Origin: Roseibium sp. HPY-6
GTDB lineage: Bacteria > Pseudomonadota > Alphaproteobacteria > Rhizobiales > Stappiaceae
Length of the DNA stretch: 64,000 nucleotides
Assembly (NCBI RefSeq): GCF_040530035.1
Contig: NZ_JBEWCD010000001.1
Span: 744,001 to 808,000 of the forward strand
Direction of reading: 5' to 3'
Of this stretch, positions 1 to 64,000 are shown one piece after another. The first letter of the stretch is position 1. Each line of letters starts with the position of its first letter. The position numbers were made by a program, and so were the translations under genes. The notes below the pieces were generated by a model. The model did not search any database. It worked only from the letters and a program-made list of their open reading frames with translations, and was not told where the DNA came from.

Positions 1-1100
1 CCGTGCACCACGTTGACGCCGCCGACAGCTTCGATCTTGTCATCGCCATCGTTGCCGTTCAGGACGTTCACGCCCCCGGCGGCCTTGATCACGTCATTGC
101 CGTCACCGCCGAAAGCGGTCGTGGCGCCGGCCTTGGCTTCAATGTAGTCGTTGCCGTTTTCGCCGTGGATGACATTGTTGATGCCATATCCGTAAATGGC
201 GTCGTTATCGTCTCCGCCGCGCATGACATTGGAAGCGCCGTGACCTTCCATGCGGTCGGCCCCGTCATTGCCGTACATGACGTTGGACGCACCGTACCCG
301 GTTATGTCGTCATCACCGGTTCCACCATGCATGACATTGGACGCCCCGCGGCCTTCCATCGTGTCATTGCCGCTGTCGCCATACATCACATTGGAAAGCC
401 CACGACCTTCCATATGGTCATTGCCGGTTCCGCCGCGCATCACATTGGAAGCGCCATAGCCATACAATTTGTCATTGCCGCTGTCGCCGTTCATGACGTT
501 GGACGCGCCATACCCCTTCAGGGTGTCATGGTCATCTCCGCCGTACATGACGTTAGAAGCGCCCCGGCCCTCAAGTGTGTCGTTGCCGTCTTCGCCACGC
601 ATGACGTTCGATGCGCCGTAACCCTTAAGGGTGTCGTGACCGGTGCCGCCATACATGGTGTTGGACGCGCCATAGCCATAAAGGCTGTCGTTGCCGGAAC
701 CGCCCTTCATTTTGTTGGTGACGCCATAGCCGTAAAGCTTGTCGCTGTAGCTGCCGCCATCCATGTCGTTGTAGGCGCCATAGCCCTTCAGCGTGTCGTA
801 ACCGCTGTCACCACGCATGACGTTCTTTGCGCCGTAGCCGTAAATCGTGTCGTTGCCGGTGCCACCTCGCATCTCGTTATAGGCGCCGTAGCCGTAGAGT
901 TTGTCGTGACCGCTGTCGCCCCAGAGGTAGTTTTTAGCGCCATAGGCTTTGACGGTGTCATTTCCCGATCCGCCGCGCAGATAGTTGAGCGGCGCCCAGC
1001 CACCGACAAAATCGTTGCCTGACCCGCCGCGCAGATCGTTCTTGATTGCGGAATAGCCATAGAGCTTGTCGTTGCCGGAACCGGCGTCTTTCGTGCCGTA
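1..1100 (-). repeat. 54-bp tandem repeats encoding 18-residue RTX units
   Basis: About 20 imperfect 54-bp units. On the plus strand the recurring CATGAC motif is exactly 54 bp apart at 222, 276 and 330. The repeat is a coding one: each unit gives two nonapeptides. Toward the left edge the second half changes from GYGASNVM to forms such as AAGGVNVLNG, so the array diverges there. Confidence 0.9.
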
Positions 1101-1151
1101 AAGGCCATAGAGTTTATAGGTCTGATGAATGCTTTTGGATGAAGAGCCCAT
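1..1151 (-). CDS. RTX-type calcium-binding repeat protein, 3' end outside window
   Basis: The reading frame opens at ATG 1151-1149, with AAGGA about 9 nt upstream, and stays open to the left edge, so 383 residues are visible and the C-terminus is missing. After about 16 non-repetitive residues the protein is almost entirely glycine/aspartate repeats. Each 18-residue unit pairs a classical RTX nonapeptide (GGTGNDTLx, GDSGNDKLx) with a second half reading GYGASNVMx. RTX nonapeptides bind calcium in a parallel beta-roll and occur in type I-secreted proteins. No signal peptide is visible, as expected for that route. No catalytic or pore-forming domain appears before the repeats; if there is one it lies beyond the edge, as would the C-terminal secretion signal. 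The gene follows an HlyC-type acyltransferase gene by 36 nt and is probably co-transcribed with it. The protein's activity is unknown. Confidence 0.88.
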   Translation of the reverse strand, partial: MGSSSKSIHQTYKLYGLYGTKDAGSGNDKLYGYSAIKNDLRGGSGNDFVGGWAPLNYLRGGSGNDTVKAYGAKNYLWGDSGHDKLYGYGAYNEMRGGTGNDTIYGYGAKNVMRGDSGYDTLKGYGAYNDMDGGSYSDKLYGYGVTNKMKGGSGNDSLYGYGASNTMYGGTGHDTLKGYGASNVMRGEDGNDTLEGRGASNVMYGGDDHDTLKGYGASNVMNGDSGNDKLYGYGASNVMRGGTGNDHMEGRGLSNVMYGDSGNDTMEGRGASNVMHGGTGDDDITGYGASNVMYGNDGADRMEGHGASNVMRGGDDNDAIYGYGINNVIHGENGNDYIEAKAGATTAFGGDGNDVIKAAGGVNVLNGNDGDDKIEAVGGVNVVH

Positions 1152-1187
1152 AATGAAAGTTCCTTGTAAATAGAGAAAAAACAGGAT

Positions 1188-1658
1188 TTACGCGGCGTAG
1201 GCGCGCGCTTTTACGGGATGGCCGTTCTGGTCTCGGCCGGGGTGCTGGACAATGCGCAAAACATGTCCGTTTCCATCGCGGCGGACCGACCGCAACGCGC
1301 GGTCTGGGAAGACGGTTCGCTTGAGGTCCCGCGCGGTCTGAAAGCCGTCGCCGAACGGTGCGATGAAATCTATAACGACCGGATTGGATCCGTTGTTCCA
1401 TTGATCCGGGGTCGGCAGATGATCCTGATGAAGGACTGCTTCTTCTGTCGCCTCGTCAAGCCAGGCCCAGGTCGCAAGGGCAACCGGCAACCCGCCGCGG
1501 CGCCAGATGCGCAGCTGGCCGAGCATCAACGGCGGCAGAATAAGCGCGCCGACTTCAGATATGCTCCGGTCTTTGTGAAGCGGGCTTTCGGCCATAAGCA
1601 CATGCGCTTCGCCAAGCAGGGCGAAGGTAGTCTTCTTATCGATATGACTGCTGGTCAT
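1188..1658 (-). CDS. RTX toxin-activating lysine acyltransferase (HlyC family)
   Basis: This 156-residue protein matches the HlyC/ApxC family, which moves a fatty acyl group from acyl-carrier protein onto internal lysines of an RTX protoxin in the cytoplasm. The family's catalytic histidine lies in SPLHK (His28, equivalent to E. coli HlyC His23), and the essential aspartate lies in IDFIAPFGD (Asp97, equivalent to Asp92). The blocks LPPLMLGQLRIWRRGGLPVA and FPDRALRSVRRD align with the rest of the fold. Its length is close to HlyC (170). The ATG at 1658 is preceded by AGGAG 7 nt upstream. The RTX repeat gene starts 36 nt after the stop and is the natural substrate candidate; the pairing is inferred from adjacency. 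No HlyB/HlyD transporter is visible in the window. Confidence 0.9.
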   Translation of the reverse strand: MTSSHIDKKTTFALLGEAHVLMAESPLHKDRSISEVGALILPPLMLGQLRIWRRGGLPVALATWAWLDEATEEAVLHQDHLPTPDQWNNGSNPVVIDFIAPFGDGFQTARDLKRTVFPDRALRSVRRDGNGHVLRIVQHPGRDQNGHPVKARAYAA

Positions 1659-1923
1659 CTTGCAGCTCCTGACAGCGTTTCCGTTGTCAGAGAACTAATG
1701 TCAGGGCTCGTTTTTCGTTATGGGGTCAACACCCTAATCGGCATTCGCTCCTCAAATGACGTTCGCGTCGTGTGTCTCTCGCGGGCCTTTCAACAATTGC
1801 TGATGCATCGTGATTGGCCAGAAAACCGGTCAGGGCCTCTTTATTAGAGCGGAGGTGCAGCCAGGTCCCGGTCGGACCAAGCTGTGCCTATGAAGTTGAA
1901 ACAGGCACGCGAAAGGTGCGCTC

Positions 1924-3309
1924 ATGGCTTCGGCAATTGCTTCTCAATCCCGCAACGTCCTCCTGGCGTCAATGGTTGCGGTATCCTTGTTCTGGTCCGG
2001 TGCCTCGCAGGCCCAGGACACATCGCCACTGCCCGATTACGTGATCGAGCAATACGGCAAGCCGCCCGCGATCCCGGATGGTCCACTGTCACCTCAGTTG
2101 CAGGCCGCCGTCCAGGCAGCGTTTGTTGACAGTCTGACCCAATCGGCCTGGGGAAGAGACCAGACAATCGCCCTCGACGAAGTTGCCGCCTCCAAGGATC
2201 CGCGGCTCGTCTGGATCATCAGCGATCTGATGCGCTTCACCGCAGGTTCTCAGCTGAGCGCGGTATTGACCGACGCAGCGTCAAAGCTCCTGGGAAAAGA
2301 AATTCCGAGCGAAAACAACTGGGGTGCGATCACCGACCACCTGATTGCCTGGGACATTCCTGCCCCGCCGGACTATCTCAAGGTCAAGCGTGGTATCTTC
2401 ACAACCGTCGTACCCGGTTGGGACAAGATCTTCGTGGAAGGTGACATCGACTGGAGGCATGTCTCTTGGGGCGGTGTCCTGATCGACAACCGAGCCTTTG
2501 ACAAGACCGATGAGGTCTGCAACTGCATCCCGGCCGCCGACAATCCGGAAGTCAGCAGCGCGGAGGAAGCCACCTGGTTGAAAGATGACGCCATCGTTTT
2601 CGGCGTTGAGGTCAACGGCGAATACAGGGCTTATCCGCGGCGCATCATGGAAGTGCGCGAGATGGTCAACGACACGCTCGGCGGGCGGGATCTCGGCATT
2701 CCCTATTGCACCTTGTGCGGCGCGGCGCAGGCCTATTTCACTGACCAGCTCCCGGCAGGCATCGAACGTCCCGTTCTGCGCACCTCGGGCCTGCTCATCC
2801 GGTCCAACAAGGTCATGTATGACGTGAACACCTATTCCGTCTTCGACACCTTTCTGGGTAAAGCCGTAACCGGCCCGCTTGCGGACAAGAACATTCAGCT
2901 GGAACAGGCCAGTGTCGTCACAACCGACTGGGGCACCTGGAAAAAGGAACATCCCGAGACAACGGTGCTCGTCGAACGCCTGGCGCTCGGCCGAGACTTT
3001 GATTTCCGCAACGGGCGTGACGCCAACGGTCCCATCTTTCCGGTCGGTGATGTCGATCCCCGGCTTCCGGTCCACGAAGACATCATCGGTGTGGTCACTG
3101 CATCCGGCAAACCCGTGGCGTTCCAGCGCAGCAAGGCCGTCGCAGCTTTGGCCAAAGGCGAAGAGATCGCCTTTGAAAATGTTCGCCTGCAGATGGATGC
3201 AGGAGGCGTCAAGGCCGTTGGAGCCGACGGCTCCGACCTCGGCAGCCATCAGGCCTTCTGGTTCGCCTGGTCCCAGTTTCACCCTGGCACCGACCTCTGG
3301 CCGGGCTGA
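1924..3309 (+). CDS. exported DUF3179 domain protein
   Basis: A 461-residue protein with a Sec signal peptide (hydrophobic residues about 10-28, cleavage near SQA-QD at 30). The DUF3179 signature lies at about residues 230-275: YPRRIMEVREMVND followed by GIPYCTLCGAAQAYF, with a CxxC pair at Cys262 and Cys265. A second close cysteine pair (Cys199, Cys201) precedes it. The biochemical role of DUF3179 is not established; the conserved Cys pair hints at metal or redox chemistry. The ATG at 1924 has AAGG about 8 nt upstream. The gene stands alone and ends in a strong terminator at 3363-3404. Confidence is high for the family and low for function. Confidence 0.85.
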   Translation: MASAIASQSRNVLLASMVAVSLFWSGASQAQDTSPLPDYVIEQYGKPPAIPDGPLSPQLQAAVQAAFVDSLTQSAWGRDQTIALDEVAASKDPRLVWIISDLMRFTAGSQLSAVLTDAASKLLGKEIPSENNWGAITDHLIAWDIPAPPDYLKVKRGIFTTVVPGWDKIFVEGDIDWRHVSWGGVLIDNRAFDKTDEVCNCIPAADNPEVSSAEEATWLKDDAIVFGVEVNGEYRAYPRRIMEVREMVNDTLGGRDLGIPYCTLCGAAQAYFTDQLPAGIERPVLRTSGLLIRSNKVMYDVNTYSVFDTFLGKAVTGPLADKNIQLEQASVVTTDWGTWKKEHPETTVLVERLALGRDFDFRNGRDANGPIFPVGDVDPRLPVHEDIIGVVTASGKPVAFQRSKAVAALAKGEEIAFENVRLQMDAGGVKAVGADGSDLGSHQAFWFAWSQFHPGTDLWPG

Positions 3310-3362
3310 TGCCTGATTGAAAAACGACAGCGTCCGTGCGTGCCCCGTCAACACGCACACCG

Positions 3363-3403
3363 CGGGTGCAGCCGGCCAGGTCGGCTGCACCCGAATTGTT
3401 TTC
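3363..3403 (+). terminator. Rho-independent terminator of the DUF3179 gene
   Basis: A perfect 12-bp stem (3363-3374 with 3382-3393, left arm CGGGTGCAGCCG) with a 7-nt loop, followed by AATTGTTTTC. It lies 54 nt after the DUF3179 stop and before the convergent AraC gene end at 3438. Confidence 0.85.
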
Positions 3404-3437
3404 AGAAAAAGGACAGCTGGCTTGAAGCCGACGACCT

Positions 3438-4382
3438 TCAGCCGCGTTGGCGGAATTCCCTTGGTGTCATCCCAAAGCGTGTCTTGAAGAGCCTGGCGAG
3501 GCTTTGCTGGTTTGCAATTCCCGCCCGGAAGGCGATCTCACCGATGGACTGACGGGCAAAGCGCTCGTCTTTCAGCTCGGTGGCAATTCTGTTCAGGCGC
3601 GCGTCGCGGATCGTGGCGGAAACCGATCTTCCGTCGGATTGAAAGATTTCCGAAAGCCGGCGCAGCGACAAGCCTATGGCATCTGCAAGCGCCTGGCGGT
3701 CAAACTCCGGTTTGTGCAGATTGGCCCGGATGGCAGCATCTGCTCGCAGAAGGGTCTGTTGCTCAGGCTTTGACAGTTCGTATTTCGCGTCCTGCAGCGA
3801 TGCCAGACCGGTCACGAAAAGATCGACCACCGTATCTTGCAACGCATATTGCGCTGCTTCGGGAGACTGATCGATCGCACTTACAAGTCTGACAGCGCTG
3901 TCGCGAATAATCCGGCCGATCACACTGCTTCCGGACACACCTATGCCTGTCAGAACATCTGCGTTCGGCAGCCTACTGAGCAACATATCTCGCGGGATCT
4001 GCACCACAAGCTGACGAAAACCATCCGGAAGTTCCAGATTGTAGCGATCTACGCTGCTGTAAAGTGCGAAATCGCCGGGTCGCAGACGGGTCTCGCGTTC
4101 GTGCTGGCGCACGCTTCCTTCCTTGACCATCTGGAGACTGATCAGAAAACTTTCTTCGTCCGCGCGTGCGATATCCCTGCGACGGCGCCAAACCGATTGC
4201 TGGCTGCCGGACACAAAAGAGGCGGATAGGCGGGACATCCGGTTGAGAACAATCTCTCCGTCGAATTCCTCGGACCGCTCACATTGACAATCGAGCTGAA
4301 CGTAAGCGTCGCAGACAGCTTCGCGCCAAAAAGCGAAACTTTCATCATGCCGGACGCTTTTCGTGCTCAGCAATATCGCCAT
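3438..4382 (-). CDS. AraC-family regulator, probable regulator of the adjacent nitrilase
   Basis: A 314-residue regulator. Residues about 1-200 resemble the AraC-binding-like sensory domain of FeaR/NitR-type activators (FLISLQMVKEGSVRQHERE, then LRPGDFALYSSVDRYNLELP). Residues about 215-312 form a double helix-turn-helix of the AraC/XylS type, ending in the signature IGEIAFRAGIANQQSLARLF and FGMTPREFRQR. It is transcribed divergently from the nitrilase gene across about 160 bp, and AraC activators next to nitrilase genes commonly control them (NitR is the precedent). That link is inferred from layout. The ligand may be a nitrile or its product, but nothing in the sequence shows this. Confidence 0.88.
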   Translation of the reverse strand: MAILLSTKSVRHDESFAFWREAVCDAYVQLDCQCERSEEFDGEIVLNRMSRLSASFVSGSQQSVWRRRRDIARADEESFLISLQMVKEGSVRQHERETRLRPGDFALYSSVDRYNLELPDGFRQLVVQIPRDMLLSRLPNADVLTGIGVSGSSVIGRIIRDSAVRLVSAIDQSPEAAQYALQDTVVDLFVTGLASLQDAKYELSKPEQQTLLRADAAIRANLHKPEFDRQALADAIGLSLRRLSEIFQSDGRSVSATIRDARLNRIATELKDERFARQSIGEIAFRAGIANQQSLARLFKTRFGMTPREFRQRG

Positions 4383-4546
4383 CAGCGCAAACCTCCACCG
4401 TCAATACGACTAGCACAGGCCGCCCATTTTGCGAAGTTCTGCCGCGGAAGCGCTCAAATTGCCGGGTTTTTCCGCCCGAAGCGCGAAGTCGCAATATCCC
4501 GCATATGACAAGCTGGCTCAAGACACCAAGCTGTGGAGGATGTGAC

Positions 4547-5569
4547 GTGACAGCACCATTCAAGGCGGCAGCCGTTCAAGCCGCCCCTGTTTTTCTCGAC
4601 CTTGACGCAACCGTCGACAAAGCCATCGGACTGATAGAGGAAGCGGCCGCAAAAGGCGTCAAGCTGATCGCCTTTCCAGAAACCTATCTTCCCGGGTATC
4701 CGTGGTACATCTGGCTGGATGCAACCGCGATGTACATGCCTTTGGTCCCGCGCTACGCCGCCAACTCTATCAAGGAGGGAAGCGAGCAGGACAAACGCCT
4801 GGCGCAAGCAGCCAAAGACAACGACATGCATGTCGTCATGGGTGTTTCCTGGAACGTCAACGGGACGCTTTACATGGGCCAATGGCACTACGGTCCCGAC
4901 GGCGAAGTCATATCCCGGCGTCGCAAGCTGAAACCGACGCATGTGGAGCGCACGGTGTTTGGCGAAGGGGATGGCAGTGACATGTCCGTTCACGACACGG
5001 AACTCGGCCGGGTCGGTGCGCTCTGCTGCTGGGAGCACATCCAGCCGCTCAACAAATACGCAATGTTCTCGCAAAACGAACAGATTCATGTCGCTGCGTG
5101 GCCAAGCTTTTCGCTTTATGAAGGCGGTGCCTACGCTCTCGGGCCGGAAGTCAACGAGGCCGCAAGCCGAATCTATGCCGTTGAAGGCCAGTGTTTCGTG
5201 ATCGCCGCCTGCGCGACTGTTTCGGAGGAAATGTCCGAGTTTCTCTGCGACACGCCGGTCAAGCAGCAATTGCTCAAAACCGGCGGCGGCCATGCCCGCA
5301 TCTTCGGTCCCGACGGCGCTCCGCTCGGAGAAAACCTCCCGCCGGATCAGGAAGGCCTCGTCATTGCCGATATCGATCTGAACATGATCGCAATCGGCAA
5401 GGCGGCCGCCGACCCGTGTGGCCACTACTCAAGGCCGGATGTCTTCAGGCTGATGTTCAACCGCAAACCAAGCCCGCCGGTGATGGCATTCGACAACGAA
5501 GCAGCCCGGACAATGATCGAGCCTGAAGCGGAAGACGACGCGCGCGTTGTCGCGAACGCGGCAGAGTAA
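4547..5569 (+). CDS. nitrilase
   Basis: A carbon-nitrogen hydrolase of the nitrilase branch, which converts R-CN to the carboxylate and ammonia. The Glu-Lys-Cys triad is visible: Glu45 in AFPETYLPGYPW, Lys129 in RKLKPTHVER, and Cys161 in ALCCWEH. I place the start at GTG 4547 because a GGAGG lies 7 nt upstream (4535-4539) and the protein then begins TAPFKAAAVQAAPVF, the usual nitrilase N-terminus, giving 340 residues. An in-frame ATG at 4505 would add 14 residues (MTSWLKTPSCGGCD) and has no such ribosome site. The gene is divergent from an AraC regulator and 66 nt before a PPOX flavoprotein, so both enzymes may be induced together. Whether it prefers aliphatic or aromatic nitriles cannot be read from sequence; a cyanide-hydratase activity is less likely. 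Confidence 0.92.
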   Translation: MTAPFKAAAVQAAPVFLDLDATVDKAIGLIEEAAAKGVKLIAFPETYLPGYPWYIWLDATAMYMPLVPRYAANSIKEGSEQDKRLAQAAKDNDMHVVMGVSWNVNGTLYMGQWHYGPDGEVISRRRKLKPTHVERTVFGEGDGSDMSVHDTELGRVGALCCWEHIQPLNKYAMFSQNEQIHVAAWPSFSLYEGGAYALGPEVNEAASRIYAVEGQCFVIAACATVSEEMSEFLCDTPVKQQLLKTGGGHARIFGPDGAPLGENLPPDQEGLVIADIDLNMIAIGKAAADPCGHYSRPDVFRLMFNRKPSPPVMAFDNEAARTMIEPEAEDDARVVANAAE

Positions 5570-5588
5570 CGGGCTGATCTGGCCCTGT

Positions 5589-5611
5589 GGGTGTGTGATC
5601 GTCACACACCC
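5589..5611. promoter_or_regulatory. perfect 10-bp inverted repeat between nitrilase and PPOX genes
   Basis: GGGTGTGTGA at 5589-5598 and its exact reverse complement at 5602-5611 are separated by TCG. It lies 20 nt after the nitrilase stop and 25 nt before the next start codon, with a pyrimidine-rich tract after it. It could be a weak terminator, an mRNA-stabilising hairpin or an operator. There is no uninterrupted T run. Confidence 0.6.
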
Positions 5612-5635
5612 TCTTCTCCTCTTGCGGAGGCAAGG

Positions 5636-6301
5636 ATGCTGACATCTGACGAATTCTATACCAGTCAACAGCGTGAACTGCAGGAACGCTTCGGCACCAG
5701 TAAGCTGGCCGACACCGTCGTCGCGGCAATCGTAAGGGACGAGATCGAAGAGCCTCACATCCCCTTTATCGAAAGCCGGGACTTCTTCTTTCTGTCGACA
5801 GTCAGCGCGGACGGCGAACCGACGGTCAGCTACAAGGGCGGCCCGGTCGGGATCGTGAAAGTGCTCGATCCGAAAACGCTCGTTTTTCCAAGCTACGACG
5901 GCAACGGCATGTTCAAATCCATGGGCAACATCAAGGCTGCTGCTAAAGTAGGCTTGTTGTTCATCGACATGGAAACGCCGAACCGCATAAGGGTCCAGGG
6001 CAACGCGACCTTAAGCGAGGATGACCCTGAGCTTGCCCGGTATCCCGGAGCGAACATGCTCGTTCGCGTCGACGTGACCGCATGTTTCCTGAATTGCGCC
6101 CGTTACATTCACAAACACAAGCGGGTTGCCGACAGCCCTTACGTTCCAGATGAAAAAGGCAAGCAGCCGCATCCGTCCTGGAAGCGCATCGACATGGTGC
6201 AGGACTCCCTCCCTGCCGAGGCAAGGGCAAAAACAGAGGCTGAAGGCGGAACCATCACGATGGATGACTATGCGGAGAAGCTCATGGCCGGGGAATCATG
6301 A
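5636..6301 (+). CDS. PPOX-type FMN-dependent flavoprotein
   Basis: A 221-residue pyridoxamine 5'-phosphate-oxidase-fold protein. The split-barrel FMN-binding core runs from about residue 40 (FFFLSTVSADGEPTVSYKGG) through PNRIRVQGNATLSED and LVRVDVTACFLNC. The overall layout is like the MSMEG_1061-type flavoprotein family, with a C-terminal extension through YVPDEKG...MDDYAEKL. The ATG at 5636 has GGAGG 5 nt upstream. A longer frame from 5591 would begin inside the inverted repeat and lacks a ribosome site. It follows the nitrilase gene and may share its transcript. The substrate is unknown; proteins of this fold reduce or oxidise small molecules or simply bind flavin. Confidence 0.82.
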   Translation: MLTSDEFYTSQQRELQERFGTSKLADTVVAAIVRDEIEEPHIPFIESRDFFFLSTVSADGEPTVSYKGGPVGIVKVLDPKTLVFPSYDGNGMFKSMGNIKAAAKVGLLFIDMETPNRIRVQGNATLSEDDPELARYPGANMLVRVDVTACFLNCARYIHKHKRVADSPYVPDEKGKQPHPSWKRIDMVQDSLPAEARAKTEAEGGTITMDDYAEKLMAGES

Positions 6302-6461
6302 AGATCTGAGCTACACTCTCATTGACCTCGTGCGCTGCTTCACTCCAGACTGCAAGTCATCGCTGACTTTGTGAAATGGCAGGACATGATCTTGCCATTT
6401 CCCTTTGGCAATTGACGATGCGGTTCGGTTTTTCAAGCATTTACGGGTCTGAGAGCACTTA

Positions 6462-7643
6462 ATGGAAACTTCACAGCATTTGCTTGTGTTGATTTCGACA
6501 ATGGCAATGACGGTGCCGCTCTTTGCAGCTCTGTGCTGCCTGGTGCAGGACAGCAACAAAACCCTGTTTCGCGTTCTTGCCGCCTTTTTTGTCGCCGCCG
6601 CAATCACCGAACTGCCGACGGCACTGCACTTTATTGGCTTATCCCCCGCCACGATGCCCTTGATGGATGGGCTTTGGTCGCTGGCCATGGCAAGCGTCAT
6701 GCCCTTGATCTGGCTGTATGTCTGGATACTCACAGCGGAAGATGATGTACTACCGAAGCGCTTTCTTCCGCATCTGCCGGTGCCGGGCGGAGCCTTCCTG
6801 ACCCTTCTTGCAATCGTGATTTACCAGGTGGTCTCCGAATTCCGTATCTTCGGCCTCACCGAAGACCGATTGACCGGCGCAGCGCAGACAATCAACCTGT
6901 CTTACTGGTTCCTGGAATACGTTGCGATCAGGCTCCAGTGGGGCATTTACATCCTGCTGATCTACGTCCGGCTCGTTGCCTATCGGTCGCGACTGAAAGA
7001 CTTGTTTGCGAGCACCGAGAAAAGAGAGCTGCGCTGGATCGCTGTTGTTACCGGCATCGGCGCCTCGTATTGGATCCTGAGCCTGATTTCGTCGCTTCTT
7101 TCATATGCCATGCCGGGTTACGGCGGATTGCCGACACTCGTCCACTACGTTCTTAATCTGATTGTCCAGACAATTGTCGCCGTTTGGGGATTGAGGCAAA
7201 GGCCAGGATTGCGGCCTGAGGGAAATGCACAGCCTGTTTCCCGGCAAAGATACGCCAATTCGGCCCTCACAAAGGAAGATGCCGATCGCATCGCCGCGAA
7301 GCTGCGCAAAGCGATGGCCAGCGACAAGCTCTATCTCGATCCGAACCTATCGCTCTGGGCACTCGCCCGCCATACAGGCGTTAGCGATAACTATATTTCA
7401 CAGGTGCTCAACGAAGAGCTTGGCCAGAATTTCTTTGATTTCGTCAACGGTTATCGCATTGAGGCGGCTAAGGCCCGCTTGAGCGAAAGCGACGATACGA
7501 TACTGACCATCGCACTGGACGCCGGTTTCAATTCCCGGTCATCTTTCTACACTGCATTCAAGAAAGTTACCGGCCAGACCCCGACTGCGTACCGAAAGGC
7601 AGAAACGGGCTCAGAACAAATGCCGTCAAATTTGTCCGTTTGA
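6462..7643 (+). CDS. membrane-anchored AraC-family regulator
   Basis: A 393-residue protein with an N-terminal half of about seven hydrophobic segments (residues about 5-255, for example LLVLISTMAMTVPLFAALCC and YWILSLISSLLSYAM) and a C-terminal AraC-type DNA-binding domain (about 280-380). The DNA-binding half shows LSLWALARHTGVSDNYISQVLNEELG and the signature ILTIALDAGFNSRSSFYTAFKKVTGQTPTAYRK. Membrane AraC regulators of this build sense something in or across the inner membrane. The exported S41-like gene starts 66 nt downstream on the same strand and is the obvious candidate for co-expression. No ligand can be named. Confidence 0.85.
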   Translation: METSQHLLVLISTMAMTVPLFAALCCLVQDSNKTLFRVLAAFFVAAAITELPTALHFIGLSPATMPLMDGLWSLAMASVMPLIWLYVWILTAEDDVLPKRFLPHLPVPGGAFLTLLAIVIYQVVSEFRIFGLTEDRLTGAAQTINLSYWFLEYVAIRLQWGIYILLIYVRLVAYRSRLKDLFASTEKRELRWIAVVTGIGASYWILSLISSLLSYAMPGYGGLPTLVHYVLNLIVQTIVAVWGLRQRPGLRPEGNAQPVSRQRYANSALTKEDADRIAAKLRKAMASDKLYLDPNLSLWALARHTGVSDNYISQVLNEELGQNFFDFVNGYRIEAAKARLSESDDTILTIALDAGFNSRSSFYTAFKKVTGQTPTAYRKAETGSEQMPSNLSV

Positions 7644-7709
7644 GCTGAAACGGACGACGCGGCAGCCCGACGTGGATTACCCGGCGGTTCTTCAACCGGA
7701 GTAAACCAA

Positions 7710-9092
7710 ATGAAACGATCAATTTTTTTCTTCGCGGCAATCCTTTATTCGACGCCCTCATTCTCGGATCTGGCACCAGAATTCGACGGTGTATGGAAAA
7801 CGGATGGCTACGGGACTTTGGCCGAGATAAAGAACGGACAGGTAAAATTCTACCAGGTCGCTGGCGAAGTCTGTATTGCCGAGACGACAAACGCGGAGGC
7901 AATTGCCGCGTTGGTTGACAACAGCGAGCTTGTTTTGGCGCAGGACGGTCAGCTTGCCAAAGTGCAGTTGCCTTTCGCCCAACATGAAATCCGGGCCAAT
8001 CGGCTCGACAGACTCCCGGATACCTGCCGGGCTCCGGCCGAAAACACTCCGGAAGGCAACTTCGAGGCGTTCGCCGCATACTTTGAACAAAACTATCCCT
8101 TCTTTGCAGTTCAGGGCGTCGACTGGCAGACGATGAAAGCGACGGCTCGGGAAAAACTGAGACCTGACACGAGCGAACGCGAGCTGTTCGAGCTTTTCAA
8201 AGAAATGATCGCACCGCTCAGAGACGGACATATCAATCTCGCGGCGCGTATTGACAACGAATACCTTCGGTTTGAACCGCATCCGGGTGAAAAGCCAAGG
8301 CGGCTGCTTGAGGCAGCAAGCAGCCAGGGCATAAGCGGGCAAGAAGCGCTCGATGCGTTCCTGCAGCCCCTCTGGTTCGACACCATCCAAAACACCATTC
8401 TGGCCGGCCAGGGGCAAATTGCAGGCAACCAGCGGATCCAGTATGGCATCCTTGCGGGTGACACCGGGTACCTGGCGCTTGCAACAGTCGGGTTTTATGA
8501 CCGCCGAGGCGCTTCTCCTGAGGAAGAAATGGCCGCGACGGATGCCATCATGGAAGATGTCATGCAGTTCTTCCAGAAGGCTGGCGTTCGATCCGTCATC
8601 ATCGACCTCAGCATGAACTACGGTGGCTATAGCAACCTTGACGGATATGCGTTCGTCGCCCGTGCAATCGCGGAGCGCTTCGCCTCGGAACCAGTTGTGG
8701 CCTATACGAAATATGCAGCTGATGCCGACAACCCCGTCCGCACGGACGTTACCCTGACGCCCAGCAACGGAACAAGGTTCGAAGGGCCCGTTTTCGTATT
8801 GACCAGCAACATAACCGTCAATGCCGGAGAGGTCCTCACGCTGTCCCTGCGTGCCCTCCCCAATGTCACCCATGTGGGTGAACCCACACGGGGCGCCCTT
8901 TCAGACTCGCTTGATCGCACGCTGCCAAATGGTTGGCATCTGTCATTGGCAAACGAGGTTCACGTCGACAGCGAAGGCCGTTTCTGGGAAGGCCGCGGCA
9001 TTACCCCTCACATGCCAATGGACGTCTTCAAGAACGCCTCGCCCAACGAAAACCACGTCGACCTTGTCATGAAACTCGCAGCGCAGAACTGA
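7710..9092 (+). CDS. exported S41-peptidase-like protein lacking the Ser nucleophile
   Basis: A 460-residue protein with a signal peptide (residues 1 to about 19, FFFAAILYSTPSFS). After an N-terminal lipocalin-like stretch (EFDGVWKTDGYG) and a helical linker comes an S41 peptidase fold: ELFKEMIAPLRDGHINL (about 150-172), VIIDLSMNYGGYSNLDGYAFV, then VFVLTSNITVNAGEV and HVGEPTRGALSD. In active S41 enzymes the residue before AGE/ASE is the nucleophilic serine; here it is Asn371 (codon AAT at 8820-8822). The protein may therefore be a pseudo-peptidase, or use another residue. It sits 66 nt behind a membrane AraC regulator and ends at a GC-rich hairpin. Confidence 0.82.
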   Translation: MKRSIFFFAAILYSTPSFSDLAPEFDGVWKTDGYGTLAEIKNGQVKFYQVAGEVCIAETTNAEAIAALVDNSELVLAQDGQLAKVQLPFAQHEIRANRLDRLPDTCRAPAENTPEGNFEAFAAYFEQNYPFFAVQGVDWQTMKATAREKLRPDTSERELFELFKEMIAPLRDGHINLAARIDNEYLRFEPHPGEKPRRLLEAASSQGISGQEALDAFLQPLWFDTIQNTILAGQGQIAGNQRIQYGILAGDTGYLALATVGFYDRRGASPEEEMAATDAIMEDVMQFFQKAGVRSVIIDLSMNYGGYSNLDGYAFVARAIAERFASEPVVAYTKYAADADNPVRTDVTLTPSNGTRFEGPVFVLTSNITVNAGEVLTLSLRALPNVTHVGEPTRGALSDSLDRTLPNGWHLSLANEVHVDSEGRFWEGRGITPHMPMDVFKNASPNENHVDLVMKLAAQN

Positions 9093-9521
9093 CGGTTTTC
9101 ACGAGGTTCGCAAGGTTCGCCCGGCGCAATGCAAAGCGCCGGGTGCGTTTGCCATTTACGCGCCCGCTTCCGCTCTTTCTGCTCTGTTTATCGATCCAAC
9201 CGGCGAGACACCCACAAAGCCAGAAAGCTTTGAGGCGAAATGCGAAACGACGACGGGAAAAGCACAGCGTAAATCTGGTGTGTGCCGCCTTTTCTTTACG
9301 GCACCAACTCACTTTATTCAGTCAAAATAAGTGTTTACCTCCAAGATCATCCATCCACTACGTATTACAACATCCAAAACACAGCAATTAGGTGACAACA
9401 ATCACAGATCGACAGTGAAATCAGAAATAGTGTGATCGAATTGAAACGCGAACATTCAAGGACTGTAAAACTTCGAAAGTGGAATTTTCACCAAATCTGA
9501 CTTCTGCAAGGAGATTTTCGA
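9093..9521. other. intergenic region, AT-rich second half
   Basis: There are 429 bp between the S41-like gene and the HExxH gene. Apart from the hairpin at 9120-9143 I see no gene. The stretch from about 9300 to 9500 is visibly richer in A and T than the surrounding coding DNA and probably carries the promoter of the next gene. Open frames crossing it have no homology I recognise and poor start sites. Confidence 0.5.
9120..9143 (+). terminator. probable terminator hairpin after the S41-like gene
   Basis: An 8-bp GC stem (CCCGGCGC at 9120-9127 with GCGCCGGG at 9136-9143), loop of 8 nt, 27 nt after the stop codon. The following TGCGTTTGCC is only weakly T-rich. Confidence 0.5.
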
Positions 9522-10115
9522 ATGGTTAAGCAGGCAATATTGGACGCACTGGATGATGATCGTTTGAGAATAATCGATTTCAGCATGGATGGCAGCGGCA
9601 TAAACCGCTCAAGGTTTTCCAGAATTCGCGACGCAATCGACAACGGCAACATTGACGTGATCGAAGACACCTCACTGCCGGCGGGTGCGGCCGCCTCCTA
9701 CAACGACGATGCAAACGTGATCGGCCATGAACCCGGTCTGACGGCCAACGATGTGTCTTCGTCCGTTGCGACCCGTGCTGTTATCATGCACGAATGCGCG
9801 CACGCGATTGTCGACATGAACCAGCAAAGCTTGCGTGTTCTCGCCGATGAAGCGGCAGGCTATATCGTTCAGATCATGTATCGCCTAATTGCAGGACAAA
9901 GCTTTATCCGCACATGGGCGGAACAAAATAAGACCACTCCGGATGGCCGGATCTACTACGAAGCCATTCGCGTCGTGGATGCCAGATCGATGATCGGTCA
10001 CTGCGTCATTCTTCGCAGCGAAGATCACTGCGAAAAACTTATGAAGGCAGTGCAGGAACATCCCGTTTATGCCGGAACCCGGATGGATGCCTATAGCCGC
10101 TGTAACGGGATCTGA
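9522..10115 (+). CDS. unknown protein with an HExxH metallopeptidase-like motif
   Basis: A 197-residue protein I cannot assign to a named family. Its clear feature is HECAH (His90-Glu91-Cys92-Ala93-His94) within AVIMHECAHAIVDM, followed by LADEAAGYIVQIMYRL. That matches the zinc site of gluzincin-like peptidases, with Glu110 a possible third ligand. No signal peptide or membrane segment is seen. AAGGAG stands about 10 nt before the ATG. The gene is alone, with an AT-rich upstream region and a convergent neighbour. A cytoplasmic peptidase or an effector are both possible; neither is shown. Confidence 0.7.
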   Translation: MVKQAILDALDDDRLRIIDFSMDGSGINRSRFSRIRDAIDNGNIDVIEDTSLPAGAAASYNDDANVIGHEPGLTANDVSSSVATRAVIMHECAHAIVDMNQQSLRVLADEAAGYIVQIMYRLIAGQSFIRTWAEQNKTTPDGRIYYEAIRVVDARSMIGHCVILRSEDHCEKLMKAVQEHPVYAGTRMDAYSRCNGI

Positions 10116-10183
10116 CGCTGGTAATCCGGTGAACGTCCATTCCGACTTTACAGCGCTTGGCAACAGATCGCCAAACCATGATC

Positions 10184-10204
10184 GAACCGGCTCACCGCCG
10201 GTTC
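10184..10204. repeat. 8-bp stem hairpin at convergent gene ends
   Basis: GAACCGGC at 10184-10191 pairs with GCCGGTTC at 10197-10204 around a 5-nt loop. It overlaps the stop codon of the DUF4240 gene and lies 69 nt after the HExxH gene. It may act as a weak bidirectional terminator; no T tract follows on either strand. Confidence 0.4.
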
Positions 10205-11316
10205 ATCGCGGCCGCAACGCGTGGCAAGGCCTCCTCAAATCCCGCTTCTTGCAGGTCATTTCCACCCAGATCGGGCAAACGGAAAGTCTTGCGTTTCATC
10301 GGTTTTCCCTGGCGCATCTCGTGCGCAAGCAAGGGTGCATTCCAGATTGAAAGGCCGCTTCCGCCTCCGGACGCGGCCTGTGACACGTCGAACGAGTCCG
10401 GATCGGCCAGCGTCGCCTCGAAAATCTCACGGCCCTGCAGAATGATCCAGGCTCTGAAGCCCGCAAATTCGTCATCCGAACAACCATCGTTCAAAAGATA
10501 CGCCAGCGCCCAGATATCACTCCTGTAAGCGCGTGCGTCCATCTCGTGAAGCAGAGCGTCGAAGGATTTGATGGCCGTTGCCTTGAACCTGGCCAGCCTG
10601 TCCGGCAGGGCGTCGATCTGCTCGCCGGGACGGCCCTCTTCCGGCGATCCTATGATCTCCCAGAAAACGTCTTCGTCCATTTTACGCGCATCGGGTTTGC
10701 CCTCCGGCCGCCTGCGCTTTTCGCTCTCGACCTCGGCGCGTTCCGCTGACAGTCGCGACAGTTGCGAGGGGCTTGCGCCGGACCGTTCAAAGCAGTCCCG
10801 GGCTGCGTCCATCATGGCAAGGGTTTCTCGTTTGTATTCAGGAACGCGACCCGTCCACGCCTCCCACTCGGCCCGTTGCGAGGCTTCGCTTTCCTGCAGA
10901 TAAGGCGCTTTCTTGAACCCGCGCCTGCGCACATCGATAAGCTGCCAATAGTGTTGTTTCATCAGCGCCAGATAGTGCCGCCAGATCCGGATGGCCCGTT
11001 GCCCCTGCCCCGCAGTTGTCAGTCGGTCGATGTCCTGCAGCATTTCCGAGTGCGGCCAGCTGAATGCGACTTCGAAACCGTAACAGTAGTAGCGCTCGAT
11101 TTCCGCATAGAGCGCCCGCTCGAAATATGCCTCCATTAGACGTCTGTCTGTGGCCTTGATGTATTGATCGAACGCCGAAACACCCTTCTTCTTCTCCAAC
11201 CGCCCGGCATGAATCAGTTCAACCACATGCTCCATCAGCCGATCGCCATCTTTGGAGATATCGTCGAAACGGGGACGAAACACTTCCGTTTTCGTGATTT
11301 CGATCTCGTTGATCAT
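10192..11316 (-). CDS. DUF4240 domain protein
   Basis: A 374-residue protein of unknown role. Its C-terminal part (about 215-345) is recognisable as DUF4240: DEDVFWEIIGSP, LPDRLARFKA, then YRSDIWALAYLLNDGCSDDEFAGFRAWIILQGREIFEATLADPDSF. The N-terminal half is charged and probably helical, with no motif I recognise. I choose ATG 11316 (MINEIEITKTEV) because the frame upstream to 11418 has no family resemblance; the ribosome site is weak in either case. DUF4240 occurs in scattered proteins of diverse bacteria and has no established function. The gene stands alone, convergent with the HExxH gene. Confidence 0.72.
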   Translation of the reverse strand: MINEIEITKTEVFRPRFDDISKDGDRLMEHVVELIHAGRLEKKKGVSAFDQYIKATDRRLMEAYFERALYAEIERYYCYGFEVAFSWPHSEMLQDIDRLTTAGQGQRAIRIWRHYLALMKQHYWQLIDVRRRGFKKAPYLQESEASQRAEWEAWTGRVPEYKRETLAMMDAARDCFERSGASPSQLSRLSAERAEVESEKRRRPEGKPDARKMDEDVFWEIIGSPEEGRPGEQIDALPDRLARFKATAIKSFDALLHEMDARAYRSDIWALAYLLNDGCSDDEFAGFRAWIILQGREIFEATLADPDSFDVSQAASGGGSGLSIWNAPLLAHEMRQGKPMKRKTFRLPDLGGNDLQEAGFEEALPRVAAAMNRR

Positions 11317-11688
11317 CTTTGTTCCGCTTCCAACAACGCCGTGTTTGCGCAGCGTTCGCACTTTGATGGCAATCTCTTGGAAGAAACTGATCCAAAGAAT
11401 CTTAAGCCCGGGTTGCAAACCCGGAAGGTACTAGTCACGGCAAACAAGAGATTGCCGAAAAGGTTGGCAAAGCGTGAAGAAGAATAGCGAAATTTGGTAC
11501 ACACCAGCTGCGCGGCAAATGGCCCGTACAACATAAGTGCGGGCCCATGAACGCGGGCAATCACGATGCATACAGCCAATTGCGTGTGTTTCCGCGGGTT
11601 TTCCGCCCGCTCGAAAAGTCTTTGAGCTTCCCTGTCCCGTTGACCTCATTCGGTTCTTCCAATTGTACTCTGTGTGAAGCTCGCCTAC
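11317..11688. other. intergenic region between divergent genes
   Basis: 372 bp separate the DUF4240 start from the YcjX start. It must hold both promoters. The only structure I see is a small hairpin, CCGGGTT at 11408-11414 with AACCCGG at 11418-11424. No convincing gene is present. Confidence 0.45.
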
Positions 11689-13203
11689 ATGAACGCCCTG
11701 GAGGCGCTTTTGAATTCATTGACTTCACTGACCGAGGAAACCCGCCTGACGCTGGCGAATATCGCCGATGCGGCGAGCGGACTAACGGTGCCGAGCCTGA
11801 GGCTGGGCGTGACCGGCCTTGCCCGTTCTGGTAAAACCGTCTTCCTGACGGCATTGGTGCACAACCTCGTGCATGGCGGCCGCTTGCCGCTGTTCAGCGC
11901 GTCCGCCGGACGGCGCATGACATCCGCTTTCCTGCAGCCGCAACCGGATGACGCAGTCCCCCGTTTTGATTACGAGGCACATGTCAGCGCTTTGGTCAGC
12001 CAGAGGATCTGGCCGGACTCAACCCGTCAGGTTTCCGAACTCAGGCTTACAATCGACTACGAAAGCGCATCGTTTTTTTACCGCAAGCTCGGGCCGGGCC
12101 GCCTGCATGTCGACCTGATCGACTATCCGGGTGAATGGCTCCTGGATCTCCCCCTGCTCGGAAAGGATTTTACTGCCTTTTCCGCCGAAGCTCTCTCACG
12201 GGCACGTGCCGAAAACCGAAGTGAGATTGCCAAACCTTTCCTCAGCGTCTTGCAGAACACCGATCCCCAGGCGGAGGAAAACGAACCCGCAGCTCAGGCA
12301 CTGTCGACCCAGTTCAAAACCTATCTTGCGGCTTGCCGCGACGACGCGCATGCACTGTCTATGCTGCCGCCTGGCCGTTTTTTGATGCCGGGTGACCTCG
12401 ACGGCTCGCCGGCTCTGACATTTGCACCTCTCGACATTCCGACCGACGCGCCCCCCGCGCGCAAAGGTACCATGCGCGCGATGATGGAACGCCGCTTTGA
12501 GGCGTACAAGACCCATGTCGTGCGCCCGTTTTTTCGCAATCACTTTGCACGTCTGGACCGGCAGATCGTTCTGGTCGACGTTCTCAACGCCCTCAACGCG
12601 GGACCGCATGCGATCGCAGACCTGGAAACCGCGTTGAGCGAGGTCCTGAGCGCGTTCCGCCCAGGAAGACGCAGCTGGCTTTCATCTATCCTGACGCGCC
12701 GGATCGACCGGATCCTGTTCGCCGCAACCAAGGCGGACCATCTGCACAGCGTGGATCACGACCGTCTGGAGGCGATCTTGAAACGGCTTGTCGCCCGCGC
12801 AGAAGAGCGCGCACGCTTCAAGGGCGCCGAGGTCGACGTTCTGGCGATGGCGGCTGTTCGTGCAACCCGTGAGGCAACGGTGAAACACAAGGGTCAAGAA
12901 CTCCCTGCGATCCTTGGCACACCATTGCCGGGAGAAACGCTTCATGGTGAAAGCTACGACGGCAAGACCGAAATCGCCATGTTTCCCGGTGACTTGCCGA
13001 AAGATCCTGAATCACTCTTTCGGGAAGCTGATTCAGTTTCTGAAGTGACCGGACCCAAGATCCGGCTCGGAAAATCAAACTTGCAATTCCTGCGTTTCCG
13101 GCCGCCCGAACTCGACACCACGGCTGAAGGGCTGACCCTGTCCCTCCCCCATATCCGTCTCGACAGGGCACTTGAATTCTTGATTGGAGACCGTTTGGCA
13201 TGA
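11689..13203 (+). CDS. ycjX: YcjX-family P-loop NTPase
   Basis: A 504-residue protein of the YcjX/COG3106 family of predicted nucleotide-binding stress proteins. The Walker A motif GLARSGKT is at residues about 43-50, preceded by LRLGVTGLAR. VDLIDYPGEWLLDLPLL (about 143-160) is the switch/Walker B region, and FAATKADHLHSVDHDRLEAIL is a GTPase-like base-recognition segment (TKAD). I start at ATG 11689 (MNALEALLN) rather than the in-frame codon 15 nt upstream. The stop overlaps the next start by 4 nt (ATGA), as in the conserved ycjX-ycjF operon. In E. coli the pair is in the Psp/heat-shock stress regulon; no equivalent regulator is visible here. Confidence 0.92.
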   Translation: MNALEALLNSLTSLTEETRLTLANIADAASGLTVPSLRLGVTGLARSGKTVFLTALVHNLVHGGRLPLFSASAGRRMTSAFLQPQPDDAVPRFDYEAHVSALVSQRIWPDSTRQVSELRLTIDYESASFFYRKLGPGRLHVDLIDYPGEWLLDLPLLGKDFTAFSAEALSRARAENRSEIAKPFLSVLQNTDPQAEENEPAAQALSTQFKTYLAACRDDAHALSMLPPGRFLMPGDLDGSPALTFAPLDIPTDAPPARKGTMRAMMERRFEAYKTHVVRPFFRNHFARLDRQIVLVDVLNALNAGPHAIADLETALSEVLSAFRPGRRSWLSSILTRRIDRILFAATKADHLHSVDHDRLEAILKRLVARAEERARFKGAEVDVLAMAAVRATREATVKHKGQELPAILGTPLPGETLHGESYDGKTEIAMFPGDLPKDPESLFREADSVSEVTGPKIRLGKSNLQFLRFRPPELDTTAEGLTLSLPHIRLDRALEFLIGDRLA

Positions 13204-14252
13204 CCGGAACCGATCCCCGTGAACATCGAAAACCGGCTGCCTTCCGGCTTGATGACCGCAAGGTTCATATGTCCGAGGACGAGGTCAGGATGCCTGTTGC
13301 GGACGAGGCCATCATTACCCGGGCAACGCTCGACGAAGACGAACCGAGACTGCCGCGCGATGCCAGCACGCCGAAGTCCGGCATCCGTTTCGGCAAATGG
13401 TTGATGATCGGACTGACCGGCCTTGTCTCGCTGTCGATCGGCCTGGCCGTCGACAGCCTGATACGCGACCTGTTTGCGCGCACCGACTGGCTCGGCTGGC
13501 TTGGTGTCGGACTGGCCGCCATCGCCGCGCTTGGGCTTCTGGGGCTTGTGATCAGGGAGATGACCGGTCTCATGCGCCTTGGCAAGATCGATCACCTCAG
13601 AGACAAAATACAGGCAGCAGCCGACGAGGACGATGCCCGGCAGGCGGCCACCGGCTTGAAAGAGCTGCTGGAACTTTATCGCGACCGACCCGAAACCGCT
13701 CAGGGACGCAAGGCCCTTGCGGGGCACATGCGGGAAGTCATCGACGGCCGCGACCTTGTGAAGCTCGCCGAGCGCGACCTCCTGGCACCGCTTGACAGCG
13801 AAGCCCGCAAGATCGTCATGAACAGCGCCAAACGCGTCTCCGTTGTCACCGCAGTCAGTCCGCGCGCGCTTGTCGACCTTCTCATGGTCCTCTTTGAAAA
13901 CCTCAGGACAGTCCGACGGCTGTCGACGCTCTATGGCGGACGGCCCGGTACGCTTGGATTCCTGAGGCTTTCCAAGCACGTTCTTGCCCATCTCGCCGTC
14001 ACCGGCGGCATGGCGGCAGGTGACAGCCTTGCCTCTGAAATCCTGGGGCACGGTCTTGCGGCGCGCCTGTCCGCCCGCTTGGGCGAAGGCGTGATCAACG
14101 GGCTCCTGACCGCCCGTATCGGCATCGCTGCGATTTCCGTCTGCCGCCCGGCTCCTTTCATCGACACGAGCGGACCGAATGTGAAAGACTTCATGGGTGA
14201 ATTGATTGCGTCCTCCGAAAGCGCTGAAAAGGGCGCAAGGGAACCGACGTAA
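13200..14252 (+). CDS. ycjF: YcjF-family (TIGR01620/DUF697) membrane protein
   Basis: A 350-residue inner-membrane protein with a charged cytoplasmic N-terminus, two TM helices at about 67-85 (WLMIGLTGLVSLSIGLAVD) and 98-118 (LGWLGVGLAAIAALGLLGLV), and a C-terminal DUF697-like domain (LARTDWLG onward, then ARLSARLGEGVINGLLTARIGIAAISVCRPAPF). It is translationally coupled to ycjX through an ATGA overlap. The pairing of a P-loop NTPase with this membrane partner is conserved in proteobacteria, and the role is tied to envelope stress but not defined. Confidence 0.9.
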   Translation: MTGTDPREHRKPAAFRLDDRKVHMSEDEVRMPVADEAIITRATLDEDEPRLPRDASTPKSGIRFGKWLMIGLTGLVSLSIGLAVDSLIRDLFARTDWLGWLGVGLAAIAALGLLGLVIREMTGLMRLGKIDHLRDKIQAAADEDDARQAATGLKELLELYRDRPETAQGRKALAGHMREVIDGRDLVKLAERDLLAPLDSEARKIVMNSAKRVSVVTAVSPRALVDLLMVLFENLRTVRRLSTLYGGRPGTLGFLRLSKHVLAHLAVTGGMAAGDSLASEILGHGLAARLSARLGEGVINGLLTARIGIAAISVCRPAPFIDTSGPNVKDFMGELIASSESAEKGAREPT

Positions 14253-14337
14253 CAATGACCAGCCGGCAATCGAGCCAAAGAATTGCTGCGATGAATCCCC
14301 GCTCGACACGTCCATGCCCGGCCGCTAGTTTCAGCCT

Positions 14338-15513
14338 ATGTTCATAAGCTTCTTCACCGAGTTGAAATCTGCCGGCATTCCCGTTTCGCTTCGGGAATAC
14401 CTGACCCTGATGGATGCGCTGGAAAAGGATTTGGCGGAGCGGAGCGTCGAGGATTTCTACTATCTGGCGCGCCTCTCCCTCGTGAAGGACGAAAGCAATC
14501 TCGACAAGTTCGACCGCGTGTTCGGCCACGTCTTCAAGGGACTGGACCTCATGAGCGAGGTTCCCGCAACCGACATTCCGGAAGAATGGCTGCGAAAACT
14601 CGCCGAAAAACATCTGACCGAAGAAGAAAAAGCCGAGATCGAAGCACTTGGCGGTTTCGAAAAGCTCATGGAGACCCTGCGCGAGCGGCTCAAGGAGCAG
14701 GAAAAACGGCATCAGGGCGGCAACAAGTGGATCGGAACCGCTGGCACTTCGCCTTTCGGAGCCTACGGCTACAATCCCGAGGGCGTGCGCATCGGCCAGA
14801 AGGAAAGCCGGCACCGGCGGGCGGTCAAGGTTTGGGACAAGCGCGATTTCAAGGATCTCGACGACACCCAGTTGCTGGGAACGCGGAACATACAGGTCGC
14901 GCTCAAGCGGCTGCGCAACTTCGCCCGCACAGGCGCTGCCGAAGAACTCGATCTTGATGACACGATCCGTTCAACCGCGCACAAAGGCCTTCTCGATATC
15001 AGGATGCGCCCGGAGCGGCACAATGCGGTCAAGGTGCTCCTGTTTTTCGATATCGGTGGGTCGATGGACGACCATATCCGCGTTTGCGAGGAACTGTTTT
15101 CGGCGGCGAGATCAGAATTCAAGGTGATGGAGCACTTCTACTTCCACAATTGCCTTTATGAATATGTCTGGAAAGAAAACCGCCGACGCCACACGGAGCG
15201 CATCGACACGATGGATGTGCTCCATAAGTACCCGTCCGACTACAAGATCATCTTCGTCGGGGATGCGTCCATGAGCCCTTATGAAATTGCCTATGCGGGC
15301 GGGTCGGTCGAGCACTGGAACGAAGAGCCGGGAGCAGCCTGGATGCAGCGTGTCACCGGTCTTTACAAAAGTGCGGTCTGGCTCAATCCGGTTCGCGAAG
15401 AGCATTGGCACTACACGCATTCCATCAAGATGCTCAACGAGCTTATGGAAGGCCGCATGTTCCCGATGACAGTGGAAGGCCTGAGCGAGGCCATGAAGGA
15501 ACTTGCAAGATGA
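14338..15513 (+). CDS. CoxE-like VWA domain protein
   Basis: A 391-residue protein with the VWA/CoxE-like layout: an N-terminal helical region (FFTELKSAGIPVSLREYLTLMDAL), a linker rich in charged residues, and a C-terminal von Willebrand A domain from about residue 230. The metal site reads DIGGSMDDH (Asp238, Ser242), a DxGxS version of the usual DxSxS. IIFVGDASMSPYEI supplies a later part of the site. CoxE proteins normally partner a MoxR/CoxD AAA ATPase in maturing metalloenzymes; none is seen next to this gene. Its stop overlaps the start of a SABATH-like methyltransferase by 4 nt, so the two are coupled. Confidence 0.85.
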   Translation: MFISFFTELKSAGIPVSLREYLTLMDALEKDLAERSVEDFYYLARLSLVKDESNLDKFDRVFGHVFKGLDLMSEVPATDIPEEWLRKLAEKHLTEEEKAEIEALGGFEKLMETLRERLKEQEKRHQGGNKWIGTAGTSPFGAYGYNPEGVRIGQKESRHRRAVKVWDKRDFKDLDDTQLLGTRNIQVALKRLRNFARTGAAEELDLDDTIRSTAHKGLLDIRMRPERHNAVKVLLFFDIGGSMDDHIRVCEELFSAARSEFKVMEHFYFHNCLYEYVWKENRRRHTERIDTMDVLHKYPSDYKIIFVGDASMSPYEIAYAGGSVEHWNEEPGAAWMQRVTGLYKSAVWLNPVREEHWHYTHSIKMLNELMEGRMFPMTVEGLSEAMKELAR

Positions 15514-16649
15514 CAGACGGCAAAACCGTTCCCCCTTCCCAGTACGCCACGGTCATAGATCCGGACAGTCATGCGACCACTTCAGGAATGACCGGTCACG
15601 GCTTCTACGACGCCAATTCAACGACCCAATGGAATGCGATCGAAGCGGTGTTGCCAACCCTGGACCACGCCGCAAAGACTGTGCCGCTTGAAGATTCTCA
15701 AGTCATCACGCTCGCCGATTATGGCTGTTCGGAGGGTCGAAACTCCGTTGCGGTGATGGAAAGGGCACTGAAAACCCTGCTTCCGCGCACATCCATGCCG
15801 ATACAGACCGTCCACTCGGATCTGCCGACAAACGACTTTTCGACGCTTTTCCTGAACCTGCGCCCCCACGGTCAATCCGTTTTCGGCAGCAATCGGGTCT
15901 TTTCCTCTGCCGTCGGCGGCTCCATGTATGATCAGCTCCGCCCCGACAGCAGTGTACATCTCGCCATGACCTTCAATGCCATCGGCTTCCTGTCCCGGCG
16001 ACCGGTGGAGACGTTGCCGGGCTATATACAGCCCAACGGCCCGAGCAAGGTCCGCAACAACGGCTACGTCTCGCAGGAAAACGGGCTTGCGTTCAAAAAG
16101 CAGGCGAACGAAGACGTTGAGGCCTTTTTAAGGGTCAGGGCAAAGGAGCTTGTACCCGGCGGCAAGCTGCTGGTGCAGGTCTTCGGCGCGACAGAGGACG
16201 TTTGTACCAGCGACGGCATTTACGACGTTCTCAACGACGCCGTGCTCAGCTTTGTCGAAACGGGTGAATTTCCGAAAGGGGCCTACGATCACTATTATCA
16301 GCCGGTCTACATGCGCCGCCTATCGGAATTGACGGAGCCGGTCTTGGACCCGCAATACGAGACTGCGGGTCTTTTCGAATTGGAAGACACAAAGGATTAC
16401 GAAATTGCCGTCCCTTTCGTTGACCAATTCAAGGAAAACGGCGACCTGAAGGCCTATGCCAGCGCTTACACCAATTTCTTCAGAGCGTTTACGGAAGCCG
16501 TGCTTGCCAATGCCTTGTCGGCAGTCCCCGGCAAGAACGGGCTGATCGACCGGATCTATGCCCGCGCGGAAGAGCTCCTGCGGGCAGATCCCGACCTGTA
16601 TCCCTTCCGGTACGCTGCCATCGAAATGCTGTTGACTCGAAAGGACTGA
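15510..16649 (+). CDS. SABATH-like SAM-dependent carboxyl methyltransferase
   Basis: A 379-residue methyltransferase that reads like the SABATH/Methyltransf_7 family of carboxyl methyltransferases (salicylate, jasmonate and gibberellin methylation in plants; some bacterial homologues). Visible family blocks are LADYGCSEGRNS (SAM-binding, about 68-79), HSDLPTNDFSTLFLNL (about 100-115), AMTFNAIGFLSRRP (about 152-165) and FLRVRAKELVPGGKLLVQVFG. The start is ATG 15510, overlapping the VWA stop as ATGA; frames upstream to 15405 are inside the VWA gene. The acceptor substrate is unknown. It ends 12 nt from the convergent universal-stress gene. Confidence 0.82.
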   Translation: MTDGKTVPPSQYATVIDPDSHATTSGMTGHGFYDANSTTQWNAIEAVLPTLDHAAKTVPLEDSQVITLADYGCSEGRNSVAVMERALKTLLPRTSMPIQTVHSDLPTNDFSTLFLNLRPHGQSVFGSNRVFSSAVGGSMYDQLRPDSSVHLAMTFNAIGFLSRRPVETLPGYIQPNGPSKVRNNGYVSQENGLAFKKQANEDVEAFLRVRAKELVPGGKLLVQVFGATEDVCTSDGIYDVLNDAVLSFVETGEFPKGAYDHYYQPVYMRRLSELTEPVLDPQYETAGLFELEDTKDYEIAVPFVDQFKENGDLKAYASAYTNFFRAFTEAVLANALSAVPGKNGLIDRIYARAEELLRADPDLYPFRYAAIEMLLTRKD

Positions 16650-16661
16650 TCAGCCTGTTTT

Positions 16662-17087
16662 TCAGCCGCGCAGAACCATAACGGAGCACGGAGCATGCCG
16701 CACGACATGGGCGGCGTTCGAACCAATGAAATAGGTGCTCAGGCCAGGTTTGTGCGATGTCATCAGCACAAGGTCACACCCGGATGCTTCGGCTTCTTCG
16801 ATTATCTCATGGTAGACGCTGCCCATTTTCACGACTGAGTCGACAGCATCATCCGGCAGATCGAGATCCCCTTTGATCTTGTCGAGAATGACCATCGTCT
16901 GGTCAAAGGTACGCTTCTGCCAGCCATCCGGCAATTGGGTGGCGACAAAGCTTTGCACTTCAGGGGAGACGGCCGTCAGATGGATCTTGGCGCCATAATC
17001 ACGCGCCATCTGGGCGGCTTTTGAAAGCGCCTCCTGAGCAAAACCGGGTTCCGCCGGATCGACTGGTACGAGGATTTTCTTGAACAT
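16662..17087 (-). CDS. universal stress protein (UspA family)
   Basis: A 141-residue single UspA domain: MFKKILVPVDPAEPG at the start (Asp at the end of strand 1), a central helix-strand region, SGCDLVLMTSHKPGLSTYFIGSNAAHVVRHAPCSVMVLRG at the end (segments of the ATP-loop, though the GxxG half of G2xG9xGS is degraded). The start is ATG 17087, preceded by GGAG 9 nt upstream; the longer frame to 17198 is not family-like. Members respond to nutrient and oxidative stress and may or may not bind ATP. The gene is monocistronic. Confidence 0.88.
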   Translation of the reverse strand: MFKKILVPVDPAEPGFAQEALSKAAQMARDYGAKIHLTAVSPEVQSFVATQLPDGWQKRTFDQTMVILDKIKGDLDLPDDAVDSVVKMGSVYHEIIEEAEASGCDLVLMTSHKPGLSTYFIGSNAAHVVRHAPCSVMVLRG

Positions 17088-17251
17088 GGCGTTTCTCCAA
17101 AACTGTTTGACATAGTCTTGGTCCCTGCAGAGTGGGTACGCCATGAGACAGATCAATCGAAGTTGCTGATCCCCGGGGAGCACGAAGTGCACAGACACTA
17201 GACGCGCGAAGAGACGGCGATCGTGCGGCAGATACCGTGTGCAAACGAATG

Positions 17252-17276
17252 AGGCGCCGGCAAAAAGCCGGCGCCT
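17252..17276. terminator. strong GC hairpin between MCP and universal stress genes
   Basis: A 10-bp perfect stem (AGGCGCCGGC at 17252-17261 with GCCGGCGCCT at 17267-17276) and an A5 loop (T5 on the minus strand), 57 nt beyond the MCP stop. It is most likely the MCP terminator, though no T tract follows it. Confidence 0.6.
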
Positions 17277-17333
17277 TGGCCAACGGCGTTTCCGGACGCC
17301 GAATATTGAAGCAGTGCTGTTACGTTGTAACCG

Positions 17334-19493
17334 TCAAGCCGCCTCCACCGCCTGCAGGAAGGTGTCGACTTCTTCGCTGATCTCGGAAGACCTCTCGGCA
17401 AGGTTTTCCGACGAGCTAAGAACACTGTCTGCTGAGCTTTTCGTTTCCGTCACTGCAGAACTGACCTGCTCCATGCCACTGCTGACCGCCTTGTTGCCTT
17501 CGGCTGCTTGTTGCACGTTCCGGGCAATGTCCTGCGTTGCAGCGGATTGCTCTTCGATTGCCGCAGCGATAGACGTCATGAAGGCATCGATCTCGGAGAC
17601 GGACGTCGCAATGCCGCCAATGTCGACAACCGCTTCCTCCGTGGAGGCCTGAATGGTCGTGATCTGCTGAGAAATCTGTTCCGTCGCTTTCCCAGTTTGT
17701 TCGGCAAGCGACTTGACTTCGGAGGCAACCACCGCAAATCCTTTGCCGGCCTCGCCTGCACGCGCAGCTTCGATCGTCGCGTTGAGCGCAAGAAGATTGG
17801 TCTGCTCCGCGATGTCGGAGATCATTCCAATCACCTGGCCAATCTGCTGTGCGGCTTCCGCCAGCGATTTCACCTTAACATTGACGCTGTCCGCGTCCTT
17901 GCTTGCGCTGTTCGCCAGGCTCAGCCCACGGGCAACCTGTCCGCTGATCTCCTGCACGGACGCTGTCAGTTCTTCCGTGGTACCGGCAACGGTTTCCACA
18001 TTGGCCGTGGCTTCACTTGAAGACGCGGAAGCGCCCTGTGTTGTGGTTTCCGTCGTTTCCGCGATCTGGTTGAGCGTCAATGCCGCACTCTTCATGTCAC
18101 CGCTGTCATGCGTGATCATCGAAAGCAGTGAGCTCATTTTCTCGCGGAACTTCGTGATCAGCTGATCGACCCGCTCCTGACGCTCGCTTTGCACCTGATT
18201 GGCTTCTGAAGCCTCTTTCTCAAGCCGTATACGCTCTACGCCGCTCTGCCGGAAAACTTCAACAGTATCGGCGATGCGCCCGACTTCATCAGGACGCCCC
18301 TGCGAGGGAACCGAGAGGTCCAGTTCCCCTTGCGCCAGCTTTGACATGACCTCCGTAAGGTCTTTCAGGGGGCGGATTGCCGTGCGCATGACAATTACGG
18401 TGAGAATACCGGCCGTTGCCAGCGAGACAACGCCAAGTCCCAGCAGGATCATGGTCGCCGTATTGACCAGAACGGCCGCCTTTTCGTCGGCTCCGTCGGC
18501 CAAAGCGTCGGCAACGTCGATGACCTGGTTGATCTGGGCGACGAGCTCGTCGCCGACCTGGTCAACCTCTTCAGCCTTGAGGTCGGCAATCCCTTCGTTG
18601 GTCAACATCTTGAAGTGAGTGTCGAACACCCCGTCCGGTGCCGTGGCCATGGCGACCCAGTTGGCGAAGTCTCCTGTCAGGTCCGCGATATCGGCACGAT
18701 CGGCATCGGTTTCGGAATATTCTGCAAGCGCGGCAAGCCACTGATCCGCTTCGCCTGCGACGGCGGCAAAAGCCGCGCGCTGTTCGTCGATCCTGTCAGG
18801 GTTCTCCTCTGCCATCACTTCGCCGACAGAGGCTTCGATGGCGTTGACGAGGGAGCGCAGTTTCAAAGCAGCTTCGACCATCGGATATTCGCGCTCAAAC
18901 AGATCTCCCAGAATCTGGTTCAAGCCCTCGGCTGTCGCCTCGCCGGACGCCACAAGCGTGTCGCCCTGCTCCTCGGCGGCGGCCATCTCCTGCTCGTTGC
19001 TTTCAGAGAGTTTCAGAAGCCGGTCTGCAATTCGGTCGCCGAGCTCGTCCATTTCGGCCTGCTGGGACTCCGCAAGAGCTTCGAATTTCAACTCGTCGCC
19101 ATGGGACACATACATTGCGTCGGCTGCCGCAAAGAGAGCGAGTTTTTCGTCTATCAGGGAATCGATCGTATTTTGCAGCTCTTCGTCGACGATGATTCCG
19201 TCCAGTTCTTCAACCGCAAGTTCAAAGTTGCCAACCGCCTGCTGATATTCTTTATGCAGCTCGGCCACATCCTCCGGCTCTTCGTCCGCAAGGATTTCCA
19301 GGATCAGTTTTTGCATTTCCGTTGCGTAGTAAACAACGTCGTCGGCCGTTTCGATCGTAGGCGTCACGACATCCGAGATTTCGTTGATCTGACCTTCGAT
19401 CTTTTTGACCTGCCATAACCCCACACCACCGGAAACAATTGCCAGGACTGCCATCAAGACAACACCGGACAAAATCTTGTTTTGAATCGTCAT
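17334..19493 (-). CDS. methyl-accepting chemotaxis protein
   Basis: A 719-residue chemoreceptor. TM1 is at about residues 7-28 ([22 protein letters not shown]). A long periplasmic sensor of about 310 residues, acidic and helical, spans to TM2 at about 342-366 ([24 protein letters not shown]). A HAMP linker follows ([27 protein letters not shown]). The signalling domain has the canonical hairpin tip at about 555-590 ([21 protein letters not shown]). It ends in [11 protein letters not shown], with no CheR-tethering pentapeptide. The start is ATG 19493; the 8 codons upstream are open but GAGAG sits about 8 nt before this ATG. The ligand is unknown. A CheZ-like gene lies 22 kb away. Confidence 0.93.
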
Positions 19494-19937
19494 GAAAGTT
19501 TCTCTCATCAGCACCACACACTGGGACCGATGCTTGTTTGTACTTATTAAAAAAAAACTAAGTACTTAAACTGATCAAACAACCATACAAAAAAGGAAAC
19601 AACTATAGAATGCATTTGATCCAAAAATAAATATTTACCACCAACTCACTTCAAGTAATTCTGTTCTTACTCAAGGTAATTTCGAAGCGGTACGCGAAAA
19701 CACGTAGGTCATAATTTTTGAGAATAATATTCAAAAAGTGTTTGATTTTGGACCTCTGATGAAATGGAGGTACCTGTGCAATTTAAGCTTTACCTTACGT
19801 ACACTTCAATTTTTCGTACGCGTCCTGTTTCAAATAGATCGCCGATAAAGACCTAGGGCTGCACACGGTTAAAAAGGGTGACCGAACGGAAAATCAGGTG
19901 GTTTTCTGGGGACCAGATGGATTCATTTTGTTCACAA
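19494..19937. other. AT-rich intergenic region upstream of the MCP gene
   Basis: 444 bp, noticeably AT-rich, with no gene I can support. It must contain the MCP promoter. It holds GTACTTA/TAAGTAC repeats at 19540-19568 and a TTTTTGA/TCAAAAA inverted pair at 19715-19721 and 19731-19737. Confidence 0.55.
19540..19568. promoter_or_regulatory. GTACTTA inverted and direct repeats upstream of the MCP gene
   Basis: GTACTTA at 19540-19546, its reverse complement TAAGTAC at 19559-19565, and a further GTACTTA at 19562-19568 (the last two merge into AAGTACTT). They flank a run of nine A residues, 47-75 nt upstream of the MCP start codon. The position suits an operator; the protein is unknown. Confidence 0.4.
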
Positions 19938-20729
19938 TTACGAATTCGAATCACCTTCGGAGAAATAGCGGCCAGGGGTTACACCAAACGCTTTTTTGAA
20001 TGTTGCAACAAAGGCGCTTGGGCCTTCATAGCCGAGTTTGTGCGAGACATCGGAAACAGACCGGCCCGAAGCCAAAAGCTCCAGTGCCCTGAAAAGTTTG
20101 ACTTGCCTGCACCAGGTTCTGAAGCTGAGGCCCGTTTCGGCTTTCATACGTCGTTCGAAAGATCGCACGGAAACAGTGCTGCGGCGCGCGGCTTCATCGA
20201 GCGAAGGGATATTGGCGGGACAGCGTATGATCGCTTCGCACAAGGTGCGCAGCCGCGCATCACGCGGCATCGGCAATTGCAGCGGAGCGGCGGGCAGCAT
20301 CTTGAGCTGGTCCAGGATGACGGCTGCGATCCGCGCCGCGGGCCCCTGCTCCGTCTGAGACCGCGGATAAGACATGAATTCCAGAATAAGCGCACGAAGA
20401 AGCGTTGTTACCTGGATCACCTGCGGCGTTTGCGGCAGATCGTGAGTGTGGTCCATTTGCACATACACATATCTGAGGTCGGTGTCGGTCAGATACCGCG
20501 TCTGGTGTGCAACACGCGGTGGCAGCCAGACCGCGCGCTCCGGTGGCGCAAAGAAAGTCCCATGCTCGGTATCGATTGCCAGAGAACCTTTGACAACGTG
20601 AAAAAGCTGCGCGGCATCATGTGCGTGCCAGTCATTGAGTGCCCCTCGGGGCTGTGATTTCGCATAGCCGATCAGCGGCGCGGCAATTTCGGTCGTCGGA
20701 AATTCAGCCAGTTCGGGATGAATGCTCAT
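19938..20729 (-). CDS. AraC-family regulator with N-terminal cupin
   Basis: A 263-residue regulator. The N-terminal cupin-type domain shows DWHAHDAAQLFHVVKGSLAI and LPPRVAHQTRYL (residues about 33-80), typical of regulators of small efflux or catabolic operons. The C-terminal AraC DNA-binding domain covers about 165-260 (SLDEAARRSTVSVRSFERRM, then VSDVSHKLGYEGPSAFVATFKKAFGVTPGRYF). It is divergent from an MFS transporter gene across 158 bp that hold a spaced pair of 10-bp inverted sites, so it very likely controls that transporter and itself. Confidence 0.9.
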   Translation of the reverse strand: MSIHPELAEFPTTEIAAPLIGYAKSQPRGALNDWHAHDAAQLFHVVKGSLAIDTEHGTFFAPPERAVWLPPRVAHQTRYLTDTDLRYVYVQMDHTHDLPQTPQVIQVTTLLRALILEFMSYPRSQTEQGPAARIAAVILDQLKMLPAAPLQLPMPRDARLRTLCEAIIRCPANIPSLDEAARRSTVSVRSFERRMKAETGLSFRTWCRQVKLFRALELLASGRSVSDVSHKLGYEGPSAFVATFKKAFGVTPGRYFSEGDSNS

Positions 20730-20788
20730 GAGACTACGCTCTGGTTCGCTTCATTATCTGGGGTCGCGCATCAGATTTTGGCGACTGG

Positions 20789-20872
20789 GAAACATATCAT
20801 GACAAAACAGCGCTAACACGCAAGCTCCAATCGCGTTTAGAAGCAAACAGCAGCGCTGCCAAGATATGTTTC
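20789..20872. promoter_or_regulatory. pair of perfect 10-bp inverted sites between AraC and MFS genes
   Basis: GAAACATATC at 20789-20798 and its exact reverse complement GATATGTTTC at 20863-20872. The centres are 74 bp apart, about seven helical turns, with one site 60 bp from the AraC start and the other 16 bp from the MFS start. The arrangement suggests two regulator sites on the same face of the DNA. Confidence 0.55.
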
Positions 20873-20887
20873 AAGAATGGCTACGGA

Positions 20888-22114
20888 ATGACCTACTTCA
20901 CACAAAACGCTCACCCGGATGAAGTGACAGGCTGGCGGTCGCCGGCGGTTCTTCTCATGATCATGGCCGGCGCCATGCAGTTGTCCTTTGCGGCATGGTG
21001 GAACCTGTTGAACAATTTCGCGGTTCAGGAACTCGATTTTACCGGGCGCGAGATCGGTATTCAGCAATCGATCCGCGAAATTCCCGGCTTCCTAAGCTTT
21101 CTCGCGGTCTATCTTTTGCTGGTCATGCGCGAACAGACGCTCGCCTATGCATCGCTTCTCTTGTTGGGGATTGGCGTTGCCATTACCGGTTACTTTCCAA
21201 CCGCGATCGGGTTCTACGTCACCACTTTGATTATGTCGATCGGGTTTCACTACTACGAAACCATGGCCCAGTCGCTATCGCTGCAGTGGCTGCCCAAGGC
21301 GACGGCCGCCGCGACGATGGGAAAGATCATTTCGGTCGGTTCTTTCGCCGCCCTGATCGCCTATGGGCTCGTTTACTTTGCCTGGGAGACCTTTCACCTC
21401 TCCTTCACAGTGGTCTTTGCGATCGCCGGCGGTTTGACGCTTGTTGTCCTGGCGTTTCTGATGCTGGCATACCCTCACTTCAGAGAGGGCGTGCCGCAGC
21501 ACAAGAAACTGATCCTGCGAAGAAGATACTGGCTATACTATGCTTTGACGTTCATGGGCGGCGCCCGTCGCCAGATCTTCATGGTGTTCGCCGGATTTCT
21601 GATGGTCGAACGCTTTGGATATGACGTTCATGAAATCGCCGGGCTGTTCCTGATCAACGGCGTATTCAGCATGATCCTTGCGCCGAAAATCGGCCAGCTG
21701 ATCGTTCGCTTCGGCGAGCGTAAGGCACTGATCTTTGAATATATCGGGCTGATCGGTGTTTTCGTGGCCTACGCGTTTGTCTCAAGCCCGTGGGTGGCTG
21801 CCGCCCTTTACGTGGTCGACCACGCGTTTTTCGCAATCGCGATCGCCATGAAAACCTATTTCCAGAAAATCGCAGATCCGCGCGACATTGCACCGACCGC
21901 CGGCGTTGCCTTCACGATCAACCATATCGCGGCAGTGTTCATTCCGGTTCTGTTTGGATTTGTCTGGCTGATATCACCTGCTGCTGTCTTCCTGGCAGGC
22001 GCGGCCATGGCAGCAGTCAGCCTTGTGCTGGCATCGCTGATCCCAAGCGATCCGGAAGACGGGCGCGAGGTCGACTTCTGGTTCCGGAAACGGGTTACTC
22101 AGCCCGCGGAGTAA
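20888..22114 (+). CDS. MFS transporter
   Basis: A 408-residue protein with about 12 TM segments, beginning at VLLMIMAGAMQLSFAAWWNLL and ending near FVWLISPAAVFLAGAAMAAVSLVLASLIP. The cytoplasmic loop after about TM6 (YPHFREGVPQHKKLILRRRYWLYY) is charged, as is usual for the superfamily. No signature points to a substrate. It is divergent from a cupin-AraC regulator, an arrangement common for drug or metabolite exporters controlled by that type of regulator. It ends at a bidirectional terminator. Confidence 0.88.
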   Translation: MTYFTQNAHPDEVTGWRSPAVLLMIMAGAMQLSFAAWWNLLNNFAVQELDFTGREIGIQQSIREIPGFLSFLAVYLLLVMREQTLAYASLLLLGIGVAITGYFPTAIGFYVTTLIMSIGFHYYETMAQSLSLQWLPKATAAATMGKIISVGSFAALIAYGLVYFAWETFHLSFTVVFAIAGGLTLVVLAFLMLAYPHFREGVPQHKKLILRRRYWLYYALTFMGGARRQIFMVFAGFLMVERFGYDVHEIAGLFLINGVFSMILAPKIGQLIVRFGERKALIFEYIGLIGVFVAYAFVSSPWVAAALYVVDHAFFAIAIAMKTYFQKIADPRDIAPTAGVAFTINHIAAVFIPVLFGFVWLISPAAVFLAGAAMAAVSLVLASLIPSDPEDGREVDFWFRKRVTQPAE

Positions 22115-22122
22115 GGTCACAA

Positions 22123-22148
22123 AAAACCCGCCGGAACCGGCGGGTTTT
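22123..22148. terminator. bidirectional terminator between MFS and ferredoxin genes
   Basis: AAAACCCGCCGG at 22123-22134 and its complement CCGGCGGGTTTT at 22137-22148 form a 10- to 12-bp stem with T4 on the plus strand and a T run from the A6 tract on the minus strand. It serves the two convergent genes. Confidence 0.85.
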
Positions 22149-22171
22149 GGATTTCGGAAAGAAGCGGCTGC

Positions 22172-22495
<324 letters not shown>

Positions 22496-22609
22496 TCACG
22501 TCCAAGCCTAGAATTGCGGGTTTCAGCTGAACCGACATAAAGCTTCCGTCGCAAAGGTCAAGGACTGCGACGTCTTCCAGGGAAATTCTGCCTCGAATGT
22601 GACAATCAG

Positions 22610-22972
22610 TCAGCCGGTCAGAAGATCTCTTATATATGTGTTGGCTTCGTCGACGGCGGCTTCAAGGCCTTCGGTGGCCGCGTCGGAAGTCTGCTTCATG
22701 CGTCCTTCCAGGTTTTCGCAGACATCCGCAACCCGCCCGGCTCCTATGGCACGGGCTGATCCTTTGAGCGTGTGAACGAGGTCAAGCCTGACCTTGCTGT
22801 CTGTTTCGTTGGAAAGCCGCTCGAGAGTCGAACAGGATTGCGATTTGAAAAGATGCAGAACCTGGACCTCGAGATCCCGGTTTCCGAGGGTGTTCGTTGC
22901 CAGTTGCACCAGGTCGATCGGCGCATCCGGACCCACGCGGCCGCTGACGCGGGCCATGGATGAAGGGGCCAT
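22610..22972 (-). CDS. Hpt (histidine phosphotransfer) domain protein
   Basis: A 120-residue protein with a single Hpt helical bundle. The phosphorylatable histidine is His67 in LVHTLKGSARAIGA, matching the HxLKGSA signature. No receiver or kinase domain is attached, so it would relay phosphate between separate proteins in the cytoplasm. The start at ATG 22972 has GGAG 7 nt upstream. The gene is not next to a kinase, so its partners are not known. Confidence 0.85.
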   Translation of the reverse strand: MAPSSMARVSGRVGPDAPIDLVQLATNTLGNRDLEVQVLHLFKSQSCSTLERLSNETDSKVRLDLVHTLKGSARAIGAGRVADVCENLEGRMKQTSDAATEGLEAAVDEANTYIRDLLTG

Positions 22973-23224
22973 GACGGCACTCCATACTACTTACAATTCA
23001 CCATCCGGCACCTCGCCGCTGGCTTCTACTGTCAAAAACTGTGAGCTGAAGACCCAAACGCCCGGTTAAACCGGCCTCGAAATCGGGCGATTCAGGCGAA
23101 TGTCCCCAAAAAACTGAATTTTTGGTTAACGGACGCAATTCAGGCGGAACAATCGCGTTTGAGAAAAACGTTGTCTTTCCGCCATTTCCGCTTATCGAAA
23201 TGTTTGCTGCAATGCGAAACAGCG

Positions 23225-23539
23225 TTAACTTTTTTTGCGAATTCGCCTTGCGGCAAGCGCATCAAATGCGGCAGGGGTCAGTTTGCAAACCAGCCAATCG
23301 GGCTTGATTGGGTTGGAAAACCAAGGCTCTGCCCACCCTGCGTCGATACAGGCGCGAATGGTGCGCGCCGGAATCTCGCGTCCGTTTTCATCGAACAAGG
23401 GAAGTTTGCCGCCGGGTTGTTCCAGCCCTTTTTTCAACCATCGCTTTTGTGCAGCCGTCAGGTTTCCAACCTTGAGGGTCGGCTGAACGTCACTGCCTGA
23501 ATTTGCTTCCGCTACGTTATTTTTCTTTGATTCCGGCAT
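23225..23539 (-). CDS. small conserved hypothetical protein
   Basis: A 104-residue protein. After a polar N-terminus of about 25 residues, the ordered part reads LTAAQKRWLKKGLEQPGGKLPLFDENGREIPARTIRACIDAGWAEPW and then LVCKLTPAAFDAL. The helix-strand pattern (AQKRWLKKGL..., RTIRACIDAGW, LTPAAFDAL) resembles a small winged-helix module, but I cannot assign a family. A G-rich ribosome site precedes the ATG. It is divergent from the GPR-like giant gene across 277 bp. Whether it is linked to that gene is unknown. Confidence 0.65.
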   Translation of the reverse strand: MPESKKNNVAEANSGSDVQPTLKVGNLTAAQKRWLKKGLEQPGGKLPLFDENGREIPARTIRACIDAGWAEPWFSNPIKPDWLVCKLTPAAFDALAARRIRKKS

Positions 23540-23816
23540 CGAAACCGCCCCCTAAGTGATTCATGCCATTGCTGTTTCTTGTTCGTTAGGAGAGATTGTG
23601 CCATTACAGTTGCTGATGCGGCAAGGTTGGGATGAGCACCGTCTGGAAAAACTGGACGGTCGGTCAGCGGCGGCCCTCCCAAACAACGATTTTGCGGTTG
23701 AGTTAAGTCCAGCGGTAACCGCGAGGTGACGCATCCAGTGAGTATGGAATACAATAGCTTGCGTTAGCAGGCGAGTTTACCGGCGTGTAATGAGTACGGA
23801 CGTGAGGCGATCCTAA

Positions 23817-26800
23817 ATGGCAAATCCGACAAAGGCTAAAGATCCGGCGGAAGCAGCACTTTCAGCAGTTGAAGAAGCGCTCAAGCTGGATTTTGGCGGT
23901 CCAGACGCAACTTTCAATTTTGATGAAAACACTTCAGCGGCCACCGTCAGCAAGGAAGCGGAAACAGAGCCGGAGACAAAGCCTCAGTCATCGCCCCAGG
24001 GTACGAGCTCAAAAGAAGAGCAGCGCTCCTCACGCAGACGTGGTCGCAGCAACCGTCCGCCGGCCGCAAATGACGATCGCCGCAATATCGGGAACCTGAT
24101 CTACGCACTGCAGCGCCGGCCGTCCTCAGCTCCGTTTTGGGGCGCTCTCGCGTTGAGCATCGTCTGGGCAGCGCTCGGCGGCAGCCTGTTCATGTCTGCC
24201 TTCTCCGACAAGGTGGTTTCTTTCAGCGATCCGCAAGCCCTGTTCTCGTCTCCCGAAATGCTTCTCGCCGCAGTCGGCATCCTGGTTCCGATCATCTTCT
24301 TCTTCATCATGGCCATGATGATCTGGCGCGCGCAGGAAATGCGTATCGTCGCCCGCGGCATGACCGAAGTGGCCCTGCGCCTTGCCGAACCGGAAGACAT
24401 GGCGAAGGAATCCATCCTGAGCGTCGGCCAGGCCATTCGGCGCGAGGTTGCCGCCATGGGGGACGGTATTGAACGCGCGATTGCCCGTGCAAGTGAGCTT
24501 GAGGTCCTCGTTCATAATGAGGTCTCGTCACTTGAACGGTCCTACAATGATAATGAACTGAAGATCCGCGCCCTGATCGAGGAGTTGGTCAGCCAGCGGG
24601 AATCCATCGTGATCAATGCCGAGCGCGTCCGGGAGACGATCGCAGGGGCGCACGAAAACTTTTCTTCCCAGCTTTCAAGCACTTCCGGCGAGCTTGGCGA
24701 AACAGTTGATCAGGCTTCCCAGCGTATGATCGATGCCGTCAACAACCGCGTCGCGGAACTGACTTCTACGGTCGATTCACGCATTGAATCTCTCGGGGCA
24801 ACCCTCAACGCGTCCGGCAACGAGCTGGTCGACAATCTGACAGTGCGCGCGGAAGATTACGTGTCCCGCCTGTCCCTGACCGGGCACGAACTGGTCGACA
24901 ATCTCTCCGAGACCGGCGCGACCATGTGGGAAACACTCTCCGCCCGTGGCAACCAGGTCAACGAGCGATTTGCCGAAACGGCAAACGCCTTCGTTGAAAC
25001 CCTCTCTGACCGGGGCACGGAGATCAACGAAACGCTGGCTTCTTCCAGCACGTCCGTTATTGCGACATTGAACAACAAGGCCGAGGAATTCCGCTCTACG
25101 CTGGAAAACACTGGTGTCACGGTCGGTGATGTCATTACCAAGCGCGGTGAGGAAATCAACGCCAACCTGTCGCTGACTTCCGGACGACTGATCGACACGA
25201 TCACGACGCGGACCGAGGAACTTGTCACCACGGTTGATACCAGGGTCACCAATCTGGACGAGTCTCTGGCGGCCACCGGTTCGCGCGTTGTTGAAAGTAT
25301 CTCTGAACGCGGCCAGGCGGTCACGGACACGATTTCCATTCGCGGCGCTGAAATCGTTGAAACGCTGTCAGGCCGGTCAACGGAAGTTGCCGAAATCCTG
25401 CGCGGTACCGGCGAAAGCATCGTTGTCGACCTGTCGCTTCGCGGCGGCGAAATTGCAGCCAAGCTCGACGAAACCGCCGGGTCTCTCACCCAGACCATCT
25501 CCGTCAGGGGTGGCGAACTCGCGGAGAAGCTGGACAGTATCTCCGAGCGCATCTACACCGCTATCTCAATCAACGGCACCGAGCTGGACGAGCGACTTAC
25601 GGCCCGCAGCAACGAGATGGCAACCATGCTCGAGCAGCAGACGGTCGGCTTCCGCGACACGCTGGAAAGCGTTTCCAGCCAGTTTGCGCACGGTCTTGGC
25701 CAGCAAACGGATGCCCTCACCTACAAGCTTGCCGAAACGGGCACACAGCTTGCCGAACTGATCGGCAGCCGCGGCGACCGGGTGGCCAACGACATCACTC
25801 AGGTCAGCGGCCAGATCGCCGAGACACTCGAAGTCCGCGGTGGCGCACTTCACGAGGGATTGACAACGCGCCTCTCCGAGCTGGAGACATTGGTCTCCGA
25901 TCGCGGCGGCCAGTTGATCGAAGCCTTCGGTACGAAAACTCTGCTGTTGTCTGAAGCAATGGACTCCCGTTTGTCCACGCTCGACACGACTTTCGCGACA
26001 CGCATTGACACCATGGACGCTTCCCTGGGCAACCGTATCGCAGAAGCGGATTCGGCAATCGGCGGCCATGCGGCACGGCTTGACGCGGCTATCGGCGGTC
26101 ATGCTGCAACACTGGATGCTTCCCTCACGAGCCATGCCGCCGCTATCGAGGCTTCGCTGAGCGACAGGCTTGGCGCGGTCGATGCCACGCTCGGCAGCCG
26201 CGCTGCTGAACTGGACAATTCGCTTGGAGGCCACGCTGCCAAGATCGAAGCTTCCCTTGGAGATCGCCTTGCGGCAATCGATGCCACGCTCGCTGAGCGC
26301 GCGGCTGCAATCGACGCGTCGATCGGTGATCGCGGCACGGCGCTTGACGCATCGCTTGGCCAACGCATCGCTTCGCTCGACACTGCACTTGGCGAGCGCA
26401 TCTCCGCGATGGACGCATCACTCGACCAGCGCTACGGCGCCATCGATGCGACGCTGAGCGATCGCATCAGTACCATGGACACCTCGCTCGAGCACCGGTT
26501 CACCTCCATGGATGCGACGCTTACCGACCGCATCAGCACGCTGGATGCGTCACTGGAACAGCGCTTTGCGTCAATGGACATGTCCCTCGGTGAAAAGATC
26601 TCGTTCATGGACACCACGCTGGAAAGCCGTTTCAACTCCATGGACACATCGCTCGGTGCACGGGTCACCACGATGGACGCAACCCTGGAAAACAGGGTGT
26701 CCTCGATGGACCGCTCCATGAGCGAACGTATTACGACCATGGATCAGGCGCTTGGCAGTCATATAAACACGCTAGATCTGACCCTTGACCAGCGCACAGC

Positions 26801-29800
26801 CTCCTTCGAAGCGACGTTGGAAACACGCACCCAGATCCTTGCGGACGCCATCGACAACCGGACCACCGGCATCAGCGACGCACTGGAAGAAAAGACGCGC
26901 AATATCACCGATGTTCTGGCAGACCGCTCCGATGCCATCACCCTGCAGTTGGGTCAACGCATTGAGAACGCCGGCAACAACCTCGCCGAAAGGGCGACGG
27001 AAATCGGACAGACACTCTCCGATCGCGTTGATGGTGCGGCCGCATCCATGGCCGAAAAGGCGGAACTCCTGTCTGCCTCGATGACAAGCGGTACGGATCG
27101 CATCGACGAGACGCTTGATGCGCGTGCCCGTCAGATTTCCGAGACCCTGATTTCCAGAACGAAGGAAATTGCCAAGGCGTTTGTCGAAGGTCAGGACGAA
27201 ATGACGAGCGCGCTCGACAACCGCTTGTCCGAAGCCGGCAACGTGCTCGGTAAGCAGAGCGAACAACTCACAGATTCGCTGTCGGAGCGCATTGCGGAGA
27301 TCAACGTGTCGCTCGGCGCCAAGGTGTTTGAGGTTGCTGAAACGCTCGACAGCCGCGCAACACAGCTCGAAACGCTCCTGAATGAGCGCCTTGAGAGCAT
27401 TTCCGGCACGCTCACGGGCGAAAGCGAGCGCGCACGTGATATTCTGACGACCGTGATTTCGGAAGCCGGAGCAACCCTGTCGACGGAAAGCACCCGTCTT
27501 CGCGACGTCGTGCAGGAAGCCGTCGCCGCTGCGGTTCAGTCTCTTTCCGATGAACGCACCAAGACCGTCGATATCGTGGACACCGCCCTTAACCAGGCAA
27601 CCGAGAAGCTGGCTGGTGAAGGCGATCGGATGCGGCAGATTGTTCTAGGTTCTGTCGGCGAAGCCCGCGGCGTCCTTGTCGGCGAAAGCCAGAAGGCAGC
27701 CGACACGGTCAGCAACGCCATGCACCAGGCAACAGGCGCGATGTCCGGCGAAAGCGGCAAGATCCGTGAGCTGGTCTTGTCCGCAGTCAGCGACGCAGCA
27801 CGGGCCATGGCCGCAGAAAGCGAGAAGGCACGCACGCTTTACGCCGGTACGCTTGCAGAGTTCACGGGCTCGCTTACGGGCGAAAGCGAAAAGATCCGTG
27901 GCGATCTTTCAGGGCTCATCGCCGAGATCTCCGGCAACCTGTCTGCCGAAAGCGAGCAGGCGCGCCTGACCCTCACGAGCACGCTGGAAGAAATTCGCGG
28001 ACAGATGTCGAGCGAAGCCGGCATGGTCCGCGCTCGCGTCAACAGCGCAGTTTCCGAAGCCGCGGAACTTCTGGTTGGCCGGGGCAATGATGTCGCCAAC
28101 GAACTGCTCGAAAAGGCAACGGCGCTCAATGCGGCCTTCGGTGAGCGCTCCGGCGAACTCGCCCGGATTGTCGGCACGGACGGCAACGACCTCATCAATG
28201 CCATTGAAGCGCGCGCCAACGATCTTACGGGCCGCCTCTCCGAGGTGCACGGGGCAATCCTCGATGCCATTACCGTCAAAGGGCGCGACGTCACCGAGAC
28301 CTTTGCCCACACGGGTCTCGATGCCACGCGGAACCTCGTCGAAGCCGGCGACCGGATTATCGCCAGCATCAGCGAGCGCAGCGATCAGGCCGCAAGCCTG
28401 CTCACAGACACCAAGCGTCGTCTTGAGGCCGATGTCACCGACATTCTCAACAAGGTTGAGGAATCCAACGCCAACCTTCAGGGAATTGTTTCGGCGGCTG
28501 GGGAAAATCTCAACGAAGTCGAAGGCAATCTCGCCCGCCGGGCCGGCGAGTTCCGGTCCGCGGTCGATCGCGCGGTCCAGGAAACCAACCAGACGACGTC
28601 GCTTATCGACGAGCAGGTCTCCAACCTGCGCGATGTCACACAGACCACGCTTGCGGATATTCAGAACCTCACAAATCGCTTCGGCGACCAGTCCGAGGAG
28701 CTGACCCGCGCCGCACGCCATCTGGAAGACACAAATGCCTCCGTCGCAGGACGCGTTTCCGACCGCCGCACGGCGATCGAAGAAGTCGCGGACACTCTCC
28801 TGGCGAAGACGGAAGCAGTCGACTCGCTGATGCGGTCCTTCACTCAGACCCTGTCGGACACACTGGAATCTGCTGACGACCGCGCACGCGAAGCTGCAAA
28901 CATGCTTGGCGCGGCGGCAGAAGCAGCATCCAAACAGGTTGCCGAACAGTTCGAATCCATGCGCATGACCGCTGGAATGGAAGGGCAGAAAGCCCGCGAC
29001 GCTATCCGTTCGGCCCAGGACGACATCATTTCCGAAATGACCCGCACCGTCAGCGACGCGTCGGATCGTTTCAACGATGCGGCCGCCCGGATGCGCGATG
29101 TTGCCCGCGAGGTTCATCGCGAACTCGAGGCAACCCGCAGCGAATTGAAACAGGGTGTTCTGAACTTGCCGGACGAAGCGGAGGAGTCCTCCGCTGCGCT
29201 GCGCAAAGTGGTCAACGAACAGATCCGCGCTCTGACGGAACTCTCGGAGATTGTTGCCAAACAATCCAATTCGCTCGACATCTCGCGTCCGCAGGCCCAG
29301 GCGGCTGCCTCCGCAGCCCCTGCGCCTCAGCCTGCTCCACAAGCGAGCTATGTGCCGTCGGAGCCCGCACCGCAGCAGGCGGCTCCTGCCGCCGACCCGC
29401 GCCCGACGCAACAACGCCCGGTGGAAACCCGCCGCCAGCAGCCGGCACAGCCTCAGGGCGGTAATCCTGCAGGCAAGGGCTGGGTCGCCGATCTTCTGCG
29501 CAGAGCGTCCCGCGACGATGACGCAAGCGTCGACACGAGCATGGCACGCACGCCGTTACAGACGGTTGAAAGCCTGAATTCGCTGTCCGTCGATATTGCC
29601 CGCGCGATCGATCACGAGACCTTCATTGATCTTTGGAACCGGTATCGGGACGGAGAGCGGAATGTATTCACCCGCCGTCTCTACACACTCCAGGGACAGC
29701 AGACCTTTGACGAAATCCGTCAGAAATACTCGCGCGATCCGGAGTTCCGCACGGCTGTTGAACGCTACGTGTCGGACTTTGAACAGCTGCTGGCACAGGT

Positions 29801-29903
29801 GTCCAGAAACGATCGCGACAATATGCTGGGCCAGACATACCTGACATCCGATACCGGCAAGGTTTACACCATGCTCGCTCACGCCAGCGGGCGGCTCGAC
29901 TAA
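23817..29903 (+). CDS. gpr: GPR/RgsE-like giant polar-growth membrane protein
   Basis: A 2028-residue protein. Residues 1-95 are charged and low-complexity; two TM helices follow at about 107-130 (FWGALALSIVWAALGGSLFMS) and 149-172 (LLAAVGILVPIIFFFIMAMM). Residues about 175-285 are helical. From 286 to at least about 1540 the chain is an unbroken ladder of 11-residue repeats (see the repeat entry). A Pro/Ala/Gln-rich linker spans about 1825-1885, and a folded C-terminal domain ends the protein (WVADLLRRASRDDD...FIDLWNRYRDGERNVFTRRLY). Size, N-terminal TM anchor and apolipoprotein-like repeats match the growth pole ring protein of Agrobacterium (GPR) and its Sinorhizobium counterpart RgsE, needed for polar cell-wall growth. 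Assignment rests on architecture. GAGG lies 9 nt before the ATG. A strong terminator follows. Confidence 0.8.
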   Translation: MANPTKAKDPAEAALSAVEEALKLDFGGPDATFNFDENTSAATVSKEAETEPETKPQSSPQGTSSKEEQRSSRRRGRSNRPPAANDDRRNIGNLIYALQRRPSSAPFWGALALSIVWAALGGSLFMSAFSDKVVSFSDPQALFSSPEMLLAAVGILVPIIFFFIMAMMIWRAQEMRIVARGMTEVALRLAEPEDMAKESILSVGQAIRREVAAMGDGIERAIARASELEVLVHNEVSSLERSYNDNELKIRALIEELVSQRESIVINAERVRETIAGAHENFSSQLSSTSGELGETVDQASQRMIDAVNNRVAELTSTVDSRIESLGATLNASGNELVDNLTVRAEDYVSRLSLTGHELVDNLSETGATMWETLSARGNQVNERFAETANAFVETLSDRGTEINETLASSSTSVIATLNNKAEEFRSTLENTGVTVGDVITKRGEEINANLSLTSGRLIDTITTRTEELVTTVDTRVTNLDESLAATGSRVVESISERGQAVTDTISIRGAEIVETLSGRSTEVAEILRGTGESIVVDLSLRGGEIAAKLDETAGSLTQTISVRGGELAEKLDSISERIYTAISINGTELDERLTARSNEMATMLEQQTVGFRDTLESVSSQFAHGLGQQTDALTYKLAETGTQLAELIGSRGDRVANDITQVSGQIAETLEVRGGALHEGLTTRLSELETLVSDRGGQLIEAFGTKTLLLSEAMDSRLSTLDTTFATRIDTMDASLGNRIAEADSAIGGHAARLDAAIGGHAATLDASLTSHAAAIEASLSDRLGAVDATLGSRAAELDNSLGGHAAKIEASLGDRLAAIDATLAERAAAIDASIGDRGTALDASLGQRIASLDTALGERISAMDASLDQRYGAIDATLSDRISTMDTSLEHRFTSMDATLTDRISTLDASLEQRFASMDMSLGEKISFMDTTLESRFNSMDTSLGARVTTMDATLENRVSSMDRSMSERITTMDQALGSHINTLDLTLDQRTASFEATLETRTQILADAIDNRTTGISDALEEKTRNITDVLADRSDAITLQLGQRIENAGNNLAERATEIGQTLSDRVDGAAASMAEKAELLSASMTSGTDRIDETLDARARQISETLISRTKEIAKAFVEGQDEMTSALDNRLSEAGNVLGKQSEQLTDSLSERIAEINVSLGAKVFEVAETLDSRATQLETLLNERLESISGTLTGESERARDILTTVISEAGATLSTESTRLRDVVQEAVAAAVQSLSDERTKTVDIVDTALNQATEKLAGEGDRMRQIVLGSVGEARGVLVGESQKAADTVSNAMHQATGAMSGESGKIRELVLSAVSDAARAMAAESEKARTLYAGTLAEFTGSLTGESEKIRGDLSGLIAEISGNLSAESEQARLTLTSTLEEIRGQMSSEAGMVRARVNSAVSEAAELLVGRGNDVANELLEKATALNAAFGERSGELARIVGTDGNDLINAIEARANDLTGRLSEVHGAILDAITVKGRDVTETFAHTGLDATRNLVEAGDRIIASISERSDQAASLLTDTKRRLEADVTDILNKVEESNANLQGIVSAAGENLNEVEGNLARRAGEFRSAVDRAVQETNQTTSLIDEQVSNLRDVTQTTLADIQNLTNRFGDQSEELTRAARHLEDTNASVAGRVSDRRTAIEEVADTLLAKTEAVDSLMRSFTQTLSDTLESADDRAREAANMLGAAAEAASKQVAEQFESMRMTAGMEGQKARDAIRSAQDDIISEMTRTVSDASDRFNDAAARMRDVAREVHRELEATRSELKQGVLNLPDEAEESSAALRKVVNEQIRALTELSEIVAKQSNSLDISRPQAQAAASAAPAPQPAPQASYVPSEPAPQQAAPAADPRPTQQRPVETRRQQPAQPQGGNPAGKGWVADLLRRASRDDDASVDTSMARTPLQTVESLNSLSVDIARAIDHETFIDLWNRYRDGERNVFTRRLYTLQGQQTFDEIRQKYSRDPEFRTAVERYVSDFEQLLAQVSRNDRDNMLGQTYLTSDTGKVYTMLAHASGRLD
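24672..28433 (+). repeat. uninterrupted 33-bp (11-residue) coding repeat, 114 units
   Basis: Each unit begins with an aliphatic residue (L/I/V/M) and has a second hydrophobic position seven residues on, as in LSDRISTMDTS and LTDRISTLDAS. Register is exact: the leading aliphatic codons at 24672, 25299, 26025 and 28401 are 19, 22 and 72 whole units apart. Three consensus zones follow in order: LSxRGxEIxET types, then LxxRxxxMDAS types (most regular about 26025-26800), then 22-residue pairs such as LTGESEKIRGD with LSGLIAEISGN. Hendecads predict right-handed or nearly straight helical bundles. Confidence 0.9.
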
Positions 29904-29922
29904 GCCGATCAGCGATGAAACG

Positions 29923-29949
29923 AAAAGGCGGCCTTAGGCCGCCTTTTTT
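29923..29949 (+). terminator. Rho-independent terminator of the GPR-like gene
   Basis: AAAAGGCGGCC at 29923-29933 pairs with GGCCGCCTTTT at 29937-29947 around TTA, ending in T6. It lies 20 nt after the stop. Confidence 0.92.
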
Positions 29950-30086
29950 GTGCGCCGGGACAAGAGCCCGCCGAGGCCTATAAATGCGCCGAAAAATTTG
30001 GCACAGAGCGGTTTGATTGAGCGTAGCAGGACATGAGCTGAGATGGTGCGTTCAGCATCGGTTTTCTGTCTGTTGCAAGGCTCTTG

Positions 30087-30617
30087 TCAGCTCTTGGGGG
30101 CTTGCCCTTCGGCCAGGTTATCGCGGATGCGCTGCGCAATTGCCAGAAATCCGTATATGTCGTCTTCGGTGAGGCCTTTCAGCATTTTGCGCTCGACCGC
30201 CAACAACTTGGGCCCAAGATCGGCATAAACCGTCCGGCCTTTTCCTGACAATTGCAGAAGATAACTCCTGCCGTCTTCAGAATTTGTCTCGCGTATGAGG
30301 TAACCGCGCTCTTCCATGCGTTTCACCGCACGGCTGACAACAACCTTGTCCATACTGGACCGGGCCACGATTTCGCTTGCCTGAAGACCGGCCGACGCCG
30401 CGCCGAGGATCGCCATGGTCCGCCATTCCGCCGGCATCATCCCGTAGTCACGCTGATAGACTGCCGAAAGCGCGCTGGTGACATCGGAATAAAAAACGCG
30501 CACGAGGTAGGGAAAGAACCTTTCGAGCACGAAGCCGGAGCCCGTCTCGTCCGGCATTGAATGGCGTTCTGACGATTGCGCAGCTACTTCGGCACTCGAT
30601 TGTTCAGATTTGGTCAT
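30087..30617 (-). CDS. MarR-family transcriptional regulator
   Basis: A 176-residue regulator with a MarR winged helix: WRTMAILGAASAGLQASEIVARSSMDKVVVSRAVKRMEERGYLIRETNSEDGRSYLLQLSGKGR (described here by its segments AILG, ASEIVARSSMD, VSRAVKRME and SEDGRS) flanked by dimerisation helices. I use ATG 30617 (MTKSEQSS); GTG 30623 two codons upstream is an alternative. The N-terminal 25 residues are a polar extension. It is divergent from a TRAP transporter operon, and a palindrome of the MarR type lies inside that operon's promoter (30667-30684). It probably represses the transporter until a ligand, likely the transported acid or a metabolite, binds. Confidence 0.88.
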   Translation of the reverse strand: MTKSEQSSAEVAAQSSERHSMPDETGSGFVLERFFPYLVRVFYSDVTSALSAVYQRDYGMMPAEWRTMAILGAASAGLQASEIVARSSMDKVVVSRAVKRMEERGYLIRETNSEDGRSYLLQLSGKGRTVYADLGPKLLAVERKMLKGLTEDDIYGFLAIAQRIRDNLAEGQAPKS

Positions 30618-30660
30618 CGGCACTCAATCAGTTTCAGGAAATGGCACCCCGATTTTAAGA

Positions 30661-30688
30661 TTGACTTAGTTTCATATGCAACTATTTT
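30661..30688 (+). promoter_or_regulatory. sigma70-like promoter with embedded MarR-type palindrome
   Basis: TTGACT at 30661-30666 and TATTTT at 30683-30688 with 16 bp between them. The spacer and its edges form TAGTTTCATATGCAACTA (30667-30684), an 18-bp palindrome with a single mismatched pair. The geometry fits repression of the TRAP genes by the divergent MarR protein. Confidence 0.6.
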
Positions 30689-30761
30689 CGGGAAGCGCAA
30701 GCTGAATACCACTCTAATTGGTGAAAATCACCGGTCAGCCTGCAAACGGGAGGAGGAATCC

Positions 30762-31790
30762 GTGAAACAAATCAAGTGTCTTTCGATTCTGGCTGGCTTG
30801 ACGGCAACGGCCCTCGCCGGATTTGTCGCAACATCACAGGCGGATGAATTGGTTCTGTCGTCCTGGCTGCCCCCCAAACATCCGATTGTCACTGGCGTCA
30901 TGGAGCCCTGGGCTGACCAGGTTGCCAAGGCAACAGAAGGCCGTGTGACCGTACGGATCCTGCCCAAACCGCTTGGACCGCCTCCGGCACATTACGACCT
31001 CGCTGCCGACGGCGTCGCCGATATCACCTATGGACTGCACTCCTTCACGCGCGATGACCGTTTCCTGCGCTCGCGCATAGGCCAGTTCTCTTTCATCGCC
31101 GATACGGCGACCGACGGGTCAAAGGCTTACTGGGACGTTTACGCCGGAAAGCTGAACGCTCAGGACGAACATGAAGGCACCAAGCTGCTTGGTCTCTGGA
31201 TTCACGGCCCGGGCATGTTCCACAACAACCAGCGAAAGATTGACACACCGGAGGATTTCTCCGGTCTGAAAATCCGCACACCGGGCGGCTATATTGCCGA
31301 CCTGTCGCAGGATCTCGGTATCACGACACAATTCATGGGGCCGGGCGAAGTCTATGAGAAGCTGTCCCGCGGTGTGATCGACGGCGTCACTTTCCCGATG
31401 GAAGCGCTTCAGGCGTTCAAGCTGACCGACTACGTCAAGTCCTCCATGAAAGTGCCGGGCGGCATCTACAACACGTCCTGGTTCATGGTGATGAACGAAG
31501 ATGTCTGGGATGGACTTTCCGACGAGGACAAGGCGGCCATCGAAGAGGTATCCGGAGCTGCGCTTGCAGAACTTGCCGGCAACGTCTGGGATGGCGCCGA
31601 CACACGCGGCGCGGCTTACATCTCCGACAAGAACCTGGAAGTCTATGACGCACCTGCTCCCGTTCTCCAAAAGATCAGGGAACTGGCGGCAAAACACGAA
31701 GCCAGCTGGGCCGACGCGGTGTCAGAAACCGGCTTTGACGGTGCCGCCGCACTTTCCGAACTGCGTTCACAAACCGGCATCAGCAACTGA
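30762..31790 (+). CDS. TRAP transporter substrate-binding protein (DctP family)
   Basis: A 342-residue periplasmic binding protein. The start is GTG 30762 behind a GGAGGAGG ribosome site, giving a Sec signal peptide (SILAGLTATALAGFVATSQA, cleavage about residue 27). The DctP fold is visible in LVLSSWLPPKHPIVTGVMEPWADQVAKATEGRVTVRI, FSGLKIRTPGGYIADL (the arginine that binds the substrate carboxylate lies in LKIRTP) and MPMEALQAFKLTDYV. It binds an organic acid for the permease encoded by the next two genes. The stop overlaps the DctQ start. The substrate is not known. Confidence 0.92.
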   Translation: MKQIKCLSILAGLTATALAGFVATSQADELVLSSWLPPKHPIVTGVMEPWADQVAKATEGRVTVRILPKPLGPPPAHYDLAADGVADITYGLHSFTRDDRFLRSRIGQFSFIADTATDGSKAYWDVYAGKLNAQDEHEGTKLLGLWIHGPGMFHNNQRKIDTPEDFSGLKIRTPGGYIADLSQDLGITTQFMGPGEVYEKLSRGVIDGVTFPMEALQAFKLTDYVKSSMKVPGGIYNTSWFMVMNEDVWDGLSDEDKAAIEEVSGAALAELAGNVWDGADTRGAAYISDKNLEVYDAPAPVLQKIRELAAKHEASWADAVSETGFDGAAALSELRSQTGISN

Positions 31791-32302
31791 TGATGTCGTC
31801 AGAACCTGACACCTCCGCTTCGCGCCGGTTCCGGGGTATCCGGCGCGGAGCAACATTTCTACTCGGTTTTGCCTGTTTGCTTGTACTCGTGGCCATGATC
31901 GGCCTCACCTGCCTGGACGTTGTTGCGCGGTATCTCTTCAACAGCCCCGTAAACGGCGCCTACGAACTGACTCAGCTGCTCCTGGCATCGCTGATTTTCC
32001 TTGCCTTGCCGCTCACAACGGCGGCCGGCGAGCACATTGAAGTGGAACTGCTTGACGGCCTGAAGAGCAATATTCTGAAAGTTTTTGGCGCGGCCTGTGC
32101 CGGGATCGCGACTGTCGCTGTCTTTGCAGTTGTTTCGCTCGAACTCGCTGAGCATGCCGAAAAACTGCAGCGGCGCGAACAGGTTACAGATTCCCTTGAA
32201 ATCCCACTTTATCTGATCGGCTGGCTCGGGACGGCGTCTTTCACCGTATCTGCGATCGCAGCGATCTTCTGGACGCTCCGGCGTTTGCGCGAAAAGGCCT
32301 GA
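31790..32302 (+). CDS. TRAP transporter small permease (DctQ family)
   Basis: A 170-residue inner-membrane protein with four TM segments (about 21-43, 57-75, 91-115, 135-156), including LDVVARYLFNSPVNGAYELTQLLLASLIFLALPL, whose VARYLFNSPVNGAYEL motif is typical of DctQ. It couples the binding protein to the large permease. The start ATG 31790 overlaps the dctP stop by one base, and a second ATG follows directly at 31793. It is 3 nt from the next gene. Confidence 0.9.
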   Translation: MMSSEPDTSASRRFRGIRRGATFLLGFACLLVLVAMIGLTCLDVVARYLFNSPVNGAYELTQLLLASLIFLALPLTTAAGEHIEVELLDGLKSNILKVFGAACAGIATVAVFAVVSLELAEHAEKLQRREQVTDSLEIPLYLIGWLGTASFTVSAIAAIFWTLRRLREKA

Positions 32303-32305
32303 CAC

Positions 32306-33613
32306 GTGCTTGAAGCCCTGATTGGTTTTGTTGCTCTCTTCGGCCTCGTGCTGCTGCGTGTACCAATTGCCGTTGCAATGATCATTGTCGGAACGGCTGG
32401 CTTTGCAGCCCTGCGCAACTGGAACGCGGCCCTGAACCTTCTCGGCAACGCCGCCTTCGACACGGGCCTGTCCTATACGCTCTCCGTGATCCCACTGTTC
32501 ATACTGATGGGTAATCTCCTGACGATTTCCGGTGTCAGTCAGTCGCTTTTCAGCACGGCCCACAGCCTGTTGCACCGCATGCGCGGTGGCCTTGCCATGG
32601 CCTCCATTGTCGCTTGCGGAGGATTTTCAGCGGTATGCGGATCTTCGCTCGCGACGGCGGCAACAATGTCCAAGGTCGCCATGCCGTCAATGCGCAAGGC
32701 AGGATATTCTGATAGCCTTGCAACCGGCTCAATCGCCGCCGGCGGCACGCTCGGCATCCTGATCCCGCCGAGCGTGATCCTGATCATCTACGGCCTCCTG
32801 ACGGAAGCCGATATCGGCAAACTCTTCATCGCCGGGATCATTCCGGGCCTGCTAGGCGTCCTTTTCTATCTGGCCGCTGTCTATGTGACCGTGCGTTTGA
32901 AACCCGCGCTCGCCCCGTCCGAGCACGACGACATTGCGCTGGACCGCAAGGATGTCTGGGGTGTGCTGGCTGTCCTCGGCCTCTTTGCCGTCATCATGAT
33001 CGGCATTTACGGTGGGTTCTTTACACCGACGGAAGCGGCGGCGATTGGGGCAGCAACCGCACTGCTCATTGCTTTCCTGTCCGGCGGTCTGACCTTTGAG
33101 AAGCTCTTCACGGCAGGCCTCAACTGCGCCAAAACAACAGCGATGATCTTCGCCATTATCATCGGAGCGGAGGTGTTCTCAAACTTCATCAGCTATGCCG
33201 GTGTTCCCGATGCCCTGCTTGCGTTCGTGCAGTCGCTGGACGTCAATGCCTATGTCGTGATGTTCGTGCTGGTGCTGATCTACATCCTGCTCGGAGCGGT
33301 TCTGGAAAGCCTGTCGATGATCCTGCTGACAGTCCCGGTGTTCTTTCCGCTGGTCACGTCACTTGATTTCGGCACCGGTCCCTTGAGCGACCCGGACATG
33401 GTTCTGATCTGGTTTGGAATTGTCGTTGTCGTGGTCACCGAGATCAGCCTCATCTCCCCGCCGATCGGCCTCAATGTCTTCGTATTGCGCTCCGTGCTCA
33501 CCGACATACCGCTTCGCACTATTTTCGCAGGCGTCCTCCCCTTCTGGGCGGCAGACATCCTGCGCCTGGCCCTGTTGATCGCGGTGCCGGGACTGTCGTT
33601 GATGTTGCTTTGA
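32306..33613 (+). CDS. TRAP transporter large permease (DctM family)
   Basis: A 435-residue permease with about 12 TM segments. Family motifs include FAVCGSSLATAATMSKVAMPSMRKAGYSDSLATGSIAAGGTLGILIPPSVILIIYG (segments FAVCGSS and GTLGILIPPS are the diagnostic ones). It catalyses sodium- or proton-coupled uptake of the substrate delivered by the DctP protein. It starts at GTG 32306, three bases after the DctQ stop, which indicates translational coupling. It ends 9 nt from the convergent Mla-type operon. Confidence 0.93.
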   Translation: MLEALIGFVALFGLVLLRVPIAVAMIIVGTAGFAALRNWNAALNLLGNAAFDTGLSYTLSVIPLFILMGNLLTISGVSQSLFSTAHSLLHRMRGGLAMASIVACGGFSAVCGSSLATAATMSKVAMPSMRKAGYSDSLATGSIAAGGTLGILIPPSVILIIYGLLTEADIGKLFIAGIIPGLLGVLFYLAAVYVTVRLKPALAPSEHDDIALDRKDVWGVLAVLGLFAVIMIGIYGGFFTPTEAAAIGAATALLIAFLSGGLTFEKLFTAGLNCAKTTAMIFAIIIGAEVFSNFISYAGVPDALLAFVQSLDVNAYVVMFVLVLIYILLGAVLESLSMILLTVPVFFPLVTSLDFGTGPLSDPDMVLIWFGIVVVVVTEISLISPPIGLNVFVLRSVLTDIPLRTIFAGVLPFWAADILRLALLIAVPGLSLMLL

Positions 33614-33622
33614 GGCTGATTT

Positions 33623-34225
33623 CTAAACGTTCCGGAGCGTCCAGGCGGCCATTTCAGCGAAGACACGGTCGGCGGAGTTGTTCATGGCTTCAACGGCCTT
33701 GTCGACCGATGAACTTCCGGCCGGTGTTTCGGCGCGGAAGACTTTCGTCGCGACGGTCCGGCCATTCCGGTCGTTCACGACACGGGCGGAAATTTCGACA
33801 ACACCCCGGTTCCCCGAGACTTGAAGCTCGAATGCGCGTATTTCGGTCTGGAGCTGATAATCGATCAGAAGGCCGTCACCAGGGAGCCCGACGCCGCGCA
33901 ACCGCCCCGTATTCTGCAGCGTTTCCTGGAGCTTTATCTGCACGACATTCGGCAACGTGTCCGCCCAGGCGGATTTGGGATAGTAGCTGTAGATGGGCCC
34001 GTCATCGACGACGGCGATGTAGCTGGTATCGAGTGCCTTCAGTGCACGTGGCGGCGCGACAAGAACCTGTACGCGGCTTGAACGGCCTCTGAGGCCTTCA
34101 ACATCAGCCGAAGTCAGACTGTAGAAAGCCGAAGGCGCTGTACTGGAACACCCGGCAACCGCTGCCCCGAGGCCGAGAACGCTTAGAACGCCCCGGCGGG
34201 TCATGTTGGTCGTTGCCTTCGTCAT
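33623..34225 (-). CDS. PqiC-like auxiliary lipoprotein of the Mla-type transporter
   Basis: A 200-residue lipoprotein: a twin-arginine-looking n-region (TRRG), a hydrophobic stretch and the lipobox AAVAGC with lipidated Cys26. The mature part (VQVLVAPPRALKALDTSYIAVVDDGPIYSYYPKSAWADTLPNVVQIKL in pieces: APPRAL, YSYYPKSAWADTLP) matches the ABC-type transport auxiliary lipoprotein family (PqiC/YmbA-like). It is the last gene of the operon after the MCE-domain gene (28-nt gap) and probably anchors the lipid-transport bridge at the outer membrane. Confidence 0.85.
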   Translation of the reverse strand: MTKATTNMTRRGVLSVLGLGAAVAGCSSTAPSAFYSLTSADVEGLRGRSSRVQVLVAPPRALKALDTSYIAVVDDGPIYSYYPKSAWADTLPNVVQIKLQETLQNTGRLRGVGLPGDGLLIDYQLQTEIRAFELQVSGNRGVVEISARVVNDRNGRTVATKVFRAETPAGSSSVDKAVEAMNNSADRVFAEMAAWTLRNV

Positions 34226-34253
34226 GCGCCACTGCCCTTAATTCTTTTCTTTA

Positions 34254-36248
34254 TCATCGCCGCCGTCCGCCACTGAAGGTCGGAACATCCTCGCCCCCGA
34301 AAATCACCCGGTTCGGACTGCGTTCAAAACTTTCCGCAGCGCGCTGGATCGAGACCAGCGTCCGGTTGAGCTGTGCCAATGCCGCTGTGAAATCGGAAGA
34401 TCCTTGCGTTGCGAATTTCGACAAGCCGCCTGCGATTGAGTCCGCGCGGCTTTCAAAGGCAACGGCAACCTTGCGAATCGCTTCCGCGGCAAGCGTTGCC
34501 TCCTTGATCAGGCCTTCACCATCACCATCAACCATCGTCGAGACTTTCTCGACCAGGCTTTCAACGCGCACCGAAGTTGCATTCAAGGTCGCGGTCATCT
34601 GCTTGGCGTCGGTAATGATCTGATCGACATCCGGCGTACGCTTGGAGAGATCCGCCGTCATCTGCTGCACATTGTCCGCTGCTTGCTGCGCACTTTGCAG
34701 GATTGACGGAATGCCGTTTTCCTGGCTGGCAAGTTCCGAAGCGGTCGTTTCAACTGAGCCGACGATATTGGCCACCTTCTCCGGATCCACGGCTTTCAGA
34801 AGCGTATCGGCGGTTTGCAGTGTTTCCGCGAAACGTTCGGCGGCGGCCTGAACATCCGTGATCAATGCAGCAATCCGGTCGTCCTGACCGCGAACTGTTG
34901 CCGAAACCGCTTCAAAATTCTGAACCGTTGATTTGGTGGAAGCGATGATTTCGTTGATCTGGCTCTGCTGATTGTTGAAGTTGTCGATCACGCTGGCAAC
35001 GCCGTTGACGGCATTTTCAACCGTTTGGGGATCGACGCTCGCCAGCACTTCGTCCACACGCACAAGCGAGGCATTCATGCCAGTTGTGAAAGTGTTGACG
35101 GATTGGACCACTTCCTCGATCTGAAGCGGGTCAATCGCAGCGGCAATCTCAACACCGCGGCTCATGATCGCATCAACCTTCACAACGACGTCCCTGCCAC
35201 CTTCCAGGATCTCGGAGATGGCACCTTCCCGCTCCTGAACTACGGCAACGATCTTGTCGATATTCTGCATGGTCGTGGTGGTCGAGGAGATTAGCTTGCT
35301 GATGTCATCGCTGCGGGTTTCAAGCACGCCCCCAAGCGCTGCAGCACCGCCCATGACTTTCTCTACATCCTCGGGTTTGACCGCCTGAACGATCTTCTGA
35401 ACGTTGTCGAGGCCGTCATTGAGCTTTTTCGTGAAGGTTTCCAGTTCCTTGGCCGCGCTCTGCGCATCGCTCATCAACAGATCGATATCGTCGCTGGCTT
35501 TACCCAGGCTGCCGGAGAATTTCGTCAGGTCATCAACGATCGCCGTAACTTTGTCAGAGGGAACAGCTGCCAGTAGACGCTCGCCCTGATCAACGAGCTT
35601 TTCAAGCCGGCCTGAAAGGCTGGAGAAGGCCTGCGAAGCTTCTCCGATGTTTGCCATGAAGTCCTTGACGCCATCCGAGTTGGCCGCAAGGGCAGCCGAA
35701 AAGGTCTCGACGTTCTTGATCGTTTCGTTGATGACCGGTTTGTTCTCTACCAGAATGTCTTCGATCGTCTTCATGGTCGTGTCAGCGCGCTTGAGCACAT
35801 CGCGCGCGCCATCAACAATATCGTCGAAGAAGGACCGGTCCGCATAAAGCACCGGCACCTTGTCGCTGTTTTCCTTGAGCAAGAGCGGGGATGAAGACGT
35901 GCCACCCAACAAATCCACGTAAGCGACACCCGTCAGGCCGGTGAAGTTCAACGTCGCTTTGGTATCTTCGCGAAGTGGCGTGCTGGGCTTGATACCGACA
36001 GTTGCGACCACCTTGGTCGGGTCGTCAGGCAGAAAGTCCAGGGACTTCACATCTCCGACCTTGATCCCGTTGAACAAAACGCTGCCACCAACGGGAAGGC
36101 CCGTAACAGGACCGGGATAAATGATTTCGAGCGCAACATTTTGTCGGGATTCAGCCGTTGCGGCGAGCCAGAAAACGAAGCCGAACGCACCTATAAGGAC
36201 GGCCACCATGAAGGAGCCAATCAGAATATAACTCGCGCGCGTTTCCAT
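34254..36248 (-). CDS. MlaD-type MCE-domain protein with long helical tail
   Basis: A 664-residue membrane-anchored protein. TM at about 7-30 (YILIGSFMVAVLIGAFGFVFWLA), then one MCE domain at about 38-118 (ALEIIYPGPVTGLPVGGSVLFNG, LNFTGLTGVAYVDLLGG). The remaining 500 or so residues are helical and coiled-coil-like, with recurring motifs such as VNTFTTGMNASLVRVDEVLASVD and PEKVANIVGSVETTA. E. coli MlaD is about 180 residues, so the tail is large; long-tailed MCE proteins can build a hydrophobic channel across the periplasm. It belongs to the four-gene operon MlaE-MlaF-MlaD-lipoprotein, 10 nt after the ATPase gene. It binds and passes phospholipids between membranes. Confidence 0.9.
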   Translation of the reverse strand: METRASYILIGSFMVAVLIGAFGFVFWLAATAESRQNVALEIIYPGPVTGLPVGGSVLFNGIKVGDVKSLDFLPDDPTKVVATVGIKPSTPLREDTKATLNFTGLTGVAYVDLLGGTSSSPLLLKENSDKVPVLYADRSFFDDIVDGARDVLKRADTTMKTIEDILVENKPVINETIKNVETFSAALAANSDGVKDFMANIGEASQAFSSLSGRLEKLVDQGERLLAAVPSDKVTAIVDDLTKFSGSLGKASDDIDLLMSDAQSAAKELETFTKKLNDGLDNVQKIVQAVKPEDVEKVMGGAAALGGVLETRSDDISKLISSTTTTMQNIDKIVAVVQEREGAISEILEGGRDVVVKVDAIMSRGVEIAAAIDPLQIEEVVQSVNTFTTGMNASLVRVDEVLASVDPQTVENAVNGVASVIDNFNNQQSQINEIIASTKSTVQNFEAVSATVRGQDDRIAALITDVQAAAERFAETLQTADTLLKAVDPEKVANIVGSVETTASELASQENGIPSILQSAQQAADNVQQMTADLSKRTPDVDQIITDAKQMTATLNATSVRVESLVEKVSTMVDGDGEGLIKEATLAAEAIRKVAVAFESRADSIAGGLSKFATQGSSDFTAALAQLNRTLVSIQRAAESFERSPNRVIFGGEDVPTFSGGRRR

Positions 36249-36258
36249 TCAGTCCAAC

Positions 36259-37068
36259 CTATACCCGGCGCAATGCCCGCTGACCCCTGAAATACTCCTT
36301 TATCCAGGAATCATCATTTTTCATCATATCGTCCAGCGTCCCGATAGCCAGAACACGTTTATTCCCAAGAACCGCAATGCGATCGCAGATAGAATGCAGG
36401 CTATCGAGATCATGCGTGACCATGTAAACGGTCAATCCGAGGGTTGAACTCAAGTTTCCGATCAGCGTGTCAAACGCAGCCGCGCCAATCGGATCCAGTC
36501 CCGAGGTCGGCTCGTCCAGAAACACCAAATCGGGATCAAGTGCAAGCGCGCGCGCAAGGCTTGCGCGCTTGATCATGCCGCCGGAGAGCTCGGATGGAAG
36601 CTTGTCGGCAGCATCCTGCGGCAATCCCACGAGTTCGAGTTTGAGTGTCGCAAGCTCGTCCATGAGTTGGGGTGACAGCTTGAGATGCTCGCGCATCGGT
36701 ACCTGGATATTCTGTTTCACGGTCAGCGAGGAGAACAGAGCACCCTGTTGGAATAGAACACCCCATCGGCGTTCGATGGTTCTTCGCTCTTTTTCAGTCG
36801 CTGTGGAAAGATCGTGCCCGAAAACCGAAATCGTTCCCGCCCGTTTCGGCGTCAGTCCGAGTATGGCCCGCATCAGAACCGATTTGCCCATGCCGGAGCC
36901 GCCAACAAACCCGAGAACCTCGCCGCGGCGGACGTCGAGATCGAGATTCTGTAAAACGATCTTGTCGCCGAAGCCAACTGTTACTCCGCGCACGGACAAG
37001 ACAATTCCAGATTCTTCAGCAGTCTCCTCGCTTTGCATGGGAAACTCTTCGGATTCAATCACCGACAT
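36259..37068 (-). CDS. MlaF-type ABC transporter ATPase
   Basis: A 269-residue ATPase. Walker A is GGSGMGKSVLMRAILG (about residues 56-71), the ABC signature LSGGMIKRASLARALALDP, and Walker B LVFLDEPTSGLDPIG; the LSGGM and D-loop SGLDP variants are typical of the MlaF/Ttg2A family. A 27-residue N-terminal extension precedes the ABC domain. It powers lipid movement by the adjacent MlaE permease, 7 nt upstream in the operon. Direction of lipid flow is not shown by sequence. Confidence 0.93.
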   Translation of the reverse strand: MSVIESEEFPMQSEETAEESGIVLSVRGVTVGFGDKIVLQNLDLDVRRGEVLGFVGGSGMGKSVLMRAILGLTPKRAGTISVFGHDLSTATEKERRTIERRWGVLFQQGALFSSLTVKQNIQVPMREHLKLSPQLMDELATLKLELVGLPQDAADKLPSELSGGMIKRASLARALALDPDLVFLDEPTSGLDPIGAAAFDTLIGNLSSTLGLTVYMVTHDLDSLHSICDRIAVLGNKRVLAIGTLDDMMKNDDSWIKEYFRGQRALRRV

Positions 37069-37075
37069 GGCCCAG

Positions 37076-38224
37076 TTACACTCCTATGGCGGCGAAGAAC
37101 ATCGCGAAGAAACCGTCCACGACGATAACGAGGAAAATTGCCTTCACAACCGACATGGTGGTGTGACGACCGAGAGACTCTGAAGATCCACCCACTTTCA
37201 AGCCTTCAACGCACGCAATCAGGCCGACGATCAGCGCCATGAACGGTGCCTTGATAATCCCGACCAGCACAGTCTCCGGGGTTATTGCCACCTGAAGCTG
37301 TGAAAGAAAAGCTGCCGGTGGAATGTCCAGATAGGCCCAGGTCACCAGTCCCGCCCCAAACAGAGCGGCCATATCTGCAATGAAGGTGAGGATCGGCAAC
37401 GCGATCATAAGCGCCAGAATCCTTGGAAGAACCAGAACTTCCGTGACACTCAGCCCGATCACGTGGAGAGCGTCCACCTCTTCCTGCATCCGCATTGCGC
37501 CCAGTTCAGCCGTAAACGCCGAACCGGACCGCCCCGCAACCATGATCGCAGTAAGAATAACGCCAATTTCGCGCAACACGAGTACGCCTGCCAGGTCCAC
37601 CACGAAGATCTCAGCGCCGAACTGTTTGAGATAAAAGCCGCCCTGCTGGGAAATGATACCCCCGATCAGAAAGCTCATCAGAGCGACAATCGGAACTGCG
37701 CCGATGCAGCTCCGGTCGAACTGAACGGCTATTGAAATGCTACGCAGGCGTCCGGGCTTCAGGAGGACGGTCGACAGGACAAGACCAAGCGAACCCAGTA
37801 TGTGGAGCATCGCTTTGCCGTCCTCATAGGCATCAACCATCTGACGTCCGGTCGCTTCCAGGAAACCGACGATGGTGAACCCGCTGCGATCCGGCTTGTA
37901 GTTCGGTGGATGATGTCGGTCGATTTCGTCAAAAAGTTTTTGCCGGATGGGCGTTACACCCGTAAGCCCGACTTTGCGACCTTCAAACTCCAGTCGGCCC
38001 CGCGTCCTGTGGATAAGCCAGGCACCGCTCGTATCCAGATGCTCGATTTTGGAGACATCGATACAGGTCAAACGGTCCTTGGCCACCTTGAGCTTGTTGA
38101 TTCCCGTCTCAGCGTCTCCGATGGTGCTGACTGTCCAGTCACCCGAAAGCGCAAGATACTGATGATCCGGGCCATCCGCCTCCAGCTTCATCTCAGGTTC
38201 AATGTTTTTTTCCAAGAATGCCAT
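37076..38224 (-). CDS. MlaE-type permease with N-terminal STAS-like domain
   Basis: A 382-residue permease. Residues about 15-110 form a STAS-like domain (LALSGDWTVSTI, CIDVSKIEHLDTSGAWLI), a fusion common in alphaproteobacterial MlaE; in E. coli the STAS role is a separate protein, MlaB. The permease part from about residue 140 shows VALMSFLIGGIISQQGG, LREIGVILTAIMVAGRSGSAFTAELG and MRMQEEVDALHVIGL. I use ATG 38224 (MAFLEKNIE); ATG 38191 is an alternative. It is the first gene of the operon. Its promoter lies in the short divergent gap to the dgcN gene. Confidence 0.9.
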   Translation of the reverse strand: MAFLEKNIEPEMKLEADGPDHQYLALSGDWTVSTIGDAETGINKLKVAKDRLTCIDVSKIEHLDTSGAWLIHRTRGRLEFEGRKVGLTGVTPIRQKLFDEIDRHHPPNYKPDRSGFTIVGFLEATGRQMVDAYEDGKAMLHILGSLGLVLSTVLLKPGRLRSISIAVQFDRSCIGAVPIVALMSFLIGGIISQQGGFYLKQFGAEIFVVDLAGVLVLREIGVILTAIMVAGRSGSAFTAELGAMRMQEEVDALHVIGLSVTEVLVLPRILALMIALPILTFIADMAALFGAGLVTWAYLDIPPAAFLSQLQVAITPETVLVGIIKAPFMALIVGLIACVEGLKVGGSSESLGRHTTMSVVKAIFLVIVVDGFFAMFFAAIGV

Positions 38225-38316
38225 TCCGGATGGCTGCCCTCTTGCCGCTGGTTCGATATCCCTCGTATACCTGATGGAGAAGATTAACGTCCAGCAGCCA
38301 CTTGAAAGCTTTATCC

Positions 38317-39330
38317 ATGGAAATTGCCCGTCCTTATCTTTTGTTCCTCGGTGATGTCGCCGACGCACTTGCAGCGAAAACGGCGATCGGTATCGTCGAC
38401 TGGCGCAAAGACTGGTGTATAGGTCAGGTCAGACTGCCGGGCTGCGCCGCCGATACAGGCCTCGCCGACATGACTATTGGCGACGGCGCGGCTGCCGGCG
38501 CGAAAACAATGATCATCGGGGCGGTCAATGCCGGCGGACGTTTGCCGGATCACTGGATTACATCCGTTGTCGAGGCGCTTGATGCCGGTCTTGACGTTGC
38601 CTCCGGCCTTCACGTGCGCCTCGGCGATGTTCCCCAAATCCGTGAGGCGGCTGAACGCAACGGGCGCCAGTTGCACGATGTCCGTCACAACTCCATGACA
38701 TTTGCCACCGGAAAAGGCACCAAACGCTCCGGCAAACGGATCCTGGCCGTCGGAACGGACTGCTCCGTCGGGAAAAAATACACCGCGCTCGCAATGGATC
38801 GCGCCATGAACGAACGCGGCTACAACAGCACTTTCTGCGCGACAGGGCAGACCGGAGTGTTCATTTCGGGCCGCGGCGTTGCTCTGGACGCGGTCATTGC
38901 GGATTTCATATCGGGCGCTGCCGAATGGCTATCGCCTGAAACCGAGGAAAGTCACTGGCAAATCATTGAAGGTCAGGGGTCTCTGTTTCATCCCTCTTTT
39001 GCCGGCGTCACGCTCGGTCTCCTTCACGGCTCACAACCCGATGGCTTCATCGTGTGTCACGAGCCGACACGGACAAAAATGCGCGGGGTCGAAACGCCTC
39101 TACCGACCATCCAGCAGGTCATCGACACGACCATAGACTGCGGCCGGCTGACCAACCCGGATATCCGCTGCGTCGGTATCGCCGTCAACACGTCGGCGCT
39201 CGACAACGACGAAGCCCTGGCGTTTCTCGCCAAGGTTGGCGAGAAACACGGCCTTCCGGCGACCGATCCGGTCCGCTTTGGCATGGACGTGATCGTGGAC
39301 AAGGTTTCTGCCGAGTTCGGTGCGCCATGA
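38317..39330 (+). CDS. dgcN: DgcN-type DUF1611 protein (D-glutamate N-acetyltransferase)
   Basis: A 337-residue DUF1611 protein. It carries the P-loop GTDCSVGKKYTALAM (about residues 149-163) and the blocks ADMTIGDGAAAGAKTMIIGAVNAGG and LHVRLGDVP. The family includes DgcN, which acetylates D-glutamate with acetyl-CoA in the bacterial DgcN-DgcA pathway. The next gene is the matching DgcA-type enolase-superfamily enzyme, overlapping by 4 nt (ATGA), so the pathway assignment is well supported by context. I start at ATG 38317; a TTG at 38302 is less likely. Other DUF1611 members may have other roles, so the substrate is inferred. Confidence 0.85.
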   Translation: MEIARPYLLFLGDVADALAAKTAIGIVDWRKDWCIGQVRLPGCAADTGLADMTIGDGAAAGAKTMIIGAVNAGGRLPDHWITSVVEALDAGLDVASGLHVRLGDVPQIREAAERNGRQLHDVRHNSMTFATGKGTKRSGKRILAVGTDCSVGKKYTALAMDRAMNERGYNSTFCATGQTGVFISGRGVALDAVIADFISGAAEWLSPETEESHWQIIEGQGSLFHPSFAGVTLGLLHGSQPDGFIVCHEPTRTKMRGVETPLPTIQQVIDTTIDCGRLTNPDIRCVGIAVNTSALDNDEALAFLAKVGEKHGLPATDPVRFGMDVIVDKVSAEFGAP

Positions 39331-40310
39331 ATCGGACTGTCAGCATCGAAGCCCAACGCTTTGAAATTGCCGGAAGTTTCAAGATCTCACGCGAAACGCG
39401 AACGCATGCGCAAGTGGTGACCGTCTCGATTGGGGAAGAAGGTTTATCCGGCCATGGAGAATGCGTCCCCTATCCGCGCTACGGTGAATCCCTGGAGAGC
39501 GTGCAAACCCAGATTGAAGAAATTTCGCCGCTTTTGAAGTCGGGCCTTTCCCGGACCGAACTGATCAGCGCGATGCCGGCCGGAGCAGCCCGCAACGCTG
39601 TCGACTGCGCACTCTGGGACCTCGAGGCGAAGCTTTCAGGCCGGTCTGCAGCCCGGCTGGCAGGTCTCGAATCGCTTCACCCGGTCACCACCGCTTTCAC
39701 GATCAGCGTCGACACGCCGGAGACAATGGCCGCAAAAACCGCCGAGGCTGCGCATCGTCCTCTCTTGAAGGTGAAGCTCGCCGGACCAGGCGATGATGCA
39801 CGCATCCTAGCCGTTCGTGAGGCCGCCCCGAACAGCACGCTGATCGTTGATGCCAATGAAGCCTGGGATGAAAGCTGTTTTGAGAAGAATCTGGCCGCCT
39901 GCGAATCCGCCGGCGTTCAACTGATCGAGCAGCCTCTTCCGGCAAAGGAAGACAATCCGCTGTCTTCCATCAAAAGCCCGATTACCATCTGCGCCGACGA
40001 GAGCCTTTCACCCGGGAAATCGCTGGAAAGCCTCAGGGACAAATACGACGCGGTCAACATCAAGCTCGACAAGGCTGGTGGCCTGACGGAAGCGTTCAAT
40101 CTCCTGCGCGCGGCGCAGGCTGCAGATTTCAAGATCATGATCGGCTGCATGCTGGGCACTTCGCTTGCGATGGCGCCAGCTGTTCTGCTCGCGCAACGGG
40201 CGGACTTTGTTGATCTTGATGGCCCCCTTCTGCTGAAGGAAGACCGCACACCCGGTTTAAGATTTGAGGGCAGCACGCTTCATCCGCCTGAGCCGGCGCT
40301 CTGGGGCTAG
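39327..40310 (+). CDS. dgcA: DgcA-type enolase-superfamily racemase/epimerase
   Basis: A 327-residue member of the muconate-lactonizing/dipeptide-epimerase group of enolases. Catalytic elements are the KxK in LLKVKLAGPGDD, metal ligands in IVDANEAW, LIEQPLP and TICADES, and the second lysine in IKLDKAGG. In the DgcN-DgcA route DgcA racemises N-acetyl-D-glutamate to the L form after DgcN has acetylated it. The start overlaps the dgcN stop. The stop shares CTAG with the convergent MFS gene. If the context were absent, L-Ala-D/L-Glu epimerase would be the alternative call. Confidence 0.85.
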   Translation: MNRTVSIEAQRFEIAGSFKISRETRTHAQVVTVSIGEEGLSGHGECVPYPRYGESLESVQTQIEEISPLLKSGLSRTELISAMPAGAARNAVDCALWDLEAKLSGRSAARLAGLESLHPVTTAFTISVDTPETMAAKTAEAAHRPLLKVKLAGPGDDARILAVREAAPNSTLIVDANEAWDESCFEKNLAACESAGVQLIEQPLPAKEDNPLSSIKSPITICADESLSPGKSLESLRDKYDAVNIKLDKAGGLTEAFNLLRAAQAADFKIMIGCMLGTSLAMAPAVLLAQRADFVDLDGPLLLKEDRTPGLRFEGSTLHPPEPALWG

Positions 40311-41491
40311 CCATTCGCCTCCGGATCCAGCCGGCTCATTTGCCGGCGGATCAACGGGGCCATGAAGATGATTGCCACCAATCCGGTAGCAGCAACGCCT
40401 GACATGAGAAAAAATGGCGCGTGCGGGTCCGCTTCGAAGAGGCCTCCGGCAACCGCAAGGCCCGCCGCCATCTGAACGCCGATCGACGCTGTAAACAGCC
40501 CCTGCCCGGTGCCGGACCAGCGCGCGGGCACAACCTTGGCCAAAATCGCAACGGCGCCGAGATGAGCTGCGCCGAAGGTAAATCCGTGCAGCAATTGCAA
40601 TACGCCCATGAAAACCAGCGAATCGGCAAATGGAAACAGGCCCCATCGAACCACGGAGGCAATCCCGGCGGCGATCAGGAACATGGGCGGGTCGAATCGC
40701 AACGCAAGTTTTCCTGCAACCGCAAAAAGGGCGATTTCGGCAACGACTCCTATGGCCCACAAAATTCCGATGGCAAAGTCCGGAACATTGATTGACTGCC
40801 AATAGATCGTACCGAAGCCGTAAAAGGCGGCGTGAGTTGCCTGAAACAGCCCAAGGATCGCAAGAACCGGCCAAAACCAGACTTGCGCAAATGGTGTCGC
40901 TTTCTTTTGTTCGCGCTCCTCTGTAGTTGCGCTGTCACGCGGTTGCCTTGGAAGCGACAGCACGACAAAGCCGGTCGCCAGAGAGGCCGCAACCGTCAGA
41001 GACACGATCATCCAGGACCCGTCCGCACCCGCAAGACTGCCACCGGCAAGATTTGCCAGAACAAAACCGACGGATCCCCAAAGCCGCATGCGCGCGTAAT
41101 CCGCACCGGTGTTTCGCGCCGTGTCGAGGGCATAAGCGTCGCTCAACGGCAAAACAGGTGCCTTGATCACCATGTAGCCGATCACCGCGCCACCGAGGAG
41201 GAGGACACCGCCCGGCAGGAAAAACAGTGAAATGCAAGCAGCACCGATCGTGGAGTAAACCAGTATCGACAAGCGCCTTTGACTGGTCCAATCCGCAATG
41301 TTCGACAATATTGGACTGGCTGCAGTGCGGGCAATCGTACCAATTCCCAGTATTAGCCCGATTTCAGCCGCGCTTAGCCCCCTGAATTCCATGACCAATG
41401 GGAAAAACGGCAGAAAAAGTCCGAACCCGAAAAAGTGGCAGGCAAATAGCGCTGCAACCCGGGCGCTAATATTGTTGGAAACTTTTGTCAT
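40307..41491 (-). CDS. MFS transporter (HcaT/PP-type)
   Basis: A 394-residue 12-TM transporter of the MFS_1-like group that includes E. coli HcaT (3-phenylpropionate transporter). It reads FGFGLFLPFFPLVMEFRGLSAAEIGLILGIGTIARTAASPI near the start (in segments FGFGLFLPFFP and GLSAAEIGLILG) and LQLLHGFTFGAAHLGAVAILAKVVP later. The substrate is unknown. It is convergent with dgcA, and the two stop codons share the same CTAG (40307-40310), so no terminator separates them; transcripts from both sides would run into each other. Confidence 0.87.
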   Translation of the reverse strand: MTKVSNNISARVAALFACHFFGFGLFLPFFPLVMEFRGLSAAEIGLILGIGTIARTAASPILSNIADWTSQRRLSILVYSTIGAACISLFFLPGGVLLLGGAVIGYMVIKAPVLPLSDAYALDTARNTGADYARMRLWGSVGFVLANLAGGSLAGADGSWMIVSLTVAASLATGFVVLSLPRQPRDSATTEEREQKKATPFAQVWFWPVLAILGLFQATHAAFYGFGTIYWQSINVPDFAIGILWAIGVVAEIALFAVAGKLALRFDPPMFLIAAGIASVVRWGLFPFADSLVFMGVLQLLHGFTFGAAHLGAVAILAKVVPARWSGTGQGLFTASIGVQMAAGLAVAGGLFEADPHAPFFLMSGVAATGLVAIIFMAPLIRRQMSRLDPEANG

Positions 41492-41621
41492 AAGATCATT
41501 GGCAGGGCCTCAAACGGCGCCGGCATAAAGGGATGTTAACGATTTTCACCCTACGATCAGAGCGAAGTTGTCCGTGTTAAGGCAACACACGATCCTTAGG
41601 CAAGTTGAGAATCGCGTCCAT

Positions 41622-42800
41622 ATGAAAGCGGAAGCATTACAGGAAGAGCAAGGGGTGATCGGCGACGCCGAATATCACACTCTCGAACAGACCCTGCTGG
41701 AATCCGATCGCGGGCGACGGTTCCTGAAAGAATTTCTCAATCGCAACAAGACACCGGAGACATCCGAAATCTTGGGTGCGATCAAGCGCCTCGAAAAGGT
41801 GGTTACCCATCAACGCACGGTGCCTGACCTCGACAAGATCCGCCTCGATATTGCAGATATGCACGAAGCGATCGAGCGAACCAAATCCGAGATCGCCAAT
41901 ATCAAGGCCGAGGAAGAGGAAAGCAATCGTTTCGTTGACGCTTCCCACGAGCTGGACGCCATCGTCACTCAGACGGAAGGTGCAACCCAGTCCATCCTGG
42001 AAGCTGCCGAGCAGATTCAGGAGCAGGCCTGGGTTCTGCGCGAAAATGGCGCGGACGATGCTGCCTGCGATGAAATCGATGCCAAGGCGACCGAAATCTT
42101 CATGGCATGCTCGTTCCAGGATCTGACGGGCCAGCGCACCAACAAGGTTGTTCAGGTGCTGCGCTACCTGGAGAGCCGGATCAATCTGATGATCGGGATC
42201 TGGGGCATTGAAGGCCTTGAAGCCGATGATACCGCCGGTCCTGTCGACAGTCGGCCCGATGCCCATTTGCTCAACGGTCCGCAGATTTCCGGCCGCGGCG
42301 TGAGCCAGAACAGTGTTGATGAGCTGATGTCGGTCAGCGATGACGTATTCAATGCGGCCCTGGAAGAAACCGGAACCGAAGCCGTTTCCGAAACCGATGC
42401 CGCACCTGCCGCATCAGAAACTGCTAGCGAAGAAGATGTCGATGCGATCATGGCTGCCGGCGGCGATGAGCCGATGGACGCTGCAGCGATCGACGATATG
42501 TTTGCCGCAGCTCCCGCGGAGACCGCAGAACCGGAGACTGTCGAAGACGACGCGGATGTGCTGGGCCAGGATCCGGACGCAACGCTTGACGAAGCTGCGA
42601 TTGAAATGCTCTTCGACAATGAGGTCAACGCCGCTGAAGAGGAGCAGGCGGCAGACGTGACTGACATGGAAAGCGAAGAGGAAGCGGACATCGCCTGGGA
42701 ATTGGCAGATGAAACTTCTGAAAACGCGGAAACCGAAGCGACCGGCGACGATCCGCTCGAGCAACTTTCGGAAGCGGAACGTCAGGCACTCTTCAACTGA
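41622..42800 (+). CDS. CheZ-like protein phosphatase with long acidic tail
   Basis: A 392-residue protein. Residues about 60-190 form a CheZ-like helical hairpin with the diagnostic SFQDLTGQRTNKVVQVLRYLE; Asp167 and Gln171 correspond to E. coli CheZ Asp143 and Gln147, which dephosphorylate CheY. The last 190 or so residues are very acidic and low in complexity, ending EQLSEAERQALFN, and could be the region that binds phospho-CheY. The start is uncertain: ATG 41622 is used, but TTG 41568 or GTG 41574 are in frame. No flagellar or other chemotaxis gene is beside it. A strong terminator follows. Confidence 0.78.
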   Translation: MKAEALQEEQGVIGDAEYHTLEQTLLESDRGRRFLKEFLNRNKTPETSEILGAIKRLEKVVTHQRTVPDLDKIRLDIADMHEAIERTKSEIANIKAEEEESNRFVDASHELDAIVTQTEGATQSILEAAEQIQEQAWVLRENGADDAACDEIDAKATEIFMACSFQDLTGQRTNKVVQVLRYLESRINLMIGIWGIEGLEADDTAGPVDSRPDAHLLNGPQISGRGVSQNSVDELMSVSDDVFNAALEETGTEAVSETDAAPAASETASEEDVDAIMAAGGDEPMDAAAIDDMFAAAPAETAEPETVEDDADVLGQDPDATLDEAAIEMLFDNEVNAAEEEQAADVTDMESEEEADIAWELADETSENAETEATGDDPLEQLSEAERQALFN

Positions 42801-42835
42801 GCCTGAACAACGGTTTATTCCAACTGTAAATTGAG

Positions 42836-42869
42836 ACTGCGCTCGGACTTAAGTCCGGCGCAGTTTTTT
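42836..42869 (+). terminator. terminator of the CheZ-like gene
   Basis: ACTGCGC (42836-42842) pairs with GCGCAGT (42858-42864), enclosing the palindrome CGGACTTAAGTCCG (42844-42857) with one bulged T. A T6 tract follows. Its 3' half overlaps the end of the convergent membrane-protein gene. Confidence 0.85.
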
Positions 42870-43259
42870 GTTGTTTGCGAAAAAAGCAGTCGGGAAAGGA
42901 GCGATCATGGCAATTCCGATTGCACAAAAGGCTAGCGTCCAGAGCAGCGTCTTTGCACCGCCACTCATGCCTCCACCGAATTGCCAATAAAACCACCCGC
43001 AGTGGAGGCTGTACAGTCCGCCCAGCATGATGACGAACAGCGCCCACCTCTTAACTTGCATGCGCGTAATCAGACCCCATACCGCAACAGTGTTTGCCAA
43101 CCAGGGGAGTAGAATGAACGCTGCAATAACGACCAGAGAAAGCGGTCTTTCAAACAAATTCTCGCATCGATTCCAGCAGGCTATCAACGCGTAAAGTTGA
43201 AAAACGCAGTAAGAATAGGGCACGAGCGCGATAGAAGAGATGGCTAACGCAATCCGCAT
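42849..43259 (-). CDS. small four-TM membrane protein of unknown function
   Basis: A 136-residue protein with about four hydrophobic segments: residues 2-22 (RIALAISSIALVPYSYCVFQL), about 42-60, about 67-86 and about 100-118. The last residues are NNKKLRRT. The start at ATG 43259 has AGGA 7 nt upstream. It has no family I recognise. Its stop codon lies within the terminator hairpin of the convergent CheZ-like gene. Confidence 0.65.
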   Translation of the reverse strand: MRIALAISSIALVPYSYCVFQLYALIACWNRCENLFERPLSLVVIAAFILLPWLANTVAVWGLITRMQVKRWALFVIMLGGLYSLHCGWFYWQFGGGMSGGAKTLLWTLAFCAIGIAMIAPFPTAFFANNKKLRRT

Positions 43260-43367
43260 TTCATTCCTAAACAGCGGTGATCCAAAACCAGGCAATAGAT
43301 ATAGGATGCGGTTTTCTCAAACAAATTTAGATTGAGCTCTTGGTTAAACGAATGGGTCTCGCGCGCA

Positions 43368-44393
43368 CTAACGCGACAAAGCCCGCATCAGCATGTCTGG
43401 ATCGATGTTGCCGCCGGTGAGAACGAGACTGACTGTCTTGCCTTTCAAAGGCAGTTTGCCGGTCAGAACCGCCGCCAGTGCCGCCGCGCCGCCCGGTTCC
43501 ACAACCAGCTTCAATTCGCGAAACGCGAAGGCGACTGCATCGAGGGCTTCCTCGTCGGTTATGGTAACTCCTTCGCCGGCAAGCTGGCGCAGGATCGAAA
43601 ACCCTATTTCACCCGGTGTTTCGGAAAGCAGTGCATCGCAGATCGATCCGGACTTGCGCTCGTTTGACAATAAAGCGCCAGCTTCCAATGATCGCTTGTA
43701 GTCGTCGAAGTGCTCCGGCTCCACCGTGTGGAAACGAGTGGAGGGTGTCTTAAAGGCGAGAGCAAGTGCGATGCCGCTGGAGAGCCCTCCTCCGCCGGTG
43801 CAGGCCAGAACATCGTCAAGCTGCAATCCCAGCTCGGCTGCTTGCATGGCCAGCTCCAGACCGACCGTCCCTTGTCCCGCGATCACGGCTGGATCATTGA
43901 ACGGATGAACAAAGGTTGCACCCGTTTCCGCACAAAGGTTCGCAGCGATCCGGTCGCGGTCTTCATTTTCCCGATCATACGTCACCACATTTGCCCCGAA
44001 CGCTCGCGTGCGCTCCAATTTGATCCTGGGTGCATCTGCCGGCATGACGATGGTCGCCTCGACACCGAGAATGCGCGCACTGGCAGCAACTCCCTGTGCA
44101 TGGTTCCCGGAAGAGCAGGCCACAACGCCTTTAGAGCGCGCTTCTTCAGGAATGAGGTTTAGGCAATTGAAAGCGCCGCGGAATTTGAACGACCCGCTGC
44201 GCTGCAGGTTTTCAGGTTTGATGAGAACAGTCGCCCCTGCCCGCTCGTCCAGCGCCGGATGCCGCATTAACGGGGTTCTCACTGCATACCCGTCTATGCG
44301 GTCTGCTGCCTGTGCCACATCGGAATAGGTAACGGCCTTTCCCGCGTAGTCCGGCTTGGCACTTTCGCTCGGTTGAACAACAGTCTCAGTCAT
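43368..44393 (-). CDS. threonine/serine dehydratase-like PLP enzyme
   Basis: A 341-residue fold-type II PLP enzyme. The Schiff-base lysine is Lys70 in SGSFKFRGA, SSGNHAQGVA supplies the substrate loop, and TGGGGLSSGIALA is the phosphate-binding glycine loop. It has no C-terminal ACT-like domain, so it resembles catabolic threonine ammonia-lyase, serine racemase or hydroxy-aspartate dehydratase rather than biosynthetic IlvA. Removing ammonia from threonine would give 2-oxobutyrate. The gene is alone, 137 bp from the glycosyltransferase gene on the same strand. Confidence 0.87.
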   Translation of the reverse strand: MTETVVQPSESAKPDYAGKAVTYSDVAQAADRIDGYAVRTPLMRHPALDERAGATVLIKPENLQRSGSFKFRGAFNCLNLIPEEARSKGVVACSSGNHAQGVAASARILGVEATIVMPADAPRIKLERTRAFGANVVTYDRENEDRDRIAANLCAETGATFVHPFNDPAVIAGQGTVGLELAMQAAELGLQLDDVLACTGGGGLSSGIALALAFKTPSTRFHTVEPEHFDDYKRSLEAGALLSNERKSGSICDALLSETPGEIGFSILRQLAGEGVTITDEEALDAVAFAFRELKLVVEPGGAAALAAVLTGKLPLKGKTVSLVLTGGNIDPDMLMRALSR

Positions 44394-44530
44394 CAGCTTG
44401 CACCCTGAAGCAAGAAATTCAGCGTTCGTGATGACTTATCAGGAATTGCGATCGACTCAACATGCTGATGACGGTTTTTACACGCACTCAGGCTGAAAGC
44501 TGGCGCACTGGTCGCAAGTGGAATACCCGC

Positions 44531-45580
44531 TCACTCGGCAGCCTTTGCCTCATTCGCAAGTCCGTTGTGAATGTCCCGCGCTTCGACACAATTCTCCAGG
44601 AATTGCTGCGCGCTGGCAGCCCATGTGTAATTCATCGCGATTTTCCGGCAATGGTCCCGGGGAATATCCAGCGCGGCCACAGCAGCTTCCTGCAGATTTT
44701 CAGATAGAACGCCCGCACCGGTATCCCCGATCACATCGACTGGCCCCATGACCGGAAAGGCGGCCACAGGAACGCCGCAGGCCATCGCCTCCAGCATAAC
44801 GTTGCCAAAGGTATCGGTGAGCGACGGGAAGACGAAAACATCCCCAGCGGAATAATGCCGTGCAAGATCCTCACCAACCTTTGCGCCGGTAAAGAGTGTG
44901 TCTGGATATTCGCGCCGCAACGCCTCCAGCTGAGGACCTCCACCCACAACCACTTTGGAGCCAGGCAACTTGAGATCCAGAAACGCCTTGATGTTTTTTT
45001 CAACGGCGACGCGGCCGACATAGAGAAAAACCGGCCTAGGCAGGTCGTCGGGCAGCACAGATCCCTCATAAGGCCTGAACAGGTCTTCGTCGACGCCGCG
45101 AGACCAGCGCATAAGGTTCTTAAAACCGCGTGCGCGCAGGTCGTTTTCAAGCGAGCGCGTTGCCACCATGCAACCGCAACCGGAATTGTGGAAACTGCGG
45201 AGCCAGCTGTAGGACCAGGAAAGCGGCACGGGAAGACGCGCTGAAAGATATTCGGGAAATCGCGTGTGATAGCTCGTCGTAAATGGCTGCCCGGCTTTCT
45301 TCGCAACGCTTGCCGCAAGAAATCCCAAAGGACCTTCCGTGGCAATATGCAGGTGCTCGCAATCGAATTCCCGCATCATGCGGCGAACGATACCCCGATG
45401 CGTCAACGAAAGGCGGATTTCAGGATAGGTCGGGCAAGGTAGCGTCCGGAAAGCCTGGGGTGTGAGAAACTCCAAGCGTGCACCGGTCGCAACCAGTTCT
45501 TCGGCCGTTCGTTCAATCGACCTGACAACACCATTGATTTGCGGACGCCAGGCATCCGTCACGATCAGGATGGAACTCAT
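44531..45580 (-). CDS. GT4-family glycosyltransferase
   Basis: A 349-residue glycosyltransferase of the GT-B fold: TDAWRPQINGVVRSIERTAEEL near the N-terminus, YVGRVAVEKNIKAFLDL, and the donor-site region FPSLTDTFGNVMLEAMACGVPVAAFPVMGPVD (glutamate in TDTFGNVMLEAMACG). It resembles mannosyl/glucosyl transferases acting on lipid or polysaccharide acceptors, such as MgtA-like enzymes. It begins at ATG 45580, overlapping the stop of the LpxH-like phosphatase gene (ATGA), a pairing common in alphaproteobacteria and pointing to envelope glycolipid metabolism. Confidence 0.88.
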   Translation of the reverse strand: MSSILIVTDAWRPQINGVVRSIERTAEELVATGARLEFLTPQAFRTLPCPTYPEIRLSLTHRGIVRRMMREFDCEHLHIATEGPLGFLAASVAKKAGQPFTTSYHTRFPEYLSARLPVPLSWSYSWLRSFHNSGCGCMVATRSLENDLRARGFKNLMRWSRGVDEDLFRPYEGSVLPDDLPRPVFLYVGRVAVEKNIKAFLDLKLPGSKVVVGGGPQLEALRREYPDTLFTGAKVGEDLARHYSAGDVFVFPSLTDTFGNVMLEAMACGVPVAAFPVMGPVDVIGDTGAGVLSENLQEAAVAALDIPRDHCRKIAMNYTWAASAQQFLENCVEARDIHNGLANEAKAAE

Positions 45581-46380
45581 GCGGCAACCGGATCTTCCTT
45601 GGATTTCGCCGGCACGTTTTCGGTTTGAGTCTGGTCCGCCCATCGGATCACCTCAAACGTACCGTCATGATGTTCTGCGACGGCTGTACAGCTTTCCACC
45701 CAGTCGCCCGTATTGATGTAGTGGATACCGTTCATGTCCCGATTGGCCGCGTGATGGATGTGACCGCAGATCACACCGTCCACGCTTTGCCGGCGCGCCT
45801 CATCCGACAGTGCTTCTTCGAACCTGCCAATGAAACTCACGGCATTCTTGACCTTGAGCTTGGCCCAGGCCGACAGTGACCAGTAGGTCAAGCCAAGACG
45901 GCGGCGAAAGAAATTGACCCAGGTGTTTATTCCAAGGGCTGTCACATAGGCTTTGTCACCGAAGAATGCGAGCCATTTGGCGTGACGCATCACGACGTCG
46001 AACTGATCGCCGTGTATGACAAGATAGCGTTTTCCGTTCGCGGCTTCATGTACGATGCTGTCGGCCACTTCCACACCGCCGAAATGCGTGCCGAGAAAGT
46101 TCCGCAGAAATTCGTCATGGTTGCCAGGAATGTAAAAGATCCGCGCACCTTTACGCCCTTTTCGGAGAATTTTCTGTACAACGTCATTGTGAAGCTGCGG
46201 CCAGTACCAGGACCGCTTCAACCGCCAACCATCGACAATGTCACCGACCAGGTAGATGGTCTCGGCATCGTTGTCCTTTAAAAAGTCCAGCAGCAGTTCC
46301 GCCTGGCACCCTCGTGTGCCCAGGTGAACATCTGAGATAAACAAGGTCCGGTAGTGACGCGATGCCTCTGCGGTGGACAT
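45577..46380 (-). CDS. LpxH-like metallophosphoesterase (UDP-2,3-diacylglucosamine diphosphatase type)
   Basis: A 267-residue calcineurin-like phosphoesterase. Metal-site motifs appear in order: FISDVHLGTRG (Asp17, His19), LVGDIVDGW, IPGNHDEFLR, VIHGDQFD and ICGHIHHA. These match the LpxH/LpxH-like group that cleaves UDP-2,3-diacylglucosamine in lipid A synthesis or related nucleotide-linked lipids. Start at ATG 46380 with GGAGA 8 nt upstream. It is the first gene of a two-gene unit with the glycosyltransferase. Whether it is the main lipid A enzyme or a paralogue cannot be told here, since no other lpx genes are present. Confidence 0.87.
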   Translation of the reverse strand: MSTAEASRHYRTLFISDVHLGTRGCQAELLLDFLKDNDAETIYLVGDIVDGWRLKRSWYWPQLHNDVVQKILRKGRKGARIFYIPGNHDEFLRNFLGTHFGGVEVADSIVHEAANGKRYLVIHGDQFDVVMRHAKWLAFFGDKAYVTALGINTWVNFFRRRLGLTYWSLSAWAKLKVKNAVSFIGRFEEALSDEARRQSVDGVICGHIHHAANRDMNGIHYINTGDWVESCTAVAEHHDGTFEVIRWADQTQTENVPAKSKEDPVAA

Positions 46381-46547
46381 GGCATTTCTCCATATTCCCA
46401 TTAGGTGCGCTATAGACGCGATTCAAGTTTCATTATTATGACAACTATGGTGACTTCACAGGGAGCGTTCGATTTCAACCACTCCCCCATACAACAACCC
46501 GCCAGCGCACCTTCACCTTTCCCGCGCGGCATACGAGGAGACACTCT

Positions 46548-47327
46548 ATGGATTTGGGCCTAAAAGGGAAAAAGGCAATCGTTTGCGCATCCAGCCGAGG
46601 ACTGGGACGCGGCTGCGCCGAAGCTCTGGCAGAAGCGGGCTGCGACATTGTGCTCAACGGCCGCAACGAGGCGGTACTGGCAGAAACCCGTTCTGCCATG
46701 CAGGACCGGTATGGTGTTTCTGTTCTGAGCGTCGCGGCGGATGTGTCGACGGAAGAAGGCCAGAACGCGCTTTTGGCAGCCTGCCCAGACCCGGATATTC
46801 TCATCAATAACAATGGCGGCCCACCGAGGCGGGATTATACGGAACTTGACCGCAACGCACTTCTGGAAGGCGCAATCCAGAATTTTGTCACGCCGATCGA
46901 ACTGATCAAGGCGGTTGCTCCCGCCATGCAGCAGCGCGGCTTCGGCCGGATCGTCAACATAACGTCGCTCTCGGTGAAGATGCCGATCGAAGGTCTGGAC
47001 CTTTCGAGCGGTGCCCGCGCAGGCCTGACGGCCTTTCTCGCCGGTGTCTGCAGGCAGCTTGCGCCGTCCGGCGTCACCATCAACAACCTTCTGCCCGGCA
47101 AGATGGATACGGACCGGCTGAGGGGTGGCTTTGAACGGGCCGCGCAACAGTCGGGGACAAGTCTGGAGGAAATCAGGGCGCAACAGGCTGCGGAGATTCC
47201 CGCCAGACGCTTTGGAAATGCCGAGGAATTCGGTCAGGCCTGCGCCTTCCTGTGTTCCCGGCACGCCGGCTACATCACGGGCCAGAACCTTCTAATGGAT
47301 GGCGGGCTCTATCCGGCGGCATTCTAA
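46548..47327 (+). CDS. SDR-family oxidoreductase with non-canonical active site
   Basis: A 259-residue short-chain dehydrogenase-like protein. The nucleotide-binding segment reads KKAIVCASSRGLGRGCAEALAEAG, close to but not identical with TGxxxGxG, followed by NNNGGPP in place of NNAG. The serine of the active site is present (NITSLSVKMP), but the YxxxK motif is replaced by SSGARAG, where Ser stands for Tyr and Arg for Lys. A known FabG-like SDR subgroup lacks these residues. The ribosome site GAGGAGA precedes the ATG. Its activity is uncertain. A bidirectional terminator follows. Confidence 0.85.
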   Translation: MDLGLKGKKAIVCASSRGLGRGCAEALAEAGCDIVLNGRNEAVLAETRSAMQDRYGVSVLSVAADVSTEEGQNALLAACPDPDILINNNGGPPRRDYTELDRNALLEGAIQNFVTPIELIKAVAPAMQQRGFGRIVNITSLSVKMPIEGLDLSSGARAGLTAFLAGVCRQLAPSGVTINNLLPGKMDTDRLRGGFERAAQQSGTSLEEIRAQQAAEIPARRFGNAEEFGQACAFLCSRHAGYITGQNLLMDGGLYPAAF

Positions 47328-47338
47328 GTCCAGGACGC

Positions 47339-47367
47339 AAAAGGCCGGGACAATGCCCCGGCCTTTT
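47339..47367. terminator. bidirectional terminator between SDR and FadL-type genes
   Basis: AAAAGGCCGGG at 47339-47349 pairs with CCCGGCCTTTT at 47357-47367 around a 7-nt loop. The T4 and A4 ends suit termination in both directions. Confidence 0.85.
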
Positions 47368-47387
47368 CATGTTGCTTTGTCAAGCTG

Positions 47388-48719
47388 TTAGAACTTGTAG
47401 CGCAACGATGCTGAGATGATGTTCACCTGGCTTTCAACATCGGCGGTGTAGGTACCGATATTCGCGTTGTAGTCCTGATGGCCCGGGCCGATGTTTATCT
47501 GCGTGTCTGCGGGGATCAGGTGTGAGTACCCGACATCGAACGCAAGATGTTCGCTGGGTTTCCAGGTCGCGCCGGCAGAAAGCCACAACCGGTCATTGTC
47601 TGGGAGCCGTGTTGAGCGGATATCTTCATCGATCGGTGAAAGCTCATAGGCGACACCGGCACGGAGCGTCACCTGGTCGTTGAAGTCGTACTCACCGCCG
47701 ACAGCAAAAAACCACCCATCTTCATAATTGAAGGCCAGATCCGGTAATCCGGTCGGATTTGTTGTTGTTCCGTCGGTCGACGACAGATGCACCGTGCCAA
47801 GCCTGCTCCAGTTTGTCCATTCAACAGTACCGAGCACCCTGAATTTGTCGGTGATCCTCTGTTTCGCAGAGATCGTTACCATCTCAGGAAGGATCACGTT
47901 CGCTTCAATGCCCGTGCGGCTGGAACTCACGCCGACAGCCGGTACAGACGCCGGATTGATGAAGTGACCATCGAGGCTATGGAAAACGGCGGACCGGAAA
48001 CCGACACCAATTTCCGTACCCTCCATGGGCTTGATAGTGATGCCGGCCGTTGCACCGAAGCCGAGGCTTCCACCCTTGACTTCAGTTGAAGGCACCGAAG
48101 AGGTGAGCGACGCCGCAAGGGGATAAGCCGATTTCAGCCGGATTTGCAGATACTCAACCTGCAACCCCGCCGCCACCGAGACCATATCATTGACCTTGTA
48201 GGCAACGGTTGGATTGACATTGACGGAAAACACTTCGGAAGACCGCGAGTAATACTGCCCTGCCCAGCTTTGCTCCGGCTTTGTTGCCAAACCATAGGGG
48301 GTGTTTATTGCAAGACCGAAGTACCATTTATCGGTCAACCCATAGCTCGTATAGGTAGAAGGTATCCAGGCGTTCGACGCAATGTCGCCACTGGGAGCGG
48401 TGCTCCTACCGAACCCGCCTGTAAGCGTATTTACAGTGCCCTGCGGGGTAAATACGCCATTGAGGTCTGACTGAGGCGCGATGAAGGAACTGTGCGACTC
48501 AAAGGTCAATCCCTTTCCAGCAGCCGTGATTGTTGCCGGGTTCCAGAACATCGACGAGATTGTCTCCCCGCTTGTTCCGTTACCGGCGAACGATGTCCCC
48601 TGGTAATATGCACTTTGCTCCCTCAGCGCAAAGCCGCCAGCATGTGCAGCGCCGGCGACCATCGAAAGTGCCAGCGCAGTGGAAGCGAACAGAAACGTCT
48701 TTTTATTTGCCCACATCAT
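47388..48719 (-). CDS. OmpP1/FadL-family outer-membrane transporter
   Basis: A 443-residue outer-membrane protein. The signal peptide (KKTFLFASTALALSMVAGAAHA) ends near residue 27. The mature start GGFALREQSAYYQGTSFAG and SSMFWNPATITAAG is the FadL N-terminal plug region, including the NPA motif. The rest is beta-rich, and the chain ends in Phe (SASLRYKF), the outer-membrane sorting signature. The family takes up long-chain fatty acids and other hydrophobic compounds. Start ATG 48719 has GGGAG 8 nt upstream. A long-chain acyl-CoA ligase gene is 10 kb away, not linked. Confidence 0.92.
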   Translation of the reverse strand: MMWANKKTFLFASTALALSMVAGAAHAGGFALREQSAYYQGTSFAGNGTSGETISSMFWNPATITAAGKGLTFESHSSFIAPQSDLNGVFTPQGTVNTLTGGFGRSTAPSGDIASNAWIPSTYTSYGLTDKWYFGLAINTPYGLATKPEQSWAGQYYSRSSEVFSVNVNPTVAYKVNDMVSVAAGLQVEYLQIRLKSAYPLAASLTSSVPSTEVKGGSLGFGATAGITIKPMEGTEIGVGFRSAVFHSLDGHFINPASVPAVGVSSSRTGIEANVILPEMVTISAKQRITDKFRVLGTVEWTNWSRLGTVHLSSTDGTTTNPTGLPDLAFNYEDGWFFAVGGEYDFNDQVTLRAGVAYELSPIDEDIRSTRLPDNDRLWLSAGATWKPSEHLAFDVGYSHLIPADTQINIGPGHQDYNANIGTYTADVESQVNIISASLRYKF

Positions 48720-49212
48720 GGTGTTTTCTCCCATCCCCCTCCCGACGGAGGAATTTTGATTTCGATTGATAGGATTTTCCAAGACGGGGATCTGTTGCAA
48801 GCGAAGAAATAAGGGACGGCAACCGCAAATTCATCATGCTGCAATGCAATATAACGCACCAATCAGACATTAAAGGTAAGGCAAAGACTCAAAACGCGAC
48901 AAAAAGGTCTTGTTCTCAGGAGCTTTGTCACGGTACCGACACATCGCCGCAAAAATGCACAAAAAATAGGCATAAACTCGTCCGGTTTCCTTTAACGTAA
49001 TATTGTCGGCGATCGTTGCTGCATTGCCACACATTCCGATACGGCATGTGCATGGAAAATACGCTCATGCGAGGGGGCACGCCGGTCCGTTCCGTGAAAA
49101 TGTGCTGAAATTCAGTAAAATTGCGCCGTTTCAGAAGCGTTTTCCTGCAGATTCGAAGCAGAAAAACAACCGGCGCACCGCGCTCTGCAAGCCCGGTGCG
49201 CCAACAAAAAGC
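48720..49212. other. intergenic region upstream of the FadL-type gene
   Basis: 493 bp. It carries the FadL-gene promoter on the minus strand and, at its right end, the terminator of the TRAP binding-protein gene. I see no gene; the plus-strand frames here have no plausible ribosome site or family match. Confidence 0.5.
49172..49202 (-). terminator. terminator of the thiM-thiD-TRAP operon
   Basis: On the minus strand, GGCGCACCG (49202-49194) pairs with CGGTGCGCC (49180-49172) after a 13-nt loop, then GGTTGTTTTTC. It starts 11 nt after the stop of the last gene. Confidence 0.8.
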
Positions 49213-50325
49213 TCAGGCGTTAGTGTCGCGCGCGGACAGGAAACGGCGCATGGCAACATCGCTCCACGGGGCAAGACGCGCCCGTGCAGCGAGATGACTT
49301 TCATAGATACGCTTGCCGATCGCATCCTTGTCCGAGAACTCGGAAAGAACATTTGCTGCCGTTGTCCGCAGAACTTCCAGCACATCCTCGGGATAAGCTT
49401 TGACGGTCACACCGTCTTCTTCCTGAAGCAGTTTCAGACTGCCTGCGTTTTCCCAGTCGCTTTCTGCAAGCGCTCTTCCGTTTTCCGCGCGGCAGGCCTC
49501 CAGAACGATGGCACGCAACTCTTCCGGAAGCCCTTCCAATGCGACCTGGTTGAAGAGCGCTTCGCCGGTGCCATTGGGCTCATGAAACCCGGGCGAATAG
49601 TAGTTCTTGGCGACCTTGTGAAAGCCCATCGCGCGATCGGACCAGGGACCGAGGAACTCGGTCGCATCGAGCACACCGGACTGCAGCGCTTGAAACAGCT
49701 CCGCCGGCGGCAGCCCGACGGGTGTTGCACCGAGCCTGCGCATCACCTCGCCGCCAAGCCCTGGCATCCGGATCTTCAATCCGCTGAGATCATCCAGACT
49801 GTTGATGTCTTTCTTGAACCATCCACCCATCTGGACCCCGGTGTTTCCGGCCATGACCGGTTTCACACCGAAGGGCGCATAGAGTTCGTCCCAGAGCGCC
49901 TGCCCGCCACCTCGTTCAATCCAGGTAATGTGCTCATGCGGCAAGAGCCCGAACGGAATAGCAGTGAAGAATACCGATGCAGGTATCTTGCCCTGCCAGA
50001 AGAACGACGCCGTGTGGGCCATTTGCGCGGTGCCGGCAGAAACGGCGTCGAAAACGCCGAGAGCCGGTACCAGTTCACCAGCCGCATAGAGACGGATACG
50101 GAAAAGGCCGCCGGACATTCTGGCTACCTGGTCGACAATTCTTTGCGCGGTCACACCAGGTCCAGGCAGGTTCTTCGGCCAGGACGTCACCATCTTCCAT
50201 TCGATCGTGGCCTTGTCCTGGGCCAGTGCGGGCGCGGCGAGCGCAGCTCCGCCAGCAACGGCGGAACCACCCAGTAATGCTCTCCGGCTCAGGTCGTTAT
50301 CACGCTTTGCGCGAATTTCTGACAT
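49213..50325 (-). CDS. TRAP transporter binding protein (TakP-like) with Tat signal
   Basis: A 370-residue periplasmic binding protein. The N-terminus has a twin-arginine signal (SRRALLGG then a hydrophobic run to APALAQ, about residue 36). The mature part follows the TakP type of TRAP binding protein: WPKNLPGPGVTAQRIVDQV, LSGLKIRMPGLGGEVMRRLGATPVGLPPAELFQAL and FLGPWSDRAMGFHKVAKNYYSPGFHEPNGTG (arginine in KIRMPG). TakP-like proteins bind 2-oxo acids. It starts at ATG 50325, 1 nt after thiD's stop, with GGAG upstream, and so is the third gene of a TPP-riboswitch operon. No matching TRAP permease is adjacent. Confidence 0.9.
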   Translation of the reverse strand: MSEIRAKRDNDLSRRALLGGSAVAGGAALAAPALAQDKATIEWKMVTSWPKNLPGPGVTAQRIVDQVARMSGGLFRIRLYAAGELVPALGVFDAVSAGTAQMAHTASFFWQGKIPASVFFTAIPFGLLPHEHITWIERGGGQALWDELYAPFGVKPVMAGNTGVQMGGWFKKDINSLDDLSGLKIRMPGLGGEVMRRLGATPVGLPPAELFQALQSGVLDATEFLGPWSDRAMGFHKVAKNYYSPGFHEPNGTGEALFNQVALEGLPEELRAIVLEACRAENGRALAESDWENAGSLKLLQEEDGVTVKAYPEDVLEVLRTTAANVLSEFSDKDAIGKRIYESHLAARARLAPWSDVAMRRFLSARDTNA

Positions 50326-50326
50326 A

Positions 50327-51133
50327 TCAACGGCTCCAGACTTTGTAGAAATGATGGACTGGGCCGTGGCCCGACCCGATCTCGATCTCATCTGCGGCTG
50401 CAATCGCCCCGTGCACATATTGCTTCGCCTGCGAAATCGCGAGCGCAAGGTCCTCCCCCCTAGCGAGACCTGCCGCGATGGCGGAGGACAGCGTGCAACC
50501 TGTTCCATGCGTGTTTTCTGTTGCAATGCGTCGGTCGCGAAGCCAGGTCGCACCGCCGGTGGCATCAAGAAAGAGGTCCGAACTGTCCGCACCCTCGCCG
50601 TGACCACCCTTCAGCAAAACCGATCGTGCGCCCAGGCGCAAAAGCTGTTCAGCCTGCGACTGCATCTCGCTTTCGCTAGTTGCGACTTCGCTTTTCAGCA
50701 TGCGGGCGGCTTCATGAAGATTGGGCGTGACCACATCCGCCAGAGGCAGGAGCACGCCGATAAGGCTTTCAACGGCGCTTTCAGCGAGCAAGGGGTCACC
50801 CGAAGCGGCAACCATCACCGGATCAAGCACGACCGGGCCGGTCGAGTTGGCCTTTAGCCTCTCTGCCACGGCTCCTATGATTGGTGAACTTGCGAGCATA
50901 CCGATCTTCGTTGCATTGACCTTTAGGTCGGAATAGACGGCGTCGATCTGCGCACGCACAAAGTCCGGCGGCACATCGTGAATAGCGGTTACACCGCGCG
51001 TGTTCTGTGCTGTCAATGCCGCCAACACGCTGGCACCATAGACCCCATTGGCCGAAAATGTCTTGAGATCGGCTTGTATACCGGCCCCTCCTCCGGAATC
51101 TGACCCTGCTATGGTCACCGCGATGGCGGTCAT
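50327..51133 (-). CDS. thiD: hydroxymethylpyrimidine (phosphate) kinase ThiD
   Basis: A 268-residue ribokinase-like enzyme. It phosphorylates hydroxymethylpyrimidine and its monophosphate to HMP-PP, the pyrimidine half of thiamine. Motifs include [21 protein letters not shown] near the start, [16 protein letters not shown] in the middle, and the ATP site/anion hole [21 protein letters not shown]. Start is ATG 51133 (AGGAG 6 nt upstream), not the frame start at 51154. It is the second gene of the operon, 41 nt after thiM. Confidence 0.95.
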
Positions 51134-51174
51134 AAGGTTCTCCTGGTCTTGCAAAAAGGTTTGAACAAAGTCGT

Positions 51175-51948
51175 TCAGACGGTTTTCAATCGGATTTCGA
51201 TATCGCGGATTGTCATCGTGTAGAGCGCGTCCAGCAGCTCCGGCACGAGACTTCCCGGGCCGGCCGCGCGCTCACCGGCAATCTCACCGGCAATGTTGAA
51301 GACCGAAAGGCCGGATGCCGCCGCCAGAGCGATGTCGCGTTCCACACTTGCGAACGCTGCAAGCACTGCACCACCGGCGCAGCCCGTTGCGGTCACGCGC
51401 GCCATTAGAGGATGACCATTCAAAAGTCGGAAATCCTCATTCACACTCTCTATCTTGTCCTCTGCACCTGTAACGGCCAACACCGTTCCTGAGGCGATCA
51501 TCGCCTCAACGTCAGCCCGCTGCGGAAACAGCGCGTCCAGTTCCCGCTCGTTCAAACGTACAAGATCCGGGCAGGACGCCATGAGTGTCTTGGCGTAGGC
51601 ACAACGCACGGTGGACCGATCGGCAAACACAGGGTCGATGCTGACGGGCCGCCCGGCCCCCTTGGCAGCTTCGATCGCTATAGGAATGGCATCACGCCGT
51701 GCTGTGTCCAGCGTACCCAGATTGATTAGCAACGCGTCCGCACTCGATGCGAAGCCGGCAACCTCTTCCACTGAGATCGTCATGGAGGGAACGGCTCCGA
51801 TCGCAAGCAGCACGTTGGCTGTAAATGTCTGGGCAACAGCGTTGGTTATTGCGTGCACGCGCGGAGCACGTTCGCGCACGCGTTGAAGCAGCTCGAACAC
51901 TGTTTCGGCAGTAAGCTGTTGTGTGGACGCGGCAACAGACAGGCTCAT
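51175..51948 (-). CDS. thiM: hydroxyethylthiazole kinase ThiM
   Basis: A 257-residue kinase that salvages hydroxyethylthiazole to its phosphate. Family features are HAITNAVAQTFTANVLLAIGAVPSM near the N-terminus, PVSIDPVFADRSTVR, and the catalytic cysteine region VTATGCAGGAVLAAF. The ATG at 51948 has GGAGG 7 nt upstream. It is the first gene behind the TPP riboswitch (about 75 nt of leader in between), so it is switched off when thiamine pyrophosphate is plentiful. Confidence 0.95.
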   Translation of the reverse strand: MSLSVAASTQQLTAETVFELLQRVRERAPRVHAITNAVAQTFTANVLLAIGAVPSMTISVEEVAGFASSADALLINLGTLDTARRDAIPIAIEAAKGAGRPVSIDPVFADRSTVRCAYAKTLMASCPDLVRLNERELDALFPQRADVEAMIASGTVLAVTGAEDKIESVNEDFRLLNGHPLMARVTATGCAGGAVLAAFASVERDIALAAASGLSVFNIAGEIAGERAAGPGSLVPELLDALYTMTIRDIEIRLKTV

Positions 51949-52024
51949 GCATCTCCTCCGGCAACGGAATTATTGTTTTCGGAGGGATGAAAGGAAGGCG
52001 CGAAGCCGAACGCCTCAACGTTTT

Positions 52025-52118
52025 CATCTCAACTCCCTCCGCCGGTATCAACCGGATCAGGTTCAAGGAGTTGGCCGTGTGCCTCTCAGCCCGATCAATC
52101 GTCGTCGGGCACCCCCAT
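52025..52118 (-). ncRNA. TPP riboswitch (THI element)
   Basis: On the minus strand the leader shows the conserved THI-box parts in order: GGGGGTGCC, GGGCTGAGAGG, then CTTGAACCTGATCCGG and TTGATACCGGCGGAGGGA. CUGAGA is the pyrimidine-sensing element and the later segment forms the pyrophosphate-sensing helix. It sits about 75 nt before thiM and should repress the thiM-thiD-TRAP operon, by sequestering the ribosome site or by termination, when TPP binds. Confidence 0.95.
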
Positions 52119-52258
52119 GAGATGCCAGCACTGCTAGCAAGCCAGCGTGTTGAATGCAAGTCCCGAGCAGGCCTGTGCCGCTTTTCAGCAATTGACTGCG
52201 GCGATGAGATAGGCGATGTCCTTGTCTGTTCTTATGCAAAAAAATTCCGGAGTGACGC

Positions 52259-52495
52259 ATGGTTCCGTTTTTCGTGATGATCAAGTGCCAGCTCGGCAAG
52301 ACCTATCAGGTCGCCAACGCCATCGCCGATGCGGAAATCGCCTCCGAAGTCTATTCCACCAGCGGAGACTACGACCTCCTCGTGAAGTTCTACGTCGACG
52401 ACGGTGCTGACATAGGTCATTTCGTGAACGAAAAGGTCCACCCGATCGGCGGCATACAGGACACCAAGACGATTATTACCTTCAAGGCATTTTAG
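52259..52495 (+). CDS. stand-alone Lrp/AsnC ligand-binding domain protein
   Basis: A 78-residue protein that is only the effector-binding (RAM) domain of Lrp/AsnC regulators: IKCQLGKTYQVANAIADAEIASEVYSTSGDYDLLVKFYVDD (in pieces: CQLGKTYQVANAI, VYSTSGDYDLLVKF) and IQDTKTIITFKAF. There is no helix-turn-helix upstream in frame. Such single-domain proteins form rings and may bind amino acids or modulate other Lrp proteins. GGAG is 6 nt before the ATG. It is divergent from the thiM operon. Confidence 0.88.
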   Translation: MVPFFVMIKCQLGKTYQVANAIADAEIASEVYSTSGDYDLLVKFYVDDGADIGHFVNEKVHPIGGIQDTKTIITFKAF

Positions 52496-52529
52496 AGCCC
52501 CTGACATATTACAATACTGGAGACGACTG

Positions 52530-52943
52530 ATGCGCTCTCTGATCTTGGCCACTTTGGCCGCAAGCCTGAGCATATTGCCCCTGTCCGACATTGAACGCGC
52601 GCACGCGCAGGCAATGCCGCCCGAACAGATCAAGCAGATCCTCGATATGACCAAGGCCAGCTGGGTATCGTTTCGCGACTGGCAAGGACAGCAGCTCATT
52701 TATTTCACGCATTTGGAAGCCTGGAAATGCGGGATCGACTACGTTTTTTACGGATTGAATGGCGGACCATTGGACCAGATGTGGGAATTGGCCGAATGCG
52801 ATCCCGACAATCCCAACGCAGTGCTGAAGGACAAGCCTTATATTGAACTCCCCGCCGGCTCGACCCAATCCATCAGTGTTCAGCTGATCTATCCAGACGG
52901 TTCAAAAAGCCCGGTCGAAACGTTCCAGTACAAGCCTCAGTAG
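52530..52943 (+). CDS. small exported protein of unknown function
   Basis: A 137-residue protein with a signal peptide (ILATLAASLSILPL, cleavage near AHA-QAM). The mature chain reads KASWVSFRDWQGQQLIYFTHLEAWKCGIDYVFYGLNGGPLDQMWEL (in part: SFRDWQGQQLIYFTHLEAWKC) and then ECDPDNPNAV, with two cysteines that could pair in the periplasm, and ends PDGSKSPVETFQYKPQ. It lies 34 nt behind the Lrp-domain gene and may be co-transcribed. I do not recognise a family. Confidence 0.75.
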   Translation: MRSLILATLAASLSILPLSDIERAHAQAMPPEQIKQILDMTKASWVSFRDWQGQQLIYFTHLEAWKCGIDYVFYGLNGGPLDQMWELAECDPDNPNAVLKDKPYIELPAGSTQSISVQLIYPDGSKSPVETFQYKPQ

Positions 52944-53272
52944 TCCCTTGGCTCAAAACCGCGTCACCCCGGTCTCGCAACGCTGAAACCGGGACGGCGC
53001 CATAAAGCTCGCTATCCTCGCCCAACCGGTCTTTTCCAACGAGGCCGACAGCCTTGCGTGGACAAAAGCCGCATGATCTCGTGAATGTGTCGGTGTCGAG
53101 GCTCCCCGCGCCTTGGTCCGGTCGAGTGCGAGCCTGTGCCCGCAACAGACCGCCAGCGCTGAATCGAGTATCAACGAGATCCCAAGGAACAGCGCATGCC
53201 GTCATTCCGGTCCGGGACTGGCGGGCCGGCAACTGAGGCAGTTGGCCTTTTGCAATCCTGTTTCGCGAACCT
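52944..53272. other. intergenic region before the convergent BacA gene
   Basis: 329 bp. I see only a loose CCCGGT/ACCGGG pair (52968-52973, 52988-52993) that might terminate the small exported-protein gene. Short frames on both strands have no signal of being genes. Confidence 0.4.
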
Positions 53273-54532
53273 TTACTCGCCGGCTGCCGGTTCCGGCTCC
53301 AGTTCCCCGCGCAGCATCATGGCTTCGCGCTCGGCAATCGCCTGTTCAAACCCTTTCAGACGCTTGTAGATGGAAAGCAGTTCAACGATTGTCGGCCACG
53401 AGTTGACCAGGAACTGGAACGAATTCGATACCTGTGAGAACGCCGTCAGGATCTGCTGGACGATACCCCAGGTCACCTTTTTCGCCACATAGGTCGGGAT
53501 CAGGATGAAATAGGCGAAAACGTTATCAGCCTGAAGGTAGAAGCCCCTGAACAGATTGAAATACATGTAGTTGAAATAGAGCCTGAAATAGTTCTTTCTG
53601 ACGAACCCGAACAGCTCGGTCACTTTAGCGGGCTCCGCACGGTGCTCGTGATCCTCACCATAGACAAGCTCTTTACGATAGGCTGCCTCAACGCGCTGGT
53701 TATGGAATTCGAGCCCGGGCAGTTTGATACCGACCGCCGCCAGAACCACCGTTCCCATGATCGACCAGAAAATCGCCGCCGTAACCAGCGGCGCCGGTAT
53801 TTCTCCAACGATCGGCAACTCAGTGACGTGAACGGACAGGGCCAACAGAATTGGAAGGAAGGCGATCAGCGTCATCAGGGAGTCGATCAGGGCAACACCC
53901 AGGCCTTCCATGATCGCGGCAAACCGCATCGTGTCTTCCTGGATACGCTGGGAGGCACCCTCAATGTGGCGAACATTGTTCCACTTGGCGATGTAGTAAT
54001 CGTTCATGGCCGTACGCCAACGGAAAATGTAGTGGCTGACAAAGAAGCGTTTGAGAATATAGAGAACCACCCAGACCGAGGTGATCTTGAAGAAGATGAA
54101 CAGCAGGGAATAGAATTCGTCGGCGGTGACAACGCGGGCGCTCTCGTCCAGCGCGGTCTGAACGGTGTCAAAGAAGGGCCTGCGCCAATTGTTGATCGCG
54201 ACAGCGACCTGAACGTCGTAATACGTCATGAAGATGATTAGCGAAGATCCCCAGATCGACCAGACCTGCCAGGTATGTGCTTTCGAATACCACCACCAGA
54301 AAGCGCCGAATGCGGCAGTGAAAAGTGCGTAGTAGACGTAGAACCACATGAATTCCGGCGTCGTGAAATGACCGAGTCCGATGACCGGCGGTTCACCTGC
54401 AGGGGTCGCCCCAAATCCCAAGGGGCCACTCAGGTCGGACGCAAAACCGTACCAGACAATGACGGCAACTGCGGTCCACACTATGGCTGACAGAAAGAAT
54501 AGCTTCGGGTTTGGAAAAAAGGACTGGAACAA
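53273..54532 (-). CDS. bacA: BacA/SbmA-type peptide transporter
   Basis: A 419-residue inner-membrane protein with about seven TM segments and the SbmA/BacA fold. Family sequence is seen in [60 protein letters not shown] (in parts: [10 protein letters not shown] and [15 protein letters not shown]) and [30 protein letters not shown]. It has no ATPase domain, consistent with SbmA rather than BclA. It is a proton-driven importer of antimicrobial peptides and other molecules; in rhizobia and Brucella BacA is needed for long-term host infection and very-long-chain lipid A. The gene is monocistronic. Confidence 0.93.
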
Positions 54533-54759
54533 GGATAGGAACCTGCTGTCTGGTTTGCGTCAATCGAACGAACAGTTCGTCATACGCCAATTTGCGGCAA
54601 GAAGATGCTGATTAAAACGATAATTTCAAACAAACCACAGACACGAAATTGCGAGCCCCACATTTATCTGAAGTTGCTGGTGCCCAGGGTAGGAGTAATT
54701 TGTGCTTTTACAACAAGAGCTTTGAATAAACCTGAGCCTTTAATTTTGGGAACTTTCGA

Positions 54760-54783
54760 AAAGGCGCCGTTTCAAGCGCCTTT
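54760..54783 (-). terminator. terminator of the molybdopterin hydroxylase gene
   Basis: AAAGGCGC (54760-54767) pairs with GCGCCTTT (54776-54783) around an 8-nt loop. On the minus strand the right side ends CCTTTTC. It is 21 nt beyond the stop at 54804. Confidence 0.75.
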
Positions 54784-54803
54784 CCAATAATTGAGTAACA
54801 GAA

Positions 54804-57101
54804 TTATTTCGCGGTCTCGATTGCTTCCCAGACCCTGAGCGGTGTTGCCGGCATATCGATCAGCTCTGTAACGCCAGCGCCATCTTTCAGCGCCTTTTGC
54901 ACGGCGTTCATGACCGCAGCGCAGCCGCCGATGGTTCCTGCCTCGCCGGCGCCCTTGATACCCATGGCGTTGGTTGTGGAGGGAACGTTGCGGGTTTCGA
55001 AGTGTATGTCAGGCAGGTCGGCCGCCCTGAGCAGGCGGTAATCGAGCAACGACGCAGTCAGAAGCTGTCCATCCTCGTCATAGACCGTGTATTCGCAGAG
55101 TGCCTGGCTGACGGCATTCGCCGCCCCGCCAATCACCTGCCCCTCCAGGAGGATCGGGTTCACCGTCACGCCGAAGTCGTCGACAATCACATAGTTCAGC
55201 AATGCAACATCACCGGTGTCAGGATCGATCTCCACTTCGCAGATATGGGTTCCGTTGGGATAGGTTGCCTCGTTTTGCCTGACTTCCTCGCGCGCTGACA
55301 GGGTCTCACCGCCAGCAGCAACGATTTCGGCAAGCGTGACTTGCTGATCTGTCCCGACAACGCGCACGACGCCGCTGTCCAGTTCAAGATCCTCCACGCC
55401 GGCCTCCAGCCTGTCTGCGGCCAGTTCCTTGATCTTCTTGACCAGGGTATCGCTGGCATCGCGGACCGAAGGCAGCCCGAGCGGGATCGATCTGGAGCCA
55501 CCTGTACCGCCCCCGTTTGCAACACGATCGGTGTCACCCTGGATCACTTCGACCTCATCGATCGTCACGCCGAACTTTTCGGCAACGACCTGGCTGTATG
55601 CCGTTGCATGGCCCTGGCCGTTTGTCTGAGTTCCGATCAGGAGCGTGAGGTTCCCGTCTTTTCCAAGTTCGACGGTTGCTTCCTCACCGCCGGCAAAGGC
55701 GCAGGCCTCGATATAGGAACACAGTCCGATGCCGCGGTATTTTCCGGACTTGGCGCTCTCTGCCTGCCTTGCCTCGAAGCCCGCCCAGTCGGCGACTTGC
55801 ATTGCCTTGTCCAGGTGTCCGCCATAATCGCCGGTATCATAAAGACGGCCGGTCTGTGTCGTGTAGGGCAGTTGTTCCGGTTTGATGAAGTTGCGTTTGC
55901 GGATTTCGATCGGTCCGAGGCCGGTTTCCTCACCGGCCTTGTCCATCAACCGTTCAATCAGGTAGGCAGCTTCAGGCCGCCCTGCCCCCCGGAAGGCATC
56001 CGTCGGCACGTTGTGCATATAAACTCCCTCGGTTTTGGCAAAAACCGCCGGAATGTCGTAGAGGCCGGAGGACATGGCCGTCCCTACCCAGGGAATGAAC
56101 GGGGCAAACTGGCTGAGGTAAGCTCCCATGGCCGCTTTCACATGCACCCGCAAACCCAGTATCCTGCTGTCCTTGTCGAGGGCTAGCTCCGCAGCGCTGA
56201 GATTGTCACGGCCATGGGCATCGGTGACGAAATGCTCCATGCGTTCCCCGGTCCAACGCACGGGTTTGCCGAGCCGTTCAGAAGCAATCATCAGCAGCGG
56301 ATATTCGCGGTAGCAGAACGCTTTGGTGCCAAAGCCACCACCAACTTCCGGGGTGACAACCTGGATCCGGTCCTTTTCCAGGCCGAGCACCTTGCAGATG
56401 ACATCCCGCATCCCATGCCCGCCCTGCGTCCCCAGGGTCAGCTTGTAGCGCTCCGTGTCCGAATTGTACTCGGCAACGCAGCCGCGCAGCTCCATGTAAT
56501 TTGCGACAATGCGGTTGTTCACGATTTCGATGGAGACGGTTGTGTCAGCCTCCGCGAAAGCTGCTTCGGTCTTGTCTTCACTGCCATGGCCGAACACGAA
56601 GGCAACGTTTGTTCCGTGCTCAGGCCAGACCTTTGCCGCACCGGGTGCCAGCGCATCCTCGATATCGATCACAACGTCGAGCGGTTCGTAGTCCACTTCC
56701 AGCATTTCCGCGGCACTTCGTGCCGAGTTGATGTCGTCTGCCACAATTAAGGCAATCGCATCGCCCACATGGCGCACCTCGTCCGGACACAGGAGCGGCT
56801 GCGGCGGCAGCCAATGATCGGTTCCGTCAATCTGCTTCAACCGGGCCATGGTCGGAAGGGTGTAGCCTTCGACATCCGCTCCCGTCAGCACCAGTTGGAC
56901 ACCGTCCATCGCAAGGATATCCTGCGCATTTTCAACACGTATCCTGGCATGCGCCATTGCGGATCGGACGACGACACCATGCAGGCACCCATCAGGCTGG
57001 TAGTCTGCGGTATAAATGCCCTGCCCTCTGACGAGGGGCTCATCTTCCTTACGGCGCAAAGGCGCGCCGACACCGAATTTCGGAGTGACCATCTGGTTCA
57101 T
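54804..57101 (-). CDS. xanthine-dehydrogenase-family molybdopterin-binding large subunit, orphan
   Basis: A 765-residue molybdenum hydroxylase large subunit. The N-terminal hammerhead is VGAPLRRKEDEPLVRGQGIYTADY. The active-site loop reads DAFRGAGRPEAAYLIERLMD (about 366-386), an AFRGAGRPE variant like the form II CoxL/aldehyde-oxidase-like group rather than the form I AYxCSFR. TQTNGQGHATAYSQV and GEAGTIGGCAAV (about residue 716-727) bind the molybdopterin. The FAD and [2Fe-2S] subunits expected as partners (CoxM/CoxS-type) are not on either side, so partners must come from elsewhere or the protein works alone. Substrate unknown. Terminator at 54760-54783. Confidence 0.92.
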   Translation of the reverse strand: MNQMVTPKFGVGAPLRRKEDEPLVRGQGIYTADYQPDGCLHGVVVRSAMAHARIRVENAQDILAMDGVQLVLTGADVEGYTLPTMARLKQIDGTDHWLPPQPLLCPDEVRHVGDAIALIVADDINSARSAAEMLEVDYEPLDVVIDIEDALAPGAAKVWPEHGTNVAFVFGHGSEDKTEAAFAEADTTVSIEIVNNRIVANYMELRGCVAEYNSDTERYKLTLGTQGGHGMRDVICKVLGLEKDRIQVVTPEVGGGFGTKAFCYREYPLLMIASERLGKPVRWTGERMEHFVTDAHGRDNLSAAELALDKDSRILGLRVHVKAAMGAYLSQFAPFIPWVGTAMSSGLYDIPAVFAKTEGVYMHNVPTDAFRGAGRPEAAYLIERLMDKAGEETGLGPIEIRKRNFIKPEQLPYTTQTGRLYDTGDYGGHLDKAMQVADWAGFEARQAESAKSGKYRGIGLCSYIEACAFAGGEEATVELGKDGNLTLLIGTQTNGQGHATAYSQVVAEKFGVTIDEVEVIQGDTDRVANGGGTGGSRSIPLGLPSVRDASDTLVKKIKELAADRLEAGVEDLELDSGVVRVVGTDQQVTLAEIVAAGGETLSAREEVRQNEATYPNGTHICEVEIDPDTGDVALLNYVIVDDFGVTVNPILLEGQVIGGAANAVSQALCEYTVYDEDGQLLTASLLDYRLLRAADLPDIHFETRNVPSTTNAMGIKGAGEAGTIGGCAAVMNAVQKALKDGAGVTELIDMPATPLRVWEAIETAK

Positions 57102-57507
57102 TAATCTGGACCTGTGTTTTGGGAGGACTTTCCCTGAAAATCGAAAACCGAAGGCAGCCGTAGTGCACTCTATCTATGGCCCGACGACCCCCGAGGCCAG
57201 TAGGTCTTTTGTCTTTCATGCTTCGGAACCAGAGAGCTTTGAAACAAGATATACCCGTTTCGGCAACGAAGGCAAACATTGCGGCGATGGCTTTTCTTCT
57301 GATCCGAAACCGCTTAGCCTGTCTCCACCGTCATCAGCCGAACGACCGAGCGCACGTGCCCAGCGTTGAGTGGGTGACGTCAGCATTCCAACCTTCGTTC
57401 GTACCAGGAAACAACATGAACCGCCGTCTCAAAGAGCAGGCCCGACAAAGGTGCCTGATGCAAGAGGTCTTCACTTGCTGAAACGCGTTGAAAACAAGAT
57501 CTCTGCA
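57102..57507. other. intergenic region between divergent hydroxylase and DMT genes
   Basis: 406 bp. It must hold two promoters. The open frames in it (both strands) lack similarity to any family I know; the DMT frame itself can be extended upstream to 57370 but that extension has no TM or family character. Confidence 0.45.
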
Positions 57508-58416
57508 ATGACGGCCGATCTGCCTTCCAACACGGTTGGTGCGCTGTGGATTTTGCTGGCCGCGTTCGGTTTCACGGTGATGGTGACCCTGATCAAGTTC
57601 GTCGGCAAGGACATCGGTGTCTTTCAGATCCTCGTGGTGCGCCAGGCCGTCATGCTGGTGATCGTGGCACCGACGATACTTCGCGGTCTGCCGAACTCCC
57701 TGTCAACGCAACGGCCTGGTCTGCAGCTTGCCCGCGTCCTGCTGGCGGCAACCGCCATGCTGTGCGGGTTCACGGCGTTCATCGAGCTGCCGCTCGCCGA
57801 TGTCACGGCAATCAGTTTTTCCCGCACCTTCTTCATTACCATTTTCGCCATCTGGTTTTTGAGCGAAACGGTCGGTGTTCACCGCTGGGGGGCAACCATT
57901 GTCGGCTTCCTCGGCGTTATCCTCATGCTGCAACCCGGTGCGGACGGGTTCGTGGACCCATACGCCCTTCTTGCCATAGCCGGCGCAGCGTGCGCCGGAA
58001 TGGTCATGATCGTCGTGCGCATACTGACACGCACCGACAGCCCGGTGACAATCCTTACCTATCAGGCATTCGGGGTCGGCCTGATCATGCTGGTCCCGGC
58101 AATCATGACCTGGCAAGCGCCCACGTTGCACCAATGGGGCCTGATGATCCTGATCGGCATCGTCTCCTGGGCTGCTCAGCTCGCCAACATCAAGGGTTTC
58201 AAGGCGGGAGAAGCAACAGCAATCGCCTCCCTCGACTATACGAGACTACTCTACGCGACCATATTCGGCGCTCTTGTCTTCGAACAGTGGCCGAGTGTCG
58301 AAACGCTGGTCGGCGCCGCAATCATCATCGCGGCTTCCATCTACACCGTTCGAAGGGAGGCCAAGCGCGGCCGGGAGCTGGCACGCGCGGCAGAAGGGCG
58401 CGGAGAGTCGCACTAG
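57508..58416 (+). CDS. DMT-superfamily (EamA) transporter
   Basis: A 302-residue protein with about ten TM helices forming two EamA repeats: first LWILLAAFGFTVMVTLIKFV, ADVTAISFSRTFFITIFAIWFLSETV; second ALLAIAGAACAGMVMIVVRIL, ATAIASLDYTRLLYATIFGALVFEQWPSVETLVGAAIII (pieces: LDYTRLLYATIFGALVF). The overall type resembles the RhaT/YdcZ-like metabolite exporters. I start at ATG 57508 (MTADLPSN), before which no good ribosome site is seen. The substrate is unknown. It is convergent with the acyl-CoA ligase gene. Confidence 0.87.
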   Translation: MTADLPSNTVGALWILLAAFGFTVMVTLIKFVGKDIGVFQILVVRQAVMLVIVAPTILRGLPNSLSTQRPGLQLARVLLAATAMLCGFTAFIELPLADVTAISFSRTFFITIFAIWFLSETVGVHRWGATIVGFLGVILMLQPGADGFVDPYALLAIAGAACAGMVMIVVRILTRTDSPVTILTYQAFGVGLIMLVPAIMTWQAPTLHQWGLMILIGIVSWAAQLANIKGFKAGEATAIASLDYTRLLYATIFGALVFEQWPSVETLVGAAIIIAASIYTVRREAKRGRELARAAEGRGESH

Positions 58417-58539
58417 AGGCCGCCGCAATCTTCAGTGCAAGCGCCACTTCAACACCCTGCCCTATGGAACGCTACAATCCTGATCGGAGCATCAGGACGC
58501 CCCAACGAAGGCCCAGCTCAAGTCCGGGCACCGCTGAAG

Positions 58540-60210
58540 TCAAGCGCTTTGAGGCTCGGCTTTTGCGCGCTTCTGGGCTTCTTCTTCCACCAGTTCCTTC
58601 TTGGAAAGTTTGCCGACCATCGTTTTCGGCAGTTCGTTTCTGAACTCGAATTCCCGCGGCATTTCGATGGAAGACAGGTGATCCTTCAAAAACGCCTTCA
58701 TCTCGTCGCCGGTCATGGAGTGACCCTCTTTGAGTTTGATGAAGGCCTTGGGTGACTGGCCGCGATACTCATCCGGAATCGCGATCACGATCGTCTCGTC
58801 AACGGCTTCGTTCTGGTAGATAGCCTCTTCGATGACGCGCGGATAGACGTTGTAGCCAGAGCACAGGATCAGATCCTTGATCCGGTCGACAAGGTAGATG
58901 AACCCCTCCTCGTCCCTGTAGCCGACGTCACCGGTGTGTAGATACCCCTCCGCCGTGATCGAATCGGCAGTGGCATCGTCGCGCTTCCAGTAGCCTTTCA
59001 TGATTTGCGGGCCGTGCAGCAGAAGCTCGCCCTTTTCACCCTCGCCGACGTCCGTTTTCCGGTCCTCAATGCTGACAAAGCGCGCCTTGGTCCCCGGCAC
59101 GAGGCGTCCGATGGAGCCGGCACGGCGGTTTTCGTCCAGCGGGTTGACCGCGGCAACAGGCGAAGATTCAGTCAGGCCGTATCCTTCGACGAGCAAGCAT
59201 CCTGTCAGTTTCTCAAAACTTTCCTTCACCTCGACCGGCAGCGGCGCCCCGCCGGAAATGCACAGCGAGATACTGGACAGGTCATAGTCTGCAGTCAGCG
59301 GTGAATTGTTGATCGCGGTGTAAAGCGTGGGGACGCCCGGAAACAAAGTGACCTGTTTTCGTTTGACCGCGTCGAGCAAGGCCTTCAACTCAAAGCGAGG
59401 CTGCAAGACCATTTCCGCGCCCAAGATGACCGAGAGATTTTGCCCGACGGTCATCGCAAAGACATGAAAGAAGGGCAGCACGCAGAGCATTTTCTCTTCA
59501 CCGAGACGCGCTTTCTCGAAGACACAGCGCATCTGCTCGATATTTGCCGAAAGGTTCCTGTGGGTCAGCATTGCGCCTTTGGGAACGCCGGTCGTGCCGC
59601 CGGTGTACTGCAACACTGCAATATCGTTGACCGGATCGATGTCCACCGGTTTCGGCGCGGAACCCTTGGTCTGCAACTCGTCGAACCAGACATGGGCTTC
59701 ATCGCGTGGAATGTCCGCCAGCTCCTTGCGCTTAAACAGGCTGAACAGGACCTTTTTGACCGTCGGCAGGCAGAAGGTCATCGGACACACGATGATCTTG
59801 TCGAGAACCTTTTCGTTCCTGACGTTCTCAACCTTGTCGTAGATCACCTTGAGATCCATCGTCACCATGATGCGCACGTCGGCATCCCGGGCCTGGAAGG
59901 CGATTTCCCGCTCGACGTAGAGCGGGTTAAAGTTCGCGACGGTGGCACCGATCTTCAAAATCGCGAAGTAGAAGATCGTGTAAAAAGGCGTGTTCGGAAG
60001 GCAAAGCCCCACATGAACGCCAGGTCCGACACCCATGGCCTGCAATCCGGCTGCAGTCGAATTCACAAGAGCACCGAGTTCTTCATAGGTCCAAATCTTG
60101 CCCATGAAGTCGGCTGCCGGCCGGTGACCAAACTGTCCAACAGTTTTTTCGAGATATTGGTGTACCGGACGAGGCTCGAATGCCGCGGTCCACTCCTCCA
60201 CAGTCGCCAT
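58540..60210 (-). CDS. long-chain fatty acid-CoA ligase (FadD-like)
   Basis: A 556-residue AMP-forming ligase. The ATP-binding motif is LQYTGGTTGVPKGAML (about 197-212), followed by VLPFFHVFAMTVGQNL, GYGLTESSPVAAVNP, YLHTGDVGYRDEEGFIYLVDRIKDLILCSGYNVYPR (pieces: HTGDVGYRDEEGF, LCSGYNVYPR) and the catalytic lysine region LPKTMVGKLSKKELVEEE. It adenylates fatty acids and forms acyl-CoA at the inner membrane for beta-oxidation. GGAG is 7 nt before the ATG. Its chain-length preference is not shown. Confidence 0.9.
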   Translation of the reverse strand: MATVEEWTAAFEPRPVHQYLEKTVGQFGHRPAADFMGKIWTYEELGALVNSTAAGLQAMGVGPGVHVGLCLPNTPFYTIFYFAILKIGATVANFNPLYVEREIAFQARDADVRIMVTMDLKVIYDKVENVRNEKVLDKIIVCPMTFCLPTVKKVLFSLFKRKELADIPRDEAHVWFDELQTKGSAPKPVDIDPVNDIAVLQYTGGTTGVPKGAMLTHRNLSANIEQMRCVFEKARLGEEKMLCVLPFFHVFAMTVGQNLSVILGAEMVLQPRFELKALLDAVKRKQVTLFPGVPTLYTAINNSPLTADYDLSSISLCISGGAPLPVEVKESFEKLTGCLLVEGYGLTESSPVAAVNPLDENRRAGSIGRLVPGTKARFVSIEDRKTDVGEGEKGELLLHGPQIMKGYWKRDDATADSITAEGYLHTGDVGYRDEEGFIYLVDRIKDLILCSGYNVYPRVIEEAIYQNEAVDETIVIAIPDEYRGQSPKAFIKLKEGHSMTGDEMKAFLKDHLSSIEMPREFEFRNELPKTMVGKLSKKELVEEEAQKRAKAEPQSA

Positions 60211-60510
60211 AACGTTCTCCAGCGCGTTATTTTCGCTTCAGTCCGCCGCGTCCGGCCTGCTTGTTCTGATCTGGTGCTTAACAGCACCGGTCAGACGCCT
60301 CCTCGCCGAATCCGGGCGCATTGAATGCGTCACCTCTTTGGGTTCTCTTGACATGACGCAACCTTCCGTTCACGTCAACTCGCGACGTTACGACACCTGT
60401 TCATTTTTTTTAGGGCGCATTGCTCACAAAGGGCGATTCATTACATTGAATCGTAGAATATATCTTGAAAAAACAATAAATTGTACAAGTTTATTACATC
60501 AAAATTTTAA
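60211..60510. other. AT-rich intergenic region upstream of the acyl-CoA ligase gene
   Basis: 300 bp between the ligase start and the end of the ATPase gene. The part from about 60400 to 60510 is clearly AT-rich (contains TTGTACAA, 60481-60488). It probably holds the ligase promoter. No gene seen. Confidence 0.45.
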
Positions 60511-61668
60511 TTATCGCTTCGGCCATGCCCAACGCGGCCGTTCCTCGACGTCAACGACAGTTTCGCCCAGTTCCTTGCGCAACTCATAGCGCACGCAACC
60601 GGAAAGTTCGGCCAGGGTTCCGACCAATTGCCGCGCATGGGAGACAACGAAGACTTGCGTCTTCTCCGCCGCTTTTGCAACAAGCCGGCCGAGCGGTTCG
60701 AGCAGGTCCGGGTGAAGGCTCGTCTCCGGTTCGTTGAGCACGATAAGGGGTGCTGGACGCGGGGACAGAAGAGCTGCGGTAAGCAGCAGATACCGCAGCG
60801 TGCCGTCGGAAAGCTCGCTTGCTCGCAAGGGCCTGAGCAAGCCTTTTTGCTGCATGAAAAGCTCGAAATAACCGTCGTTGACCGAAATGTCGATCGACGC
60901 TCCCGGAAATGCATCATCTATCGCCTCGCCGAGCGCAACCTCGTCGCCAATCTCCAGAATGGTCTGGAGAGCAGCAGCCAGATCACCGCCGTCCGCGCTT
61001 AGAACCGGTGTCCGCGTTCCGATCTTTGGGGCACGCGCAGGTGCGTCTCTGTCGGTGCGCAGGTGATCATAGAACCGCCAGGCGCGCATCCGCTCACGCA
61101 TGACGAGCAGTTCCAATCCGTCCTTTGGGTCCGCGGCATGTGTCATCATGCTGTCGAAGCGCGCAAGGTTCTGATAGACGGGGATGCGCTGTCCCTCGCT
61201 GTTGAGGACGCGTGCAGTCGGTCCGTTACGTCCCGCGATTTCGTTGGAACGCGACAGTGCCTCACCTGCCCAAAGAGCTTCCGCCTTGATTTCCGGATCC
61301 ATGGAAAACAGTGAGCGCCCGGCATCGGCAGGCAGGCCAAGATCGATGGCATAGCCGTAGTCTTCATCGGCAAAGCCCAGTTTCAGGCTGACGACAGACT
61401 TGCGCACGGTGCCCTGAACAGGAACTTCCCCTTTTTTCATGGCGCGCGAAAACGCTTCTGGTCCGGCCCACAAGGTGGACTGAAGCCCACCCTCTGCGGC
61501 GAGCGAGGCGATCGCCTGCCCTTGCGCAACCTCGGCCAGCAAGCGGATGGAACGATAGAGGCTGGATTTGCCACTGCCGTTGGGGCCCGTGACCAGCGTG
61601 ACCCGGTCGAGCGGTAGAACGATATCGCGAAGTGACCGGTAGCCGGAAACGGCAAGAGTGAGGATCAT
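60511..61668 (-). CDS. RecF/OLD-like AAA ATPase of unknown role
   Basis: A 385-residue ABC-type ATPase without transmembrane partner. Walker A is TGPNGSGKSSLYRSIR (about residues 27-42), the signature-like SELSDGTLRYLLLTAALLS, Walker B PLIVLNEPETSLHPDLLEPL (Asn in place of the first Asp, frequent in this group), and an H-loop in VFVVSHARQL. Between them lies an insertion of about 200 residues. It resembles AAA_21 proteins, related to RecF and to OLD nucleases but with no TOPRIM domain, so a nuclease is not expected. Start ATG 61668; a TTG start 3 codons upstream is possible. Role unknown. Confidence 0.8.
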   Translation of the reverse strand: MILTLAVSGYRSLRDIVLPLDRVTLVTGPNGSGKSSLYRSIRLLAEVAQGQAIASLAAEGGLQSTLWAGPEAFSRAMKKGEVPVQGTVRKSVVSLKLGFADEDYGYAIDLGLPADAGRSLFSMDPEIKAEALWAGEALSRSNEIAGRNGPTARVLNSEGQRIPVYQNLARFDSMMTHAADPKDGLELLVMRERMRAWRFYDHLRTDRDAPARAPKIGTRTPVLSADGGDLAAALQTILEIGDEVALGEAIDDAFPGASIDISVNDGYFELFMQQKGLLRPLRASELSDGTLRYLLLTAALLSPRPAPLIVLNEPETSLHPDLLEPLGRLVAKAAEKTQVFVVSHARQLVGTLAELSGCVRYELRKELGETVVDVEERPRWAWPKR

Positions 61669-61747
61669 GTGCTTCAAATGCGCTCTAAGTGGACTTCCCC
61701 TAACTTAGGTGCATATTCTGAAAAATCTTCTGTTTAGTGACGGACAC

Positions 61748-62293
61748 ATGTTTAACCCGAAAGAAGCCGCTGAGGACAGTCATGCGCTCAATCTGGCGAT
61801 ACTCGTTTTTGTCGGGTTGGCCTGCCTGCTGTCCATCTACATCCACTACGACAGCGGATTGAAGTATTGGTTGCTTAAAAAGCTCGGCGAAGAGACACCT
61901 GCGGTGGTCCTGGGTTTTCAGCAAGCCGGGGGTGACCGCCTGACGCTGCAGGAGGCCCTTCACGAATCCCCGCGTGACACGTTCAAGAACAGCACGCACT
62001 TCATCACTCATGGCGTTCTCGTGGCGGAGATCAATCCGTCCGGTAACTACCCGCAAGTTCTGACCTTTCGCGTTCCAGACGCATGGATGGCAGACCTTCA
62101 GTCAGACTGGATCGATGTGACGTACCTCGGTGCCAATCCGAAAATCGCACATCCCACGGACCTGCTCGAGACCTTCCACTTTGATGGAAGAGTGCTCGTA
62201 TGGTCTTTGCTGATTGGTGCGGTGGTTCTATGGTTTGCCATCAGGTCCGCGCGCAAATGGTCCAGCTTCAGAAATCGGATGCGGCACTACTAG
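61748..62293 (+). CDS. two-TM membrane protein of unknown function
   Basis: A 181-residue protein (ATG 61748, MFNPKEAAED; a GTG at 61709 would add 13 residues). TM1 at about 14-32 (LNLAILVFVGLACLLSIYI) and TM2 near the C-terminus (VLVWSLLIGAVVLWFAI) frame a soluble domain of about 120 residues (TPAVVLGFQQAGGDRL, FITHGVLVAEINPSGNYPQVLTFRVPDAW). The arrangement resembles DUF3592-like proteins, but I cannot confirm a family. It is divergent from the ATPase gene and 12 nt from the convergent adenine deaminase gene. Confidence 0.65.
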   Translation: MFNPKEAAEDSHALNLAILVFVGLACLLSIYIHYDSGLKYWLLKKLGEETPAVVLGFQQAGGDRLTLQEALHESPRDTFKNSTHFITHGVLVAEINPSGNYPQVLTFRVPDAWMADLQSDWIDVTYLGANPKIAHPTDLLETFHFDGRVLVWSLLIGAVVLWFAIRSARKWSSFRNRMRHY

Positions 62294-62305
62294 CAATACC
62301 CTTGG

Positions 62306-64000
62306 TCACGATCCCTGATCGATCAGCTCGAACTTGTCGACATCGAAAACGCCGAGATCGGTGATCTTCAGATGCGGAATGACGGGCAGCGGCAGGAAGG
62401 CGACCTGCAGGAACGGTTCTTCCAGCGTACAACCCAGTGACTTGGCAGCGGCCCGCAGGGCCTCGAGAGCCGTCTTCACCGTCTCAAACGGCTCAAGGCT
62501 CATCAGTCCTGCAAGCGGCAAGGCGAGTTCCGCCATGACGCTATCACTGTCAGCAACTGCAAAACCGCCATTCATCGCGATCACACGATTGACTGCAATG
62601 GCCATTGCGGCGTCATCCGCACCGACAACGCAGATATTGTGGCTGTCGTGGCCGACCGAACTCGCAATCGCGCCGCGCGTCATGCCAAATCCATGCACGA
62701 AGCCGCGGCCAACATGGCCGATCCCCTTGTGCCGTTCAACAACCGCCACTTTCAAAACATCCTGATCCAGATCAGCGAGTGACTTCCCGTCGGCAACAGG
62801 AAGCCTTTTAACGAGGTGTTCAGTGATGATTTTGCCGGGCAGCACGCCAATCACCGATGTGTCGCTGTTGCGGGCCGGAACATCGAAATCTTCAGCCGAA
62901 ACTGCGTCAAGCCTGACGCTTTGCAAGCCGACCGGCGCAACGGTACCGCGTGCAGCAAAGAGTTCGTCGCTCACCGGCCGACCGGCGCTGATGACCTGTT
63001 CGACCCGGCAGTCTTCAAAGTCATTGAGCAGAACAATATCGGCGCGCTTTCCGGGCGCAATCATCCCGCGGTCTGCGAGCCCGAAGGCATTGGCTGCCGA
63101 CCAGCTGGCAGAACGGTAGGCGTCAAGAGGACGAATGCCTTTGCCGATCAACCGCCGGATCATGCTGTCAAGGTGGCCTTCTTCGGCTATGTCGAGCGGG
63201 TTCCGGTCATCCGTGCAGAGCGCGACAAAGGCCGAAACATCGGACTTCAGGATCGGCGCGAGAGCATCAAGATCTTTTGAGACAGAGCCCTCACGCATCA
63301 GGATCGTCATGCCCTTGGAAAGTTTCTCAAGAGCTTCCTCTGCACTCGTTGCCTCATGGTCCGTCCTGATGCCAGCCGCTAGATAGCCATTGAGACCAAG
63401 CCCGGAGAGCAACGGCGCATGTCCATCGATGTGTCCGTCCTGGAAAGCGGCCAGTTTCGCAAGAACCTTCGGGTCGCGCGCGAGAACGCCTGGAAAATTC
63501 ATGAATTCCGCAAGGCCAATGACTTTCTCATGGTCGGCGAAAGGCAATATGTCATCGATTTCCAGACAGGCGCCCGCAGTTTCAAAGGATGTGGCCGGCA
63601 CGCAGGAGGATAGATTGATCCTCAGGTCCATGACCGTCTCCAGCGACGCGTCGAGAAAATAACGGATGCCTTCGGCGCCGAGAACATTCGCAATCTCATG
63701 AGGATCGCATATGGCCGTGGTCACCCCGTGCGGCAGGACGCAGCGATCAAATTCAAACGGCGTAACAAGAGAGGATTCGACATGAAGATGCGTATCAATG
63801 AAACCGGGAACCGCTGTCAAACCCTTTGCTTCGATCGTAACACTGCCTTCGTAGGTGCCGTAGGTGCCAACGATGCGATCCTGGCAAACAGCGATGTCGG
63901 TTTCCTCGCGACTACCGTCCATCACGTTGAAAAGACGTGCATTCTTGATCACAAGGTCCGCAGGCGCCTCCCCCGAACCTATCGCAATTGCCCGCTCGAG
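62306..64000 (-). CDS. ade: adenine deaminase, 5' end outside window
   Basis: At least 564 residues of an amidohydrolase of the adenine deaminase (Ade) type, which turns adenine into hypoxanthine and ammonia in purine salvage. The frame continues past the right edge: upstream of the GTG at 63952 it reads [17 protein letters not shown], the normal Ade N-terminus, so the start lies beyond 64000. Metal-site motifs include [28 protein letters not shown], and the domain [15 protein letters not shown]. The C-terminal part contains [18 protein letters not shown]. It is convergent with the two-TM protein gene. Confidence 0.94.

Follow-up and report, generated by a model that had tools for sequence, protein, structure and literature searches.

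The window analysed here, 64,000 nucleotides of the marine bacterium Roseibium sp. HPY-6, encodes on its forward strand a protein of 2028 aa (ORF 23817..29903) in which about 118 hendecad units follow each other in a single register. By architecture and distribution, this protein is probably the Roseibium orthologue of GPR from Agrobacterium and RgsE from Sinorhizobium, giant scaffold proteins of the growth pole. Our favoured reading, at a probability of roughly 0.68, is a GPR/RgsE-type coiled-coil rod, acidic, built of hendecads and anchored in the membrane, which scaffolds the growth pole and whose hydrophobic seam is held in phase by selection. In Rhizobiales, GPR and RgsE contribute importantly to polar growth and a rod-shaped cell.

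Results

The protein starts with a low-complexity N-terminal tail (residues 1-104; 23817..24128), whose first 82 residues vary freely in length among species, and continues with two predicted transmembrane helices (residues ~105-135 and 146-189; 24129..24383), assigned from AF2 and from Kyte-Doolittle hydropathy windows centred at residues 116-120 and 150-164. A membrane-proximal helix conserved as near-invariant alignment columns and modelled by AF2 (residues 190-252; 24384..24572) leads into the hendecad array (residues 253-1550; 24573..28466), defined by its periodicity and a register HMM. Within the array, gaps in homologues and a Tandem Repeats Finder (TRF) hit mark a copy-number hot zone (residues ~700-1000; 25914..26816). 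A C-terminal non-hendecad helix with AF2-predicted helices follows (residues 1551-1819; 28467..29273), of constant length over its measured part (1572-1800), then a disordered Pro/Ala/Gln-rich linker with pLDDT <50 and drifting length (residues 1820-1888; 29274..29480) and finally a conserved C-terminal domain region with an AF2 model (residues 1889-2028; 29481..29900). The C-terminal domain was found in 25/25 families sampled, and exactly one match per genome was obtained in 61/61 genomes, the own genome included. The net charge of the protein is -93.

AF2 models of residues 83-482 and 1549-2028 were largely helical, with long helices in both pieces. The C-terminal piece contained an all-helical core (~1919-2028) with a pLDDT of 80-94 at a whole-model pTM of only 0.31. 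In the N-terminal piece (pTM 0.29), mean confidence dropped to 49-63 at residues ~303-332, where the model has a non-helical gap at 315-325 that is a possible hinge within the array. A fold search with the C-terminal model returned a best PDB match at E 0.43, a search weakened by the long helices of the model. The Pfam family PF01442 (apolipoprotein) matched the protein at 274 bits against a cut-off of 90 (E 6.6e-82, 11 stretches), and apolipoprotein A-IV was the sole solved sequence relative at E <=0.01 (E 4e-4). Matches to the NCBIfam models of MCE, ZorA and PspA were far under their cut-offs and were dismissed as generic coiled-coil similarity, and DivIVA was absent from the Pfam matches of the protein at E 0.001. 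An Rfam scan detected a TPP riboswitch only, located elsewhere.

The initial annotation had described 114 hendecads in one unbroken register, based on four aliphatic codons at distances of whole repeats. These codons are in frame and encode L286, I495, L737 and L1529, with successive distances of 19, 22 and 72 repeat units (33 bp each). Since four points picked by eye are weak evidence, the whole array was put to the test. The single register stood; the count was slightly too low. Split into 11-residue rows starting at residue 253, the sequence had I, L, V, M, F or Y in column 1 of 117/117 rows, and one of these residues occupied column 8 in 98/117 rows (115/117 if Ala is counted). Column 5 was hydrophobic in 39/117 rows, and 63 of the remaining 78 had G, S or A. 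Mean hydrophobicity was 1.64 in column 1, 1.38 in column 8, 0.58 in column 5 and <=0.21 in all others, describing a narrow seam, and the net charge of the array is -2.4 per 33 residues. The 3-4-4 spacing of the hydrophobic columns (5, 8 and 1) has the 11/3 periodicity of a hendecad coiled coil; passages of PMC9858780 describe this spacing as the a-d-h core pattern of hendecads and expect a small residue where a core position faces the axis of a low-order bundle of hendecads. One core position of the array is small (G, A or S in 63/117 rows), and this column would fit such a position, provided that it is the one facing the axis.

Spectrum and autocorrelation bore out a period of 11 without skip, neither heptad nor mixed. 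Spectral power was 191.9 at 3.667 residues per turn, 1.0 at 3.6 and 0.0 at 3.5, and with a power <=1 at the latter two a heptad or 18/5 periodicity was ruled out for the window protein. Over 200 shuffles, the five harmonics of 11 reached a maximum of 9.3, ruling out chance or a codon artefact as the source of the periodicity. The autocorrelation, proposed earlier as a check, amounted to 0.57 and 0.62 at lags of 11 and 22, respectively, and to 0.52 even at lag 1100. The register HMM decoded residues 261-1550 as one unbroken run; as its first profile was built from the rows of this very protein, the spectrum is the independent test here. TRF saw the array only at 26409-26565 (66-bp period, 2.4 copies), indicating that it is chiefly the protein sequence, not the DNA repeat, in which the phase is maintained. 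The previously estimated helix length of ~190 nm holds for a straight helix (1290 x 1.5 Å = 194 nm).

Comparison of repeat number across homologues revealed that in close relatives the register is conserved and the unit count changes. Segment lengths were compared in Roseibium and near kin (43 distinct of 45 well-anchored proteins, the window's included), with landmarks missing in 1 or 2 proteins for four of the seven segments. The array had 18 lengths among the 43 proteins and differed from the window's by a multiple of 11 in 41/43, both exceptions being +3; lengths, like register shifts, are non-independent events, many of them shared by descent. Differences ranged from -297 to +66 residues (~91 to 124 units) in these close relatives, from -517 to +370 residues (~71 to 151 units) in 58 single-run proteins and from -451 to +370 residues in the 55 of them that were well anchored. 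The N-terminal tail (first 82 residues) and the linker (~residue 1800 to 1887) differed from the window's by a non-multiple of 11 in 41/43 and 37/41 proteins, respectively. The C-terminal helix, measured over residues 1572-1800, was identical in length in 43/43, the membrane segment varied slightly (4/42 and 1/42), and the C-terminal segment 1887-2028 had changed in 16/41. Among the gaps against 44 homologues, 62/85 sit within residues 700-999 of the window's protein; single-unit gaps also occur outside this hot zone, at residues 318 and 405. Comparison with the homologue L004 gave 403 synonymous and 30 nonsynonymous codon differences, the latter sparing core columns 1 and 5 and affecting column 8 once, and from this ratio the gene is under strong purifying selection. 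A slip-free register despite gain and loss of dozens of whole repeats suggests that being straight is more important for the rod than being of a given length.

The decoder assigned 0 hendecad residues in 30 shuffled proteins and noticed 29/29 artificial indels (from a draw of 40 proteins, in which any lacking a ~220-residue run was passed over). When 150 insertions of 1-10 residues were introduced artificially, the decoder recovered the exact shift for 128, called no shift for 22 and assigned a wrong shift to 0; 21/22 missed insertions were 7-10 residues long, so that large insertions are under-counted. The first set comprised 130 proteins, reduced to 122 including the window's (120 distinct) by removal of the duplicate L001 and of proteins that were short or open-ended; for L107, tblastn found no match. 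Because this set also served to re-estimate the decoder, counts from it are not independent of the decoder. A second set of 60 was hand-picked, one per genus, from those of 149 matching genomes that had a long open frame; 54 of its proteins were held out, the other 6 being identical to first-set rows.

Homologues with frequent register shifts had been named as a finding that would speak against a protected register. The register is held in close relatives, but shifts are frequent in other families: the 54 held-out proteins, all of one family, contained 391 shifts, with at least one in each. These shifts are quantised, 371/391 being +7 or +3 modulo 11, i.e. one or two heptads in phase, and the proportion is the same in all 60 proteins including the 6 overlapping ones (419/440). 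Printed +7 sites show a seven-residue unit sandwiched by hendecads. As the shifts are almost all +7 or +3, what the order as a whole conserves is a hydrophobic seam without breaks rather than a pure hendecad. In a tree built from the C-terminal 290 residues of 49 proteins, pure and mixed arrays cluster, with 7 changes of the 'pure' label; 11 rows have long branches, and the ancestral state is therefore left unclaimed.

Convergent to the scaffold gene, an Mpc-like lipid-transport operon was identified by Pfam on the reverse strand (33623..38368), encoding a PqiC/MpcA-type lipoprotein, an MlaD/MCE protein, an ATPase and an MlaE permease with STAS. The MlaE permease lies beside the scaffold gene in 65/80 loci. 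Among the 15 others, 5 end <=~2 kb past the scaffold gene or sooner, two (L005 and L019) are cut inside the operon, judging by the lipoprotein match, and 8 have ~10 kb downstream and still no permease. By genome, permease and scaffold gene are <=10 kb apart in 11/22 MlaE-bearing genomes, the own genome included; in the other 11, the genes are on separate contigs (9, some from fragmented assemblies) or far apart (2), and 3/25 genomes had no MlaE match. The operon resembles MpcEFDA, a Mla-Pqi chimera of Brucella, which combines a permease with STAS, an ATPase, a MlaD-like protein and a PqiC-like lipoprotein according to passages of PMC12436622. The MlaD-like protein has a long C-terminus in both, at 331 aa there and 664 aa here. 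This likeness concerns the neighbouring operon and not the scaffold itself, and RgsE has 0 occurrences in that paper (PMC12436622).

Discussion

Assignment to GPR (Atu1348) and RgsE (SMc00190) is based on a size of ~2000 aa (~2100 expected), a single copy per genome, two predicted N-terminal transmembrane helices, many PF01442 stretches, a conserved C-terminus and order-wide presence. The continuous helix spans 1700 aa in GPR; the two modelled Roseibium pieces are largely helical, with the gap near 315-325. In the family of genome G057, judged to be Rhizobiaceae because its protein groups with Shinella L069, one homologue each was found in 149/151 genomes; in the decoded proteins of this Shinella-containing family, heptad-sized shifts break the array, whereas the Roseibium array is pure hendecad. 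GPR was not named among the best 120 of 345 proteins in the first protein search, which were 1307-1621 aa long and, where named, from Xanthobacteraceae, Beijerinckiaceae or Rhizobiales, and neither GPR nor RgsE was named among the best 120 of 500 with the Shinella C-terminal domain as query. According to passages of PMC8262873, GPR has two predicted transmembrane domains and forms a polar ring, cells without it are spherical, and C-terminal deletions abolish its function; RgsA, RgsS and TolQ are given as partners of RgsE (passages of PMC7327166).

The Streptomyces proteins Scy and FilP are likewise polar and cytoskeletal, the Scy rod having >1000 residues almost wholly in hendecads (passages of PMC9858780). 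They differ by a DivIVA-like N-terminus, for which the Roseibium protein has no match, and the same passages mention no membrane anchor, while two transmembrane helices are predicted here; the likeness would be convergent. In the literature search, a hendecad reading of GPR or RgsE was not found (the 2019 PNAS paper on GPR lay outside its scope), hendecads were not linked with Rhizobiales, ZorA, or apolipoprotein and bacteria, and PMC9858780 was the sole match for hendecads and polar growth.

We propose that two predicted N-terminal transmembrane helices anchor the protein in the inner membrane, and that its cytoplasmic part would be an almost continuous helix of ~1600 residues, mostly hendecad coiled coil. 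This coiled coil probably consists of two identical chains or a small bundle; it would be almost straight and, if unfolded, reach ~195 nm, while the helical conserved domain at its distal end may dock growth-machinery partners. The rods, clustered at the new pole (a location carried over from published work on GPR and RgsE), would form a scaffold holding wall synthesis, and perhaps lipid delivery, in place. Indels other than whole hendecads or heptads would rotate the hydrophobic seam and be removed by selection; whole hendecads or an inserted heptad would be tolerated because the seam still faces its partner. GPR foci measure 50 nm (passages of PMC8262873), a size that does not agree with every molecule being a 195-nm rod, fully extended and directed away from the pole.

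Frequent Gly in the core is unusual for a stable coiled coil. The Gly at one core position in 25/117 rows, the possible hinge at 315-325 and the low pTM values (0.31 and 0.29) count against a stable rod, and the PF01442 match far above its cut-off speaks, at the level of sequence similarity, against a coiled coil of this type. Both this match and the relationship to apolipoprotein A-IV would be expected if the array were a giant amphipathic 3-11 helix on a membrane or lipid, as in perilipin 4, synuclein or apolipoproteins, with the 11-phase holding one face to the lipid. Such a helix can hold register too, since perilipin 4, likewise built of 11-residue repeats, has 29 tandem 33-mers without indels between them (passages of PMC5889406), and heptad-sized shifts would preserve a lipid face as well. 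Moreover, a lipid transporter adjoins the gene, and lipid sorting or sequestration is called intriguing by the GPR authors (passages of PMC8262873). We nevertheless consider a lipid helix unlikely. Compared with perilipin 4, a weakly hydrophobic helix that binds lipid droplets and carries +1 per 33-mer, the array is acidic, at -2.4 per 33 residues, and has a narrow Leu/Ile seam instead of a broad face; perilipin 4 altered from +1 to -1 per 33-mer no longer bound droplets unless it was also made more hydrophobic (passages of PMC5889406). In addition, the two predicted transmembrane helices already anchor the protein. Apolipoprotein-type lipid binding involves a broad hydrophobic face and a charge suited to lipid surfaces; residue by residue, the seam of the array is more hydrophobic than that of perilipin 4, which could offset the charge. 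Taken together, the protein is most likely a coiled-coil rod rather than a lipid-wrapping apolipoprotein.

Slippage among 33-bp repeats would move whole units without any selection on phase, and the concentration of gaps in residues 700-999, where TRF detects the 66-bp period, is what it would produce. It is nonetheless an improbable source of the constant register: outside that block TRF detects no repeat array, yet the single-unit gaps at 318 and 405 occur there; these genes often have small indels in their tails, whereas the array departs in two proteins only; the +7 and +3 shifts of other families are not what whole-unit slippage gives; and purifying selection is strong.

A molecular ruler, in which a fixed distance at the growth pole would be determined by unit number, would agree with the similarity of the 194-nm straight helix to the 200-nm diameter of the Agrobacterium GPR ring (passages of PMC8262873), but the ruler-scale object of the initial annotation is very improbable as a fixed ruler because repeat number varies about twofold among relatives; this variation would be compatible with a species-specific ruler.

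The published hypothesis on GPR and RgsE draws on lipids and on domains resembling apolipoproteins. That the hendecad register is exact and shifts almost only by heptads is a different and easily tested claim: if the coiled-coil rod is true, loss of 11, 22 or 33 residues should be tolerated and loss of 10, 12 or 20 should not. Coiled-coil deletions in GPR are stated as 20 or 21 residues, and one passage gives a range of 413 to 434, which would be 22 (passages of PMC8262873). A deletion of 20 or 21 residues would break an 11-phase and one of 22 would not, which may alter the reading of past GPR deletions. The convergent and conserved lipid-transport operon is a candidate partner for the scaffold. 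Tentatively, and short of an even chance, GPR and RgsE may be register-locked, length-elastic coiled-coil rods and not lipid sorters, with the phase of their seam selected over >1000 residues, at a growth pole that would include a convergently encoded Mpc-type transporter and thereby couple wall growth with the supply of outer-membrane lipids.

A single repeat register in the giant protein

The ORF at 23817-29903 (+) encodes a giant protein of 2028 residues, whose 11-residue (hendecad) repeats keep a single phase between residues 253 and about 1550 when the protein is written in rows of 11. All 117 rows had a hydrophobic residue in column 1. For I/L/V/M/F, autocorrelation was 0.57 at lag 11 and remained at 0.52 at lag 1100. 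At 3.667 residues per turn the spectral power was 191.9 (1.0 at 3.6; 0.0 at 3.5), against at most 9.3 over five harmonics of 11 in 200 shuffles. A hidden Markov decoder that permitted any phase change returned one run, 261-1550. In controls, the decoder assigned 0 hendecad residues to shuffled proteins (n=30), noticed 29/29 artificial indels and read the exact shift in 128 of 150 artificial insertions and a wrong shift in 0; 22 were not read as a shift, 21 of them being 7-10 residues long. The four codons on which the initial annotation had based an unbroken 33-bp phase are aliphatic, in frame and spaced 19, 22 and 72 units apart, and its claim is borne out in a stronger form than originally made.

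Array length among close relatives

The first comparison set comprised 122 proteins (120 distinct), and exactly one decoded run, exceeding 900 residues, was obtained for 44 of them (42 distinct). When measured between fixed landmarks with good anchors, array length differed from that of the window's protein by a multiple of 11 in 48 of 55 single-run proteins (window included), while the remaining seven deviated by 3 or 7 modulo 11. Other segments of the same proteins served as a length control in 43 distinct close-kin sequences, window included. The array showed 18 different lengths, the shortest 297 residues below (-297) and the longest 66 above (+66) the window's, and only 2/43 were non-multiples (both +3 modulo 11). 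The N-terminal tail had 12 lengths, with non-multiples of 11 in 41/43, and the C-terminal linker 14 lengths, with non-multiples in 37/41. The helix from residue 1572 to 1800 was identical in length in 43/43; length was altered in 4/42 and 1/42 for the membrane segments and in 16/41 for the C-terminal segment from 1887 onward. Pairwise alignments of 44 homologues with the window's protein contained 85 gaps. The lengths of 83 were divisible by 11, single units among them, and 62 of the 85 fell within residues 700-999. Compared with L004, the nearest relative of equal length, the gene showed 403 synonymous codon differences against 30 nonsynonymous ones; of the latter, core columns 1 and 5 held none and core column 8 a single one.

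Register shifts in other families

In other families, phase shifts break up the array. Within the first set, which had been used to re-estimate the decoder, adjacent runs were offset by +7 or +3 modulo 11 in 290 of 298 shifts, and 60 proteins of one large family gave +7 or +3 in 419 of 440. After removal of six proteins also present in the first set, the 54 held-out proteins showed 391 shifts (+7, 248; +3, 123; +4, 9; +10, 6; others, 5, one of these inside a masked stretch), where +8 to +10, and +7 too, may be under-counted because not every insertion of 7-10 residues is picked up by the decoder. These counts represent sites in sequences rather than events, since many shifts were inherited from common ancestors. 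Across background gaps between runs, shifts were spread over values (68 cases, 60 proteins), as expected because the stretch separating the runs goes unread. Seven residues separate the hendecads at the +7 sites inspected (n=12) and three at the +3 sites inspected (n=5), the latter phase being equal to two heptads replacing one hendecad. The best understood coiled-coil discontinuities are insertions of 3 or 4 residues, about one helical turn (PMC4786415). On a tree of 49 proteins, pure (uninterrupted) and mixed arrays clustered, and the label "pure" took 7 changes. Relatives of 837-1169 aa from other families (L094, L096, L098-L100, L102, L103, L106) carry the same C-terminal domain and few or no decoded hendecads.

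Neither an exact register alongside an elastic repeat number nor shifts confined almost wholly to heptads was found described in the literature searched, which did not include the first GPR paper.

Gene surroundings

A Mpc-like lipid-transport operon (33623-38368, -) lies downstream of and convergent to the giant-protein gene. It encodes an ABC_trans_aux lipoprotein, an MlaD/MCE protein, an ATPase and an MlaE permease with STAS, matching the four components of MpcEFDA, a Brucella Mla-Pqi chimera described as conserved in many Hyphomicrobiales (PMC12436622). The MlaE permease lies beside the giant-protein gene in 65/80 loci, on the opposite strand in 65/65. Of 22 permease-bearing genomes, each from another family and the window's genome included, 11 had it downstream and convergent at a distance of no more than 10 kb. 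The operon may be linked to polar growth; the MpcEFDA paper makes no mention of RgsE (PMC12436622). The TRAP transporter genes DctP/DctQ/DctM (30576-33613, +), which separate the giant-protein gene from the operon, are possibly a lineage-specific insertion, DctP and DctM each being present in only 9/80 loci.

Upstream, the 1.7-kb stretch 22115-23816 is sparse apart from the gene of a small Hpt-domain protein (22610-22972, -), which has homologues in 30/80 loci. Further features are a TPP riboswitch exceeding the Rfam gathering score (52016-52126, -) and a Methyltransf_7-type SAM-dependent carboxyl methyltransferase (15405-16649, +; PF03492, E 7.5e-42), a family known mainly from plants.

Family membership and predicted structure

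The growth-pole scaffolds GPR of Agrobacterium (2115 aa, two transmembrane domains, a continuous helix of 1700 aa, a 200-nm polar ring; PMC8262873) and RgsE of Sinorhizobium (2089 aa, with homologues in every Rhizobiales family; PMC7327166) resemble the window's protein in size, in two N-terminal hydrophobic helices, in occurring once per genome and in wide family spread. Brucella RgsE is located at the new pole as well (PMC9938171). The C-terminal domain gave a single match per genome in 61 genomes and was found in 25/25 sampled families, and homologues were present in 149/151 genomes of the family judged Rhizobiaceae. The protein is most likely the orthologue of GPR/RgsE, an assignment based on architecture, distribution and homology within that family. 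It is a newly identified member of a known family.

Pfam assigns 11 stretches to Apolipoprotein (PF01442), and the array could alternatively be a helix lying on lipid. Perilipin 4, the best lipid-binding parallel, likewise has 33-mers without indels; however, its droplet binding was lost when the charge per repeat went from +1 to -1, except where hydrophobicity was increased as well (PMC5889406), and the array here carries -2.4 per 33 residues. A hendecad coiled coil fits better, given this charge, the 3-4-4 hydrophobic core spacing, the narrow seam and a small core column (G/A/S in 63/117 rows). Hendecad repeats encode hardly any supercoiling (PMC9858780).

AF2 modelling covered residues 83-482 and 1549-2028. 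It gave long helices together with two membrane helices, and showed a linker predicted to be disordered and a C-terminal core that is helical and confidently modelled; overall pTM was low. A fold search with the predicted core yielded no solved fold with E < 0.4. Within the array lies a low-confidence non-helical gap at residues 315-325 (24759-24791), and two homologues, L126 and L128, have an 11-residue alignment gap nearby, at residue 318. This might reflect a hinge or an alignment artefact.

The coiled coil would form an oligomeric rod anchored in the membrane, whose tip would carry a docking domain. A role of the rod as a ruler is disfavoured. The extended form of GPR was put at 600 nm (PMC8262873), a figure corresponding to 3.5 Å per residue, whereas 1700 residues at 1.5 Å give 255 nm. 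GPR foci measure only 50 nm (PMC8262873); the rods would therefore be bent, bundled or tangential, or the fluorescent tag would mark one end only.
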